From: an uncultured Acidimicrobiales bacterium
GTDB taxonomy: Bacteria; Actinomycetota; Acidimicrobiia; Acidimicrobiales; Aldehydirespiratoraceae
Length of the DNA stretch: 64,000 nucleotides
NCBI GenBank assembly: GCA_951812975.1
Contig: CATOTC010000001.1
Location: 1,024,001 to 1,088,000 of the forward strand
Reading direction: 5' to 3'
Shown: piece by piece, positions 1 through 64,000 of the stretch
Layout: each line of letters starts with the position of its first letter
How positions within the stretch are numbered: the first letter of the stretch is position 1
Notes under the pieces: model-generated
The model's input: the letters and a program-made list of their open reading frames with translations, nothing else
What the model was told of the DNA's origin: nothing
Databases searched by the model: none
Program-made: the position numbers and the translations under genes

Positions 1-1047
1 CCCGTCGCCTTTTCGCTCGTGCTCGACGGTTACCTCGACCAAGTCGTGGCCCAGAACAGCAGCTCGCTCAGCGAGGGCCGAGTACGGCGCTCTTATGCGG
101 TGAATTCGCCGACCTGCCGTGAGGGCGACGTCGTAGATCTTGGTGGGTCGGCCCGGGGTGAGATCTGCAACAACCAACTGCTTGGTCTCTCCCTCCTCGC
201 CGAAGTCGATCTCGAGGATCGAGCCGGCGTAACGGCCGCGGTTGTCCGCAACGGCCTGAGCGATGTGTATGTGTCCGAAGGCCAGATAGCCGTAAACACT
301 GTCAATGTGGGTCGGGTCGGTGGCGTACTCGGAGGAGACATGGATCTCCTTTTCGGTGGACGTACGCGCGCTGGATACATGCAGGTGGGACGCGAACACG
401 GCCACGTCAGCTGAAGTGTCGAAATCGACGAATGCCGACTTGGCGAGGAGGTCACAGATCTTTCGGACGCTGTCGGCGTAGGTCGCGTTGGCCGCAAGGA
501 TGTCGTCAAAATCGCCAAGTACGCGGTTTGCGTGAAGGAACGGCAGTCCGGCTACTCGCAGACGACCGCCCGCCTGGGTGGAGAGGGTCAGCACCGCTCC
601 GTGAGCGGCCGTGGTCGGACGGTGCATCACCCTGATGCGCGTCGGTGAGAACGCCAACGGATCGTACGAATTCTCGCTCGCCAGTTCAGGGACGGGATCG
701 CCGACGGCAACACCGAGCGTCTCCATAGCGATGGCCGAGTCGTGGTTGCCGGCTAGCACCGCCACAGGAGCGATCTCACCCAGTTCTCGAAGCGCTCGGA
801 TTGCCCGTCCGAAGTCGGCCATGGCCGGCCGGCCGCTGTTGAAGAGATCGCCGGTGTGGATGATCGCGTCGGGTTGCACGGCGACGGCAATTTCGATGAT
901 TTCAGCGATGACGCTGTCGTGGTCAACTTCACGCGGCTCGTCGCGAACGGTGACTCCAAGGTGCCAGTCGGACGTGTGCAGCACGCGCACAGCGGTCTCG
1001 GGACGGGCGGGCACGGCATCCGACGAGAGGGTGCGCAGAGAATTCAC
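1..1047 (-). CDS. SbcD/Mre11-type DNA metallophosphoesterase (C-terminus beyond window)
   Basis: Predicted metal-dependent nuclease acting on DNA ends. The frame runs from a GTG at 1047 to the window edge without a stop (349 codons), so the C-terminus is missing. Calcineurin-type phosphoesterase motifs appear in order: HTSDWHLG (residues 24-31), HTGDLFNSG (64-72), GNHDS (100-104), SHLH (220-223) and GHIH (258-261), which together supply the two-metal site. The GTG overlaps the stop of the upstream HerA-like gene as GTGA, so translation is probably coupled. In SbcCD and Mre11-Rad50 systems the partner is an SMC-type ATPase; if one exists here it would lie to the left of the window. The family is clear. 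The specific role (repair or defence) is inferred from neighbours. Confidence 0.85.
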   Translation of the reverse strand, partial: MNSLRTLSSDAVPARPETAVRVLHTSDWHLGVTVRDEPREVDHDSVIAEIIEIAVAVQPDAIIHTGDLFNSGRPAMADFGRAIRALRELGEIAPVAVLAGNHDSAIAMETLGVAVGDPVPELASENSYDPLAFSPTRIRVMHRPTTAAHGAVLTLSTQAGGRLRVAGLPFLHANRVLGDFDDILAANATYADSVRKICDLLAKSAFVDFDTSADVAVFASHLHVSSARTSTEKEIHVSSEYATDPTHIDSVYGYLAFGHIHIAQAVADNRGRYAGSILEIDFGEEGETKQLVVADLTPGRPTKIYDVALTAGRRIHRIRAPYSALAERAAVLGHDLVEVTVEHERKGDG

Positions 1048-3008
1048 TGTCGTCCCAGAATCTGTTCGGCATCGATGTCGTCGTCCGCCGAGCCCAGCAC
1101 CTCGGCGACGCGAGTGGCGTACGGCGGGTAGGGGAACCTCACGGGCACAGGGGCTGGCAGCATGGGCTGGCTCGTAATCATGGTGCCGGGCGGAACGATC
1201 TGGGCCCGCGCCCTCATCGTCTGGGGAAGGAACCCAAGCTCGGTGGCTTCAGACGCCTTGATCTGTCCTACTACCTCAAGCGAGGCGTTGTTCGTGATGT
1301 CACGGGCCACTCCTGACGGGTTCTGTTGTGCGCCGATAAGGATTACACCGAGTGACCGACCGCGTGCGGCAACATCAACCAGCAGGTGCTTGATCGGCGA
1401 TCCGCCCTGACGAGGCGCATACTTGTTGAGTTCGTCGAGCACGACGAAGGTCTTTCCGGTCGCGGTGGAGTTCTCGTGCTGCGACCAGATGTGGTGGAGG
1501 ACGGATGCGACCACGAAGCGCTGCGCGTCTGCGTGAAGCGCGTGGACATCGACCACCGAGACCTGGGAAGACAGGTCGACCTCGGTGAGCCCCGCCCGGA
1601 TCAGGCGCCGGAGCCGAGGGGTGGCCTTCCACAACCGCCGAACGAACGCTTGTTGGGTCGCTGCCGTTGTGCCCCCGCACCACATCGGGTCATAGCCGGG
1701 TGAGCCCTCGGTGACCATCCCCGACACGAACTCAACCAGACCGTCGAGGTCTTCGACCACGAGGCCGTCGCCAGCCAATCGAGGGTTGCTGACCTTGTAG
1801 GCACGAAACTGGCGGGCGGCCGACTCCCACGTCGACGGCACTGGGAGCACCTGACTGTCGGGGTTGACGAGCACGATACGCCCGTTGTCGTCGCCCGCTA
1901 GAGGCCAGGCCCAGCGGAGCAGTTGGAGTCGTACGACTTGCTCGATGAACGAGAGCTGCCCCGACTCAAGATCGTCAAACAGGTACTCCAGCAACCCGGC
2001 CTCAACAAACCGTGCCGGCGACCAGCCATACGGATGGGTGTCGCTGCGATCTCGGACAGAGATGTCAGCCACTGGATCATGTCCGGGGGCAGCCTCCTCC
2101 GCCGGCGCGTAGACGCCTACGTCGGTGAACGGACCCGGGTTCTCCCGACCCACGAGCATCTCCCACTGAGCCATCGCGTCCGCGCCGATCTCATCATTCG
2201 CGTGGAAGCGGTTGTTGGGCTTGTCGATCACGCACAGGTCGGAGCCTTTGACTGAGAACACCACCGCCCGGTCGTGGCTCGACCCGGCACGGGCGGTGGT
2301 TCCCCAGTCACTCTCGAAGAGCATGTAGAGGAGAAAGAGCGCGTAGCTGGTCTTGGTCGCGACGCCCGACTTGCCTGAGATCGACACGTGGGCACCGCGG
2401 TCGCCATTGAGGAAGCTGTATGGCAAGAAGACAAGCTCGTTGTTCATGTCGAGCCCAATGGGAATCGCCTCGCCGTCGGCCATTTTGTCGAGGAACAGCG
2501 CACGGCGGCGGTGAATGTCACCGGCGACCCAAATTGGTGCGCCTGACGACGGCGGCAAGTAGCGCTCGGGGTGAGTGCGGATCCAGGTCACCTCCGCCCG
2601 GCGGAACCGCTGTCCTGGCAGGGTCGACGCAGCGAGCCGGGCGGTATCGGTCGCCATCTCAGCGCCTTCGATCCGACCCGACACCTCGGTAACGATGCCG
2701 TAGTGGAACAGAACGGAATCGTCGACCAACCGCTGGGGTGACACCACGAACGTGTCGAGGGCGAGATCGACAGCGTCGTCCACGATCACGTTGGCGGTCT
2801 GCGTCGAAGCGTCGGTGGATGCATCGACGAGCCCCACTGGATCGCTGCCTGGGATCCCGTTGAGGTCTTCGAGGTGGTTGCGTCGGTCCTCACCAGTGAT
2901 GTCATACACCCTGGTGAGCGGAACGAACTCGACCTCGGCGGCTACATCCGTCACGAAGTCGGGCGAGACATCGAAGTCAGCAGGAGGGAATGTGTCTTGC
3001 TCGTTCAT
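1044..3008 (-). CDS. HerA-like (FtsK/HerA superfamily) DNA-translocating ATPase
   Basis: Predicted hexameric DNA pump that drives a partner nuclease; 654 aa. The N-terminal ~150 residues fit a HAS-barrel-like region. The P-loop is unusual: GKSGVATKT at 212-220 has one residue more than the classic GxxxxGKT spacing. Walker B is FVVLDELNKYAP with D525/E526. A sensor-like LIGAQQNP and an arginine-bearing region follow before the C-terminus. The gene overlaps the NurA-like gene upstream (ATG at 3008, stop of that gene at 3005) and the phosphoesterase downstream by 4 bp each. In archaea HerA works with NurA and Mre11-Rad50 in resecting DNA ends; the adjacent genes here reproduce that set. Other DUF87-type ATPases, such as those in DptFGH or DUF4297 systems, are more distant alternatives. 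Confidence 0.85.
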   Translation of the reverse strand: MNEQDTFPPADFDVSPDFVTDVAAEVEFVPLTRVYDITGEDRRNHLEDLNGIPGSDPVGLVDASTDASTQTANVIVDDAVDLALDTFVVSPQRLVDDSVLFHYGIVTEVSGRIEGAEMATDTARLAASTLPGQRFRRAEVTWIRTHPERYLPPSSGAPIWVAGDIHRRRALFLDKMADGEAIPIGLDMNNELVFLPYSFLNGDRGAHVSISGKSGVATKTSYALFLLYMLFESDWGTTARAGSSHDRAVVFSVKGSDLCVIDKPNNRFHANDEIGADAMAQWEMLVGRENPGPFTDVGVYAPAEEAAPGHDPVADISVRDRSDTHPYGWSPARFVEAGLLEYLFDDLESGQLSFIEQVVRLQLLRWAWPLAGDDNGRIVLVNPDSQVLPVPSTWESAARQFRAYKVSNPRLAGDGLVVEDLDGLVEFVSGMVTEGSPGYDPMWCGGTTAATQQAFVRRLWKATPRLRRLIRAGLTEVDLSSQVSVVDVHALHADAQRFVVASVLHHIWSQHENSTATGKTFVVLDELNKYAPRQGGSPIKHLLVDVAARGRSLGVILIGAQQNPSGVARDITNNASLEVVGQIKASEATELGFLPQTMRARAQIVPPGTMITSQPMLPAPVPVRFPYPPYATRVAEVLGSADDDIDAEQILGRQ

Positions 3009-4036
3009 TGGTTGGCTCCAGAGATGATTACGTCACGGGCAGCACGTGTTGCATAGGCGACACGGCCGAGAGTCTGGCTGAGGCGGCGCTCCAGATTCCT
3101 GACCGGTGTCAGATTGACGGGGGCGCGGGGATCGCGATGGTGAACGCCGGCGTATGCGGGAAGGATCGTGGCGAGCACCGATGCGCGTTCTGTCACGCTG
3201 GCGATTCCTGCGGAGGATGGAAACTCGAGCCGCGCAACTCCTGACCAGGGCGATGCGCCCGGGGCGGGGTTTCCCACGCGCGTGTAGCACGTGTATCGAT
3301 CAGATCCGGCGGTGTACATCCGGGTGCGCTCGCCAATCGCGAGCCTCGGAACGGCGGCGTGTGCGGCCACAGGCAGGATTCGGCGGTGGTGCGACTTCAC
3401 ATAACCGGCCACAAGCCCGTGGAGTGCACGAATGCGGTTGAGTGGGCCATCGAGCACGACGTTCCAGCCCGCGTCAGCCGCGTCGAGAGCGAGCTCGCCT
3501 TCGGCTCGGCGCATACGGTCCTGAAGGTGCGCTAAGCACATGTCGGGGTCACTATCCGTGATCGGCGCTGAGGCCCATGAGTACCCCGTGCGCTGCGAGA
3601 TGATGTCGCCGGTCTGACCTCCACCCCAGATGGCAAGGCGCCCGACGCGGATACCAGAGAACTCGGCCGTACCGCCGGGCCTTATCGTCACCGCACCCAC
3701 GGCATAAGCACCAGCGACGCCAGGGACTCGGGTGCCGCTCTCTGCATGTTCGGCCCACACGAGCAACTCCGCTCGACGGGTCCCGTCGACAAAGGCAAGC
3801 GGTACCGAAAGCGGTGCGATGCGGGCGACGTGGCCATCGCCGGATTCGGCTTGCTCGACATCTTCCGAAGCATCGGTTTCGAAGTCGGCGCTCGTTCCGT
3901 ACGGCGGTGCCCATCCTTCGCTGAACACACGCCAACCAGGATCCGTGGGCGTGACCGTCAACCGGCTATCGTCGGCGGACTCGTTAGGCGCGATGCGGGC
4001 CGTGGAGTCTCGGTCGTTGCTTTGTTGTTCGGTCAT
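3005..4036 (-). CDS. NurA-like nuclease
   Basis: Predicted 5'-3' single-strand exonuclease/endonuclease partner of HerA. The NurA acidic-site motifs are visible in order: FVDGTRR (Asp at ~84), VVLDGPLNRIRALHG (Asp at ~196) followed by GYVKSHHRR, then RLEFP (Glu at ~271) and a C-terminal HHRDPRAPVNLTPV stretch. The first ~65 residues are acidic and of low complexity. The frame can also open at a GTG at 4099. I prefer the ATG at 4036 because it overlaps the stop of a short ORF as ATGA, the spacing used throughout this operon, and no better ribosome-binding site is seen at 4099. The family call rests on motifs and on HerA adjacency, so it is good but not certain. Confidence 0.7.
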   Translation of the reverse strand: MTEQQSNDRDSTARIAPNESADDSRLTVTPTDPGWRVFSEGWAPPYGTSADFETDASEDVEQAESGDGHVARIAPLSVPLAFVDGTRRAELLVWAEHAESGTRVPGVAGAYAVGAVTIRPGGTAEFSGIRVGRLAIWGGGQTGDIISQRTGYSWASAPITDSDPDMCLAHLQDRMRRAEGELALDAADAGWNVVLDGPLNRIRALHGLVAGYVKSHHRRILPVAAHAAVPRLAIGERTRMYTAGSDRYTCYTRVGNPAPGASPWSGVARLEFPSSAGIASVTERASVLATILPAYAGVHHRDPRAPVNLTPVRNLERRLSQTLGRVAYATRAARDVIISGANQ

Positions 4037-4224
4037 GGCGTCGTTCCAACCGCTCGTCGCAGCGGGTCTGTAGGTAACAGTACTGAGCTGCTGTGACACG
4101 TCCGCTGGGCGTCTTCATGTCGCGCGCAGAACCAATGCCCGGGTCCGTAGAAAGACTCGGGTCGGAGCTTGCGTCTGATGCTTGTCCAGTCGTTGTCCAT
4201 CCTTGCGTCAATAGCGACCTTCAT
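4033..4224 (-). CDS. possible small ORF (63 aa) between the HelD-like and NurA-like genes
   Basis: A short frame starting at ATG 4224, 50 bp after the HelD-like stop, and ending in ATGA over the proposed NurA start. It holds several Cys and His residues around GHWFCARHED. The +1 frame over the second half (about 4120-3984) also reads like protein, so a frameshift in an older, longer gene is possible. No family is recognised. The position and the ATGA overlap are the only support; it may simply be leader sequence for the NurA-like gene. Confidence 0.3.
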   Translation of the reverse strand: MKVAIDARMDNDWTSIRRKLRPESFYGPGHWFCARHEDAQRTCHSSSVLLPTDPLRRAVGTTP

Positions 4225-4274
4225 TGCCGACGTAACCCGACGTCACGTGCTCTCGAATGACCGCATCGTAGAGG

Positions 4275-6311
4275 CTATAGGCGGGGTGGGCGGAGACCGC
4301 GGGGAAAGGGTCGGGCATGGACGATGGTAAGTTCCTTGTTAGCGCGGGTCAGGCTCGTATAGAGAACACCCTGCCTGCCGACATTCTCGGGAAAGTCCCC
4401 GGGTTCTACGACGACCGCTGCGTCGAATTCAAGCCCGCGCGCCTCGTCGGGGTGAAGGATGACGAAAGTCGTCTCATCCCGCGACCAGCTGTGCTGATGG
4501 TGACCGCGAACCCAGCCGCGCGTTCGGAGTTCAGCCGATAACGGCCTCGGCTCGGTGGAGATAACCGCCACAGTCCCCGTGTGCCGGTTGGTGAGATCGA
4601 TTGCCGCGGCCACGGCCGCAGATGTGCGTTCGTCTGCGGGCACCTTCGTAACGGTGGGGTGCGGCCCGTCTCGCAGCGCCTGCTCCCCTCTTTCGCCGCG
4701 AGGCAGCAACTGGTTTGCGAACCGGAGGATCTGCCGCGTCGACCGGTAACCATTCTGGAGCACTTGGATGTTGCAGTACCCGGTGTCGTCAGTCATTTCG
4801 AGATCCTCTGCGAGTTCCTGCCAACCTGCCGCAGTCCAGTCGGATCTCCGCTGATTCATGTCGCCAAACAGCGAAAGCGAGCCGCCGAGTTCTAGCAGGG
4901 AACTAGTGAGAATGCGCCACTCAAGCGGACGAACATCCTGCGCCTCGTCAACTATCAGGTGCCCAACCAGCTCACCAATGACCCTAGGGTCGAGCGACAA
5001 AGCAACCGTGGCAAGCATCGGGAGATAGCGGGTCCGTCCAGCGATCTCGTTCCAGCTCGGGAGAGCTCGGAGCCAGGCCAGGATCTCAGGGTTTCCGATC
5101 TCGGATTCGCTGGCTTGCTTCATGGCCTCGACGACGCGACGAACACGCTGCTCCATACGGCCCGAAATGGGGCGATCAGCCATTGACTTCACGAAGCCAT
5201 CGATCGCCCTGCCGAGGTCCCAGGACGATTCAATTCGGTCTATCTGTCCGGGCTTGGGAATGGACCGGAGCCCGGCGACTCCCTTAAGAAGGGAGGGGAG
5301 ACTGAGGACCTGGATCTCGGACTCGGGTTCCTTCAACTCAGAGATGACCGGCTTTATGTGCTCGACGTATTGATCGGACGGTCCGACAATCGCGACACGG
5401 GCGACCCGTTCAGACTTTCGCGCGTCGCTCGTGAGGTACACAGCTCTGTGTGCAGCGACAACGGTCTTGCCCGTGCCAGGCTGTCCCTGCACCACCAGCC
5501 CTCGGTTGCCGGCGGCGGCCACGAGCAGGTACTGGTCAGGTTGCATCGTTGGCAGCACCATCCCCATACGGCCCTGCTTCGGCATCTGCATGACCATGTC
5601 GACCGCATCAGCCGCACGCAGATGTCCCCGGCGAGTCTCAACTTCTCCCACGGTCTCAGCGACGGACGGCTCGGACAAATCGGACTGCTCGAATCGCTCG
5701 GACAACTCGGACCGCTCGATTGTCGGCCGCTTGTCGAGTTCGCCGGCCTTCGGTTCCGCCGGCGCTTGCTCCTCCTCAGTCGGACGGACCGTCTGTTGGC
5801 GTCGTATCGGAGCTTTCGGGATATCGAGGGCACGTGCCTGGCCCTCAAAGGGGTCCACAACACCGGTCTCAATCTCATCGGAGTAATCGACAAGGTCGTT
5901 GCGCCTAAGCACGAACGTCCGCCGCCCCTTTATGGATGACGCAATCTCGTGGGTCGACGAGCGACCCTCAAAATACAGGCTTGCGATTGGCGCAGCCCAG
6001 TTGACCGCCTCGAACCCGTCCATCGTCACGCGCCGACCAGCGATGTAGAAGGTCTGGTCCATCATGTCGGAGTATGGGTGGTCGTCCTCGAGTGCTACTC
6101 GGCCGATCACGGCAGCGGTCGCCCCGCGGTCTATGCCCGGTCGAGGGAGCGAGGAGGTGGTCCAATAGTGACTCTGGACGACGGTGATCTGCCTGAAGAG
6201 GTGGGGCTGCTCAGCAAGGCGGCGTTCGATCTCATTCAGATACTGCTCATTGACGGCGCGCTCGGCATCCAAGACAGCTTGGTGGCCTTGATCGTCTGTC
6301 CTTTCAGTCAT
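4275..6311 (-). CDS. HelD/UvrD-like superfamily 1 ATPase
   Basis: 678 aa. The N-terminal part matches the HelD layout: a charged helix, then TFYIAGRRVTMDG (87-99) and NWAAPIASLYFEG (104-116), which corresponds to the DWRAP element of helicase IV/HelD. A low-complexity Glu/Ser linker spans ~175-225. The motor follows: Walker A GQPGTGKT (276-283), Walker B HLIVDEAQD (451-459), FGDMNQ (482-487), YRST (522-525), EARGLEFD (623-630) and YTSLTRA (651-657). HelD proteins remove or recycle RNA polymerase from DNA, while UvrD-type relatives unwind DNA; which applies here cannot be told from the sequence. Its ATG overlaps the stop of the SNF2 gene by 4 bp, so both are almost certainly co-translated. Confidence 0.85.
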   Translation of the reverse strand: MTERTDDQGHQAVLDAERAVNEQYLNEIERRLAEQPHLFRQITVVQSHYWTTSSLPRPGIDRGATAAVIGRVALEDDHPYSDMMDQTFYIAGRRVTMDGFEAVNWAAPIASLYFEGRSSTHEIASSIKGRRTFVLRRNDLVDYSDEIETGVVDPFEGQARALDIPKAPIRRQQTVRPTEEEQAPAEPKAGELDKRPTIERSELSERFEQSDLSEPSVAETVGEVETRRGHLRAADAVDMVMQMPKQGRMGMVLPTMQPDQYLLVAAAGNRGLVVQGQPGTGKTVVAAHRAVYLTSDARKSERVARVAIVGPSDQYVEHIKPVISELKEPESEIQVLSLPSLLKGVAGLRSIPKPGQIDRIESSWDLGRAIDGFVKSMADRPISGRMEQRVRRVVEAMKQASESEIGNPEILAWLRALPSWNEIAGRTRYLPMLATVALSLDPRVIGELVGHLIVDEAQDVRPLEWRILTSSLLELGGSLSLFGDMNQRRSDWTAAGWQELAEDLEMTDDTGYCNIQVLQNGYRSTRQILRFANQLLPRGERGEQALRDGPHPTVTKVPADERTSAAVAAAIDLTNRHTGTVAVISTEPRPLSAELRTRGWVRGHHQHSWSRDETTFVILHPDEARGLEFDAAVVVEPGDFPENVGRQGVLYTSLTRANKELTIVHARPFPRGLRPPRL

Positions 6312-9300
6312 TCGAGTGTCACCTCAGCGACGCAGACCGCTATCGTCTCGATGTCCATGTGACCCTTGCGGCTCTGATCGAGCCGTTCCACAGCTTCCCA
6401 CAGTAGGCGGTCCTGATTTGACCGCTGGGCTTCCTGGAGGTGGATCACCCCGGTGCTCCCTCTTTCCCTCAGAGTCTCGATGCGACGCTCGATCTGGGCA
6501 ACCTTCCGATCGTGGGTCTCCCGCAGGCTGATGCGCCGGGACTCAACGAGCGCGGTGTTCATCGCTTGGCGCCGATGGAATTCTTCCTCGTGTCGCTTCC
6601 GGAGTGAACGCTCGGCCTCCCCGAGATGCACGTCAAGGTCCACGTCAATCCCCGTCTCGTGCTCTTCAAGTTGAGACTCCGCGAGCGCAGCCAATACCGT
6701 CGATCCCACGGGCTCCCCCGTCAGGATTCCCGTGTCGAGGTCAACCGCCGCGGTCCAGAACTCGGCCGACGGCTGGAGCCCGTCCCACCTAGCCAAAGCC
6801 ACCAAGACGAAATACGAGCCCGGCGTGACAGAACCGCTCTTGATTCGAATGTGACCAAAGCGCGCCTGGGACGAACCAGGCACGCGGAGCGCCGCCCGGA
6901 CCAGCGGATTGTTGGCAGAGAGGAGGCGCTGGCCTGTCATGCGCGCGTGATCCGGATCGAGACAGAGCACCAGGTCACGTTCATCGAGCATCGCCTTGGC
7001 CAGCCTGTCGATCTCGGTTCGTGATCGCTCACCTTCAGACTGCACACCTCGTAGGTGCTGTTCCATCGCTGCGGTGCCTCGGAACGTGAGAAGGGTGCCA
7101 CCGCTGTTCACCTCACAGTGTGCACCGGGTGCGCTAGCGGCCCAATCGCGCAGCAGGTGAACCAACTCGGGTTGGCCGATGTATCGGCCGGACTTGAGGA
7201 GGTCTTCCTCCAGGCCGTCGATCTCTGCCGTGTCTGTCGAGGACAGGAAGGAGGCTGCTGCTTCGACATCGTCGATAGCGAGCCGCTGTTCCTCGATTGC
7301 CGCCAGCGTCTCGTTTAGACGGCGTTCACGTTCGGTTCTTGTCAATGTGAAGTCGAACATTGCGCGGCGCAGATCTCCCATCCGCGACTGGAGGATCGGC
7401 TCGAGCTCACCTATGGAGTCCGTGAAGACGCCGATCCGCTGATGCACTCGTTCGATGATGTCGGATTCGATAGTTCCAGGTGTGTGGAAGTTAAGAACAC
7501 GGATCTTTTCCGCGACCTGGCCAAATCGGTCGACCCGGCCGATCCGTTGCTCGACCTCCATTGGATTCCAAGGGAGGTCGTAGTTGACGACGGCTGAGCA
7601 GAACTCAAAATCGAGGCCTTCGCTCGCGACTCGGCTCGCAAGGAGAACGTCGAAGTCGTTCTCGCGGAATCTTCGCATGATGTCGTGCCGGGCCTCGCGG
7701 CCGACCCCGCCATGCATGACTGCGATGCGGAAGTCCGCGTTGAGACGTTCGCTGAGGTACGCCAACGCGCGCCGGGAGAAAGTGAACACAAGAACTCGTC
7801 GGCTGTCCTCCACGACCGGTCGGAGCTGTTCGATGAACGCGTCGAACTTGGTGTCGACGTCGCCGAGGTTGTGCGCGAGCTCCAAGACCTCCTCAGGGGG
7901 ATTCGTGATGTCCCATGAGATATCGTCGTCTGTTCCATCCAGGTCTTCGTCCCCGAGTTCGTCTCGCCAGTTCAAGACCCGGTCCCGGGCAGCCGGAAGG
8001 CACGTGCTTGCAAGGCGAAGGGGCATCTGGGTCACGAAACCGACCGGCAGCCCCAATGCTCTGGCCCGAGCGATCTGCCATCGCTCAAATGCGGCGTAGA
8101 ACTTGGCCTCCGGGTCTGTCCACTCGACGGGAATCTGGATTGCTTCTCTCACCGCCTTCCTCTCCTGCACCTCGACCTTGCGCGTGCGAGTTACGACGGC
8201 GGAGAGCGCGTGGAGCTGACCGATAAGCCGCTTGGCTTGGGCGATTTGTGCTGGTAGCAACTTCTCACTTTGGAGAAGCGTTACCAGTTCGCGGTACTCC
8301 GGGCGGCCAGAGACGGCAGGGCCGAAGTCCAGTGACTCAACTTCCTTCAGCCGCCTAAGGCGCTCGACATTCGTCACGTCCGTGTCGAAGAAGCTAGCGC
8401 TCAGAGCGTGGAGCACAGCGTTGGGCTCCAACCGCTGCTCTAGGACGAATCGGTTGTCGAACTCGCCGGGGGCTAGGAGCTGGAGCAGGCTGAAGAGGTC
8501 TTCGTTCCCCAGGTTCAGCGGAGTCGCCGACAGAAATATTAACGCGTCAGCCCAGTCGGACAGCAGAGCCCCGAGCGCGTGGCTCCTGGTTTCTGAATTG
8601 CGGAACGCGTGCGCCTCGTCGACGATGACCAAATCGAATCTCGGGGCGAGCTCGGCGAGATCCTCGAGGCCGGTCCATACTCGCAGCCTTTCGAGACTGC
8701 ATACGCCCGCAAATCTCGATGGCATGCGGTCCTCGTCGACTCGTTCCAACAACTCATCGAGCCGGGGCCGGTCGAGGTCCTGAAGCTCGTAGTCGAACCG
8801 TTCACGCATCTCTGCGCGCCACTTCGGAACGAGCATCGAGGGACATACGACGAGAACGCGGTTAGCCTGCCGCCTGGCATCGAGTTCGGTCCAAACAAGA
8901 CCAGCTTCGATGGTCTTCCCGAGGCCGACCTCGTCGGCTATCAGAAGTCGGAGCGAGCCTGTCTCAAGGAGTCGGATCACAGGGCGGAACTGATACGCGC
9001 GAAAGATCGTCTTGGTGGCACGAAAGGAATAGACCGTGTCCGTGAGTTGCTCTCGAAGCTTCGCTCGAGTGAGCGTGGCCGCGAAACGGTCAGCATGGGC
9101 CGGAGGGCGGGCAATCCACTCGTGGGGATCGTCGTCTATCACCGGAGGCTGGAGATCGCGTTCAGGGACGGTGACGGTGCGTCCGTCGACTCGGATGCGG
9201 TACCACCACTGGCCGCGGTCGTAGTCCCGGCCGCGCACGAACGCCTCCTGCCCGGATCCCCGCGTGAAGGCTGGTGAGTTGACCTCATAGAGCGGCGCGG

Positions 9301-9628
9301 CAATGTGCTCTGCATCGTCCCACCAAGCGCCCATCCAGTCGTAGGCTGAGAGGAGCGGATGCGACTCCGCCGTCCAATCGGTCCGGGCAGGGGCAGCCGG
9401 GGCGCCGCCTTCGATTATGACCATCACCTCGACCTGTGCTCCGTCATCGAACACGTAGATACCCATCGGTAGCTGAGCCTCATCGGCGTCACGCCTGCGC
9501 GCCGCGGTGGAGATGGAAACCGAGTCGGGGACGCGCTCACCCACGACCAACATCCGATGGGGACGCACGGAACCAACCTCATGATCTGCGTCCCCCACCA
9601 CCGGGTGGTATCGCAAGTAACCTGTCAC
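6308..9628 (-). CDS. SNF2/RapA-like DEAH helicase
   Basis: 1106 aa with a GTG start. The N-terminal part contains a small beta-rich segment around QWWYRIRVDGRTVTVPERDL (140-159) that resembles the Tudor/SH3-like region of RapA-type proteins. The motor has DEVGLGKT (232-239), DEAH (337-340), SATP (367-370), a helicase C-terminal lobe with MHGGVGREAR (639-648) and the SNF2 arginine-finger motif QRIGRVDRFGQ (694-704). The C-terminal ~350 residues are rich in charged helices. DISARM DrmD and RapA belong to the same broad family, but no DrmA, DrmB or methylase lies here. It is the first gene of the operon, preceded by a serS terminator and a plausible promoter. Confidence 0.88.
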   Translation of the reverse strand: MTGYLRYHPVVGDADHEVGSVRPHRMLVVGERVPDSVSISTAARRRDADEAQLPMGIYVFDDGAQVEVMVIIEGGAPAAPARTDWTAESHPLLSAYDWMGAWWDDAEHIAAPLYEVNSPAFTRGSGQEAFVRGRDYDRGQWWYRIRVDGRTVTVPERDLQPPVIDDDPHEWIARPPAHADRFAATLTRAKLREQLTDTVYSFRATKTIFRAYQFRPVIRLLETGSLRLLIADEVGLGKTIEAGLVWTELDARRQANRVLVVCPSMLVPKWRAEMRERFDYELQDLDRPRLDELLERVDEDRMPSRFAGVCSLERLRVWTGLEDLAELAPRFDLVIVDEAHAFRNSETRSHALGALLSDWADALIFLSATPLNLGNEDLFSLLQLLAPGEFDNRFVLEQRLEPNAVLHALSASFFDTDVTNVERLRRLKEVESLDFGPAVSGRPEYRELVTLLQSEKLLPAQIAQAKRLIGQLHALSAVVTRTRKVEVQERKAVREAIQIPVEWTDPEAKFYAAFERWQIARARALGLPVGFVTQMPLRLASTCLPAARDRVLNWRDELGDEDLDGTDDDISWDITNPPEEVLELAHNLGDVDTKFDAFIEQLRPVVEDSRRVLVFTFSRRALAYLSERLNADFRIAVMHGGVGREARHDIMRRFRENDFDVLLASRVASEGLDFEFCSAVVNYDLPWNPMEVEQRIGRVDRFGQVAEKIRVLNFHTPGTIESDIIERVHQRIGVFTDSIGELEPILQSRMGDLRRAMFDFTLTRTERERRLNETLAAIEEQRLAIDDVEAAASFLSSTDTAEIDGLEEDLLKSGRYIGQPELVHLLRDWAASAPGAHCEVNSGGTLLTFRGTAAMEQHLRGVQSEGERSRTEIDRLAKAMLDERDLVLCLDPDHARMTGQRLLSANNPLVRAALRVPGSSQARFGHIRIKSGSVTPGSYFVLVALARWDGLQPSAEFWTAAVDLDTGILTGEPVGSTVLAALAESQLEEHETGIDVDLDVHLGEAERSLRKRHEEEFHRRQAMNTALVESRRISLRETHDRKVAQIERRIETLRERGSTGVIHLQEAQRSNQDRLLWEAVERLDQSRKGHMDIETIAVCVAEVTLE

Positions 9629-9665
9629 TGCTTCACATCGTCCTCGCTCGAGCGGCCACGCATGA

Positions 9666-9695
9666 ATGAAAGTGTGTAGGACAATGAAGTGTCAA
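9666..9695 (-). promoter_or_regulatory. candidate promoter of the HerA-NurA operon
   Basis: On the minus strand a perfect TTGACA (9695-9690) is followed after 18 bp by TTTCAT (9671-9666), about 38 bp ahead of the SNF2 GTG. The -35 box coincides with the T-run of the serS terminator, and the -10 is a 4/6 match only. Confidence 0.35.
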
Positions 9696-9730
9696 AACTA
9701 TGGAGACCAATCACGAAAGTGCCGGTCTCC
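9694..9730 (-). terminator. intrinsic terminator of serS
   Basis: GGAGACC (9712-9718) pairs with GGTCTCC (9724-9730), and a smaller inner CAC/GTG pairing tightens the loop. Read in the serS direction the hairpin is followed by ATAGTTTTG. It lies 64 bp past the serS stop and separates serS from the HerA-NurA operon. Confidence 0.65.
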
Positions 9731-9793
9731 GTTGGCGAGATCGACCGGAGAACTGCTGGTGAAACCCAGCCAATCCCGAGGTCAATGGGCCGA

Positions 9794-11083
9794 TCAACTG
9801 CGTGGCTCGATCTTGGTGAGGCCGCCTAGGTAGGGGTGCAGGGCTTCGGGTAGCTCGATTGAGCCGTCGGGTTGGCGGTAGGTCTCCACGATCGCGGCCC
9901 AGACTCGTGGGACCGCCAGGGCCGAGCCGTTGAGGCTGTGGACGAACCGGGTGCCCTTCGTGCCCACGGAGCGATAGCGGATGTTGGCGCGGCGGGTCTG
10001 ATAGTCGGTGCACCACGAAACCGAGGAGACCTCGAGCCAGCGGTCAGCGCCGGGAGCGAACACCTCAATGTCGAAGGTGCGTGTGCCAGCACTGCTGATA
10101 TCTCCGCAGGCCAGGTCGAGCACCCGGTGGACCAGCCCCAGGTCGCGGATGGCGCTCTCGGCCCGGTCGAGGATCTCCATGTGCACGTCGTGGCCCTGCT
10201 CGGGGGTACAGAACGCATACATCTCGACCTTGTCGAACTCATGGACCCGCAACAGGCCGCGCGTGTCGCGTCCCGCGGCGCCGGCCTCGCGCCGGTAGCA
10301 CGAGGTGTGGGCCATCAGCCTCATCGGCAGTTCGTCCTCATCGAGGACCTCTCCGCTGAACATCGAAGTGAGCGACACCTCGGAGGTCGGAATGGCCCAC
10401 AGGTCGTCGCGTTCGATGTGGTAGGCGTCATCGGCGAACTTCGGCAGGTGACCGCTGCCGATCATCGTGTCGGACTTCACCAGGGTCGGTGGCCGCACTT
10501 CCTCGAAGGCGTCACGGTTGCGTTCGAGGCCGTAGGCGATCAGCGCTCGCAACAGTCGCGCGCCGTCGCCGCGGTACATCACGAACATCGAGCCGGAGAG
10601 ACGCACCGCGCGGTCGACGTCGAGTATCTGCAGCTGTTCACCGATCTCCCAGTGGGGAACCTTCTGGTAGTCACCGAAGGCGTCGGGGTCCAAGCCTGAG
10701 TTTCGGACCTCCACATTGCCCTCTTCGGTCAAACCGTCAGGAGCATCGGGCGAAGGCATGTTGCTGACGTTTAGCAGCAGGTCTCGAAGCTCAGCAGCGA
10801 GTCGCTCGCAGCGCTCATCAAGGATTTTCTCGGTGGTCCCCAGTGACCGACTGTGATCGGCCAGAGCCTTCGCCTCGTCGGCCTTGCCCTGGCCGTGCAG
10901 CGCACCGACCTGCTTGGAGGTCTGCCGAATCTCCGAGCGAATCTCATCTCGCTCGGTGGAGGCAGCGCGCAGCTGCGCGTCGATCTCAACGATCTCATCG
11001 ATCGACGAGGTCGGTGCTCCGCGGCGCGCGACAGCCGACTTGACAGCCTCTGGGTCCGAACGGATCAGCTTGATATCGAGCAT
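9794..11083 (-). CDS. serS: seryl-tRNA synthetase
   Basis: Charges tRNA-Ser with serine (class II synthetase, cytosolic). 429 aa, the usual length. The N-terminal coiled-coil arm that grips the tRNA long variable arm spans about residues 25-110. Motif 2 reads CYRREAGAAGRDTRGLLR and is followed by HEFDKVEMYAF; motif 3 is LNGSALAVPRVWAAIVE with its arginine. The start MLDIKLIR is typical of the family. It is a single-gene unit with its own terminator, flanked by tandem repeats upstream and the HerA-NurA operon downstream. Confidence 0.97.
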   Translation of the reverse strand: MLDIKLIRSDPEAVKSAVARRGAPTSSIDEIVEIDAQLRAASTERDEIRSEIRQTSKQVGALHGQGKADEAKALADHSRSLGTTEKILDERCERLAAELRDLLLNVSNMPSPDAPDGLTEEGNVEVRNSGLDPDAFGDYQKVPHWEIGEQLQILDVDRAVRLSGSMFVMYRGDGARLLRALIAYGLERNRDAFEEVRPPTLVKSDTMIGSGHLPKFADDAYHIERDDLWAIPTSEVSLTSMFSGEVLDEDELPMRLMAHTSCYRREAGAAGRDTRGLLRVHEFDKVEMYAFCTPEQGHDVHMEILDRAESAIRDLGLVHRVLDLACGDISSAGTRTFDIEVFAPGADRWLEVSSVSWCTDYQTRRANIRYRSVGTKGTRFVHSLNGSALAVPRVWAAIVETYRQPDGSIELPEALHPYLGGLTKIEPRS

Positions 11084-11190
11084 GGCCGTTGACGGTAGCG
11101 CCCCATCAGCGTCGTTCCGTCACCAATAAGAGGCCGAGCGGAATGATCCGAAACCTGTCCCACCGGAACGAGGCCGTGGCCCGAGAGGAC

Positions 11191-11308
11191 CCGCCCGCGG
11201 CCTCGCGGCCCCGCCCGCGGCCTCGCGGCCCGTGAGCGAAGCGAACAAGAGCGGGAGCCGAGCGAGGCGAACAAGAGCGGGAGCCGAGCGAAGCGAACAA
11301 GAGCGGGA
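11191..11308. repeat. GC-rich tandem repeats between serS and ctaG
   Basis: Two perfect tandem 20-mers (11191-11210 and 11211-11230, ccgcccgcggcctcgcggcc) are followed by three 26-bp units starting at 11234, 11260 and 11286, each built on gagcgaagcgaacaagagcg with one or two changes. A related unit recurs at 16617-16690 inside ctaC, and a degenerate one near 20865-20895. The array lies downstream of ctaG and upstream of serS. Confidence 0.9.
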
Positions 11309-11321
11309 AATAAAGCGTGCA

Positions 11322-12251
11322 TCAAGTGGGGGCTTCGCGCGGGGGCTCGGGGTTCTCATCGAATGCGCGTTGAACATCGCCGAACGTGAGGTCGCCAGTG
11401 GTAGCAACCGCACCAACACGCTCCGGTCTTGGAGGGGGTTGTTTGCGCGTCCGCCGCCCCACGAGATCGGCTTCGCGGCGTCCTGAGGTGAAACGGAAGT
11501 ACCGGATCGTGATCAATGCCCAGAGGTAGAAGCCTCCGACGACTTTCATCACCGCACCGGCGGCCTGCTGATCGTCGGTGGGAGAGATTCCCCACAGCGG
11601 ATCGGCATGGTCATATGCGGAGTAGACGACACCCTCGGCGAACGTCAACCAACCCGCGGGCACCGTCGGCACGATCGAGCTGGCGAACAGATACACCATC
11701 TTGGCGGGTTCGCTTATCTGAAGCTCCGGGAGCGGACCCACCACACAGAACCACATCAGCAGAGCCGAGAAGAACACCGCGAGATGGATGGTGTAGTGGA
11801 ACACCCCGTTCTCAACCGACAGGTTCACGACCGCGCCCCAATGCGAGAGGATCTGCAGGGCATTGAAGATGACCGCGGCAAGAACAGGCCGGGTGAGGAC
11901 TCGCAACACTCGCGAGACCGCGCCGCCGTCGACCACTATCAACCGGGCCAGCCACTCCGGCATCGCCAGCAGGAAGAGCGGCGGAACGATGAAGGCGATC
12001 AGCAGATGTTGAGCCATGTGGACCGAGTAGAGGTACTCCTCGGCAATGTCGTGCATCGGCCAGTCCGCCGCGACCCACAGCAGCAACACGGCAAGCGCAA
12101 AACAGCGTTTCTGTCGTTTCGTGACGACGGTCTGCCCATCCGGCACCACCAGCGGACCGATGTGGCGCACCGCGTAGTAACCGAGAGCGACGATCCCCGC
12201 AATCAGCAGCCAGACGGCGGGATGGGCCTCGAACTCCCAAGGCCCGCTCAT
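11322..12251 (-). CDS. ctaG: cytochrome c oxidase assembly factor CtaG (caa3 type)
   Basis: 309-aa polytopic membrane protein of the Bacillus-type CtaG family, needed for metallation/assembly of caa3-type oxidase. Family-typical segments include MHDIAEEYLYSVHMAQHLL, FIVPPLFLLAMPEWL and a histidine-containing region NALQILSHWGA. About seven hydrophobic helices are seen, with a charged C-terminal tail. It is the last gene of the oxidase operon, 5 bp after ctaF. Confidence 0.9.
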   Translation of the reverse strand: MSGPWEFEAHPAVWLLIAGIVALGYYAVRHIGPLVVPDGQTVVTKRQKRCFALAVLLLWVAADWPMHDIAEEYLYSVHMAQHLLIAFIVPPLFLLAMPEWLARLIVVDGGAVSRVLRVLTRPVLAAVIFNALQILSHWGAVVNLSVENGVFHYTIHLAVFFSALLMWFCVVGPLPELQISEPAKMVYLFASSIVPTVPAGWLTFAEGVVYSAYDHADPLWGISPTDDQQAAGAVMKVVGGFYLWALITIRYFRFTSGRREADLVGRRTRKQPPPRPERVGAVATTGDLTFGDVQRAFDENPEPPREAPT

Positions 12252-12256
12252 TCAGA

Positions 12257-12637
12257 TCACGCCCAGAACTCGAAAGCCGCGAGCGCCGCCACATACACGC
12301 CGACAGCCAGCGACAATCCCCCGACGAACATCTTGTAGAAGATCGGATTGTCGAACTTCAGATGCATGAACCAGGTCGCCACGAGCCAGAACTTGACGAC
12401 CATCATTATCAGCAGCGACGGGATCAGAAAACTCCCCCAGTCGAGCACAGTCTCGAAGTAGGTGAACACTTCGACCGCAGTGATGACCGCGAGGATCAGG
12501 GCAATCTTGACGTAGGCCCAATCGGACGGGTGCTCATGTTCTGAGTGGTCCGCGTCTGCGTGCCCGGCGTCTGATTCCGCGCTGGACTCCTGCGCAGTGT
12601 CTCTGGTGCCTTCGTGTCCGGTGGTGGTCGTACTCAT
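12257..12637 (-). CDS. ctaF: cytochrome c oxidase subunit IV (prokaryotic small subunit)
   Basis: 126 aa from the ATG at 12637 (MSTTTTGHEG); the frame stays open further upstream but would overlap ctaE. A His/Asp/Glu-rich N-terminus (residues 15-40) is followed by three hydrophobic helices containing the family motif KFWLVATWFMHLKFD. It sits between ctaE and ctaG in the oxidase operon. Role inferred: accessory transmembrane subunit of the aa3/caa3 complex. Confidence 0.85.
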   Translation of the reverse strand: MSTTTTGHEGTRDTAQESSAESDAGHADADHSEHEHPSDWAYVKIALILAVITAVEVFTYFETVLDWGSFLIPSLLIMMVVKFWLVATWFMHLKFDNPIFYKMFVGGLSLAVGVYVAALAAFEFWA

Positions 12638-12654
12638 GGATACTCCAAACCCTC

Positions 12655-13320
12655 TTAGGCCGGAACCAGATAAATGACAGTGAAGATGAAGATCCACACA
12701 ACGTCAACAAAGTGCCAATAAAGACCTACGATCTCGACGGTCTCAGAGTGTTCAGGCCGCAGCTTGCCCTGCCACGAGGCAACGAACAGAGACATCAGCA
12801 TCACGATCCCGAGGCTGACGTGGACACCGTGGAACCCTGTCAGCGCGTAGAAAGCCGAAGAGGCCGGATTGTTGGTGAAACCGACTCCCTCACGCAGGAA
12901 GCTGGTGAACTCGTACACCTGCCCACCGATGAACACTCCACCGAGCATGCTCGTCGCCAGAAGCCAGACCCGCGCCCCGTGGTTGTCGCCTCGGGTGAGG
13001 GCCGAGAGGGCCAACACCATCGTCAGCGAGCTCATCAGCAGCACGAACGAACTGATCGAAGTGAACGGAATGTCGAAAACGTCGGTTGGGATCGCCCGGT
13101 TGTCGGGGCCGCGCCGTGTCTTGTAGAGGAGATATGTCGAGATCAGGCCACCGAAGAGCAGGCACTCCGAACCGAGGAACAGCCACATCGCCAACTTGGT
13201 GTTGGAGATTCCAGTGGAGGGTCCGTGATCGTCGTGCGCGGTGCTTTCGCCGGGCGCTGTGTTCTCGCCGGGCGCTGTGTTGTCGCCGGGCGTAGCCGGA
13301 GCCGCGGTTGCTGCGGTCAT
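12655..13320 (-). CDS. ctaE: cytochrome c oxidase subunit III
   Basis: 221 aa, five-helix subunit III. Conserved residues are intact: FHGVHVSLGI and YWHFVDVVWIFIF near the C-terminus. The N-terminal ~30 residues are a low-complexity run of PGxNTA-type repeats encoded by a DNA repeat that continues into the 3' end of ctaD. The start is 2 bp after the ctaD... order in the operon is ctaD then ctaE, with the ctaD stop at 13323. It binds subunit I and stabilises proton uptake in the family. Confidence 0.93.
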   Translation of the reverse strand: MTAATAAPATPGDNTAPGENTAPGESTAHDDHGPSTGISNTKLAMWLFLGSECLLFGGLISTYLLYKTRRGPDNRAIPTDVFDIPFTSISSFVLLMSSLTMVLALSALTRGDNHGARVWLLATSMLGGVFIGGQVYEFTSFLREGVGFTNNPASSAFYALTGFHGVHVSLGIVMLMSLFVASWQGKLRPEHSETVEIVGLYWHFVDVVWIFIFTVIYLVPA

Positions 13321-13410
13321 GATCAGGCACCTCCCTCGCCGGGCACAGCCGGAGCCGCGGCAGCGAGGGCGCTACTATCGCCGGGCGCAACCGGAGCCGC
13401 GGCAGCGAGT
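13288..13410. repeat. direct repeats across the ctaD/ctaE junction
   Basis: The motif tcgccgggc followed by ccggagccgcgg occurs near 13288-13312, 13337-13360 and 13377-13402, and shorter tcgccgggcg copies lie just to the right of 13240. The copies spread over the 5' end of ctaE and the 3' end of ctaD, coding for Ala/Pro/Gly-rich tails in both proteins. The two copies inside ctaD share about 30 bp with two or three changes. Confidence 0.75.
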
Positions 13411-15398
13411 TCAGCGTCGTCAGCATCGCCATCGCCGTCATCGTCGTGGTCGTCGTCGTGGTGGTCGTGGGAAGCATCGGGGTCATCGACGGGCTCGAGG
13501 GCCCAGGCGAAGATGCCCATGCCGACCAGCAGGCCGCCCGGAACGCAGAGCCAGAGGTTGAAGATCAGTCCGTAGCCGATCAACGGCAGACCCACGGCCA
13601 GCACCAGCGGCCAGAACGACGGCGCCGGAAGGTGTACACCCTTGGCTGAGCCGTCCTGGGCTGCTTCCTCGACCGTGGCGATCTGCACAACCTTGCCGTT
13701 GTCATCGAAGCCGTACTTGCGGTGCCACCACTCGTCGAGACCGTCCACGGTGGGGACTTCGTCGAAGTTGTGCTCCGGAACGGGCGACGGGATCATCCAC
13801 TCGAGGCTGCGCGCATCCCAGGGGTCAGGACCCGGCGGCGGCAGATCGGCTGCCTCCCGTTTCGACTTCCAGACATTGTGGAACAGGACCAGAACCGAGA
13901 GCGCGATTATGAACGAGCCGACGGTCGCCACCATGTTCCAGAACTCGAACCCGAACCCGGCCGAGTAGGTGTCGATACGACGGCTCATCCCCTGCAGTCC
14001 GAGAATATGCATGGGCCCGAACGTCAGGTTGAAACCGATGAGCATCGACCAGAAATTGATCTTGCCGCGGCGCTCGTTGAGCATGTAGCCGAAGATCTTC
14101 GGCCACCAGAAGTAGAGGCCGCCGATCAACCCGAGCACACCACCACCGAAGATCACATAGTGGAAGTGGGCCACGATGTAGTAGGTGTCGGTCTGTTGAG
14201 TGTCGGCCGGGGCAATCGCGTGGGTCACGCCCGACAGACCACCGATCGTGAACATGGCCACGGTTCCCACCGCGAAGAGCATCGCCGTCGTGAAGCGGAT
14301 CTGTCCGCCCCACATGGTCGCCATCCAGTTCAATACCTTCACGCCGGTCGGTACCGCGATGAACATCGTCGACAGTGAGAACGCAGCCACCGAGATCGGA
14401 CCGATACCGGACACGAACATGTGGTGGGCCCACACCCCCCATCCCATGAATCCGATCGCGATCCCCGAGAACACCATGAACGTGTAACCGAATATCGGTT
14501 TGCGGCTGAACGTCGGGATCACTTCAGACACGACGCCGAAGGCAGGCAGAACGATGATGTAGACCTCAGGGTGTCCGAATATCCAGAACAGGTGCTGCCA
14601 CAACAACGGGTCCGCGCCCATGTCCGGATTGAAGAAGCTGGCGTCGAACAGCCGGTCGAACATCAACAAGAACAGAGCGACGGTGATGACCGGCAACGCG
14701 AACAGCAGCAGGAACTGGGTGATCAGCAGCATCCAAGTCAGGACCGGCATGCGGAACAGGTCCATTCCCGGCGCTCGCATATTGAGACAGGTGACGATCA
14801 GGTTGATGGCCGAGACCAGTGAGGCGATCCCGGCGATCAGCAGACCGATCGCATAGAAGTCCACACCATGGCTCGGCGAGAAGGTCAGGCCGCTGTTGGG
14901 CGAGTAACAGAACCAGCCGCAGTCGGCACCGCCGCCGCCGACGATCCAGGAGCTGTTCAAGAAGATCGCTCCCGACAGCCAGATCCAATAGGACAGCGCA
15001 TTGAGGCGCGGGAACGCCACGTCTCGGGCACCGATCTGAAGCGGTATCAGGTAGTTCGCGAAGGCCGCCGCCAACGGCATGATGAACAGGAACACCATGG
15101 TGACGCCATGCATGGTGAACACCTGGTTGTAGACGTCGGCCGAGAGCACGCCGCCGTTGGGAACCGCCAACTGCAGGCGGATCAGCAGGGCCTCGACACC
15201 GCCCACCACGAAGAAGACCATGGCGGAAACGCCGTACATGATCCCGATCTTCTTGTGGTCGACGGTACTCAACCAGTCCCGCCAGCCCCTGCCGCCCTGC
15301 GGTCGGGTGAGCACGCCGAGCGGTCGCTCCGCAATGGCCTCTCTACCGGATTCAAGCTCCAGAGGGCCCTCAGTCACGGGTTTCTCGGTGATGGTCAT
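13323..15398 (-). CDS. ctaD: cytochrome c oxidase subunit I (canonical)
   Basis: Catalytic subunit of an A-type haem-copper oxidase: reduces O2 to water and pumps protons. All metal ligands are present: FTMHG (low-spin haem), FGHPEVY (CuB His with the cross-linked Tyr), WAHHMF (CuB pair) and VAHFHYV (haem a3 and haem a). At 691 aa it is long: after the usual 12 helices there are a ~100-residue soluble stretch, two further hydrophobic helices and a His/Asp-rich tail (HDHHDDDHDDD) ending in Ala/Pro repeats. It starts 2 bp before the ctaC stop region, in a continuous operon with ctaC and ctaE. Confidence 0.97.
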   Translation of the reverse strand: MTITEKPVTEGPLELESGREAIAERPLGVLTRPQGGRGWRDWLSTVDHKKIGIMYGVSAMVFFVVGGVEALLIRLQLAVPNGGVLSADVYNQVFTMHGVTMVFLFIMPLAAAFANYLIPLQIGARDVAFPRLNALSYWIWLSGAIFLNSSWIVGGGGADCGWFCYSPNSGLTFSPSHGVDFYAIGLLIAGIASLVSAINLIVTCLNMRAPGMDLFRMPVLTWMLLITQFLLLFALPVITVALFLLMFDRLFDASFFNPDMGADPLLWQHLFWIFGHPEVYIIVLPAFGVVSEVIPTFSRKPIFGYTFMVFSGIAIGFMGWGVWAHHMFVSGIGPISVAAFSLSTMFIAVPTGVKVLNWMATMWGGQIRFTTAMLFAVGTVAMFTIGGLSGVTHAIAPADTQQTDTYYIVAHFHYVIFGGGVLGLIGGLYFWWPKIFGYMLNERRGKINFWSMLIGFNLTFGPMHILGLQGMSRRIDTYSAGFGFEFWNMVATVGSFIIALSVLVLFHNVWKSKREAADLPPPGPDPWDARSLEWMIPSPVPEHNFDEVPTVDGLDEWWHRKYGFDDNGKVVQIATVEEAAQDGSAKGVHLPAPSFWPLVLAVGLPLIGYGLIFNLWLCVPGGLLVGMGIFAWALEPVDDPDASHDHHDDDHDDDGDGDADDAELAAAAPVAPGDSSALAAAAPAVPGEGGA

Positions 15399-15399
15399 C

Positions 15400-16707
15400 T
15401 CACTCCACCTCAGTCGCCAGGATCTGGGCGTCGGTTGGCCTCGGGCCGAGTGTGGCCAACAGGGCGATCACATCAGAAATCTGTCGTTCGGACAGCCCCA
15501 TGTCGGGCATGCCCCGCGGAAGCGAACCCTCCGGGAGGTCGTCCGCGTAGTTCTCCTTCACGTCGTTGGGGTTGCGGATCCAAGCGGCGAGATCGTCGTC
15601 GTTGAGCGAACCGTCCGGGTTGTAGAGGTTGAACAGGCCACCCGCGAACGTGGTGCGGCCGGCGAAGTGGGTGAGGTCCGGCGCGGATCCTGAGACGGTC
15701 TCGGCCCCGTTGTAGTCCCCGTCGTTGAGGCCCCTCACCAGGTGGCAACTGGCGCAGAAGTTCGTGAACACCTCCATGCCCCGGTACTCCGCTGTGTCTT
15801 CGTCGGTCGGCATCGTCGCCATAGCCATCTGGGCTTCGATCCAATCCTGGAAATCACCCGGTGTGACGGCGACAGCCTGCATCCTCATCCGGCTGTGCGA
15901 CAGGCCGCAGAACTCGGTGCACTGCCCGAAATAGACGCCCGGATCGTCGGCTTCCAGCTTCCACGGCGTGTACATCCCGGGCACCGCGTCCTTCTTGCCG
16001 TTGAGCGCGGGGATCCAGTGTGAGTGGATGACATCTCGCGAGGTGATGATCAACTCGACCTCCTGGCCTGTGGGAATCACCATCTGGCCCGCAGTGACAA
16101 TGTCGGCCTTGGGAAGGTTCCAGGGGTCGCCGAGGTCTGCGGTGGTGATGTCCTCGGTCAGGTAGTAGCGATACTCCCACCACCACTGCTGGCCGACCAC
16201 AACCACTCTCGGCTCCCAGGTCTCGACCTGGCCCTTAACCTCGACCTCGATGGCGTTGGCTTCAGTGCTGTTGACCGCCAGATGGGTGATCAGCGTGGCC
16301 ACCGCGATAACGGTCATGATCACCGCCGGGCCTATGGTCCAGCCGATCTCCAGACGGTTGTTGTGCGAGACCTGCGTGGGGAACTCGCCCTCATAGTCCT
16401 TGTCGGCCGGAACGCGGTTCTTGACCGACATCCACAGAAGGGCACCGCACACGAGCACCAGCACGACCCCGGCGACGATGAACACCGGATACACCAGGTC
16501 GTTGATCTGGCGGGCGGTCTCGCTGCGGTCCTGGAACGTGTCTAATTCTGCGTCTTTGGCGCATCCGGCCAACACGAACCCGAGCCCCAGAATCAAACCC
16601 AGCGGCCGTCGGCGGAGCCCCGCGGCCCGAGCGGCCCGTGAGCGGAGCGAACCAGAGCGGGAAAGCCTCGCGGCCCGTGAATTCAGCGAACGAACGGGGA
16701 CACTCAC
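15400..16707 (-). CDS. ctaC: cytochrome c oxidase subunit II with fused cytochrome c domain
   Basis: Electron entry subunit of the caa3 type. Start chosen at GTG 16707: it lies 1 bp after the upstream stop and has GGAGG nine bases ahead. The lipoprotein signal ends in lipobox VLAGC. Two membrane helices follow, then the CuA domain with the His of SRDVIHSHW and the cluster QCTEFCGLSHSRM (Cys, Glu, Cys, His, Met ligands), and a C-terminal cytochrome c with CASCH and a distal Met (MPDMG). The n-region of the signal peptide (SRAARLSRSGSLRSRAAR) is encoded by a copy of the genome's GC-rich repeat, which makes it unusually long and arginine-rich. Confidence 0.95.
   Translation of the reverse strand: MSVPVRSLNSRAARLSRSGSLRSRAARAAGLRRRPLGLILGLGFVLAGCAKDAELDTFQDRSETARQINDLVYPVFIVAGVVLVLVCGALLWMSVKNRVPADKDYEGEFPTQVSHNNRLEIGWTIGPAVIMTVIAVATLITHLAVNSTEANAIEVEVKGQVETWEPRVVVVGQQWWWEYRYYLTEDITTADLGDPWNLPKADIVTAGQMVIPTGQEVELIITSRDVIHSHWIPALNGKKDAVPGMYTPWKLEADDPGVYFGQCTEFCGLSHSRMRMQAVAVTPGDFQDWIEAQMAMATMPTDEDTAEYRGMEVFTNFCASCHLVRGLNDGDYNGAETVSGSAPDLTHFAGRTTFAGGLFNLYNPDGSLNDDDLAAWIRNPNDVKENYADDLPEGSLPRGMPDMGLSERQISDVIALLATLGPRPTDAQILATEVE
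16617..16690. repeat. dispersed repeat unit embedded in ctaC signal-peptide coding region
   Basis: The segment contains gcggcccgtgagcggagcga followed by accagagcggg and then a second gcggcccgtgaattcagcga. These match the units at 11220-11310 (gcggcccgtgagcgaagcga). It is in frame and forms codons for the arginine-rich n-region of CtaC. Confidence 0.75.
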
Positions 16708-16708
16708 C

Positions 16709-17497
16709 TCAGTGTCCCTCCACAGAATCGGCACCGTCATGTTCGTCGTCCACCTCGTGGTGGTGGAAGTCCCGTTCACCGGTGACCGTGGCCACGACTC
16801 CGCCGGCGAGCACCGCCACGGCCGTGACCAGAACCAGACCGGCCAGAATGTTCCTGTTGATCCGCCGTTTGCTGACGAACAGCACCGCGATGCAAAGGAT
16901 CAACACCGACACGACTCCGGCAACGACCACCGATCCGAGTTTTGAGGTCGCAAGCAGGATCCGACTGGTGGCCAACACGCCCAGGGCCACCATCGCCGCT
17001 CCCAGCGCAGGGATCTCGATGGGCGCCATCACCCGGTTGCGCAGAACCCGGTTGGCTTCGGGGTCGCCCGTGGCGCGGTCCGCCCAACTGTCCATCAGCC
17101 ATTCGATCGCCACCACACCGCAGACCACCAGACCCGTGACGAACACGGCAGTGTGCAGAACCAGCCCGATCGCCATGGCACCAACGCCGAACGCTCCGAC
17201 CACCGGCCAGAAGCTCGCAGTGACCAGACTGTTGGTCGGGATCTCTTCAACGCCCATGTAGTGGGCCTGCGCGGCAGGATCGGCGTCTCTGAAGAACACC
17301 AGGAACAACGCCACCGTTATGGCGGTGACGCCGAGTCCCAACAGCAGTGAATACCCGAGGTGCTCGCCGATACCGCCCTTCCAACCCATCGAGAGCGGAC
17401 CCATATGGTTGCCGCCGGTGGTGTAGCCGTAGAAGACCGCGGCACCCGCCAGTGCCATTCCGAGACCGAAGAAGAACTTGAAACCTGTGGTGAACAT
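16709..17497 (-). CDS. membrane protein of the oxidase operon, unknown function
   Basis: 262 aa with about seven predicted hydrophobic helices (for example residues 5-25, 47-69, 88-130 and three near the C-terminus) and a His/Asp/Glu-rich cytosolic or periplasmic tail (FHHHEVDDEHD). No family is recognised with confidence. It lies between ctaE2 and ctaC, 8 bp after the first and 1 bp before the second, so it is co-transcribed with the oxidase and may be an extra subunit or an assembly factor. Short motifs such as the GGNHMGPLSMGWKGG loop could serve for a family search. Confidence 0.75.
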   Translation of the reverse strand: MFTTGFKFFFGLGMALAGAAVFYGYTTGGNHMGPLSMGWKGGIGEHLGYSLLLGLGVTAITVALFLVFFRDADPAAQAHYMGVEEIPTNSLVTASFWPVVGAFGVGAMAIGLVLHTAVFVTGLVVCGVVAIEWLMDSWADRATGDPEANRVLRNRVMAPIEIPALGAAMVALGVLATSRILLATSKLGSVVVAGVVSVLILCIAVLFVSKRRINRNILAGLVLVTAVAVLAGGVVATVTGERDFHHHEVDDEHDGADSVEGH

Positions 17498-17504
17498 CGC
17501 CGCG

Positions 17505-18092
17505 CTACTTCGTTATGTAGATGAGGTAGTAGACGATCGACCACATGAACACGACGGTGTTCCAGAACAGGGCCGCTGACGAGACTGCTTCTGCTCTGCG
17601 GGGACCGAACTGGCCGGCCATTGCACGTATGAATGTGAACGCCACGAACACCACCGCAGCGATCAGGAAGACGATGAAGGTTCCGTTGACGAAGAAGAAC
17701 AGGAACTGGGCGTTGTCCGCAGCCATGGCGAACCCGGTGTCGTTGATGATGAACCAGAGCTGATTGAAGATCGCTGCGCCGAAGAGCCCGGTGAGTAGCA
17801 GTGCGACGTAGGCGTTGACGCGGTCATCGGCATTGATCGCCTGCACCGCCCACTGGATCGTGAATATCGACAGGATCAGCGTCCAGAAGATGAACCCCGA
17901 AGGCCCCAGTTCGATGACGCCCTCAGGGAACCATTCGCTGCCGGCGTCGCGAGCCGCAGCACGTTCGAGAATATAGATCCCGGTCACTGCAAAGAAGAAC
18001 ATCAACGCTGCCGCGCAGGCGAACATGGTGCCCACCAACAGACTGCGTGGCCGGGTGACTTCCGGGGCTGGAAGCCCGGTGGTGGCAACCAT
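17505..18092 (-). CDS. degenerate cytochrome c oxidase subunit III paralogue
   Basis: 195 aa, five hydrophobic helices in the order of subunit III. Compared with the canonical copy at 12655-13320, the conserved HGVHV becomes NGTFI and YWHFVDVVWIF becomes FWNTVVFMWSI, so the signature histidines are gone. It overlaps the preceding subunit I paralogue by 1 bp (stop/start at 18092). Homology is inferred from helix pattern and from these two alignable blocks. Together with its neighbour it appears to form a second, ligand-free subunit pair in the same operon. A catalytic role is unlikely; a structural or supercomplex role is possible. Confidence 0.75.
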   Translation of the reverse strand: MVATTGLPAPEVTRPRSLLVGTMFACAAALMFFFAVTGIYILERAAARDAGSEWFPEGVIELGPSGFIFWTLILSIFTIQWAVQAINADDRVNAYVALLLTGLFGAAIFNQLWFIINDTGFAMAADNAQFLFFFVNGTFIVFLIAAVVFVAFTFIRAMAGQFGPRRAEAVSSAALFWNTVVFMWSIVYYLIYITK

Positions 18093-19774
18093 CAGGCCTC
18101 CTCCCCATTCTCGCTCACGGTGTCCAGTAACGGAGCTTCAGACACGACACGCTCCGGTGGTTCTGAGAAGTTACCGGATGAGGGGGGCGACGAGGTGGTC
18201 CATTCCAAGGTTTGGCCGCCATAGGGGTTGTCCTCGACCGACTCGTCGGACCTCGCGGCTTTGGCGAGGGCCGCCACCACGCCGAGAACGCCCAGCACGA
18301 TGAGAACCGCACCCACCGCGGCGACCACATTCATCACTTCGATGAGGTTCTGGTCCGACGGCACAGCCATCAGCGGCGCCGTGCTGCCGGCCACTTGATA
18401 CCCGAACGCCGGGGCCTCGAGGAAGCCGCTGACGAAGTCCGCAGCGCCGAGCAGGACTGCACCGGCCACAAGGTCGAACAGGACCAGGCGGCCCATCATG
18501 ACCGGGAGATGACGACCGCTGATCTTGGGTGCCCAGAACCAGATGCCGGCGATCGCAGCAACCACCGCGCCGTACAGCACGAGGTTCATCACCGCGGTGG
18601 TCGTGGTCCGGCCACCGAGATCCCAGGGCTGTATGACTCGGGCGAGCCCCGCCACCGTGCCCGCGAGCAGCAGCAACCCCGCTCCGATCGCGCCGAGGCT
18701 ATACACCGACAGAAGTCCGGAGATGCCGGCACCGTCGCCGTCGTCTGAGCGCTTGGCGATCGTGTCGGTTGCCGCGCCTATCGAGCCCAGCACCGGCAGC
18801 ACCGCAAAGAGTCCGAAGACGATGAAGATGAACTTCTCGTCGTAGTTGGCGCCCTGGAATGCGGGCTGGCTCCATCCACCCACCGACAAAAGACCGAAGA
18901 GGCCGATCAGGATGACTGCGGCCGTGTGCTGCGCGTGGCGGCGCCTTGCCACGACCGGCGCGATCTGGCCCAGCACACCCAGCACCGGAATGGCGAAGGC
19001 GTAGACCTGTGGCTGTTCGACCAGCCAACCGAGCTGCGTGTAGATGTCACTGGACCCCTCGGCGACGCCGTATTCCCCGGGGCCGCCGCGCAGGTCGAAA
19101 TAGATGAGGGCGAGGTTCCCGAGCGCAATCGGCAGGGTCAGCAGCCAGACACTCGTCGCGACCAGCATCGACCAGGCGAACAGCGGAACTCTCAGGAGGT
19201 TCATGCCCGCCGTTCGCAGCGAGACGACCGTCGTGGCGATACAGATCGAAGCCGCCAGCAGCGAGACGATCACCAGGGCGGTGCCGACCAGGGTCAGGGC
19301 GATGGCGTCGCGCTCACCGCTCGAAACGCCGTCGAGCGCACCCCAGCCGCCGCCGGCCACAACCGAGACAACGGTTATTCCCGCACCGATCATGAACAGC
19401 CAGACGGCGCCGTGGGCCGCCCGCGGGAATGCAATGTTCGTTGCGCCCACCTGCATCGGCACCACCACTGTGGCGAGTCCCACGAACAGCGGGGCCACCA
19501 CCAGCAGCACCAGACCGAAGCGGTATGCGCTGAAATATTGGAAGTAGTTGTTCACTCCGCCGAACAGGTCGTCGGCTGACGAATTGCTGTTCTCGACAGT
19601 GAGAACAACACCGACGATGGTCGCAGCCAGAAGGGCCAGCACACCGGACCGGAGCCACAGGCGACCAATGCGCTTGTGGTCGGTTGTGGTGAGGGCGTCG
19701 AAGAGGCCGACAACTCGGGGCGAGGCTGCCGCCAGCGCGGTTTCCGCAACTGGTGGTGAATCGGTCATCGTCAT
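18092..19774 (-). CDS. haem-copper oxidase subunit I paralogue lacking all metal ligands
   Basis: 560 aa, about 12 hydrophobic helices. Clearly subunit I by TTDHKRIG (30-37), VVPMQVGATNIAFPR, NLLRVPLFAWSM, WFWAPKISG and NPYGGQTLEW, each aligning with the canonical CtaD of this window. Yet every ligand position is changed: FTMHG to FSAYR (81-85), HPEVY to QPQVY (254-258), WAHHMF to WSQPAF (301-306), and VAHFHYV to a segment without histidine (~390-400). It cannot bind haem a, haem a3 or CuB in the known way. It is the first gene of the operon that continues through ctaE2, the 262-aa protein, ctaC, ctaD, ctaE, ctaF and ctaG. Codon use and length suggest a maintained gene, not a decaying one. 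Confidence 0.88.
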   Translation of the reverse strand: MTMTDSPPVAETALAAASPRVVGLFDALTTTDHKRIGRLWLRSGVLALLAATIVGVVLTVENSNSSADDLFGGVNNYFQYFSAYRFGLVLLVVAPLFVGLATVVVPMQVGATNIAFPRAAHGAVWLFMIGAGITVVSVVAGGGWGALDGVSSGERDAIALTLVGTALVIVSLLAASICIATTVVSLRTAGMNLLRVPLFAWSMLVATSVWLLTLPIALGNLALIYFDLRGGPGEYGVAEGSSDIYTQLGWLVEQPQVYAFAIPVLGVLGQIAPVVARRRHAQHTAAVILIGLFGLLSVGGWSQPAFQGANYDEKFIFIVFGLFAVLPVLGSIGAATDTIAKRSDDGDGAGISGLLSVYSLGAIGAGLLLLAGTVAGLARVIQPWDLGGRTTTTAVMNLVLYGAVVAAIAGIWFWAPKISGRHLPVMMGRLVLFDLVAGAVLLGAADFVSGFLEAPAFGYQVAGSTAPLMAVPSDQNLIEVMNVVAAVGAVLIVLGVLGVVAALAKAARSDESVEDNPYGGQTLEWTTSSPPSSGNFSEPPERVVSEAPLLDTVSENGEEA

Positions 19775-19909
19775 GTTGGCAAATGTCCTCCGAGCGCCCC
19801 CGGCGAAGCCCGCCGCGCACGTCTGATCGCAGATGGTCGAGTTGCGTTACCAGCCGATGAGCCTACAGGCACTCGGGCACTAGAATAGAAACCCGGCGGA
19901 AGGTCTTTC

Positions 19910-20806
19910 TCAGACCCCATTGCGAATCACCTCATCGACTGCCATCGCCGCAAACAACAACGCGAGATAGGTGATCGACCACCCGAAAAGCCGCATGGCC
20001 CGCTGTGGCTCCGGTTTGATGAAAACTCTGATCGCGAGTCCTGAAAAAACCGCTCCGAGCAGCACCGCGGCGCCGAGATAGAGCCAACCCATATCGGCGA
20101 CCGGGGCGAACACCAGGGTGAGCGCCCAGAGCACCAGCGTGTAGAGCACGATCCTGCTCGCCGTCGTCTTGAGGCTCACGACCACGGGCAGCATCGGCAC
20201 CTCGGCGGCCGCGTAGTCCTCCTTGTAGCGGATCGCCAGCGCCCAGAAGTGCGGCGGCGTCCAGACGAAGATGATCGCGAACAGAACCAGGGGCGGCCAG
20301 TCCAACTGGTTGGTCACTGCCGTCCAGCCGACCAGAACCGGGACTGCTCCGGCGGCCCCGCCGATGACGATGTTGCTCTTGGACGTGCGTTTCAGCCACA
20401 GCGAGTAGACGAAGACGTAGAACAGGGTTGCTGAGACGGCGAGAAGGGCCGACAGCAGGTTGACGAAGCCCCAGAGCCACCCGAAGGCGACGATTTCGAG
20501 CACGAAAGCGAACACCAGGGCCTGGGGTGGTGAGACTTCCCCGGTCACGAGCGGGCGGCCCTTGGTGCGTTCCATCAGGCGGTCGATGTCGCGGTCGATG
20601 TACATGTTGAAAGTGTTGGCCCCACCCGCGGCCAGCGCACCGCCTGCAACGGTCGCCACGATCAACCAGACCGAGGGGATTCCCCCGTCGGCGACGACCA
20701 TGGTGGGCACCGTGGTTATGAGCAGGAGCTCGATGATCCGCGGCTTGGTCAACGCCACGAACGCGGCGATTCGAGACCTGGATCGGACCCCTGTCACTTC
20801 ACTCAC
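19910..20806 (-). CDS. ctaB: protohaem IX farnesyltransferase (haem O synthase)
   Basis: Transfers a farnesyl group to haem B, giving haem O, the first step to haem A for the oxidase next door. 298 aa from the GTG at 20806; the frame stays open for another 176 codons upstream, but that part is antisense to ctaA and unlike the family. Motifs: NTFNMYIDRDIDRLMERTKGRP (diphosphate/Mg site NxxxDxxxD, about residues 64-85) and IRYKEDYAAAEVPM (second loop). Eight to nine helices are seen. Divergent from ctaA, with about 60 bp between starts. Confidence 0.95.
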   Translation of the reverse strand: MSEVTGVRSRSRIAAFVALTKPRIIELLLITTVPTMVVADGGIPSVWLIVATVAGGALAAGGANTFNMYIDRDIDRLMERTKGRPLVTGEVSPPQALVFAFVLEIVAFGWLWGFVNLLSALLAVSATLFYVFVYSLWLKRTSKSNIVIGGAAGAVPVLVGWTAVTNQLDWPPLVLFAIIFVWTPPHFWALAIRYKEDYAAAEVPMLPVVVSLKTTASRIVLYTLVLWALTLVFAPVADMGWLYLGAAVLLGAVFSGLAIRVFIKPEPQRAMRLFGWSITYLALLFAAMAVDEVIRNGV

Positions 20807-20866
20807 GTCGGTCAGGCTACGCCCCCCGAACCAAGACCACGCCACCGGGGACAAAGCCGCCCGCCC

Positions 20867-21871
20867 ATGGCTTCTGAACAAAGCGGACAAGAGCGGTCGG
20901 CGACGCCGTACCCTTTGATTGTGTCCTCGTTTTCGGCATCGCTTCGAGCGGCTGCTCTCGGGCCGGTCAGCCCCGCTCGCTACCTGAGTTGGACTCGTGG
21001 CGCACTGTGGTCGCTGACCGTGATCGTGGTGTCGGGCGGTGCGGTGCGCCTGACCGGGTCGGGGCTGGGCTGCTCGGACTGGCCGAACTGCGAAGAGGAC
21101 CAGTTCGTGGCCGACCTGGAGTACCACGCCCTGATCGAGTTCGCGAACCGCCTCTTCACCGGGGTCGTGGCCGTGGCGGTGATCATGGCCGTGCTCGGTT
21201 CGCTGCGGCGTTCGCCACGGCGCAAAGACCTGCTGGGCTGGTCGTGGGGACTCGTCGCCGGCGTGGCGGCTCAGGTCGTGCTGGGCGCGATCCTTGTCAA
21301 GACCGAACTCGATCCCAGGTTCACGATGGGGCACTTCCTGTTGAGCATGGTGCTGCTGGCCAACGCCGTGGTGCTCATGGAACTCGCGGGACGCGACGAT
21401 GCTACCGCTCGCCGTTCTCCGGGGGCGTTCACCGGTGCGGCGCGTGCGATCTCAGCAGTAGGTGCGATTCTGCTGGTCAGCGGCACAATCGTCACGGGAT
21501 CCGGGCCCCACAGCGGAAGCGACGAAGCGGAGGTTGCCCAGCGTCTGCCCTTCCTCGTTCGTGAAGTGACCCGTGTCCACAGCATCATCGCGCTCGTGCT
21601 GGTTGGCGGGATCCTGTGGCTGGTCCGCTCGGCCCACCGACAGCAGCAACCGGAGGTTCGCCGGCGCGGGCTTGTCGCTGCGGGTCTGCTAGTGGCCCAG
21701 GGCGCCATCGGCTACTGGCAGTACTTCGCGGGTGTGCCGGTGCTGTTGGTCGGGGTCCACATCCTCGGGGCGTCTTTGAGCTGGATCGCTATTGTCCGGC
21801 TGCATCTGTCGACGGCGGTCGACGCGCGAGTGCCGGTCAGTCCGACCAGATCGCCGGAGCCGGTGCCATGA
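20867..21871 (+). CDS. ctaA: haem A synthase
   Basis: Oxidises haem O to haem A (COX15/CtaA family, membrane). Conserved elements: [17 protein letters not shown] with its Cys, [13 protein letters not shown] (haem His), [19 protein letters not shown] and [12 protein letters not shown], giving the four haem-ligand histidines. 334 aa if the ATG at 20867 is used; a GTG at 20921 (VSSFSAS) is an equally plausible start, since the first 18 codons resemble the dispersed GC repeat. Its TGA overlaps the ATG of clpS. Confidence 0.93.
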
Positions 21872-22155
21872 CCGCACCGGTGATGGTCCCCGAGACGAAG
21901 GTCGAAGAATCCGTCGACTACGCCCGGCCCTGGAAGGCGATCGTCTGGGACGATCCGATAAACCTGATGTCGTACGTGGCGTTCGTGTTTCAGAAACTGT
22001 TCGGCTACTCCAAGGAGAAAGCCCACCGGTTGATGATGGAAGTCCACATTGAAGGCAAGGCCGTAGTGTCGTCGGGGACCAGGGAGAAAACAGAGTTCGA
22101 CGTCTTTCGGCTCCACGAGCACGGACTCTGGGCGACCATGGAGAAAGACGAATGA
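21868..22155 (+). CDS. clpS: ClpS, N-degron adaptor of the Clp protease
   Basis: 95 aa. Delivers N-end-rule substrates to ClpAP/ClpCP. Family motifs: [20 protein letters not shown] (21-40), then [17 protein letters not shown] with the pocket His, and a closing [12 protein letters not shown]. It starts with ATGA over the ctaA stop and ends in ATGA over the next start, so it is translationally coupled on both sides. The longer frame upstream of 21868 is antisense/out-of-frame sequence of ctaA. Confidence 0.92.
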
Positions 22156-22610
22156 GCCGCTTTCGTCCCGAGGGTGACGTCGTTGTCGTGGATCTGCCTT
22201 CCGGGGAACGCGAGATGCTGTCCCAGGTGCTGTCGGATCTGCGCGAACTGCTGATCAAAGGCGGAGACGACACCTTGAGGCGGCTCAAGCCTCCCGCCCA
22301 TCCGGACAGTTCCGAAGCTGAGACCTCGTATCGGGAACTCGTCGACGATGACCTTCTGCGCGGCCGTCTTGAAGCGATCGAACTGGTCGAGTTAACACTC
22401 TCGGGCGCTGAACTCGATGCTTCGGGCGCCGAGGCCTGGATGCAGAGCCTCAACAGCCTCCGTTTGGTGCTCGGTGAACAGCTCACGCTCGCTGGTGTCG
22501 ATCTTGTCAACCACAAGATGCCCGACACCGCCTCGGCCGCCCTGTATGAATGGATCGGCTGGCTCCTCGAGCAGCTCATCGACGCCGCCAGTCAGGCACA
22601 CGACCTGTAG
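22152..22610 (+). CDS. DUF2017 family protein
   Basis: 152 aa, mainly helical and acidic. Actinobacterial DUF2017 genes typically follow clpS, as here with a 4-bp overlap. Recognisable pieces are [19 protein letters not shown] near the N-terminus and [12 protein letters not shown] near the C-terminus. Function unknown; linkage suggests a role around Clp proteolysis, but that is inference. It converges on degV with about 40 bp between stops. Confidence 0.8.
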
Positions 22611-22649
22611 GGCATCGGCTGGGTCTCTGCGGTGCCGCCGAGTCCGCTG

Positions 22650-23501
22650 TCATTCTCCTGTGCAGTACCAGAAACCGCCGGCGGTGCCGGGTCCGGTGTG
22701 CGCGGCGATTGACGGGCCAACGCGGTAGCGAACCAACTCCACCTCGACAGGGGCAGCCCGCAACCTCTGCTCGATTCCCTCGGTGAATACCAGAGTGGCC
22801 GCATCGGCCAGGCACACACCCGCCCGGATGGGTCCGCCCTCAGCCAAGAAGCACGCAACGATCTGATCGCACAACTCATCAACGCTGTGCCCCTGTGCCA
22901 CAACCTTGAGATCGCTTCCGTATCCCGAGAGTACTGCGACCCCTTCGCGTTCGCTCTGTTCGCTGTCGTTGAGCAGTTCCGGGCTGAAGCGACCGCCCCG
23001 GCGAGCGAAGTCCAGCGCACTGAGGATAAACGCCGTGCCGACCTCTGGGCGTATCCGTTGGGCCCGAGCGACCACCTGCGGTACCGATGCACCAGCGGCG
23101 ATGGCCGAGGCGGCCTCCCAGACACAGCACGAAACGCCAAACGAGGCGGTGCCGGAGTCAACGATATGGACGTCAGCGTCGACCAATTCGGCCGCGATAC
23201 GTGCGCTGTTGGTGGTTCCGGAGTGTTCGGCGCCGATGTGAACCGAGACAATGTCGGTCGCGCCCTGTTCGACGGCGGACCGATAGATCTCGCTGAACGT
23301 TCCCGGACTCGGCTGTGAGGTTGTGATCTCTGGGAGATCTCCGTCGCTCAACTGCGCCCAGAAGGCGTCAGCGGTGAGGTCGATTCCCTCGCGATATTCG
23401 ACACCGTCGATATTGACGATGATCGGAGCGACCCGGATTCCGAACTCCGCAGCGAGTTCCGGCGGTAGCTGGGAGGCCGAGTCGGTGACGAGCGCTATCA
23501 C
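22650..23501 (-). CDS. DegV family fatty-acid-binding protein
   Basis: 283 aa. DegV proteins bind long-chain fatty acids and, in Firmicutes, act as FakB subunits. Motifs: VTDSASQLPPE (5-15), the TTSQPSPGTFSEIY loop, SGTTNSAR (~94-101) and DSGTASFG. No FakA kinase is seen nearby. The ATG overlaps the plsY stop by 4 bp, which links it to phospholipid synthesis, in agreement with a fatty-acid-handling role. Confidence 0.9.
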   Translation of the reverse strand: MIALVTDSASQLPPELAAEFGIRVAPIIVNIDGVEYREGIDLTADAFWAQLSDGDLPEITTSQPSPGTFSEIYRSAVEQGATDIVSVHIGAEHSGTTNSARIAAELVDADVHIVDSGTASFGVSCCVWEAASAIAAGASVPQVVARAQRIRPEVGTAFILSALDFARRGGRFSPELLNDSEQSEREGVAVLSGYGSDLKVVAQGHSVDELCDQIVACFLAEGGPIRAGVCLADAATLVFTEGIEQRLRAAPVEVELVRYRVGPSIAAHTGPGTAGGFWYCTGE

Positions 23502-24289
23502 TGTCCGCTGCGCCCCTCCGAGAGTGTCGAATCTTGGCGACCCGGGTCGTCTCCAGCCGACTGGACCGCTGCTGACTGCGCCGCTTGGACCGATTCTGCC
23601 GACTGGACCGATTGCGTCGGTTGTTGGCGGTCGAGTTCCTGGCGATTCGATGCTTGTCTATTGAAGGTGTCAACCGTTTCGGCACCGGCGGCGAACCGCA
23701 GCGCGATGATGGCTGAGCTGGCAGCTGCCGCCAGGGGCAGGGACACGGTGGGCGCGACCCCACCCGGGTTTCGATAGCCGTGCCACCACCAGTGCGCCGC
23801 GGTCAGCACCCAGGTAGTGCTGGCCACGGTCGTGGCTGTCCGCGTCCGCTGCTTGAACGGCAGTGCCGAAGTGGCGAGCGCCACTGCCGCGTCCAACGGC
23901 AGATAGATGGGGAACGTGCCGATGACCTGCCCGATGCTGGTCGCCACTCCCTTTCCACCGGTGCGTCCGAGCGGGAAGCAATGGCCTCCGACCGCGGCGG
24001 TCGACGCGAGGTTCGCGCCGGCGGGGCCAGCCAGCGCTCGGCCGAAACGGGCCGCGGCAACGCCTTTGGCGATGTCGGCCGCGCTCACAGCCGCTCCCCA
24101 AGACTTGCCGAGCACATGACCGGCGTTCATTGCACCGGGATTTCCGGTTCCGGATATGCGCAGGTCGGACCGCCTCGCAAGACGGGCCGCGATATCGGCC
24201 GAAGGGATCATGCCGAGTAGATAACCGCCGCTCGCCGCGGCCAGGAGGCGCACTGTCCTGCGTCGGGTACGAATGGACCCTTTCACCAC
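23498..24289 (-). CDS. plsY: acyl-phosphate glycerol-3-phosphate acyltransferase PlsY
   Basis: Membrane enzyme that acylates glycerol-3-phosphate at sn-1. 263 aa. PlsY motifs: YLLGMIPSADIAARL (motif-1 Ser region), GTGNPGAMNA (47-56, glycine-rich), and GHCFPLGRTGGKGVAT (~101-116). The core is of normal size, but a C-terminal tail of about 55 residues is repetitive in Gln/Ser/Ala (QSVQSAESVQAAQSAAVQS), which is not part of the family. Followed directly by degV with a 4-bp overlap. Confidence 0.92.
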   Translation of the reverse strand: MVKGSIRTRRRTVRLLAAASGGYLLGMIPSADIAARLARRSDLRISGTGNPGAMNAGHVLGKSWGAAVSAADIAKGVAAARFGRALAGPAGANLASTAAVGGHCFPLGRTGGKGVATSIGQVIGTFPIYLPLDAAVALATSALPFKQRTRTATTVASTTWVLTAAHWWWHGYRNPGGVAPTVSLPLAAAASSAIIALRFAAGAETVDTFNRQASNRQELDRQQPTQSVQSAESVQAAQSAAVQSAGDDPGRQDSTLSEGRSGQ

Positions 24290-24377
24290 GGGCGTTACCG
24301 TACTGCGTGCCCATAATTCGCGCGCACGCTCCGGGATCAGACGACGTATGCTGTCGTTCGGCCGGTTCTCTGGTCGG

Positions 24378-24453
24378 GCCCCGTTCGTCCAGCGGCCTAG
24401 GACGCCGGCCTTTCACGCCGGTAACACGGGTTCGAATCCCGTACGGGGTACCA
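24378..24453 (+). tRNA. tRNA-Glu (anticodon TTC)
   Basis: 76 nt including an encoded CCA. Acceptor GCCCCGT pairs with ACGGGGT (G1-U72 wobble, as in other actinobacterial tRNA-Glu). Anticodon loop CTTTCAC places TTC at 24412-24414; the T-loop GTTCGAATC is intact. Confidence 0.95.
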
Positions 24454-24633
24454 CAGCGCGCCAAATGGCACTGCGACACTTGGAACAGCCTGAAGAACAA
24501 GCACCAGCGACGCATTTCTTTCAGGTTTCGCACCATCGCAAACGAGATGTGACCAAGGGCCACAGGCGAACACACCGTGCATCAGGTGAAATCGTTCTTA
24601 TCGCGTCTTTGACCGCAGGAAGCGGAGGGGGCC

Positions 24634-24736
24634 GGGGAACGGCTTCGCCGGGGGAATCGAGTGATCTAGGGTGCGCGTATGAGCGTTGCCGCGTTCCCAC
24701 AGATCGACGCCGAGTGACTCAGCGAGGCAGCCTCTG
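24634..24736 (+). repeat. 103-bp direct repeat, left copy, with 12-codon mini-ORF
   Basis: Matches 34003-34105 at 92 of 103 positions by my count, without gaps. It contains an ORF of 12 codons (24680-24718, MSVAAFPQIDAE) and ends at a CoA-transferase-like start region (gcgaggcagcctctg) in which the GTG of the right copy is GCG. The whole stretch 24454-24817 has no other gene: apart from this repeat I see only weakly structured sequence after tRNA-Glu and the tail of the GH32 gene region. Confidence 0.85.
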
Positions 24737-24817
24737 AAGTCCGAAAAAGAACCGGTCGACCGGGGAGCTCCAGACAGAGTCGTCGAGACGAGTTCCTCAA
24801 GCGTGGCGTCGCGCTGG

Positions 24818-26209
24818 TCATGGCGACTCATGCTCTTCGGTGTCGACGGCGACCACGCCGGCTGCTTTGACACCGAGCGACAACCCTAACGAGAGCGCCA
24901 CGCCGTCATTGCCATCCAAGAAGTGGTACGTGAAGGAGTTCCCTCCCACGATGACCTCGACGATCGGCGCGTCCCACACGACCTCCAGTTCGACCTCCGG
25001 AGACTGCACATCGAGGGTCATCTTGTGGTGCGGTGTTTGAAGAACGGCTCGTCGCTGTCGGAGGTCGATGTTGAGCCGAATCCGCTCGAGCGGAGACCCG
25101 ATTCTGAGTTCCGCGAACCTCGTGCCGGTCGGCCATTGATCAGTCGTGAGCGTCGCTTCAAGGAGAGCCGTCTTAATCCCGCTATAGCTAATGCCGCCCT
25201 CGAAGCGGCGGGTCTGCATGCCCACCGCCGTCGCCACTTGGCGTGGAGAGCGAGCGAAACGAGATCTAAGCCGCCGCTGGTCGTCAAGCTCCAACCGGCG
25301 AATCATCGTGAGGTGGCCTCGGTTTATCGATCTTCGCGTCGACAGCGAAGGGCCTCTCACCCAACTGATGGAACATGGGCCTTCGTCACCGAGTTCGGCG
25401 GCATGCGTCGCATATGAGCCGAAGGCACAATCGACGTAACCCCATGTCTCGGCGCTGAAGCCGTATTCGGGATCCACGGAGCCAACGAGGTAGACCACAG
25501 GTCGCGGTTCTCTGTCAACTGAGAAGATGAGAACCGCGGTGTTGTCGAACATCAACAGCTGAGGACACTCCCAAACTGCCTCTGCCAGATCGTGGGGAAG
25601 GAGGGAGGAGGCACGCGACGCGTCGAAGAACACCCCTTGGGGCTCCCAGCCAACTAATTCGGAGCTGGTAAAGGCCATGAGGCGACCACCTTCGGCCGTT
25701 CCGCCGCCGACGATCATGATGGCTTCTCCGTCATGAAAGGCCACGTACGGGTCTCGGAAATGGTTGCCGTCGTCAGCGTCCCCAGCGGCGATCAGCAACC
25801 GCTTGGCGTCGCTGGTGGAGCTATCGACCGTCGCGGCGCCATCGATCGTGGCGCTGCACACCGACTCCATCCAGTTGTCGCCCTTGAATCTGACACCCGA
25901 ATAGAACGCCTGCACGCGAGTGTCTTCCACGACAATCGAGCCGGACCACGACCCGTCGCAATCGTGCCATCCCGGTGTCGGCGCTATGACGCTCGCTCCA
26001 TGCGTCCACGCGACCATGTTGTCCGACCAGGCGTGGCCCCAGTGCTTCGGGCCACTGCCAGGCCCGGCAGAGAGGGGGCTCTCACCTGCCGGGTTGTGCT
26101 GATAGACAACGTGGACGCGACCGGCCGCGTCTGTCCACATCCCGTTTGGGTCATTGATTGCCCCCGCGGGCGCAGCAAGGTGGAGCCTTCGGTTCTGTCT
26201 CCGGCTCAT
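24818..26209 (-). CDS. glycoside hydrolase family 32 (fructan/sucrose hydrolase)
   Basis: 463 aa from the ATG at 26209 (MSRRQNRRLH); the frame stays open upstream but overlaps the SGNH gene and shows no family sequence. GH32 signatures: INDPNGMW (nucleophile Asp20), WSGS (88-91), FRDP (Asp153, transition-state stabiliser) and WECP (acid/base Glu214), followed by a C-terminal beta-sandwich. Hydrolyses beta-fructosyl bonds in the family. No signal peptide is seen, so action on imported oligosaccharides is likely. It is the last gene of the uptake module, 55 bp after the SGNH hydrolase. Confidence 0.88.
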   Translation of the reverse strand: MSRRQNRRLHLAAPAGAINDPNGMWTDAAGRVHVVYQHNPAGESPLSAGPGSGPKHWGHAWSDNMVAWTHGASVIAPTPGWHDCDGSWSGSIVVEDTRVQAFYSGVRFKGDNWMESVCSATIDGAATVDSSTSDAKRLLIAAGDADDGNHFRDPYVAFHDGEAIMIVGGGTAEGGRLMAFTSSELVGWEPQGVFFDASRASSLLPHDLAEAVWECPQLLMFDNTAVLIFSVDREPRPVVYLVGSVDPEYGFSAETWGYVDCAFGSYATHAAELGDEGPCSISWVRGPSLSTRRSINRGHLTMIRRLELDDQRRLRSRFARSPRQVATAVGMQTRRFEGGISYSGIKTALLEATLTTDQWPTGTRFAELRIGSPLERIRLNIDLRQRRAVLQTPHHKMTLDVQSPEVELEVVWDAPIVEVIVGGNSFTYHFLDGNDGVALSLGLSLGVKAAGVVAVDTEEHESP

Positions 26210-26264
26210 CTGCGGTCCGCAATCGTCGAAGCTCCGCTTGGACCACTGCTCCCCTGATCCACCG

Positions 26265-27182
26265 TCACGAGCCGAGTGAAGGAAGATTGAGCAGGATCGT
26301 CCGCAGGATGAGAAATTGCCCTCGCGCATTAGGGTGGATCCCGTCCTCTTCGAAGAGACCGTCAGCGGTGCCGTCGCTGAGGACGCTGTGCACATCAATG
26401 TGGCTCGCGAACTCGGACCGTATGAATTCTGCCAGTGATTCGTCTTCGCCCTCGCACCAGCCCACAGCCCTTGCCCCCGAGCCATCCACTACGCCAGATG
26501 TTGCGACTGGTGGTGGCGTGACCACCACCAGTCGGGCGCCCAGATCCTTCTCGATGAGTCGGCGGATCAGCAGCAGGTTCCGTGTCGTCTCCGACCTGGA
26601 CAGCATCGTCGCGTCCATCTGTTCGGTGTGGAACCGAAAGTCATTGGTGCCGATCATCAGGATGATCCAGTCCGGCTGCCAGTCCGCGTAGACGTCCATC
26701 TGGCTGATCACGTCTGAGCTCGTTTGGCCGCCAGCGCCCATATTGACCACGGTGAAGCGAGGCTTGGAAATCTCCTCCGCTAGGCGGGACATCATCTCAG
26801 CCCATCCGAGTCGATCGGCTGTGATCGAATCGCCCACCGCAACGATACGCGCGTCGCGTTGGAAGGGAAGCAGAGGCAGCGCTTCGATCACGTTCGCATC
26901 GCTCAGGAGTTCAGCAACGTTTGCATTTGCTTCCGAAGACAGGGAGTCCATGATCGCTGAGGCTTCGGCAATCGAAAGAGACATCATCTCCGCCAGCATG
27001 GTGAGCTTCGTCTGTTCGGTGAGCGGGAACCGTTGGAACAACGGGAGAAAGCCGACGTTGGTGTATCGGGCAATGGCTTGAGGATCCACGACGTCCTGCC
27101 GTGCTAGCCGTTGCGGCAACCGCCCCGTGGCGTCGTGGCTCTGCGAGGGCGAAGCGGATCCTTTGATCTCGTCCTTTTCCAT
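26265..27182 (-). CDS. SGNH/GDSL-type hydrolase (probable carbohydrate esterase)
   Basis: 305 aa. Motifs: VAVGDSIT (Ser119 nucleophile), a Gly in NMGAGGQTSSD, IGTNDF (Asn of block III, ~178-183) and EDGIHPN near the C-terminus (Asp/His pair). The N-terminal ~100 residues are helical and not part of the catalytic fold. No signal peptide. Overlaps the upstream permease stop/start (27182). In sugar operons such enzymes usually deacetylate glycans; the substrate here is unknown. Confidence 0.82.
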   Translation of the reverse strand: MEKDEIKGSASPSQSHDATGRLPQRLARQDVVDPQAIARYTNVGFLPLFQRFPLTEQTKLTMLAEMMSLSIAEASAIMDSLSSEANANVAELLSDANVIEALPLLPFQRDARIVAVGDSITADRLGWAEMMSRLAEEISKPRFTVVNMGAGGQTSSDVISQMDVYADWQPDWIILMIGTNDFRFHTEQMDATMLSRSETTRNLLLIRRLIEKDLGARLVVVTPPPVATSGVVDGSGARAVGWCEGEDESLAEFIRSEFASHIDVHSVLSDGTADGLFEEDGIHPNARGQFLILRTILLNLPSLGS

Positions 27183-27997
27183 CAGCCCTTCACCGCACCT
27201 TCGAGTAGAGCCTTGGAGAACTGCCTCTGGAAGATCAAGAAGACGGCGATCGACGGCGCCATAATCAGCACCGACCCGGCTGCTAGCAGAACGGTATTTG
27301 TCTGATATTGGCTTTGGAATGCGCCCAGTGCGCCAGCGACAGTCCGCATGGACGGATCCTCAATCAAGACGAGGGCGAGGATGAACTGGTTCCACGTCCA
27401 AAGGAACAGCAGGATCCCGAGTGATGCGACTGCGGGGCGGGAGAGCGGCAGGTGGATTCGCCAGAACGCCTGCCAGGGGCCCGCGCCATCGATCTCGGCC
27501 GCCTCGCTGATCTCGGACGGGATGGACACGAAGTGAGAGCGCATCCAGAAGACGCCAAATGGCATGAAGAGACCGATCAGCGCCAGGATTACTGCCCACC
27601 TTGTATTCAGTACTCCTAGCGACCTCATTTGGTAGTAGAGAGGAGTCATCAGCGACTCGAATGGGATCGTCAGCCCTGCAATAAATAGGAGCAAAATCCA
27701 ACGTTCGCCGGGGATCGACAGCGACGCTAGGCCGTAGCCTGCCAGCGCGGCTATCAGCAGCGAGAGCGGGACTACGCCGACGACGATCAAGATGCTCGAC
27801 ACCAGCAGAGGAGTGACATCGGCCACCTGATAGGCCTCAGCGAAGTTTCCCCACTGCGGGTTCGTAGGCCACTCGAAGCCCCTGGGCCTCGACCCAACTG
27901 GCTGCAGCGCTGCTGACAGCAATGTCACGAACGGCACCAGGGTGAACAGGAGGAGCATCGCCATGACGAGCCTCGGGAGCAGCTGAGAACGAGACAT
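27182..27997 (-). CDS. ABC sugar transporter permease (MalG type)
   Basis: 271 aa, six hydrophobic helices, CUT1-type inner-membrane component. The EAA loop that docks the ATPase reads EAAEIDGAGPWQAFWRIHLP. It follows the other permease by 2 bp and overlaps the SGNH gene start by 1 bp. No ATP-binding subunit is encoded in the module, so a shared MsiK/UgpC-like ATPase elsewhere is expected. Confidence 0.92.
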   Translation of the reverse strand: MSRSQLLPRLVMAMLLLFTLVPFVTLLSAALQPVGSRPRGFEWPTNPQWGNFAEAYQVADVTPLLVSSILIVVGVVPLSLLIAALAGYGLASLSIPGERWILLLFIAGLTIPFESLMTPLYYQMRSLGVLNTRWAVILALIGLFMPFGVFWMRSHFVSIPSEISEAAEIDGAGPWQAFWRIHLPLSRPAVASLGILLFLWTWNQFILALVLIEDPSMRTVAGALGAFQSQYQTNTVLLAAGSVLIMAPSIAVFLIFQRQFSKALLEGAVKG

Positions 27998-27999
27998 CG

Positions 28000-28908
28000 C
28001 TACTTCGTCAAATCCCGTTGAAAGTACCGTTGGATTGGCAGAATGAGAGTCCAGATGAGGAGCATGAGGATCACTGCCATGGCGGAGGCCGCGCCGATCT
28101 CTCTCTCCACGAATGCGGCCCGAAAGATGTGAACTCCGGGGACAAGCGTCTCCCGGCCCGGGCCTCCGCGCGTCGTGATGAAGACGATGTCGAAGCTCGC
28201 TAAAGCGCCGATCATCGTGACGATGACGCAGACCCCGATCTCTCTGCGAACACCCGGCAGCGTTACCGCAAAGAACTCCCGGATTCTTCCAGCTCCGTCA
28301 ACTCTCGCAGCGTCATAGAGGTTCCGGTCGATCTTGGAGATTCCCGATGCCAGCAGCAGCGTGCAGAAACCGGTGAGAACCCACGCTCCCACCACGCCTA
28401 CCGCAGGAAGCGCCAGGTCGAAATCGCCGAGCCAGGGACGCGTCCAAGAACCAAGTCCGATCCACGATAGCCCTTGGTTCAGGATACCATTCAGGGAGTA
28501 GATCCACCCCCAGAGAATCCCCGATGCGACCAGTGGGATGACCTGAGGCAGGAAGAGCGACGTGCGGTAGGCACCAAGGAAGCGACTCCGCAAGTCGTTC
28601 AGTATTGCGGCTGACAACAACCCGGCAGCGACCGGTACAATTGTGAAGAACGCTAGGAGCTTGATCGAGTTGAAGATTGGGTTCAGCTGATCTGCATCGG
28701 TCAGAATCCGCTCATAGTTTTCAAGTCCGACCCATCGGGACTCTGTGATGCCGTTCCAGTCATAAAACGAGTAATTGACGGAGACGATCAGTGGCCAGAG
28801 TACGAATGCCGCGTACATCGCAAACGCCGGCAACACGAATATCCAGCCTCGGTTTCGAATAGCCAGATTCCGAACAGGTGCGGTGATACCTGCATCGCTA
28901 TCGTTCAT
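28000..28908 (-). CDS. ABC sugar transporter permease (MalF type)
   Basis: 302 aa from the ATG at 28908 (MNDSDAGITA); upstream in-frame codons are arginine-rich and unlike the family. Six helices with the EAA loop DAARVDGAGRIREFFAVTLP. Typical MalF/UgpA start region WIFVLPAFAMYAAFVLWPL. Lies 82 bp after the binding-protein gene and 2 bp before the MalG-type partner. Confidence 0.92.
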   Translation of the reverse strand: MNDSDAGITAPVRNLAIRNRGWIFVLPAFAMYAAFVLWPLIVSVNYSFYDWNGITESRWVGLENYERILTDADQLNPIFNSIKLLAFFTIVPVAAGLLSAAILNDLRSRFLGAYRTSLFLPQVIPLVASGILWGWIYSLNGILNQGLSWIGLGSWTRPWLGDFDLALPAVGVVGAWVLTGFCTLLLASGISKIDRNLYDAARVDGAGRIREFFAVTLPGVRREIGVCVIVTMIGALASFDIVFITTRGGPGRETLVPGVHIFRAAFVEREIGAASAMAVILMLLIWTLILPIQRYFQRDLTK

Positions 28909-28990
28909 AGCAGTAAGGGGTCGTGAGTCAGTTCGCCGCGATGATAGGGTCGCGGCGAACTGACTTCCAGTAGAGCGGGAGGGGTTACGC

Positions 28991-30550
28991 TCACTGATCC
29001 AGCGACGCCTCGTAGCCCTCCTGCAACGCACGGACGAAGTCTCCCGGATTTGTCTGACTGCCTATCATGCGCTGAACTTCAGGCATCAGGGCGTTTGCGA
29101 GGAACCCCGACGTAGCGTTAGCCAGAAAGTCAACAACTACTCCATTCGCAGCCAGGTACGCCGCCTCCTCCTGCATCTGCCCAACTAGAGACCCAGGTTC
29201 GCTGTCGGGTACCGGCAAGTCTGTTGGCCCCCCTGGTGAAGTTCCGGTCGTGTCAGCGACTATCTGCCTCGCAGTTTGATTGGTGTGAATCCAATCGAAG
29301 AAAAATGCCGCCTCGTCGGGCTGGCTTGCCCTGAGCGGAATCACGATCGTGAGCGACGCTCCCATGGCGACTGGCGGGTTGCCCTCGACAAGCGGTGGCA
29401 TAAGGAAGAACCCCGCGTTACCGCCCATTGATTCATCCAAAGTTGCAGCAGCCCAGCTACCGTTGAACATGAAGAGGCCCTCACCGTCGATGAACCTCGA
29501 CATAAAGCCCCCGTAGTCCAAGCTGTTTGCATCGTCGTTGAAATAGCCCTCGGATATCCAGCGCTCGAATCGCTCGGCGGCTGCAACCGCCTCGGGCGTG
29601 TCGATCGTGGCCCCAGGTGCCTGGAAAATGAAGTCGGAAGTCCCGGCTGGATCGACGTACTGGTTGTGGATGTACTGATGGGCAAATGTAGCCGGATTCA
29701 ATGTGATGATCGGCAGAATGCCGTTATCCTTTGCACTTGCCAGTAGCGCCTCAAACTCATCGAGCGTCGCTGGCGGCGAGTCGAATCCGATTTGCTCTGC
29801 CAACTCCTTGTTGTACATCACCCCGGTGATCGAATAGCCGGCTCCTACTCCATAGAGAGTCCCCGATCCACGTACACCCTCATCGCTCAGCCGATTCTGG
29901 GCTAGTTGTGACTCTGAAAAGGAGTCCCATCCGAACTGCTCAAAGTACCCGTCAAGGCTGTGAATCAGACCATCTTTCGCTGGATCGGCAAGCTGCGGGA
30001 GAAGGATCACATCCGGTGGATTGTCCGAAGCAAGAAGCCTGGGGCCATTGATGAGCAAGTTGTCGAAGGAGTCCTTCTGGTACTCGAAGGTCACATTCGG
30101 GAATTGCCGAGTGAACTCATCACCAAGGTACTGGAGGAGGTCGAATTCCCCCCCGCCAGATTGCATGAGGATCCTGAGCGTAACCGGTTCCGATGTCAGC
30201 TCTGGTTTCGTCGGCGCAGCAGGCTCGCTCGTCGGCGCAGCAGGCTCGGCTGGCTCGCTCGTTTCGGGTGGCTCGCTCGTCGCAGCGGTCTCGGCGGACT
30301 CATCGGAAGGCTCGCTCGTCGTGCTGTTGCCAGGGCTGCACGATGCCGCGATGAGTGTCGCACAAGCGATCACCATGACGCTCGCTCGCCGCAATCTAGG
30401 CTCCGAGTTTCTTTCGGTTACTGGAGCTTGCGGCACAGCTGTCGTACTCCATTCCGTGCTGCGGAAATGGCTGGCACCATTACCACAGGCGGCAAGTGCC
30501 CTAGCGGTCCAGCCTCCCGTTGATCGCGATCTCATCAAGTGCAAACGCAT
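28991..30550 (-). CDS. ABC sugar-binding lipoprotein
   Basis: Solute-binding protein of family 1, tethered outside the membrane. A hydrophobic stretch ends in lipobox LIAASC, followed by a Ser/Glu/Pro/Thr-rich linker (repeated SEP units) and then the binding domain with FTRQFPNVTFEYQ and INGPRLLASDNPPDV. The ATG at 30550 has an excellent ribosome-binding site (GGGGGAGG, 5 nt spacing) but gives about 60 residues before the signal core. A GTG at 30436 with GGAG ten bases ahead would give a normal signal peptide. I list the longer form. First transport gene of the module, downstream of the LacI regulator. Confidence 0.88.
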   Translation of the reverse strand: MRLHLMRSRSTGGWTARALAACGNGASHFRSTEWSTTAVPQAPVTERNSEPRLRRASVMVIACATLIAASCSPGNSTTSEPSDESAETAATSEPPETSEPAEPAAPTSEPAAPTKPELTSEPVTLRILMQSGGGEFDLLQYLGDEFTRQFPNVTFEYQKDSFDNLLINGPRLLASDNPPDVILLPQLADPAKDGLIHSLDGYFEQFGWDSFSESQLAQNRLSDEGVRGSGTLYGVGAGYSITGVMYNKELAEQIGFDSPPATLDEFEALLASAKDNGILPIITLNPATFAHQYIHNQYVDPAGTSDFIFQAPGATIDTPEAVAAAERFERWISEGYFNDDANSLDYGGFMSRFIDGEGLFMFNGSWAAATLDESMGGNAGFFLMPPLVEGNPPVAMGASLTIVIPLRASQPDEAAFFFDWIHTNQTARQIVADTTGTSPGGPTDLPVPDSEPGSLVGQMQEEAAYLAANGVVVDFLANATSGFLANALMPEVQRMIGSQTNPGDFVRALQEGYEASLDQ

Positions 30551-30637
30551 CTTGACCTCCCCCTTGTACGAGCAGATCTGCCCGCTGTCGATGTGTGGAA
30601 TGCCCATTCTTGCTACGAAGCAGATAGAAGTCAAGTG

Positions 30638-30649
30638 CTTTTATAAAAG
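30638..30649. promoter_or_regulatory. AT-rich perfect palindrome upstream of the binding-protein gene
   Basis: CTTTTATAAAAG, 12 bp, stands out in GC-rich surroundings about 90-100 bp ahead of the 30550 start and downstream of the lacI stop. It could be an operator or promoter element. It lacks the central CG usual for LacI-family operators. Confidence 0.3.
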
Positions 30650-30823
30650 TAGTTCTAATACTCAAGACAAAGCCCTGCGCTTGCACCAGCATCACATCCA
30701 GGGCGAGGATCGGCACGATCATCGCCGATTCCCACATAGGCATGAGGCGCTTCGGCTCGCTTGTTGTCACTCTCTTGAAGCGCATCGATTGCTCCAAGTC
30801 CCACAAGGCGCCGGGCAAGGGGG

Positions 30824-31861
30824 TTAGGAGTGCCCTCGTTCCGTCTGGTCGCCCAACTGCGCACGCGCGGTCGTGGCTCGTTCAACAACGCGGAGGTCGA
30901 GGTAGGTGAGCGTCCGCTCGGCTGTCGGTCGCTCGAGTCGCGATAGCAGCAGCCTCACGGCCTCAACACCGGACTCTTTGAAGGGTTGGCGGACGGTGGT
31001 GAGGTCGGTTGCCTCGGCAACCGGTCCATCGTCCACTCCTACCACAGACAGTTCGTCGGGGACCCTCACACCTAGGTCGGCGGCTGCCTTCAGCACGCCT
31101 ACGGCAAGTTCGTCATAGTGGGCCATGATGGCCGACGGACGGCTGTCCGAATCGATGAGTTCGCGCGCGGCCTTGCGGGCTGATTCGAAAGACGGGTCGG
31201 ATTCAATGACTCGAAGCTGGGTGCCCTGAATCGCCGCGATCTCGGCGGTAAACCCGGACAGCCTGCGATCGGCCTGCGACTCGTATCTGCCGAGTTGTCT
31301 TTCTCGCACGTACCCGAACGAGCGGTGCCCCAGATCCAACAGGTGAGCCGCCCCGATCCGACCGGACTCCTCGTCGTCACATGTCACTATGGGGAAGCGA
31401 GCGCTGGCTGCGTCGACGACGACCGTGGGAACCTCACGATCCTCCAGGCGGATTTCGACCGCCTCATCAATCTCGAATCCCATGATAATGAGACCGTCTA
31501 CTTGGCCCTTGATGGGGAGGGTGTCGAGAATCGGCGTGGTGGAAGTGGCGGCGGACTCGCTGTCGAACGTTGCTACCTCGAAGCCGGAAGCCCCTGCTTC
31601 GGCGAGCACTCCTGACAGCCTTGTCATGTACGACACGTACGACGTTAACGGAGCAATCACGCCTATTCGTCGCATTTGCTTTCGCGCCATGGTCGTCGCT
31701 TCTGACTTGGGCACAAAGCCCAATTCGTCTATGCATTCGAGTATCCGGGCTCTCGTCTCTTGGCGGACGCGATCGGGCCTGTTCAGAGCGTTCGAGACGG
31801 TTGAGATGCTGACGCCTGCAGCCCTGGCAACGTCATAGATTGTGGGAGAAGGCGATGTCAT
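30824..31861 (-). CDS. LacI family transcriptional regulator
   Basis: 345 aa from the ATG at 31861 (MTSPSPTIYDVARAAG). N-terminal helix-turn-helix IYDVARAAGVSISTVSNALN with hinge helix, followed by a periplasmic-binding-protein-like sensor domain (GVIAPLTSYVSYMTRL, DGLIIMGFE, LLDLGHRSFGYV). It lies inside the uptake module, between nagA and the binding-protein gene, and most likely represses the transport genes in the absence of their sugar. Confidence 0.92.
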   Translation of the reverse strand: MTSPSPTIYDVARAAGVSISTVSNALNRPDRVRQETRARILECIDELGFVPKSEATTMARKQMRRIGVIAPLTSYVSYMTRLSGVLAEAGASGFEVATFDSESAATSTTPILDTLPIKGQVDGLIIMGFEIDEAVEIRLEDREVPTVVVDAASARFPIVTCDDEESGRIGAAHLLDLGHRSFGYVRERQLGRYESQADRRLSGFTAEIAAIQGTQLRVIESDPSFESARKAARELIDSDSRPSAIMAHYDELAVGVLKAAADLGVRVPDELSVVGVDDGPVAEATDLTTVRQPFKESGVEAVRLLLSRLERPTAERTLTYLDLRVVERATTARAQLGDQTERGHS

Positions 31862-31975
31862 GGGACGTTGACCGGGGAGTGACGCAAGATCACTTGAACC
31901 TACTCCAAGGCAAGCCAATAGCAAGAAGTCACGACGTGTCGAGGGACCTCGTCCAGCGTGGAGAAGAACATGTCC

Positions 31976-33142
31976 TCAGTTCCCTTCCGGATCTTGGGAC
32001 CATACCGTGACACCGGCGACAAGCGTCCGTCTGAGGCGGAGCCGCTCGTCGAATATAGCCAGATCACCGCGTGCACCAACTGCGATACGGCCGATGTCGT
32101 CACGTCCGAGTACGTCTGCGGGCGCCGTGGTCGCCGCGCCAAGCGCCTCAATCGCAGTGCATCCCGTGAAATCGATGAGGTTGCGCACCGCTTGGTCCAG
32201 CGCCAACGCGCTCCCGGCGAGCACGCCCTCTGATGTACGGACTCCGGATTCATCGTGCACCGCTGATCGCCGTCCCAACTTGACGGTGCCATGGCGCTCG
32301 CCGAGCGCGGCAGCCGCGTCGGAAACGAGCAGCAGTCGCTCGGGGCCGAGTGCGCGCCATGCGACACGAACAGCAACGGGATCGACGTGGATGCCGTCGC
32401 AGATCACGCTCGCCGCGACTTGGTCGTCGGCGAGGACTGCACCGATCGGCCCCGGTTGCCGATGTCCGAACGGGGCCATCGCGTTGAACAGGTGGGTCAC
32501 TCCTCGAAGCCCAGCGGCCTGCGCTCGCTGCAGTTCGCAGGACGACATGGCAGTGTGGCCGGCAAACACGACTACGCCGCCTGAACTGAGCTGCTCTATG
32601 GCGGCGATCGCGCCGTCGAGTTCCGGAGCAAGCGTGACCAGCGCAACCACTCCCGACGCCACCCACTCCTGGATCTCATCTCTCAGCATTGGCGGCGACA
32701 CCAAGAGCGCAGGGTCGTGGGCTCCCACGTGGTTCCGCGAAATCGCTGGGCCCTCGAAGTGCAGGCCAAGCGGTTGGGCGGCGTCCCTGCACCCCGCAAA
32801 TCCGCGTATTGCCTCGATGCACGCTAGGCGCGACGCCTTGGTCGAAGTGACCACCGTCGGAAGGAAGCTGGTGACACCAAATTGCGGCAGTATCGAACTC
32901 ATCGTTTCGATTGCCGCGGCATCGTTGGTGAAATCGGCGCCTCCTGCCCCGTTGCATTGCAGGTCGATCAGTCCCGGGGCGACGAGCATCCCACTAGCGT
33001 CCAGGACGGCATCGTGTGACTCGACGTCGACGGCTGTGCCGATTCGTCGGATACGCCCTGAGGAAATCGTCAGGTCGGTCCTCACTATGCCACTCGGCAA
33101 GACCACATCGCCGCCCACTACGTGCGTTGCGCAAGCGCTCAT
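31976..33142 (-). CDS. nagA: N-acetylglucosamine-6-phosphate deacetylase
   Basis: 388 aa amidohydrolase that removes acetate from GlcNAc-6-P in the cytosol. Motifs match the E. coli-type enzyme: DLQCNGAGGADFTN (60-73), LHFEGP (metal Glu130), AGHTAMS (His196), GVTHLFNAM (His217), CDGIHVD and VSDA (catalytic Asp275). Located upstream of lacI with 114 bp between. It shares a 4-bp overlap with the DUF6226-type gene before it. No nagB or GlcNAc kinase is seen in the module. Confidence 0.92.
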   Translation of the reverse strand: MSACATHVVGGDVVLPSGIVRTDLTISSGRIRRIGTAVDVESHDAVLDASGMLVAPGLIDLQCNGAGGADFTNDAAAIETMSSILPQFGVTSFLPTVVTSTKASRLACIEAIRGFAGCRDAAQPLGLHFEGPAISRNHVGAHDPALLVSPPMLRDEIQEWVASGVVALVTLAPELDGAIAAIEQLSSGGVVVFAGHTAMSSCELQRAQAAGLRGVTHLFNAMAPFGHRQPGPIGAVLADDQVAASVICDGIHVDPVAVRVAWRALGPERLLLVSDAAAALGERHGTVKLGRRSAVHDESGVRTSEGVLAGSALALDQAVRNLIDFTGCTAIEALGAATTAPADVLGRDDIGRIAVGARGDLAIFDERLRLRRTLVAGVTVWSQDPEGN

Positions 33143-33924
33143 GGGTCACAGGCCTGTTGACGGCTTGGAAGCCAGGACGATCCGCTGACCTCGTGCCAAC
33201 CTTTGGGGCGCGCCAAGGCCTTCTCCACCTGTCTGTTTCGACGGTTGCTAGCAAAGTAGCGAAGGAGGGCTCTCGGAAGGCGGAAGGACCGCTTGCGGTT
33301 AGTTCGGGCCGGCTGCCTCGGCACCAGCTCATCCCGGGATGGCACAAACCTCCAGAGGCTCTGCGATGGCCGTTCGAAACCCGACCAGCTCAGGTGATCG
33401 CGTGCGGAGACGGTGATTTGCCGCTTGCCTCGCCTGAGCCTGCGGTATTCGCCCGTCACTACGCCGAGCACGTACTCGTCCAGTTCATCGAGGACGGCCT
33501 GGGACCCGGAGTCGCACGCATCGCACCCGCAGTCAGGGACCAACTCCACGACCACTACCGGGTCGCCTACGCCGATCACCACCCCCGTGGCACCATCGAA
33601 GCGAGTCCAGGCGAAGGTGAGCGGGATTGCACCAGAACCCCGCGGCGAGGCCCGCTGAACCCCGACAACATCGGCCCTCGGCTGCTCCTCCCACACCACA
33701 GCGGCGTCCGGGTCGATCACGGCCAGGCCCCCGGCATCCAACGCCTTCAACCAAGCCTCAGCCCGGGCACGCAGGATCCGCCACTTCTGCGGGTTCGTCA
33801 AACGGGAGTACTCCTCTTCGGAAGGCCTCCGGTCAGGATGCGGATCCTCCCACCGGGCCAGCCCTCGGCCCGTCTCAACGAACGCAGCATCAACCGACGC
33901 AATCAACTCCGCAACAGAATGCAC
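33139..33924 (-). CDS. DUF6226-like protein
   Basis: 261 aa, soluble. The distinctive piece is VELVPDCGCDACDSGSQAVLDELDEYV (about 129-155) with a CxCxxC cluster that could bind a metal. I recall this pattern from actinobacterial DUF6226 proteins; the name is from memory and needs a profile check. The C-terminus is arginine-rich. Its stop overlaps the nagA start as ATGA, so it is co-translated with nagA although no metabolic role is apparent. Confidence 0.65.
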   Translation of the reverse strand: MHSVAELIASVDAAFVETGRGLARWEDPHPDRRPSEEEYSRLTNPQKWRILRARAEAWLKALDAGGLAVIDPDAAVVWEEQPRADVVGVQRASPRGSGAIPLTFAWTRFDGATGVVIGVGDPVVVVELVPDCGCDACDSGSQAVLDELDEYVLGVVTGEYRRLRRGKRQITVSARDHLSWSGFERPSQSLWRFVPSRDELVPRQPARTNRKRSFRLPRALLRYFASNRRNRQVEKALARPKGWHEVSGSSWLPSRQQACDP

Positions 33925-34002
33925 CGCACGATCATGTCCGCACCGTCACCAAGCCGCAAAGGAATTACAGACTAGAGCCCGCCACCGCCCAGTCGGGTGG
34001 CA

Positions 34003-34105
34003 GGGGAATGGCTTGGCCGGGGGAATTGGGTGATCTAGGGTGCGCGCATGGGCGTTGCAGCATTCCCCCAGATCGACGCCGAGTGACTCGGTGAGGCAGC
34101 CTCTG
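34003..34105 (+). repeat. 103-bp direct repeat, right copy, with 12-codon mini-ORF
   Basis: Right-hand partner of 24634-24736. Contains ORF 34049-34087 (MGVAAFPQIDAE). Three of the codons that differ from the left copy are synonymous, and one changes Ser to Gly. The repeat ends in gtgaggcagcctctg, which is the start of the CoA-transferase gene, so this copy also serves as that gene's leader. Confidence 0.85.
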
Positions 34106-35293
34106 GCCGGGATCAGGGTGCTCGATGTTGGCACCCGCATAGCGGCTCCGTTCTGTGCCGGGATCCTGGGTGAACAGGGCGCGGAGGTCATCAAGATCGA
34201 GGACCCCGACCGCGGCGACAAGACTCGGGTGAACGGGCCCTTCACCACCGATGACGACAACAACGCCTACTCCCTCTACTGGTCGGTGGAGGGCCGGGGG
34301 CGCAAGTCCGTGACCATCAACCTTCGAGACCCCGAGGGCCAAGAACTGTTTCGGCGTCTGGCTTCGGAATCCGACGTGGTGTGTGAGAACTTCCGACCGG
34401 GCACACTCGAGCGCTGGAACATCGACCCGTCGAGGCTCGACCCGAGGCTGGTCACAGCCCGCATCAGCCTGTACGGCCAGCAGGGGCCCAAGTCCCTCTA
34501 CAACGGTTTCGACCACAACGCCGTCGCTTTCGCCGGGCTGACGCACCTCACAGGGCACACAGACAGGCCACCGGCACGGCCGGGCCTTCCCGTCTCCGAC
34601 TACCTCACAGCGGTGTTCGCAGCCCAGGCCGTGACCAGCCTGCTCTATGAGCGCGACGCCAGGGGCACCGGAATCGGCGGCGTGGTCGACGCCTACCTCT
34701 ACGGATCGGTGCTGCGGATCATGGAGTGGACGATCGCCGCCTACGACCAGCTGGGGACCGTGCGCCAGCGCACGGGCAACCACTCGGACCAGGCCGCGCC
34801 CCTCGACAACTTCGCCAGCCGGGACGGCCGGTATGTCTGCATCGTGGCTGTGCGCCAGGAAGTGTTCGATGCCCTCTGCGAGGCGATGAACCGGCCCGAG
34901 TTGGCGACCGACGAGCGCTTCTCCACGCCAAGGGCGCGACAGCGCAACCGGGTAGCCGTCAACAAGACCATCGCCGAGTGGGCGGCCGGGCAGGACGCGG
35001 CCACCATCGAGGAGCGCTGCCTGCACCACGGCGTGCCCGTCGGCGTCGTCTACGACGTGTCCGACGTGGTCGCCGACGACCACGTAATCGCGCAAGGAGA
35101 CGTCTGCACCGTCGATGATCCCGTCATCGGACCGGTGCGCCAGCAGGCCCCCTACCCCCGTTTCGACGACGGCCGGCTTCCAGTCCCAGCGGGCGCGCCG
35201 AGGCTCGGGGAACACACCGACGAGGTCTTCTCGAATCTGCTGGGACTCTCCGGCACCGAAATCGCTGCCCTGAGGGATCGCAACGTCGTCTGA
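34091..35293 (+). CDS. family III CoA-transferase (CaiB/BaiF)
   Basis: Moves CoA between carboxylic acids. 400 aa from GTG 34091 (VRQPLAGIRVLDVGTR), the usual N-terminus of the family; in-frame codons further upstream belong to the 103-bp repeat. Features: GILGEQGAEVIKIEDPDRGD, VCENFRPGTLERW, and PVSDYLTAVFAAQA, where the Asp is the expected catalytic residue. A C-terminal GEHTDEVFSNLLGL is repeated as a stub just downstream. The acid substrates cannot be told from sequence. Confidence 0.9.
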   Translation: MRQPLAGIRVLDVGTRIAAPFCAGILGEQGAEVIKIEDPDRGDKTRVNGPFTTDDDNNAYSLYWSVEGRGRKSVTINLRDPEGQELFRRLASESDVVCENFRPGTLERWNIDPSRLDPRLVTARISLYGQQGPKSLYNGFDHNAVAFAGLTHLTGHTDRPPARPGLPVSDYLTAVFAAQAVTSLLYERDARGTGIGGVVDAYLYGSVLRIMEWTIAAYDQLGTVRQRTGNHSDQAAPLDNFASRDGRYVCIVAVRQEVFDALCEAMNRPELATDERFSTPRARQRNRVAVNKTIAEWAAGQDAATIEERCLHHGVPVGVVYDVSDVVADDHVIAQGDVCTVDDPVIGPVRQQAPYPRFDDGRLPVPAGAPRLGEHTDEVFSNLLGLSGTEIAALRDRNVV

Positions 35294-35319
35294 GCGACCT
35301 TCCCACTCAGTCATGCCCG

Positions 35320-35436
35320 CTCCGAGCCGGAGCGCCGGTGCCGGCTCCGGGCGAGCACACCGACGAAGTGCTGTCGAGCGTGCTCGGTCTGTTGGACAGA
35401 GAGTTGGACTCGCTCCGAGCCGACCGGATCATCTGA
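35320..35436 (+). pseudogene. 3' remnant of a second family III CoA-transferase
   Basis: In-frame stub reading RAGAPVPAPGEHTDEVLSSV and on to LGLLDRELDSLRADRII before a TGA at 35434-35436. It aligns with the C-terminus of the intact gene (GEHTDEVFSNLLGLSGTEI). No start or N-terminal part is present. The rest of 35294-35651 holds no other gene that I can see before tRNA-Asp. Confidence 0.75.
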
Positions 35437-35651
35437 CCGAAGCCCCCCGACGAAGGCGCGAAAGGGGCGCCGGGTGGATGGGACAGCCGACGAATCACCG
35501 TCGAAGCGCTTCCACCAGACAGCCATACCGGAGCCTCGAATCCCCTGCGGGGTGCTACCGCTCGGTCTGGAATTGCTCGGGGTTTAAACAGGTTGTGAAT
35601 ATCGGCGGCGTGGCATACCGTTTCAGGTTCGCACGGCATGTACGAGCGAAG

Positions 35652-35729
35652 GGTCCTGTAGATCAGTTTGGAGTGATCGCCACCCTGTCAAGGTGGAGGC
35701 CGCGGGTTCAAATCCCGTCAGGACCGCCA
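35652..35729 (+). tRNA. tRNA-Asp (anticodon GTC)
   Basis: 78 nt with encoded CCA. Acceptor GGTCCTG pairs with CAGGACC. Anticodon stem CCACC/GGTGG, loop CTGTCAA, GTC at 35687-35689. T-loop GTTCAAATC intact. Confidence 0.95.
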
Positions 35730-35753
35730 CGCATCCTCCAGGGGATGCTGTGG

Positions 35754-35829
35754 GGTCGGGTAGCTCAGTTGGCAGAGCGGCCGCCTGAAAAGCGGTAGGT
35801 CACCGGATCGACGCCGGTCCCGACCACCA
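35754..35829 (+). tRNA. tRNA-Phe (anticodon GAA)
   Basis: 76 nt with encoded CCA. Acceptor GGTCGGG pairs with CCCGACC; anticodon loop CTGAAAA with GAA at 35787-35789. It follows tRNA-Asp by 24 bp and is probably co-transcribed. Confidence 0.95.
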
Positions 35830-35836
35830 ACAGCGG

Positions 35837-35854
35837 CCCGGCATCTGTGCCGGG
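35837..35854 (+). terminator. hairpin after tRNA-Phe
   Basis: CCCGGCA (35837-35843) pairs with TGCCGGG (35848-35854) around a 4-nt loop. No clear T-run follows, so this may act as a processing or stop signal for the tRNA pair and, in reverse, for the reductase gene. Confidence 0.5.
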
Positions 35855-35877
35855 TCGCTTGCGTTCACCGACTGTTC

Positions 35878-38001
35878 TCAGCCGACCGCGTAACCGGCGT
35901 GGAAACCCTCCCGCATGGCCCCCTCGAGGTAACCGACCCCGGTGCAGTCTCCGATCGCCACAGGATCCAGCCCAGCGGCCCGCAGCCGTCGGGTGACCGA
36001 GTCATCACCGGTCAACCCCGACGCGACCACCACACAATCGGCGTCGACGGCATGGTCGCTGTCGTTGTGGCGGTAGCGCACCTGCGTGGGAGTCACCTCC
36101 AGCACATCGGCGTTTTCCAACAACTCCGCGCCGTGGGAACGCAGATCAGTCAGGACACGCCAACGCCGGGGGTGGGCCATCTCGGTGGCCAACGTCGCCG
36201 CAGATTCAAGCACCGTCACCGCACGGCCGCGGTCCACCAGGAACTCAGCGAGTTCGATCCCGACGAGGCCGCCTCCCAGAATCGTGACCCGCTTGCCGAT
36301 CGGCATGTAGTGATGCGTCAACGAGGCCAGCCGTTCGGGATCGTCGGTCACCCCGAGTCGCTTGCCTGCAGCAACCGCAATACGCCCCGTCAAGGAGAGC
36401 TTGCGTGAGGCGTCAGCGGAACGATCAGTCAGCATCGCCCGCAGGTCGTCGCCGTCGAGCACATGGTCCGAGTCGATGCCGGGAATCTCCGGGCGCACAC
36501 GCGAGGCTCCCGTGGCCACGATCAAGGCGTCCGGCCCGAGCTCCTCAACTGCCTCGACGGTCACCGGCGTGCTCAGCCGCACATCGACACCGAGCGTCTC
36601 CATCTGGGTGGTCAACCACTTCAAGAGCCGGAGGTTCGGTTCATAGACCAGAGCCCCGAATCTCAGTGCACCGCCCAGATGCGGGCTCGCCTCAAAGAGG
36701 GTGACCTTGTGTCCCCGTGTAGCTGCAACCCGCGCCGCCTCCATACCCGCAGGTCCGCCCCCGACAATCACAACCGAGCGCGGTTCGGCGGCGGTGGTTC
36801 GCTCAATGTCGCGCAACTCGACCTCATGGGCCAGGACCGGGTTGACAGCGCAACGCACCCGCCTGTCGAAGAACGGCTGGGCCACACAGACGTAGCAGTT
36901 GATGCAGGGACGGATGTCGGCGGGGCGCTGCTCGCTGACTTTCAACGCTGTCGCAGGGTCGGCCAGCATCTGGCGGCCCATGGCGATCAGGTCGGCCTTT
37001 CCGTGGGCGATCATCTCGTCGCCGGTCTCGGGCCTGATCCGGCCGACCGCAATCACCGGGACATCAAGCCTGCTCTTCAACCTGCCCGACAGGGCCGCAT
37101 GGGTCGCCTCACGGTGCGGCAGGGTCCCTTCGGTGAATGCCGGACCGGACGTCTGATCGCCATAGGCGCTGAGGTGGACCGCGTCGGCTCCGGCCTCCTG
37201 GGCGAGTTGCGCGGTCACCTCGGTGTCCTCAAAGACGATGCCGTCCGGCGTGCGGTACTCAAGGGCGTCGAGCCGGCACCAGACCGCGAAATCGTCGTCG
37301 GTGGCGGCTTTGGAAGCAGCGATCACCTCGCACAGCAGCCGCGAACGGTTGTGGACATCGCCGCCGTACTCATCGGTTCGACGGTTCCACTGCGCCGAAA
37401 GGAACCCGGAGATCAGGTATCCGTGGGCGCCGTGGATCTCCACCCCGTCGAAGCCGGCCTCCTGGGCCCGGCGGGCGGCCGCGGCGAAGTCTGCGGTCAC
37501 CGCAGCAATGTCATCGATGGTCAGTTCGTGATAGTTCGGGGCTCCACCACCATTGGCTGCGGCCATCAGCCCCAATTCCTCGGGGGTCAGATCCTGGATC
37601 ATGTCGAGCGATCCGTGCCATTGGGGAATCGACGGAACGAGCACAGGGCGTCCCTCTTTGATATCGACACGGGAGACCTTGCCGTGATGAACGAGTTGCA
37701 CCGCGATCTTGGCACCGTGGCCGTGCACCTGATCGGTGAGTCTGCGCAGAGCCGGGATATAGCGGTCGTCTGACAGCCCGAGCTGGTGCACGGAGTTGGC
37801 ACCCCTGGGATATGCCATGGCGCACACCTCAGTGATGATCAACCCGACACCGCCACGGGCCCGCTCCTCGTAGTAGGCGATGATCTGATCGTTGGCGAAT
37901 CCGTCATCGCCGACGATCTCGACTCCCATCGGGGCCATGACCATCCGGTTTCGCAGGTCCATCGGCCCTACGGAGACCGGTGCCAACAGGTGCTCAAACA
38001 T
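35878..38001 (-). CDS. old-yellow-enzyme-type NADH:flavin oxidoreductase (2,4-dienoyl-CoA reductase-like)
   Basis: 707 aa from the ATG at 38001, which has GGAG about ten bases ahead; a TTG at 38025 is less likely. N-terminal FMN TIM barrel (MFEHLLAPVSVGPMDLRNR, EIHGAHGYLISGFLS), then the 4Fe-4S cluster CINCYVC plus RRVRCAVNP, then FAD/NAD Rossmann parts VVIVGGGPAGMEAAR and VTILGGGLVGIELAE. This domain order is that of FadH and related enoate reductases. Begins 21 bp after the malic-enzyme stop, so likely one transcript. Substrate unknown. Confidence 0.9.
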   Translation of the reverse strand: MFEHLLAPVSVGPMDLRNRMVMAPMGVEIVGDDGFANDQIIAYYEERARGGVGLIITEVCAMAYPRGANSVHQLGLSDDRYIPALRRLTDQVHGHGAKIAVQLVHHGKVSRVDIKEGRPVLVPSIPQWHGSLDMIQDLTPEELGLMAAANGGGAPNYHELTIDDIAAVTADFAAAARRAQEAGFDGVEIHGAHGYLISGFLSAQWNRRTDEYGGDVHNRSRLLCEVIAASKAATDDDFAVWCRLDALEYRTPDGIVFEDTEVTAQLAQEAGADAVHLSAYGDQTSGPAFTEGTLPHREATHAALSGRLKSRLDVPVIAVGRIRPETGDEMIAHGKADLIAMGRQMLADPATALKVSEQRPADIRPCINCYVCVAQPFFDRRVRCAVNPVLAHEVELRDIERTTAAEPRSVVIVGGGPAGMEAARVAATRGHKVTLFEASPHLGGALRFGALVYEPNLRLLKWLTTQMETLGVDVRLSTPVTVEAVEELGPDALIVATGASRVRPEIPGIDSDHVLDGDDLRAMLTDRSADASRKLSLTGRIAVAAGKRLGVTDDPERLASLTHHYMPIGKRVTILGGGLVGIELAEFLVDRGRAVTVLESAATLATEMAHPRRWRVLTDLRSHGAELLENADVLEVTPTQVRYRHNDSDHAVDADCVVVASGLTGDDSVTRRLRAAGLDPVAIGDCTGVGYLEGAMREGFHAGYAVG

Positions 38002-38021
38002 CGATTCAGACTCCAATCGGT

Positions 38022-39446
38022 TCAACTTCGAGAGGCGCCGACCACGCTGCGAACGACACCATCATGCTCGGCTGCTTCGGCGACCGCCTCGGCCACCATC
38101 GGCGCGACCGAACGGTCGAAGACCGACGGCACCACGAAATCGGGGCGCAGCTCCGACTCAGGCACGCAAGCGGCGATCGCCGCGGCCGCACTCACCTTCA
38201 TGTTCTCGGTAACGCTGTGCGCGCAAGCATCCAGTGTTCCCCTGAATATCCCTGGAAATGCCAAAACGTTGTTTATCTGGTTGGGGAAGTCGGAGCGGCC
38301 CGTCGCCATGACAGCAGCAATACCGTCGGCTGCTTCAGGACGGATCTCCGGATCCGGGTTGGCCATAGCGAAGACGATCGGGTCGCGGGCCATCCTGCGA
38401 AGGTTCGAAGCGTCGATCAGGTCGGGTGCCGACACGCCCACGAACACATCCGCGCCCACCAGCACTTCAGAGAGTGTGCCTGCTCGGCGATCACGGTTGG
38501 TTGCCGCTGCGAACTGCTCTTTGACCTTGTTCTGCTGGTCGCGGCCCTCGTGCACCGCTCCGATCCGATCTACGCCTATAACCTCGCCGACGCCTGCGTC
38601 CAGCAGGATCTTGCCCACTGCCACACCCGCGGCACCCATCCCCGAGATGACCACAGAGATGTCCCCGATCCTCTTGTCAACCAGCTTCAAAGCGTTGGTG
38701 AGGGCGGCAAGAGCGACTATGGCGGTGCCGTGCTGATCATCGTGGAAGACCGGGATCGGCAAATCCGCCTTGAGACGATCCTCGATCTCGAAACAGGCAG
38801 GTGCAGCAATGTCCTCCAGGTTGATCCCCCCGAATGCAGGGGCGATACGGGTCACCGTCTCAATGATCTCTTCGGTGTCCTGGGTGTCCAGACAGATCGG
38901 GAAACCGTCGATCCCTCCGAACTCCTTGAACAGCAGAGCCTTGCCCTCCATCACCGGCATTGCCGCGTGGGCACCTATATTGCCGAGGCCGAGCACCGCG
39001 CTGCCGTCGCTCACTATCGCCACGGTGTTCTTCTTGATCGTGTATAGATGCGCCAGCGACTCGTCTTGTTGGATGCTCAGACAGACACGAGCCACACCCG
39101 GCGTGTAAGCCATTGACAAGTCGTCGGCGTCACCGACCGAACAAAGCGGAAGCACCTCGATCTTGCCCCCTTCATGGAGGGCGTAGGTGCGGTCCCACCA
39201 GTCGAGCACCGCCACGCCGTCGAGTTCGTTGATCGCCGCGGCTATCTGAGCAGCATGTGACTCGGAACGACAGTGAACGTCGATATCGCGGACAACCGTG
39301 GGACCCTTGGCTTCAAAGCCGGGAATACCTGCGATGTTGCCTCCAAGGTCACCAACCGCCGCCGCGAACCGGCCGAGCGTGCCCGGGACGTTGTCCAGCG
39401 AGATCTTGAGGGTGATCGAGAATGCGGCGGTTGGAGCGTTCTGCAC
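38022..39446 (-). CDS. NAD(P)-dependent malic enzyme with N-terminal ACT domain
   Basis: Oxidatively decarboxylates malate to pyruvate. About 474 aa from a GTG at 39446 (VQNAPTAAFSITL); the frame is open further but the extra part is antisense to the next gene and unlike the family. ACT-like regulatory domain in the first ~85 residues (DNVPGTLGRFAAAVGDLGG), then malic-enzyme motifs: SMAYTPGVA, LYTIKKNTVAIVSDG, FGGINLEDIAAP, VFHDDQHGTAIV, and Rossmann GMGAAGVAVGKIL. The ACT domain suggests amino-acid-type allosteric control. Upstream ribosome-binding site is weak, so the start is uncertain. Confidence 0.9.
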   Translation of the reverse strand: MQNAPTAAFSITLKISLDNVPGTLGRFAAAVGDLGGNIAGIPGFEAKGPTVVRDIDVHCRSESHAAQIAAAINELDGVAVLDWWDRTYALHEGGKIEVLPLCSVGDADDLSMAYTPGVARVCLSIQQDESLAHLYTIKKNTVAIVSDGSAVLGLGNIGAHAAMPVMEGKALLFKEFGGIDGFPICLDTQDTEEIIETVTRIAPAFGGINLEDIAAPACFEIEDRLKADLPIPVFHDDQHGTAIVALAALTNALKLVDKRIGDISVVISGMGAAGVAVGKILLDAGVGEVIGVDRIGAVHEGRDQQNKVKEQFAAATNRDRRAGTLSEVLVGADVFVGVSAPDLIDASNLRRMARDPIVFAMANPDPEIRPEAADGIAAVMATGRSDFPNQINNVLAFPGIFRGTLDACAHSVTENMKVSAAAAIAACVPESELRPDFVVPSVFDRSVAPMVAEAVAEAAEHDGVVRSVVGASRS

Positions 39447-39596
39447 GCGAAGGACGTTATTCAGCGAAACGCTCGAACCCGAAATCGAGCGACGGTTCGA
39501 AATCGCCGATCCACCAATATTGACCCTTTTCGAATTCAGCCGATAGCTTCTATGCGCGGGGTTGACTTGAACCTTGAACACGAATCTGGAGAAATG

Positions 39597-40016
39597 ATGG
39601 CTGAAGCAACAAAATCTACAAAGAGGCCGATGTCCGACGAGCATCGAGCAGCACTCGCGGTGGGAAGAGCTCGGGTCCGGGTGGTACGCAATTACCTTGA
39701 AGCGCTTGAGTCGCACCGTCCAAAGCCGGGACGCAGGCGGACACCTGGAAGCATGCGCAAGAGAATTGCTGCGATCGACAGCGAAATGGATGAAGCAAAG
39801 CCCTTGCAACGGCTGCACCTGACTCAGGAGAAGATGAACCTTGAGTCCAAGATCGAAGCCGCTGAGGCAGTCGTCGACATTTCGGCGCTTGAAGACGAGT
39901 TTGTCGCTGTGGCTCGTGAATACGGCGAAGCCAAGGGAATCAGCTATTCAGCTTGGCGTTCGAACGGGGTACCGGCTGCGATTCTTAAGCGTGCCGGGGT
40001 CTCCCGTTCCGCCTAG
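39597..40016 (+). CDS. small basic helical protein, unknown function
   Basis: 139 aa from the second ATG of GGAGAAATGATG, which gives the better ribosome-binding-site spacing. Very basic N-terminal half (KSTKRPMSDEHR, KPGRRRTPGSMRKR), a central heptad-like coiled coil (RLHLTQEKMNLESKIEAAEA) and a C-terminal block GISYSAWRSNGVPAAILKRAG. This composition suits a nucleic-acid- or ribosome-associated protein. I recall similar actinobacterial conserved hypotheticals but cannot name the family. Convergent with purB, with 23 bp between stops. Confidence 0.75.
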   Translation: MAEATKSTKRPMSDEHRAALAVGRARVRVVRNYLEALESHRPKPGRRRTPGSMRKRIAAIDSEMDEAKPLQRLHLTQEKMNLESKIEAAEAVVDISALEDEFVAVAREYGEAKGISYSAWRSNGVPAAILKRAGVSRSA

Positions 40017-40039
40017 AGACCACTTTGCAGCCGGTTGCT

Positions 40040-42819
<2,780 letters not shown>

Positions 42820-42836
42820 TTATCAGCACGGACTCA

Positions 42837-45326
<2,490 letters not shown>

Positions 45327-45390
45327 ATTGGTATCGGTTAGCCTTCTCTGAGACAGTAGGGATCTTCGGCGGTCGGGATCTAGTATCTAC

Positions 45391-45418
45391 AGTATAACGC
45401 AGAAAACTTGAGTGTCCT
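45391..45418 (-). promoter_or_regulatory. clpB promoter
   Basis: On the minus strand AGGACA (45418-45413) and TATACT (45396-45391) are spaced by 16 bp, a good vegetative-sigma match. The -10 box ends 65 bp ahead of the clpB ATG. The -35 lies within the HAIR element, so HspR binding would block polymerase. Confidence 0.6.
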
Positions 45419-45427
45419 ACACTTAAC
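45407..45427. promoter_or_regulatory. HAIR operator (HspR site) upstream of clpB
   Basis: CTTGAGT, seven bases, ACTTAAC. The HAIR consensus is CTTGAGT-N7-ACTCAAG: the left arm is perfect, the right arm matches 5 of 7, and the spacing is exact. In actinobacteria HspR represses clpB and dnaK through this element. Confidence 0.7.
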
Positions 45428-45469
45428 TTTGTCCTTTGTAAATCGAGGGCAGGCGGTTATTATCGGGTT

Positions 45470-46078
45470 ATGACCGTGACCGAGTCCGCAACCACGACAG
45501 CCGACGCCAGCTTCCGCAGAATGGACGAGTCCAACGCCGAACAGTGGGCGCACATCGGCCGATGCACGGCAATGAACCAGCCCCGGGTGGCAGATCGGAT
45601 ACTGATGCTGCTCGAGTCGCTGGCCGGGATCCGTGACGGATTCCTCACCGACCAGCTCACCCACAGCCTCCAGACCGCCACGATGGCCGAGCGGGCCGGA
45701 GCCGACGAAGAGATGGTGTTCGCCAGCCTCTGCCACGACGTCGGCAAGGCAGTATCGGTGCCCAACCACGGGGCGATCTCAGCAGAGATCATCAAGCCCT
45801 ATGTACGCGACGACGTCTACCAGACGATCCTCAACCACCAGGACTTCCAGGGGCGGCACTACTACCACCACTTCGGCGCTCCCCGGGACCTGCGCGAGCA
45901 GTTCCGAGACGAGTCGTGGTTCGCGCTGTGCGAGGAGTTCACCGACGACTGGGACCAACAGGCCTTCGACCCCGACTACGACACCCTCCCGCTGTCCCAC
46001 TTCGAACCCCTGGTCCGCAAGATCACAGCCTCGGTCAGGTCAGAAACCAGCGGAACTCAGCGGACTGGCGCTAGCTGA
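45470..46078 (+). CDS. HD-domain protein
   Basis: 202 aa, soluble. Metal-binding pattern H...HD seen as TDQLTHSLQTATMAERAG followed by ASLCHDVGKAV, with a further NHGAISAEI and NHQDFQGRHYYHH. Similar arrangements occur in HD-domain oxygenases (PhnZ-like) and in HD phosphohydrolases; which chemistry applies is unclear. Divergent from clpB. The last codons and stop lie in a 16-bp tandem duplication. Confidence 0.75.
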   Translation: MTVTESATTTADASFRRMDESNAEQWAHIGRCTAMNQPRVADRILMLLESLAGIRDGFLTDQLTHSLQTATMAERAGADEEMVFASLCHDVGKAVSVPNHGAISAEIIKPYVRDDVYQTILNHQDFQGRHYYHHFGAPRDLREQFRDESWFALCEEFTDDWDQQAFDPDYDTLPLSHFEPLVRKITASVRSETSGTQRTGAS

Positions 46079-46104
46079 GACTGGCGCTAGCTGAGACTGG
46101 CGTA
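46063..46104. repeat. 16-bp tandem duplication at converging gene ends
   Basis: gactggcgctagctga occurs at 46063-46078 and again at 46079-46094, with a partial third copy (gactggcgta) after it. The first copy holds the TGA of the HD gene; the second holds the TAG of the opposing beta-lactamase-fold gene. Confidence 0.85.
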
Positions 46105-47226
46105 GGCGGCATCGACCAGGCGGCCGCCGCGGGGGTCGCCGGTCAGTTCCGCGTCCATGCGGTTCATCACATAGGACACAGTCATAGCGGCGTCGAAGTC
46201 GACCGTGGCCAACGAACCGCCCCAACCGCCCCAGAACATGTGGTTGGGACTCGGGCTCTTCACCCAGCCCTCCATCTCCAGGGCAAAACCCAGACCATGG
46301 CGCAGACGCAGCATCAACACTTGATCGACGTCGTCGCTTTGGGGTTCAAGAGCCCGGCGAGCCCCCGCCTCGGACAACAACCGCACGCCGTTGACCTCAC
46401 CACCGTTGGCGAGCATCGAATGGACCGCGCCAATCGAACGGGCATTGCCGAACCCACCCGCCGCAGGAATCTCCGCAGCCCGCCACTCCCGGGTGCGCGG
46501 CTCAGTCGCGTTCAGCGGACAGCTCATCAACGTGCGCAGCGCTATCGAGTCCAGAGCCACCGGCACACCGTTGACCTCCATGCCCGTAGGAGGAGGCGGA
46601 AGCTGCAACTCGGCAACCCGTCCGTCCTCAGAAGCGGGCAGGCTCATCCAGAAATCGGCGCCCAGCGGACCTGCCACCTCGGAGGCGAACCAGTCGGCCA
46701 TGCGCTCCCCCGTGATGCGGTAGAGGATCTCGCCTTCAAGGTTCCCCTGGGTGATGGCGTGATAGCCGGACTTGGTGCCCGGCTCCCACCAAAGTTCCTG
46801 GGAAGCAAGCTGAGCGGCCACGCGGTCGAGGTCGTACAGCATCGGGGGCGCCACCGGCGGGACAAAACCCGGCAGCCCGGCCGTGTGGGACATCACGTGA
46901 CGCACCAGCACACTCTCCTTGCCGTGCTGAGCGAACTCCGGCCAATACCGCGCCACCGGCGCGTCAAAGTCCAACTCCGCGCGGTCGGCCAGAATGAGCA
47001 TGCACACAGCCGCCATGGTCTTGGTCGTCGAGTAGACGTTGACGACCGTGTCGCGCTGCCATGAACTGCCCGCCGAGTCCGAGTCTCCCGCCCAGAGATC
47101 GACGACCGCCTCACCGCCGACGGTCACCGCCGCCGCAGCGCCCAACTCAAGGCCCTCAGCGAAGTTCCGCTCAAAAGCGTCGGCTACCGCCGAGAACGAG
47201 GGGTCACAGTGTCCGTGGATGTCCAT
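46087..47226 (-). CDS. serine beta-lactamase-fold hydrolase (class C/EstB-like)
   Basis: 379 aa. SxxK nucleophile motif STTK (66-69), Tyr of the second motif in SGYHAITQG (Tyr155), and a C-terminal HxG-like GGWGG. Also WDLWAG-type N-terminal and MSHTAGLPGF segments typical of this superfamily of esterases and peptidases. No signal peptide, so a cytosolic esterase/amidase is more likely than a secreted beta-lactamase. Substrate unknown. Confidence 0.85.
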   Translation of the reverse strand: MDIHGHCDPSFSAVADAFERNFAEGLELGAAAAVTVGGEAVVDLWAGDSDSAGSSWQRDTVVNVYSTTKTMAAVCMLILADRAELDFDAPVARYWPEFAQHGKESVLVRHVMSHTAGLPGFVPPVAPPMLYDLDRVAAQLASQELWWEPGTKSGYHAITQGNLEGEILYRITGERMADWFASEVAGPLGADFWMSLPASEDGRVAELQLPPPPTGMEVNGVPVALDSIALRTLMSCPLNATEPRTREWRAAEIPAAGGFGNARSIGAVHSMLANGGEVNGVRLLSEAGARRALEPQSDDVDQVLMLRLRHGLGFALEMEGWVKSPSPNHMFWGGWGGSLATVDFDAAMTVSYVMNRMDAELTGDPRGGRLVDAAYASLS

Positions 47227-47269
47227 CGGCTAATCATGCCCGCCGATCTGCCTGCGGCCCCTATCGGAG

Positions 47270-47441
47270 ATCAACACGGTCGAGATCAACACCCGTCGGG
47301 AATCAACACCGTCCGAATCAACACCCGACGGGATCAACACCGTCCGAATCAACACCCGTCGGGAATCAACACCGTCCGAATCAACACCGTCCGAATCAAC
47401 ACCCGTCGGGAATCAACACCGTCGGGATCAACACCGTCGGG
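47270..47441. repeat. minisatellite, 11 units of 15-17 bp
   Basis: Head-to-tail units all begin atcaacac and end in cgtccga, cgtcggga or close variants; unit lengths run 15, 17, 15, 16, 15, 17, 15, 15, 17, 15, 15. A twelfth partial unit (atcaacg) contributes the stop codon of the enoyl-CoA hydratase gene. The array fills the gap between that stop and the start of the beta-lactamase-fold gene. Confidence 0.95.
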
Positions 47442-47442
47442 A

Positions 47443-48228
47443 TCAACGAGCCTTCCATTGGGGGTCACGTTTTTCGGCCCAGGCCCGGCCGCCTTCGGCC
47501 GCGTCCTCGGACTGCCCGACGACCCGACGCATCGTTTCGCCCATCCGAACTGCATCGGTCCACCCCATCTTGCGGCCTCGCCTGACCATTTCGTTGGTGG
47601 CCCTTACCGCCAGAGGCGCTCCCTGACACAGCCGTTCGGCGAGGTCCCGTGCCGCGTCGAGCAGATCGTCGTGGGGATGGACCCGCCAGGCGAGTCCGAT
47701 CTCCCTGGCGTGCTCGGCGTCGATCGGGTCGCCGGTCAACAGCAGCTCCAACGCATCCACAGTCGCCACATGGTCCGGCAGCCTCAGCGCTCCCACGATC
47801 GTCGCTTGACCCAACTTCACTTCCGGATAGGCGAAACTCGCCCTTTCGCTGGCGAGAACGAAATCGCAGGCCAGGACCGCGGTGAGCCCGTAGCCGATGC
47901 ACGGTCCGTTGACCGCGGCGATCGTGGGCTTCCAGATTTCCATGCCGCTCTCGAAGGTGGTGATGGTGGGCCACTCCCAGAACGAACCCGGCCAGGAGCC
48001 GGTGGCTCCCGCTCCGTCACGCAGGTCCGCGCCCGCACAGAACGCCCTGCCGGCTCCGGTGACGATCGCAACCCAGGCCTGTTCGTCCTCACGGAACTCG
48101 GTCCAGGCGGCATCGAGGGCTTGGCGCATCGCCCCGTTTACTGCGTTGAGCGCTTCGGGCCGGTTGTAGGTGATGGTGGCGATGTGGCCGTCCCGTTGGT
48201 AGGTGGCAGCAGGCGATTGATCCGACAT
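47443..48228 (-). CDS. enoyl-CoA hydratase/isomerase family protein
   Basis: 261 aa from the ATG at 48228 (MSDQSPAATYQRDG). Crotonase fold: YNRPEALNAVNGAMR, oxyanion hole GAGRAFCAGADLRDG, and NGPCIGYGLTAVLACDFVLAS. Probable fatty-acid or related acyl-CoA beta-oxidation step, cytosolic. Divergent from the acetyl-CoA synthetase gene, 83 bp between starts. The TGA is formed within the last minisatellite unit. Confidence 0.92.
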   Translation of the reverse strand: MSDQSPAATYQRDGHIATITYNRPEALNAVNGAMRQALDAAWTEFREDEQAWVAIVTGAGRAFCAGADLRDGAGATGSWPGSFWEWPTITTFESGMEIWKPTIAAVNGPCIGYGLTAVLACDFVLASERASFAYPEVKLGQATIVGALRLPDHVATVDALELLLTGDPIDAEHAREIGLAWRVHPHDDLLDAARDLAERLCQGAPLAVRATNEMVRRGRKMGWTDAVRMGETMRRVVGQSEDAAEGGRAWAEKRDPQWKAR

Positions 48229-48311
48229 GAGCAACAGCTTTCCCCATGCAGCACGCTCGAGCCACCGTGGATATGGTTTTCGCCACAGAGCGAACGCGAA
48301 GGGATGTACCG

Positions 48312-50321
<2,010 letters not shown>

Positions 50322-50436
50322 CCGAATCGCAGAAATCGGCGTAGCCGCAAGCATCAGACTGGCCCTAGTGTTGAGGGCAACAGTCTGGCGGCAGGCTCTG
50401 CATTGAGCCGAAGAGATTCCGGAGGTGTCCAACCCC

Positions 50437-51282
50437 ATGATCAACACAGCAAAGACGTTCGTTCTACTTGCCCTGCTCGGTGGGCTGATCATCGTGGCGG
50501 GTGGTGCCATCGGCAGTTCAACGGGCCTGGTGATCGGGCTGGTGATCGCTCTGGTGATGGTCGGCGGTTCCTACTGGTTCAGCGACACGCTGGCGATCAA
50601 ATCCGCTCGTGCCCAAGCCGTGACCCGCGAGCAGGCACCGCAGTACTACGAGATCATGGAAGACCTCACCGCGCGGGCGAACATGCCGATGCCCAAGCTC
50701 TACATCTCTCCCAACCCGCAGCCGAACGCCTTCGCCACCGGACGCAACCCCAACAACGCCGCGGTGGCGGTGACCGTCGGTCTGTTGGAGCACATGAGTT
50801 GGCAGGAGGTTCGGGGTGTGCTGGCACATGAACTGGCGCATATCCGCAACCGGGACATCCTCATCGGGTCGGTGGCTGCTGCGATCGGCATGGCGATCAC
50901 CTTCGCCGCCAACATTGTTATGTGGGGTGCGATGTTCCGTGGTGGTGGGGGCCGAGATCGCAACCCGATAGGGGAGCTCGCCTTCGCGCTGCTGGCTCCG
51001 ATCGCCGCGATGATTATTCAAGCCGCCATCAGCCGCAGCCGCGAGTTCCAGGCCGACGCCTCAGCAGCGAAGTTGATCGGCAGCGGTGAACCCCTGGCCA
51101 GTGCTCTCGAGAAGCTGGAACGCGGCGCTAACGCCATCCCCGTGAACGTCAACCCGAGCCAGGCCAGCAGCTACATCATCAACCCGCTGAGCGCTCAGGC
51201 CCGCGGCCGGGGCGGTGGCAGCAAGCTGTTCAGCACCCATCCTCCCACAGCCCAGAGGATCGCCCGCCTGCGCTCGATGTGA
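50437..51282 (+). CDS. htpX: HtpX-type membrane zinc metalloprotease
   Basis: 281 aa from the ATG at 50437, chosen because GGAGG lies about 11 nt ahead; a GTG at 50425 sits inside that site. Two N-terminal membrane helices, the zinc site VLAHELAHI, a further hydrophobic pair, and the third ligand region [13 protein letters not shown]. Degrades misfolded membrane proteins in the family. Convergent with yajQ, 1 bp between ends. Confidence 0.93.
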
Positions 51283-51283
51283 G

Positions 51284-51772
51284 TCAGTCTCGGAAGTTGA
51301 TGAACTGGAGGGGGATCTTCAGGTCGGCTTCCTTGAGCGCGGCGATCACCTTCTGCAGGTCATCGCGCTTCTTGCCCTGCACGCGCAGTTCGTCGCCCCG
51401 CGCCGACGATTGGATGCCCTTGAGGCCGAGACCCTTGATGAACTTGTTGATCTCTTTGGCCTTGTCCTGTGAGATCCCGGCTTGGAGACGGGCGGCCTGG
51501 CGCACGGTCCCTCCAGAGGCGGGTTCCACGTTGCCGTAGTCGAGCGCTCTGAGGCTCACCTTGCGTCTGACCAGTTTCTCCTCAAGGACTTGGCGCAGTG
51601 CTGCCAGCCGGTCCTCTGACGACGACGCCATCTCGATGACGTTGTCGCCCAACTGCACCGAGGAACCGGTGTTCTTGAAGTCATATCGTTGAGAAACCTC
51701 GCGGGAGGCTTGATCGACGGCGTTGCGTACTTCTTGACCGTCGAGCTCTGAAACCACATCGAAAGTCGGCAT
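51284..51772 (-). CDS. yajQ: YajQ family nucleotide-binding protein
   Basis: 162 aa, two ferredoxin-like repeats. Begins MPTFDVVSELDGQEVRNAVD and contains SQRYDFKNTG and KEINKFIKGLGLKGIQSS, both diagnostic. Some members bind cyclic di-GMP. Divergent from tRNA-Tyr. Confidence 0.94.
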   Translation of the reverse strand: MPTFDVVSELDGQEVRNAVDQASREVSQRYDFKNTGSSVQLGDNVIEMASSSEDRLAALRQVLEEKLVRRKVSLRALDYGNVEPASGGTVRQAARLQAGISQDKAKEINKFIKGLGLKGIQSSARGDELRVQGKKRDDLQKVIAALKEADLKIPLQFINFRD

Positions 51773-51866
51773 GGCGAAACCGTATCAAGCAGCGGCCGTT
51801 CTCGATTGGTCGAGCCTGCAAATCTGTGCCGGTCGCGGTCTTGTTCCGGTAGTATTTCTGGTCCGC

Positions 51867-51949
51867 GGGTCGGTGCCCGAGCGGCCAAAGGGAACGGGCT
51901 GTAAACCCGTCGGCTTATGCCTACGAAGGTTCAAATCCTTCTCGGCCCA
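51867..51949 (+). tRNA. tRNA-Tyr (anticodon GTA)
   Basis: 83 nt, class II with long variable arm. Acceptor GGGTCGG pairs with TCGGCCC (one G-U at each of two positions). Anticodon loop CTGTAAA, GTA at 51901-51903. CCA is not encoded. Confidence 0.93.
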
Positions 51950-51961
51950 CAGCGGAGACGG

Positions 51962-51985
51962 GGTCCGGCGCCACGGTGCCGGACC
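51962..51985. terminator. hairpin between tRNA-Tyr and the GNAT gene
   Basis: GGTCCGGC (51962-51969) pairs with GCCGGACC (51978-51985), an 8-bp perfect stem followed by TTGTC. Suits termination of tRNA-Tyr and, from the other side, of the GNAT gene. Confidence 0.6.
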
Positions 51986-52032
51986 TTGTCAGTTCCACCG
52001 GCCAGTTCTGCGGGCTCCGCCGGGCGGTTCCC

Positions 52033-52521
52033 CTAGGGGAGCATGCGTTGCATGATGACCGCATCGAGCCAGGAACCGAACTTGCGACCCACTTCGCGTT
52101 CTGTGCCCACAAGCTCGAACCCGCAGGCTCGGTGAAGCGCCATGCTCGCCTCGTGACCGTCGACGATGTGGGCGATGATGCTGTGAAAACCCCGTTTTGC
52201 GGCCATGTCAATGAGTTCGTTCATTAGCGCCCGGCCCACACCGAGTCCTCTGGCGTCTTCGCTCACGTACACGCTGTTCTCGACGGTCGTGCGATAGCCG
52301 GCACGGTTCCGGTACGGACTGAGGCTAGCGAAGCCGACCACACGTCCTTCGACCTCGGCTACGAGAACCCCGAGAGCACCTTGCCGTTCGGCGATCCATC
52401 CGCGCTGGGCCTCAAGACTTCTCGACTCGATGTCGAATGTGGCCGTCGTGTTCTGAACCTCGTGATTGTAAATCCGGCGAAGGTCTTCAGCGTCGGCAAC
52501 GGTGGCAAATCGGAGTCGCAT
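52033..52521 (-). CDS. GNAT N-acetyltransferase (phosphinothricin-acetyltransferase-like)
   Basis: 162 aa from the ATG at 52521 (MRLRFATVADAEDL). Motifs: RIYNHEVQNTTATFD at the N-terminus, acetyl-CoA loop DARGLGVGRALM, and HRACGFELVG near the end, which together match the PAT/MddA branch. Likely acetylates a small amine such as methionine sulfone-type compounds; the substrate is inferred from family only. Confidence 0.88.
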   Translation of the reverse strand: MRLRFATVADAEDLRRIYNHEVQNTTATFDIESRSLEAQRGWIAERQGALGVLVAEVEGRVVGFASLSPYRNRAGYRTTVENSVYVSEDARGLGVGRALMNELIDMAAKRGFHSIIAHIVDGHEASMALHRACGFELVGTEREVGRKFGSWLDAVIMQRMLP

Positions 52522-52752
52522 TTGTTGTGGGATCTTTCCTGTCGGGAATCGCAGGATCGCAAAGTCGCGGAGTCGCAACGAAATGTACCTCACCGTTCAT
52601 CACTGAGAAGCCCCGCGTCGACAGTGGCCTCTTCCCGCTCTGGTTCGCTGTGCTCACAGAGCCGCTTGGGCCACGGCCTCGATACCAACAGTCACGATCA
52701 ACAAAAGGGCGACAATTCCGCTCGGCCTCTGGGTCCCGTGGTTTGATGGGGT

Positions 52753-53124
52753 ATGGCTCAAAAGAATGTATTGGGGACCGAACTCGTCGAGTGCGGAACT
52801 GATCCCGTCACCGGGTTCTTTCGAGACGGCTGCTGCAACACCTCAGAGGCCGACGTGGGCTCGCACACCGTCTGTTCGATCGTCACCAGCGAATTCCTCG
52901 AGTTCTCCAAAGCAGCAGGCAACGACCTGTCGACACCGCGCCCGGAGTGGGGTTTCGAGGGTCTCTCGCCCGGCGACGGCTGGTGTGTCTGCGCTGCCCG
53001 ATGGCTCGAGGCCGCCCTCGCCGGCGCCGCCGCTCCAGTCCGACTCTCAGCAACCCACGAGCGGGCTCTCGAGATCGTCCCCCTGCAGATGCTGCGAACC
53101 CACGCCATCGACGCCGACAACTGA
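52753..53124 (+). CDS. DUF2237 family protein
   Basis: 123 aa. The family pattern is clear: NVLGTELVECGTDPVTGFFR, then GCCNTSEADVGSHTVC, EFLEFSKAAGNDLSTP and GDGWCVCAARW, ending ATHERALEIVPL. Six conserved cysteines could hold a metal. Function unknown. Stands alone between the GNAT gene (divergent) and the molybdoenzyme gene. Confidence 0.88.
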   Translation: MAQKNVLGTELVECGTDPVTGFFRDGCCNTSEADVGSHTVCSIVTSEFLEFSKAAGNDLSTPRPEWGFEGLSPGDGWCVCAARWLEAALAGAAAPVRLSATHERALEIVPLQMLRTHAIDADN

Positions 53125-53246
53125 CCCATCCAGCAAGCCGCGGCCCCGTGAATCCGTTTCTGGGCGCAGAACCTTGACCGCGGATATCCGAGAACGAACA
53201 CCTGTGTTGCAGCACCGGTGAGGGGGTATGGCGCTACGATGCGGCC

Positions 53247-55424
53247 ATGGTGGCACGTCAAGGCGCTGATCCTCGAAGGGCTGATCCTCAAAGCGACAGC
53301 CGATCCGCTGGTGGGGAGCGCACTGTGGCCGTGAGCTTTTGCCGTACTTGTGAGGCGACTTGCGGGGTGCTCGTTGAGGTGGAGGACAACCGGGTGCTGC
53401 GGATCCGTGCGGACCGGGACCACGTCGTCACCAAGGGATACTCCTGCATGAAGGGTCTGCGCTTCGACGAGGTCCACCACAGCCCCGACCGGCTGCAGGC
53501 ACCGATCAAGCGCACCGGCACAGAGTGGCAGCCCGTTGCCTGGGACGACGCGCTCGGCGACATCGCGGCCAGGATGGCAAGCATCGTCGGGGCTCACGGA
53601 CCCGACGCGATGGGGCAATTCGTCGGATCGCCGGCAGGGGCCAACGTCTTGTCGGGTGCGTTCCGGGGGGCTCTGTGGTCGGCAATTGGATCGACCCGCG
53701 CCTACGGGACGGGCACCTGCGACACGTCCAACAAGTTCCGCGTCAACCACGAGATGTACGGCGCCTCCATGCGCCTCGCGCACCCCGACATACGCCGTGT
53801 GCAGTTCCTATTGGTGTTGGGGGCCAATCCGGTGGTGTCGGGCAACACGCTGTACCACCTACCCGCGCCGGCGCGCCGTTTCAACGACATTGTGCGCCGC
53901 GGCGGACGGGTTGTGTTCGCGAACCCGCGGCGGCCCGAGAGCGCCAAGGCGGGCGAGCACGTGTTCATTCGCCCCGACACAGACGTGTTCCTCCTGGCCG
54001 CGTTCTGCAACGAGCTGATCCTCCAAGGCGGCGTAGACCGAGAGCGGATCGCGGCCCACATGCGGGGCTTTGAGGAGTTGCGGGCCGCGGTCGAGCCCTG
54101 GACCCCGCAGCGCCAAGAAGCGGTCACCGGAGTCTCAGCGGACGTGCTGCGGGGGCTCGTCGATGACCACATTGCTGCCGACGGGGCCGCGCTCTACATG
54201 GCGACCGGGGTGAACCAGGGCCGCAGCGGCAGCCTGTGCTTCTGGCTGGCGGAAGCGATCAACGCCGTGTCGGGCAACCTCGACCGGGCTGGCGGCACAC
54301 TCATGGGCCGCGGCTTGTACGACATGGCCGCAGCCACCAAGGACCGGCTCGGGCCCAGCTATGACCGCGGCGACGAGTTCCCCACCGTGGCCGGCCAGCA
54401 ACCCGCGGCGATGCTGGCCGACGACATCGAGTCGGGCAAGGTGCGAGGCCTGATCGTGGAGGCCAGCAATCCGCTGCTTGCGGTGAGCAACCCCTCGGGG
54501 CGCCTCACCAAAGCGCTCGCGAAGCTCGACTTGCTGGTGTGCATCGACCTGTTCCGCAACGAGACCGGCAACCTCGCCCACTACGTACTGGCCGCGCCCA
54601 CCTGGCTGGAGCGCGCCGAGATTCCTTACGCGATACAGAGCTTCGCCGGAGCGATGCCCGTGCCCTACATCACCTACAGCGAGGCCTGCGTACAGCCCGC
54701 GCCGGGCGTGCAGCACGAATGGTGGATCTACAGCCGACTCGCCGAAGAGATGGGACTGCCGATGCCCCCGAGTCCCGAGGGGCTCATCGACGCAGCGCTG
54801 GCCGCGGGCGGCGCTCCCTCTTCGGCAGAACTGGTCCGGAACCATCCCCATGGCCTGCTGATCGACCACGACCCCGCCGAGACATTCCTGGGCCCCGAGC
54901 GAGTCCTCACCGCAGACAGACTCGTGGACCTTGCACCCGCCGCCATCGTGGACACGTTCTGTGAGCACGCCGATGACTTCTACCGGCGGGAGCTGGCCGA
55001 CCGCGACCGTATGAAGCTCATCGGCAAGCGGGAGATGAACCGCATCAACACATCATCGGCCAACGCTCCGGGCCTCGTGCGGGAACGCACCAATTTCGCG
55101 TACCTGCACCCTGCCGACGCCGAACGCACCGGGGTGAGCGACGGCGAGCGCGTGTCGGTCACCTCCGAGTTCGGCCAGGTCGTCATCCCGGTCCGGATCA
55201 GCGACGAGATCATGCCCCGAACCGTCGCCATCCCCCAATGCTGGGGCCACGCCGACGCCGACGGCCTGTCCCACGCGCAAGACCATCCGGGCGTCAACTC
55301 CAACCTGCTAGCCGGCGACGGCCCCCACAACGTCGAGAAGCTGTCCGGGATGGCGCACCTGTCGGGCATAGTAGTCACCGTCAGCAAAGCCCAACCCACG
55401 ACAACTCTCGACGGATCGGAGTAG
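53247..55424 (+). CDS. molybdopterin (bis-MGD) oxidoreductase
   Basis: 725 aa, DMSO-reductase/formate-dehydrogenase superfamily. Fe-S motif Cys32-x2-Cys35-x3-Cys39-x27-Cys67 near the N-terminus, followed by the molybdopterin region (VLGANPVVSGNTLYHL, NLDRAGGTL) and a C-terminal dinucleotide-binding domain (ADAERTGVSDGERVSV). No Tat signal peptide, so probably cytosolic. No electron-transfer or membrane subunits lie next to it. The start ATG 53247 is chosen by frame; a GTG 26 codons further in (VAVSFCRTC) is possible. Confidence 0.88.
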   Translation: MVARQGADPRRADPQSDSRSAGGERTVAVSFCRTCEATCGVLVEVEDNRVLRIRADRDHVVTKGYSCMKGLRFDEVHHSPDRLQAPIKRTGTEWQPVAWDDALGDIAARMASIVGAHGPDAMGQFVGSPAGANVLSGAFRGALWSAIGSTRAYGTGTCDTSNKFRVNHEMYGASMRLAHPDIRRVQFLLVLGANPVVSGNTLYHLPAPARRFNDIVRRGGRVVFANPRRPESAKAGEHVFIRPDTDVFLLAAFCNELILQGGVDRERIAAHMRGFEELRAAVEPWTPQRQEAVTGVSADVLRGLVDDHIAADGAALYMATGVNQGRSGSLCFWLAEAINAVSGNLDRAGGTLMGRGLYDMAAATKDRLGPSYDRGDEFPTVAGQQPAAMLADDIESGKVRGLIVEASNPLLAVSNPSGRLTKALAKLDLLVCIDLFRNETGNLAHYVLAAPTWLERAEIPYAIQSFAGAMPVPYITYSEACVQPAPGVQHEWWIYSRLAEEMGLPMPPSPEGLIDAALAAGGAPSSAELVRNHPHGLLIDHDPAETFLGPERVLTADRLVDLAPAAIVDTFCEHADDFYRRELADRDRMKLIGKREMNRINTSSANAPGLVRERTNFAYLHPADAERTGVSDGERVSVTSEFGQVVIPVRISDEIMPRTVAIPQCWGHADADGLSHAQDHPGVNSNLLAGDGPHNVEKLSGMAHLSGIVVTVSKAQPTTTLDGSE

Positions 55425-55547
55425 ACCATCACCGACGCTGCTCAGCCACAAGATCGCTCACCGTCCCCGGCCGGCTGAACGGCGTCGCCGATGATCTGTC
55501 TCGCGACCTGCGACCCGGTCGCAGACGCCGACAACTGGCGGCGCTGG

Positions 55548-56591
55548 CTACGCAGACGCCGCTGAGACGTCGCGGGCGACGTCGGACCAGCGGTCGAGGA
55601 TGTCGGGGTGGCGGCGGAGTTGGCTCGCCGCGGTGTAGGTCATGATCGACACGTTCGGCGCAACGTCGCGGTAGCGCTCAACCAGATTCGCGCCGAGGGT
55701 CGACCAGGTGCCCGACACCGTGTAGTGGTCGAGAACATCATCGCTGATCAACCCGACCATCCCCGCGACGTCACCGCGTCGCTGCAGCTCATGGAGTTTA
55801 TCTGAAAGCCCGACAAACCCGTGGGTCTCGAACACCGGCGCATACGTCCTGGTCGAACCATAGAACGCGATCATCTGGCGGGCGTGTTCACGAGACTCGG
55901 CCATCTCCTCGTCGGTGTCGCCCACCGGTGTCATCACCGGGATCTCAAAGGTGACGTCGGCAAGCTCACGCCCAGCGCGGTCAACGCCCTCCTGCACCCG
56001 GGGCCTCTGAACGTCACGCACATAGGCCGCGGAGTTGAACGGATGAATGTGGATCCCGTCGCACACCTCACCCGCCATTCGCGACATCCAGCCCAGCACC
56101 GCAGACACGTAGATCGGCGGGTTCTCCACCTCGATCGGCCCGGGCGACCACTGCGGCGGCAACAGGGAGAACGAGTAGTAGTCGCCGTCGAACGACAGCT
56201 TCTCCTCTCCCCGGAAGGCCCGAAAGATCGCCTGCAAGGCCTGAACGTACTCCTTCATCCGCGGACCCGGAGGCGCGTAGCTGCTGGAGTAACGGCGTTC
56301 GATATGGGCTTTTATCTGGGTGCCCAAGCCAAGCGTGAAACGACCGCCGGTGGCCTCGGCCAACTCCCAGGCAACAGACGCGGTGACCATCGGACTGCGC
56401 GGGAAAGCCACGGCCACGGCGGTTCCGAGCCTGAGTTGTTCGGTGGCCAACCCAGCCGCGGCAGCCGACAGGTATGCGGTACGGCCCGACTCGGTCAGCC
56501 ACATCGTGTGGAATCCGGCCTTCTCAACGGCCTGAGCGTGCCGTTGCATGGCTCGCAACTCCATCGCCCCGGACATGATGTCGAGTTTCAC
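55548..56591 (-). CDS. LLM-class F420-dependent oxidoreductase
   Basis: 347 aa bacterial-luciferase-like TIM barrel. Begins MKLDIMSGAMELRAMQRHAQ and contains FTLGLGTQIKAHIERRYS and ISDDVLDHY, in keeping with the actinobacterial TIGR03617-type group by memory. Uses F420 or FMN; substrate unknown. Divergent from mftA with 114 bp between, which places it in the mycofactocin neighbourhood. Confidence 0.88.
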   Translation of the reverse strand: MKLDIMSGAMELRAMQRHAQAVEKAGFHTMWLTESGRTAYLSAAAAGLATEQLRLGTAVAVAFPRSPMVTASVAWELAEATGGRFTLGLGTQIKAHIERRYSSSYAPPGPRMKEYVQALQAIFRAFRGEEKLSFDGDYYSFSLLPPQWSPGPIEVENPPIYVSAVLGWMSRMAGEVCDGIHIHPFNSAAYVRDVQRPRVQEGVDRAGRELADVTFEIPVMTPVGDTDEEMAESREHARQMIAFYGSTRTYAPVFETHGFVGLSDKLHELQRRGDVAGMVGLISDDVLDHYTVSGTWSTLGANLVERYRDVAPNVSIMTYTAASQLRRHPDILDRWSDVARDVSAASA

Positions 56592-56705
56592 AATGCCTCC
56601 CTGGGCTGTGCCGTTCCGTGCTGTGGTCAGGCCTCAGCCGTGTCCAAACGTAGGGCAACAAACCGCCGATGGGAGCATCGAGAAGCAATCCCCTAGAGTG
56701 AAGGT

Positions 56706-56846
56706 ATGAAGCCCATCAACAAGACCGAACCAGCGGACACTCAAGACGCGGACACTCAACACGAGGACCTCCCCGTCTCCGACCTCGTCGAGGAGGAACT
56801 GCTGGTGGAGGAGATTTCCATAGACGGAATGTGCGGCGTCTACTGA
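56706..56846 (+). CDS. mftA: mycofactocin precursor peptide MftA
   Basis: 46 aa. The C-terminus IDGMCGVY is the diagnostic MftA core; the last Val-Tyr pair is converted by MftC and released by MftE to give the redox cofactor. The leader is acidic (VSDLVEEELLVEEIS), the part recognised by MftB. The gene is too short for usual ORF calling. mftB follows 10 bp downstream. Confidence 0.97.
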   Translation: MKPINKTEPADTQDADTQHEDLPVSDLVEEELLVEEISIDGMCGVY

Positions 56847-56856
56847 TCCCACGGAG

Positions 56857-57147
56857 TTGAACACCCGAGAGCCGGCCAACGTGGAATTTGATGCGAATCG
56901 TCCCTACAGGCTGCACGAACGTGTGGCCCTGCGACCGGAACCGTTCGGCGCGCTCGCCTACCACTACGACAACCGCCGCCTCAATTTTCTCAGGGCGCCC
57001 GAGCTTGTGACGCTCGTTGAGAGCCTCGGGGAGCACTGCAGCGTCCGCGAGGCCTTCGAATCGGCGGGCCTGGATGACCGCCGCTGGCCGTCATTCGAGA
57101 GGGCCCTCGCATCGTTGGCCGCCTCCGACTTCCTGGTGGCGGTATGA
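56857..57147 (+). CDS. mftB: mycofactocin chaperone MftB
   Basis: 96 aa RiPP-recognition protein that presents MftA to MftC. Typical text: PYRLHERVALRPEPFGALAY and DNRRLNFLRAPELV. The start listed is a TTG at 56857 directly after GGAG; a GTG at 56881 (VEFDANRPYRL) has better spacing and may be the true start. Ends in ATGA over mftC. Confidence 0.93.
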   Translation: MNTREPANVEFDANRPYRLHERVALRPEPFGALAYHYDNRRLNFLRAPELVTLVESLGEHCSVREAFESAGLDDRRWPSFERALASLAASDFLVAV

Positions 57148-58355
57148 CCGACACCGCTGTCGCGCCGACCCCCGCTTCAGCGCTTGAGGTCCCCTCTACG
57201 CCAACACCGGGCAGTCTGGTTTTGTCGCCCGTGAAGCGCAGCGGCCTCGCCGATCAGATGAAGGCGGGGCTCGACGCCCCCATCTGCTTGACCTGGGAGT
57301 TGACATATGCCTGCAACCTGCAGTGCATCCACTGTCTCAGCTCGTCGGGCAGGCGCGACCCTCGCGAGCTCACCACCAAAGAAGCCGAAGCAGTGATCGA
57401 CGAACTTGAGCGGATGCAGGTCTTCTACATCAACATCGGCGGGGGCGAGCCGACTGTCCGCAGCGACTTCTGGCATCTTGTCGACTACGCCACCGATCAC
57501 GGTGTCGGCGTCAAGTTCTCAACGAACGGTTCACGCATCGACGCCTCCGTCGCGCGCCGACTAGCGGCCTCCGACTACATCGATGTGCAGATCTCGATCG
57601 ACGGCGCAGACGCCGAAACCAACGATGCGGTGCGCGGCGAAGGTTCCTTCGAGGTCGCTGTGCAGGCAATGAACCACCTGCAAAATGCAGGTTTCAAAGG
57701 CTTCAAGATCTCGGTGGTGATGACCCGCCACAACATCGCCCAAGTCGACGAGTTCGAAGCCATGGCCGCCCGCTTCGATGCCGAGTTGCGGCTTACCCGT
57801 TTCCGCCCATCGGGGCGGGGCGCCGACAGCTGGCATGAACTCCATCCCACCGATACTCAGCAACGCCAACTGTACCGATGGTTGCTCGACCGGCCCGAGG
57901 TGCTCACCGGCGACTCGTTCTTCCATCTGTCCGCCCTCGGCGAGCCGCTGCCGGGACTGAACCTGTGCGGGGCTGGCCGGGTGGTGTGCCTGATCGACCC
58001 GATCGGCGATGTCTACGCCTGCCCCTTCGTGCTCCACGACGAGTTCCGAGCGGGCAGTGTCTGTGACGAGGGCGGATTTCAACGGGTTTGGCAACACAGC
58101 GACCTGTTCGCCGAGCTTCGTGAGCCGCAATCGGCCGGGGCCTGCGCATCGTGCGGCCATTTCGATGCCTGCCAGGGAGGCTGCATGGCCGCCAAGTTCT
58201 TCACCGGAATCCCCCTCGACGGACCCGACCCCGAATGCGTCCTGGGCCACGGCGAACCACTCGTCAACGCCGCTGGCGCAGCCCGCCCCTCGCCGGCTCT
58301 CGACCATTCCCGCCCGTCCCCCGTCAAGTTCCTGGCTCGCAACCACCGCGCTTGA
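57144..58355 (+). CDS. mftC: mycofactocin radical SAM maturase MftC
   Basis: 403 aa. Radical-SAM cluster Cys57-x3-Cys61-x2-Cys64 (CNLQCIHC), GGGEP (99-103), and a C-terminal SPASM domain with CGAGRVVCLIDPIGDVYACP and CASCGHFDACQGGC. It decarboxylates the terminal Tyr of MftA and cross-links it to Val. Overlaps mftB by 4 bp. Confidence 0.96.
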   Translation: MTDTAVAPTPASALEVPSTPTPGSLVLSPVKRSGLADQMKAGLDAPICLTWELTYACNLQCIHCLSSSGRRDPRELTTKEAEAVIDELERMQVFYINIGGGEPTVRSDFWHLVDYATDHGVGVKFSTNGSRIDASVARRLAASDYIDVQISIDGADAETNDAVRGEGSFEVAVQAMNHLQNAGFKGFKISVVMTRHNIAQVDEFEAMAARFDAELRLTRFRPSGRGADSWHELHPTDTQQRQLYRWLLDRPEVLTGDSFFHLSALGEPLPGLNLCGAGRVVCLIDPIGDVYACPFVLHDEFRAGSVCDEGGFQRVWQHSDLFAELREPQSAGACASCGHFDACQGGCMAAKFFTGIPLDGPDPECVLGHGEPLVNAAGAARPSPALDHSRPSPVKFLARNHRA

Positions 58356-58394
58356 ACGCGCAGATTTCGGTGGGGGGCGGTACGGTCACAAATC

Positions 58395-59561
58395 GTGAGC
58401 TGGTTTGAGACCGTCGCCATCGCCGAGCAGCGTGCCCGCAAGCGCATCCCCAAGTCGGTCTACGGCGCCCTGGTGGCCGGGGCGGAGGCCGGCGTGTCGA
58501 TGCGCGACAACACCGCCGCTTTCGACGAACTGGGGTTCCGGCCCGTAACCGCAGGCCAAGCAGCAAACCCCGAGATCGCCGTCAACATCATGGGCCAGCC
58601 CTCGGCGATGCCGGTGATGATCTCGCCCACCGGCGTGCAGGCCGTTCATCCACAAGGTGAAGTGGCCGTAGCCCGAGCCGCAGCGAACCGGGGGATCCCG
58701 ATGGGGCTCAGTTCCTTCGGAGGCAAGCCGATAGAGGAGGTCGTCGCTGCCAACCCGCAGACCTTCTTCCAGATCTACTGGGCCGGAGACCGCGACTTCA
58801 TGCTCGCCCGCATGGAGCGCGCCAAGACCGCCGGGGCGGTCGGACTGATCCTCACGCTCGACTGGTCGTTCTCCCACGGCCGCGACTGGGGCAGCCCCCA
58901 CATCCCCCAATCCTTCGCCCCCAAAGAGATCCTGCCGCACGCCTTCGAGGTCCTGGCGAAACCGGCGTGGGCCTGGTCGTGGCTGCGCCAAGGCACGATT
59001 CCTCGGCTTCGGGTACCGAACTTCGCCGGTGTCGACGAACAGGCGCCGCTGTTCTTCGAAGCGTACGGCACCTGGATGACGACGCCCCCGCCGACCTGGG
59101 AGGACGTTGCGTGGCTGCGTTCTGAGTGGGACGGCCCGTTCATGGTCAAGGGAATCGCCAGAGCCGACGAAGCCCGCCGGGCGGTCGATGCGGGCGCCAC
59201 AGCCATCTCGGTGTCGAACCACGGCGGCAACAATGTCGACAGCGCCCCCGCCTCGATCCGGGTGCTCCAGGAGATAGCGAGCGCGGTCGGCGGCGAGATC
59301 GAAGTCGTTCTCGACGGCGGAATCCGGCGCGGCAGCGATGTCGTCAAAGCCTGTGCCCTCGGCGCCGACGCCGTGCTGATCGGCCGGGCATACCTGTGGG
59401 GTCTGGCAGCCAACGGGCAGGCGGGTGTGGAGAATGTGCTCGACATCCTCAACGCCGGGATCACCGCGACCCTGCGCGGGATCGGCAAGAGCTCGATCAC
59501 CGAGTTGACCCCCGCAGACGTGGTCGTGCCAACCGGCTTCTCCTCTCCCGAGCTTGGCTGA
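58395..59561 (+). CDS. mftD: MftD, FMN-dependent alpha-hydroxyacid-dehydrogenase-like enzyme
   Basis: 388 aa from GTG 58395. Oxidises the released dipeptide (AHDP) in mycofactocin maturation. FMN-dehydrogenase motifs: ISPTGVQAVHPQGEVAVARA, WDGPFMVKGIARADEARRA, SVSNHGGNNVDSAP (catalytic His) and VVLDGGIRRGSDVVKA. Lies 39 bp after mftC. Confidence 0.95.
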   Translation: MSWFETVAIAEQRARKRIPKSVYGALVAGAEAGVSMRDNTAAFDELGFRPVTAGQAANPEIAVNIMGQPSAMPVMISPTGVQAVHPQGEVAVARAAANRGIPMGLSSFGGKPIEEVVAANPQTFFQIYWAGDRDFMLARMERAKTAGAVGLILTLDWSFSHGRDWGSPHIPQSFAPKEILPHAFEVLAKPAWAWSWLRQGTIPRLRVPNFAGVDEQAPLFFEAYGTWMTTPPPTWEDVAWLRSEWDGPFMVKGIARADEARRAVDAGATAISVSNHGGNNVDSAPASIRVLQEIASAVGGEIEVVLDGGIRRGSDVVKACALGADAVLIGRAYLWGLAANGQAGVENVLDILNAGITATLRGIGKSSITELTPADVVVPTGFSSPELG

Positions 59562-59585
59562 ACCGGCCGAAGCTACGCTTCGCAC

Positions 59586-60266
59586 ATGGCCACGCTCGGC
59601 TCGTCCACTTCACCAGAAATAGCTGCCGGCAGCGCGGCGGCCCCGCTGACCCTTCTCCTTCCCCTGGGATCAACCGAACAGCACGGACCGCACCTTCCGC
59701 TCGACACCGACACTCAGATCGCGCAAGCAGTGGCCGACGGAGTGGCCCTCCGCCTCGATTCGGTTCAGGTGGCACCCGCGATCAGCATCTCCGCCTCCGA
59801 TGAGCACCGAGGCTTCGCAGGCACGCTCTCAGTGGGGACCAGAGTGCTGACCGAGATGCTCATCGAGATCGTCGCCAATGCCGGCCCCGAGTTCGGGCGC
59901 ATCGTGGCAATCAACGGTCACGGCGGCAACGCATACGCTCTCCGCGCCGCAACCGAAGTGTGCAAGGCACGGGGGAGGGCCCTCGAAGCTTGGTCGGTGC
60001 GACTCCCCGGCGCCGACGCGCACGCCGGACGGACCGAGACCTCGCTGATGCTGGCGATCGCCGTGGATCTTGTCCACCTCGACCTGGCCGAACCGGGAGC
60101 CGCCGAACCAATCGAGGAGCTGCTCCCCAAGATGATCGAAGGCGGAGTTCGCGAAGTCTCAGCCAACGGCGTTCTCGGTGACCCCACCGGCGCCAACGCA
60201 GCGGAGGGATCCCGACTCCTGGCCGGTCTGATCGACGACGCCGTGCGCCAACTGACCAACAGCTAG
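59586..60266 (+). CDS. mftE: MftE, creatininase-family peptidase
   Basis: 226 aa. Cleaves the modified C-terminal dipeptide from MftA. Metal-site motifs: LLLPLGSTEQHGPHLPLDTD (Glu, His, Asp), ASDEHRGFAGTLS, INGHGGN and HAGRTETSLML (His, Glu). 24 bp after mftD. Confidence 0.95.
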   Translation: MATLGSSTSPEIAAGSAAAPLTLLLPLGSTEQHGPHLPLDTDTQIAQAVADGVALRLDSVQVAPAISISASDEHRGFAGTLSVGTRVLTEMLIEIVANAGPEFGRIVAINGHGGNAYALRAATEVCKARGRALEAWSVRLPGADAHAGRTETSLMLAIAVDLVHLDLAEPGAAEPIEELLPKMIEGGVREVSANGVLGDPTGANAAEGSRLLAGLIDDAVRQLTNS

Positions 60267-60323
60267 CCGCCAACGATCACCGGATTGCGGGCAACCGGCG
60301 CCGGACAAGCTAGACAAGGTGCC

Positions 60324-61115
60324 ATGAACCGACCCGTCGCCCTTGTCACCGGTGCAGCCCGCGGAATCGGCGCAGCGACCGTCGCCCAACTGGTCGCCGA
60401 CGGTTGGTCGGTCGTCGCTGTCGATATCTGCGGCGACGTCCCGAACATCGAGTACTCGCTCGCCACCCCGGACGAGCTTGCTGCGGTCGGAGCCGCCGGT
60501 GGCGGCCATGTCCTGACCATGCAGGTCGACGTGCGAGACCAGGTTGCGCTCCACGACGCCGCCGAAGCAGCCGTCGAGCACTTCGGTCGTCTCGACGCCG
60601 CGGTCGCGGTGGCCGGCGTGTTCAAGGCCCGGACCCCACTCTGGGAGGTCAACGACGCCGAATGGGAAACGATCACCGACATCGACCTGACAGGGGTGTT
60701 CCAAACGGCACGAGCGGCGATCCCCCGGATCTTGGCGTCTTCAGAGCCCCGACGGGGCCGCTTCGTGGCCGTGTCCTCGTCCGCCGGAACCATCGGGCTG
60801 TCGAAAATGGCCCCCTACGTTGCCGCCAAACACGGAGTGATCGGTCTGGTGAAATCACTCGCCGTTGATCTGGCAGGTACAGGGGTCACGTCGAATGCCG
60901 TAGCGCCCGGTTCAACCCGCACCGCAATCCTCGAGGCGTCAGCCGCCGCATTCAACACTGACATCGAAGAGTTCGCGGCCCATCAACGACCCCTCGCAAG
61001 ACTTGTCGAACCGGCCGAAGTCGCCGACGCGATCTGCTGGCTCTGCTCTGCGGGCGCCAGCGCCGTCACCGGCACCGTCGTGCCGGTCGACGGAGGCATG
61101 ACCAACACCATCTGA
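60324..61115 (+). CDS. mycofactocin-coupled short-chain dehydrogenase
   Basis: 263 aa from the ATG at 60324 with AAGGTG close ahead. Rossmann GAARGIGAATVAQL, catalytic Ser...YVAAKHG (Tyr-x3-Lys). Between the second and third strands it carries an extended insert (DICGDVPNIEYSLATPDELA), the mark of SDRs that hold NAD without exchange and pass electrons to mycofactocin. Directly downstream of mftE, so probably in the same transcript. Alcohol substrate unknown. Confidence 0.9.
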   Translation: MNRPVALVTGAARGIGAATVAQLVADGWSVVAVDICGDVPNIEYSLATPDELAAVGAAGGGHVLTMQVDVRDQVALHDAAEAAVEHFGRLDAAVAVAGVFKARTPLWEVNDAEWETITDIDLTGVFQTARAAIPRILASSEPRRGRFVAVSSSAGTIGLSKMAPYVAAKHGVIGLVKSLAVDLAGTGVTSNAVAPGSTRTAILEASAAAFNTDIEEFAAHQRPLARLVEPAEVADAICWLCSAGASAVTGTVVPVDGGMTNTI

Positions 61116-61336
61116 GCTGCCTCAACACCCGCCGGAACCATGCAAGTCAGGCGGCCATGCGCGCTGCTACACACGCCATTCAGTGCGGGTTGAGGCGGTG
61201 GAGAAGATCAGGCGGCCACGCACGCGCGCACATCGGCACTACCTGCTAAGGGGCGCGGGCGGGATTCGCCCGTGCGTTCGTCTCCTACTACTGTGCGCGC
61301 AACTAACCTGGTCCGAACACGGTTGGAGAATCGACG

Positions 61337-62476
61337 ATGAAGACTCGCGCTGCGGTGCTGTATGGAGCGCATCAACCATGGCAAGTCAAAGAAGTGGAAC
61401 TTGATGATCCTCGGCGGGGCGAGATCCTCGTCAAGACCCACGCGGCCGGTCTCTGCCACTCCGACGAACACATGGTCACCGGCGACCTCGGCTCAGCCGA
61501 CGCACCGGGCGGCTCCTCCCTGCTGCCCGTCATCGGCGGGCACGAGGGATCCGGTGTGGTGATCGAGGTCGGCCCCGAAGTCACCGATCTGGAAGTCGGC
61601 GACCACGTTGCGGTGTCGTTCGTGCCGGCCTGCGGAAAGTGCCGGTGGTGTGCCTCGGGGCAACAGAACCTGTGCGACCTCGGTGCGGGCACGCTCGGCC
61701 CGGGAATGATCACCGACGGGCGGAACGCCCACACCGGTCCCGACGGAGAGACGGTCAACACGATGGCCAAGCTCGGGACCTTCGCCGAGCACATGCTGCT
61801 CTGTGAGGATTCGGTCATCAAGGTCGACAAGGACGTGTCTCTGATCGCCGCGGCGCTGGTGAGCTGCGGGGTCGCCACCGGCTTCGGTTCGGCTGTCAAC
61901 CGTGCCGAGGTCTCAGCGGGTGACACCGTGGTGGTCGTCGGCTGCGGCGGGATCGGTTCCAACGCTCTGCAGGGAGCGAAGGCCGCAGGTGCAAAGACGA
62001 TCGTTGCGGTCGATCCAGCGGAGTTCAAGCGCGAGAAGGCGTTCGAGTTCGGGGCGACACACACGTCTTCGTCGATGGAGGAGGCGATGGAGTTGGTGGG
62101 GGGCCTGACCCATGGGGTGATGGCCGACAGCGTGATTCTGTCGCCGGGTGTCGTGACCGGCGATCTGGTAGCGCCTGCCCAGTTTCTGACACGCAAGGGC
62201 GGCACCATTGTGATCACCGGCCTGGCCCCGATGGTGCAGATGGACGTGCAGCTGAACCTCTTCGAGTTCGCCATGATGAACAAGCAGCTGCGAGGCACGA
62301 TCTACGGCTCTGACAGTCCCCGTCGGGCGGTGCCCCATCTGCTGTCGATGTATCAGGCCGGTCAGCTCAAGCTCGATGAGCTGGTCACCCAGACCTACTC
62401 GCTCGATGAGATCAACGAGGGCTACCAGGACATGCGCGACGACAAGAACATCCGCGGCGTGATCGTCTTCGACTAG
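61337..62476 (+). CDS. NDMA-dependent (mycofactocin-linked) zinc alcohol dehydrogenase
   Basis: 379 aa medium-chain dehydrogenase. Catalytic zinc region GLCHSDEH (Cys40) and GGHEGSG (His69/Glu70); structural zinc Cys99, Cys102, Cys105, Cys113; Rossmann GCGGIGSNALQGAKAAGA. This subgroup keeps its NAD bound and needs mycofactocin (or NDMA in vitro) for reoxidation. 221 bp separate it from the SDR, so it probably has its own promoter. Confidence 0.93.
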   Translation: MKTRAAVLYGAHQPWQVKEVELDDPRRGEILVKTHAAGLCHSDEHMVTGDLGSADAPGGSSLLPVIGGHEGSGVVIEVGPEVTDLEVGDHVAVSFVPACGKCRWCASGQQNLCDLGAGTLGPGMITDGRNAHTGPDGETVNTMAKLGTFAEHMLLCEDSVIKVDKDVSLIAAALVSCGVATGFGSAVNRAEVSAGDTVVVVGCGGIGSNALQGAKAAGAKTIVAVDPAEFKREKAFEFGATHTSSSMEEAMELVGGLTHGVMADSVILSPGVVTGDLVAPAQFLTRKGGTIVITGLAPMVQMDVQLNLFEFAMMNKQLRGTIYGSDSPRRAVPHLLSMYQAGQLKLDELVTQTYSLDEINEGYQDMRDDKNIRGVIVFD

Positions 62477-62528
62477 GTCGGCGTCCACGGGTCTGGTCGC
62501 AGCGGAGTCCAGACCGTAGGCTGGGGTA

Positions 62529-63674
62529 ATGAGTTCTGCCCCGTTCGACCGGATTCCGGTGGTCGATCTCGGGCCGTTGTCGGGAGCTTCAGAGGCGCGA
62601 CGAGCGTTGGCGGAGGAACTGTGTCGGATCTGTCATGAGGTCGGCTTCTTCCTGGTTGTCAACCACGGCGTGAGCGACGGGTTGTGCAACGACGTGTTCG
62701 AGATGATGTACCGTTTCTTCGCGCTGCCCGACGACACCAAGGCGCTGATCGACAAGACCAAGTCACGCTATTTCCGAGGATGGGAGCCGGTGGGGGCCGA
62801 ATACACCAACAACCGCCCCGACATCCGCGAACAGATCGACTGGTGGAGCGAGTGGCCCGCCCATCCCAAAGACGCCGAACCCAACTATCTGCGTCTGCTG
62901 GGGTCCAACCAGTGGCTGCCAGAGGAAGTCATGGCCGGGCAGAAGGAGCTCGCCCTTCAGTGGTTCGAAGAGCTGGGTGCTCTGGCGGACCGGCTGCTGA
63001 GTGCCCTGTCGTTGGGTCTGGGTCTGCCCGAGGACCACATGAAGCACTACTTCGGGGACCGTCCGATGTCGCTGTCGAAGTTCATCCACTATCCACCCAC
63101 CCCTGACGGTGGCGCCGGGGTCAACGCGCACCACGACACCGGTTTCTTGACCGTGCTCGCACCGGGCCCGACCGCTGGGTTGCAGGTCCAGAACCAGGCT
63201 GGCGAGTGGATCGATGTTCCGTTCGTGGAGGGGTCTTTCGTCATCAACCTCGGGGAGATGCTGCAGGCCATGACCGGCAACTATCTGGTGGCAACCGCGC
63301 ACCGCGTGATCACCACCTGCGAACGCTATTCAGCGGGCTACTTCCATGGTCCGTCGCTGGACGCCTCGCTGGCCCCGCTCCCTCTCGACGACCGCTTCGC
63401 GGCTGCGGTGGCGGCGAGTCCCCACCACACCAGCGCCGGTTTCATGGCCCTCAAGGAGGAGACCGAGGCCGGTGTCGGCGACATCGCCAGCAGCTACCGC
63501 CCCTCCACCTACGGCGAGCAGCTCTGGAACTATTTCTCCCGCAGCTACCCCGAGAGCATGGCCCTCCACTACGGCCTGCTCGATCGCGTGCGGGGAGAGT
63601 TGAAGGGCCTTGATCTTGTCGGCGAACTTCTGGCCGAACGTCGGCGTGAATCGGAACGGGAGGACCAGGAGTGA
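62529..63674 (+). CDS. 2-oxoglutarate/Fe(II) oxygenase (isopenicillin-N-synthase-like)
   Basis: 381 aa. Iron ligands His201-x-Asp203 (AHHDTGFLT) and His258 (TAHRV); 2OG anchor RYSAGYF (Arg267, Ser269). N-terminal PVVDLGPLSG and VGFFLVVNHGV are typical. Hydroxylates or desaturates a small molecule; substrate unknown. It lies 52 bp after the alcohol dehydrogenase on the same strand, which hints at sequential oxidation steps. Confidence 0.9.
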   Translation: MSSAPFDRIPVVDLGPLSGASEARRALAEELCRICHEVGFFLVVNHGVSDGLCNDVFEMMYRFFALPDDTKALIDKTKSRYFRGWEPVGAEYTNNRPDIREQIDWWSEWPAHPKDAEPNYLRLLGSNQWLPEEVMAGQKELALQWFEELGALADRLLSALSLGLGLPEDHMKHYFGDRPMSLSKFIHYPPTPDGGAGVNAHHDTGFLTVLAPGPTAGLQVQNQAGEWIDVPFVEGSFVINLGEMLQAMTGNYLVATAHRVITTCERYSAGYFHGPSLDASLAPLPLDDRFAAAVAASPHHTSAGFMALKEETEAGVGDIASSYRPSTYGEQLWNYFSRSYPESMALHYGLLDRVRGELKGLDLVGELLAERRRESEREDQE

Positions 63675-63737
63675 ACATGGTTCTGGACGGCTCGGCCATC
63701 CTGGCGTTCTCCTAGGGTGATCTTGCGGTAAAACACC

Positions 63738-63788
63738 TAGTAGATATCGGGTATAACTACTAATAGCTAGGAGATTAGCCACTATACT
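63738..63788 (+). promoter_or_regulatory. AT-rich promoter with nested inverted repeats
   Basis: TATACT (63783-63788) lies nine bases ahead of the ATG at 63797, so the transcript would start almost at the initiation codon. Upstream, CCTAGTAG (near 63739) faces CTACTAATAGCTAGG (about 63761-63776), and CTAAT faces ATTAG further right. These arms may form an operator. No -35 or ribosome-binding site is evident. Confidence 0.45.
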
Positions 63789-63796
63789 GGGCATCT

Positions 63797-64000
63797 ATGG
63801 CTGAAATCGGCTTCGTTCCGCGTCGGATTGAACCGTCGGTGCGGCACGCACTCGACACGTTCCGAGTCGTGGTTCTGCAGGGCCCGCGGCAGTCGGGCAA
63901 AACCACCTTGGCTCATCAGGTAGTCAACGGCGGAACGTTCCTCAGCCTCGACGACCCGACGCTGTTGTCGTTGGCGCTCGAAGATCCAACCGGGTTCATC
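63797..64000 (+). CDS. AAA+ ATP-binding protein (AAA_14/DUF4143 type), N-terminal part
   Basis: 68 codons to the window edge, no stop. VVVLQGPRQSGKTTLAHQVV is a Walker A in the context usual for DUF4143-type ATPases, followed by FLSLDDPTLLSLALEDP, also typical. The rest of the gene lies outside. Function in this family is poorly known. Confidence 0.8.
   Translation, partial: MAEIGFVPRRIEPSVRHALDTFRVVVLQGPRQSGKTTLAHQVVNGGTFLSLDDPTLLSLALEDPTGFI

Follow-up and report, generated by a model that had tools for sequence, protein, structure and literature searches.

The window analysed here is a 64,000-nucleotide stretch (G000:C1:1024001-1088000) of the 3.0-Mb genome of an uncultured Acidimicrobiales bacterium, and most of the named organisms with related proteins belong to the Acidimicrobiia. 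Its left end, together with the sequence beyond it (locus L003), holds the following features, given from right to left:

6308-9628, minus strand: SNF2-family motor (RapA/DrmD-like), 1106 aa, first gene of module 2
4275-6311, minus strand: HelD-like SF1 motor, 678 aa, second gene of module 2
4037-4274, minus strand: junction between the modules, 238 bp, containing most of a 63-aa ORF
3005-4036, minus strand: NurA nuclease, 343 aa, first gene of module 1
1044-3008, minus strand: HerA-type DNA pump, 654 aa
1-1047, running on leftward (in full L003:5638-7047), minus strand: Mre11/SbcD phosphoesterase, 469 aa
L003:2601-5657, left of the window: Rad50/SbcC-like protein, 1018 aa
L003:1751-2542, left of the window beyond Rad50: AbiTii (PADLOC, 5.7e-33)
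Left of the window past AbiTii, strand opposite to the operon genes: PIN-domain gene
Left of the window past AbiTii, strand opposite to the operon genes: AAA_14/DUF4143 ATPase

By the listed starts, SNF2/HelD, NurA/HerA and HerA/Mre11 overlap by 4 bp, and Mre11/Rad50 by 20 bp. The original prediction of 4-bp overlaps nearly throughout holds at the first three of these junctions but fails between HelD and NurA, which do not overlap and lie 238 bp apart. A consensus scan of this junction listed no promoter on either strand, and an alternative GTG start of nurA at 4099 would add 21 aa. The possible tiny ORF that had also been proposed is present (63 aa, 4224-4033) and overlaps nurA by 4 bp at its end, but it is probably no gene, because no conserved counterpart was seen upstream of nurA in the four loci compared (L037, L034, L114 and L115). 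Elsewhere in the window, at 57144-59561 and 61337-62476, radical-SAM, MftD-like dehydrogenase and alcohol dehydrogenase genes, spotted by eye in the translations, seem to belong to a mycofactocin cluster.

Identity of the locus proteins

The 343-aa protein is a NurA: solved NurA structures are matched both by its family profile and by its predicted fold. The placement of 3005-4036 in NurA, originally set as a test, is thereby confirmed. By itself the protein has no match in Pfam, PADLOC or NCBIfam at 0.001. A profile made from a 40-sequence alignment (A1) reaches the NurA of Deinococcus radiodurans (7f6d) at 1.4e-51 and Thermotoga TM1739 (1zup) at 1.4e-19, and 26 of the 40 aligned members, the window protein not among them, match the Pfam NurA family (PF09376) at E<=1, the best at 2e-6. 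The AF2 model of the window protein (pLDDT 87.3) retrieves the same two structures, 7f6d and 1zup, as the top two Foldseek entries (7f6d_G at 6.7e-15). D84, E179 and D196 are invariant across the alignment, and we take them to be the acidic active-site residues known from archaeal NurA.

The adjacent HerA has no Pfam match at 0.001, and matches D. radiodurans HerA (7f6d_B) at 4e-90 in phmmer, aligning over residues 48-637 of 654; with nurA next to it, it qualifies as a NurA-partner HerA. The remaining HerA chains in the PDB are reached at E 0.039 and 0.58 only. The P-loop pattern as scanned is unmatched, but the stretch GVATKTSYALFLL is common to the window and D. radiodurans proteins. Mre11 matches Metallophos in Pfam (6.3e-13), carries the phosphoesterase motifs and passes the SbcD model TIGR00619 (94.9 bits, cut-off 77.65). 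The gene to the left of the window is Rad50/SbcC-like by its AAA_23 domain, CPVC hook, signature and Walker B; its score against SbcC TIGR00618 (179.2 bits) is below the curated cut-off of 478.5. The motif scan found sequence motifs intact in the locus proteins, the Rad50 zinc hook CPVC included.

The SNF2 protein has the Pfam domains SNF2-rel_dom and Helicase_C with intact motifs, and RapA chains are its closest solved structures (1.2e-34). Its top PADLOC match is the DrmD model PDLC02623 (420 bits), and it misses the NCBIfam DrmD cut-off (297 bits, cut-off 610). The HelD-like protein has its nearest solved relative in mycobacterial HelD, and its model aligns to HelD 8q3i over residues 244-677. 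It scores at most 121.4 bits in NCBIfam, under every HelD/HelR cut-off (419-1100 bits), and its PADLOC v2 matches are weak (best 35 bits). HelD is an RNA-polymerase recycling factor whose arms enter the polymerase channels; residues 160-241 of the window protein are modelled with pLDDT <50. Another HelD-like protein, P0178 (1120 aa), has HEAT/PBS-lyase-type repeats among its listed Pfam domains. Overall, the SNF2, HelD-like, NurA, HerA and Mre11 assignments of the original prediction are borne out by profiles, folds and motifs, and the Rad50/SbcC gene that it expected left of the window is there.

The island beside serS and its neighbourhoods

Both modules and AbiTii lie in a block of about 16.6 kb beside serS. 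The congeners G400 and G263 are collinear with this genome on both flanks. In G263 one match ends at window position -6774 and the next begins at 9792, with 7 bp between them; in G400 the corresponding positions are -6774 and 9810, with 25 bp between them. Because the flanking matches nearly abut, some 16.6 kb with all the listed genes are absent from both congeners. We infer that the block was gained in this genome and not lost in both congeners. The serS neighbourhood differs in G453, and few genes match in G428 and G369.

Several marks of mobility were sought. A foreign base composition was rejected, since island and flanks have the same GC content (0.62-0.63 in the island). The island edges in L002 and L003 and the surroundings of serS in the window hold no tRNA. 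Carriage by known vectors was likewise discarded: NurA has no match among 50,697 phage records and matches in 4 of 72,556 plasmid records, all with <40% identity, and the HelD-like protein matches 53 plasmid records, none covering 80% of the query. A 23-26-bp repeat occurs in three tandem copies at window 11234-11311, next to serS, and again at 16640 and 52633 with 2-3 mismatches, when none would be expected by chance.

In a maximum-likelihood NurA tree, the window protein groups with L037, L114, L115, L034 and L035 in a subclade of six loci, window included (the starred rows; 100/100). Defence-type genes adjoin four of these six. The window has AbiTii, and the DUF4143 ATPase of its island also matches the candidate-defence model PDC-S01 in PADLOC (1.1e-70), while the PIN gene has no PADLOC match. 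In L114 (taken as Iamia majanohamensis), rad50 is immediately followed by genes for SIR2 and HerA. In L115 (taken as Ilumatobacter coccineus), PglW and PglX are encoded on the opposite strand to nurA, some 2.4 kb upstream of it, and two small ORFs lie in the interval. L035, a Pseudonocardia MAG, has on one strand a TerB gene (SngA model), a BrxC/D-type ATPase, an SngC-model helicase, an SMC-like gene and nurA. The first three of these appear, by their models, to be a Shango-type set; Shango is described as a tested antiphage system of TerB, ATPase and helicase genes (PMC10250203). The SngC-like helicase (L035:3933-7184) has a C-terminal exonuclease domain (RNase_T/DEDDh). No defence neighbour was seen in L034 and L037, where flanks are short or one-sided, and none was recognised in the NurA relatives L116, L133 and L146 (about 40% identical).

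As a control, 98 of the 159 flanking ORFs from 28 NurA loci outside the window subclade were searched with PADLOC at 1e-25. They matched 22 families, each through a single ORF; SoFic was among them, and the others are presumably mostly protein kinases. The 28 ORFs from nine closer loci, two of which (HerA of L114 and PglW of L115) are third neighbours added with their matches already known, matched 34 families, with PglW, SngC, SIR2 and HerA among the matches listed. Under a strict rule of two genes per side, the counts are 3/26 (SngC, SIR2 and a PD-Lambda-2-like protein of L039) against about 2/98 in the control. Defence genes are thus commoner around the closer NurA loci in a clear direction, with small numbers and in a comparison that was not blind.

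The SNF2-HelD pair has neighbours of its own. Flank genes picked by eye, as a subset, from its 13 loci include HsdR and HsdS (L138), a type IIG/DrmMI-like protein (L157), a IIG/type I-like protein (L155) and matches to the candidate-system models PDC-M26A (L152) and PDC-S01 (L156). An HNH protein in L153 and one further flank gene each in L152, L134 and L151 had no PADLOC match. The pair is a compact and recurrent unit with restriction-type neighbours.

Two modules and a decayed resident set

The distributions of the two modules differ. Among the best 80 of 306 named NurA candidates, spread over Actinomycetota, Chloroflexota, Acidobacteriota, Gemmatimonadota and others, HerA, Mre11 and Rad50 are all present along with NurA in 53 loci and two of the three in 10 more, many of the remaining loci being short contigs. 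None of the 80 has a HelD match, and three have SNF2 matches of only 35-52 bits. Conversely, the HelD subfamily (E<=1e-40) occurs in 12 of the 397 genomes of the order, at 13 loci, and SNF2 lies directly upstream on the same strand in all 13 (in G263, G411 and G382 HelD lies at the contig end or no more than 112 bp from it); only in the window does nurA adjoin the pair. Eight of the 12 genomes have no NurA match at E<=1e-15, G263 and G477 carry only a resident-type NurA, and a HerA search at E<=1e-10 finds nothing in G402, G411 and G382. NurA of any type is found in 46/397 genomes of the order (E<=1e-15), and the window type (at least 63% identity) in four: G000, G297, G113 and G647. NurA-HerA-Mre11-Rad50 is a bacterial four-gene block, and SNF2-HelD is a separate pair.

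It might still be thought that all six genes form one integrated machine, in which SNF2 and HelD clear proteins ahead of the NurA-HerA-Mre11-Rad50 nuclease, as the original prediction of a single fused operon supposed. All the genes share a strand, with 4-bp overlaps within each module, and the pair is present in two of the four order genomes with window-type NurA (G000 and G647, on another contig in the latter). Yet the 238-bp gap separates the modules, and homology to the near relative L037, where an alcohol dehydrogenase lies upstream of nurA, stops near window 4100. Moreover, window-type NurA is missing from 10 of the 12 genomes that carry the pair, and L035, L037, L114 and L115 carry the NurA block without the pair upstream. 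Since the pair and the block are apart in every other locus with a readable flank, a single fused machine is not supported: gene order is kept within each module but not across them, and we consider joint function very improbable.

A stronger competitor arises from the decay of a resident set elsewhere in the genome. The resident locus L158 (G000:C1:611500-631400) is collinear with the G263 locus and partly so with that of G477. What it retains, at about 9694-10606 and 13735-13986, are fragments of nurA in three frames and the C-terminal 84 residues of rad50; this stretch has no match to herA or mre11. At the corresponding locus, G263 keeps an intact four-gene block. The resident NurA proteins of G263 and G477 are 34% and 32% identical to that of the window, with Mre11 nearby in both, and the only SbcD match in this genome at E<=1e-10 is the island copy. 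The resident block has been lost often, and here just the island copy remains. This decay is the main support for regarding the four-gene block as a DNA-repair set, whose acquired copy took the place of the resident one and prepares chromosomal breaks for recombination by resecting them, in line with the description of D. radiodurans HerA-NurA as an end-resection machine (PMC9960219, PMC12977600). However, three genomes of the same genus (G400, G453 and G653) and two of the same family (G369 and G428), five of the eight, have no SbcD match, so the set is dispensable. In addition, the closest relatives of the island copy adjoin varied defence-type genes and more distant copies rarely do. Repair replacement thus seems to us unlikely, if clearly better placed than the six-gene machine.

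Proposed role and relation to known systems

We consider it probable that the 16.6-kb block is a mobile module or island that degrades DNA ends in defence against invading DNA, such as that of phages. The DNA-end-processing theme of the original prediction is upheld, and of its two proposed outcomes defence becomes the more likely because of the empty site in two congeners and the defence-type neighbours of the closest relatives. In these families, HerA is described as a hexameric pump that cooperates with NurA, and DNA ends are the site of action of Mre11-Rad50. The predicted mechanism starts with Mre11-Rad50, which would bind DNA ends, whether blocked or linear, and open them. A HerA hexamer would then load there and drive the duplex into a dimer of NurA for cutting of both strands. 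AbiTii might serve as a back-up toxin. SNF2-HelD could be an independent ATP-driven motor pair that strips proteins from DNA, a role suggested by kinship to RapA and HelD.

In archaea, the role of HerA-NurA is debated: it may resect breaks in the cell's own DNA or destroy DNA from outside (PMC12977600, 2026). In the same source, Thermococcus kodakarensis HerA-NurA is described as degrading both strands of dsDNA and as unable to make the 3' overhangs that recombination requires, and an antiviral function is proposed for it. The published view for D. radiodurans is one of resection (PMC9960219). A bacterial branch that comes and goes beside defence genes would make this question testable in ordinary bacteria. 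More tentatively, the archaeal-type end machine may have such a mobile branch, acting as a plug-in DNA-destroying effector of defence islands, whose partners in turn would be Shango, SIR2-HerA, Pgl/BREX and a new antiphage pair, SNF2-HelD.

A literature search found no published account of this bacterial arrangement, although an earlier description may exist. Iyer et al. 2004 reportedly treated bacterial HerA genes. NurA appears only in the reference list of PMC11291478 and is absent from PMC2743648; in the main text of PMC12839542, neither NurA nor Mre11 is named.

None of the named defence systems in PADLOC and NCBIfam fits the island, as originally anticipated. DISARM comes to mind through the DrmD match of the SNF2 protein. 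Membership was nevertheless rejected, since this protein falls below the DrmD equivalog cut-off, its partner is HelD-like, and no DrmB, DrmC or methylase was found in the seven island proteins scanned, among the PADLOC matches listed (the best 25 of 45 for SNF2). RapA and HelD, the closest solved relatives of the pair, both recycle RNA polymerase (PMC7749165, PMC7749167, PMC8666675), whereas the genes described here form a recurrent two-gene pair whose HelD-like member is below all HelD/HelR cut-offs. The antiphage systems SIR2-HerA and HerA-DUF4297 similarly couple a HerA-family ATPase to an effector enzyme, but in the window the partners of HerA are NurA and Mre11-Rad50. BREX-related capture (BRC) and HerA/FtsK capture, in which a HerA pump is proposed to feed invader DNA to a nuclease (PMC12839542), share the principle, and the island differs from them in having no PglZ, BrxC or TGT. 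D. radiodurans HerA-NurA (7f6d) provides the closest solved relatives of both window proteins; that species is described as lacking Mre11-Rad50 (PMC12977600), whereas all four genes are together here. Finally, the nurA-herA-mre11-rad50 operon of Sulfolobus, Pyrococcus and Thermococcus unites the same four families. The set described here differs from it in being bacterial, in having Deinococcus proteins as its nearest solved NurA and HerA, in facing an empty site in congeners, and in lying alongside defence-type genes.
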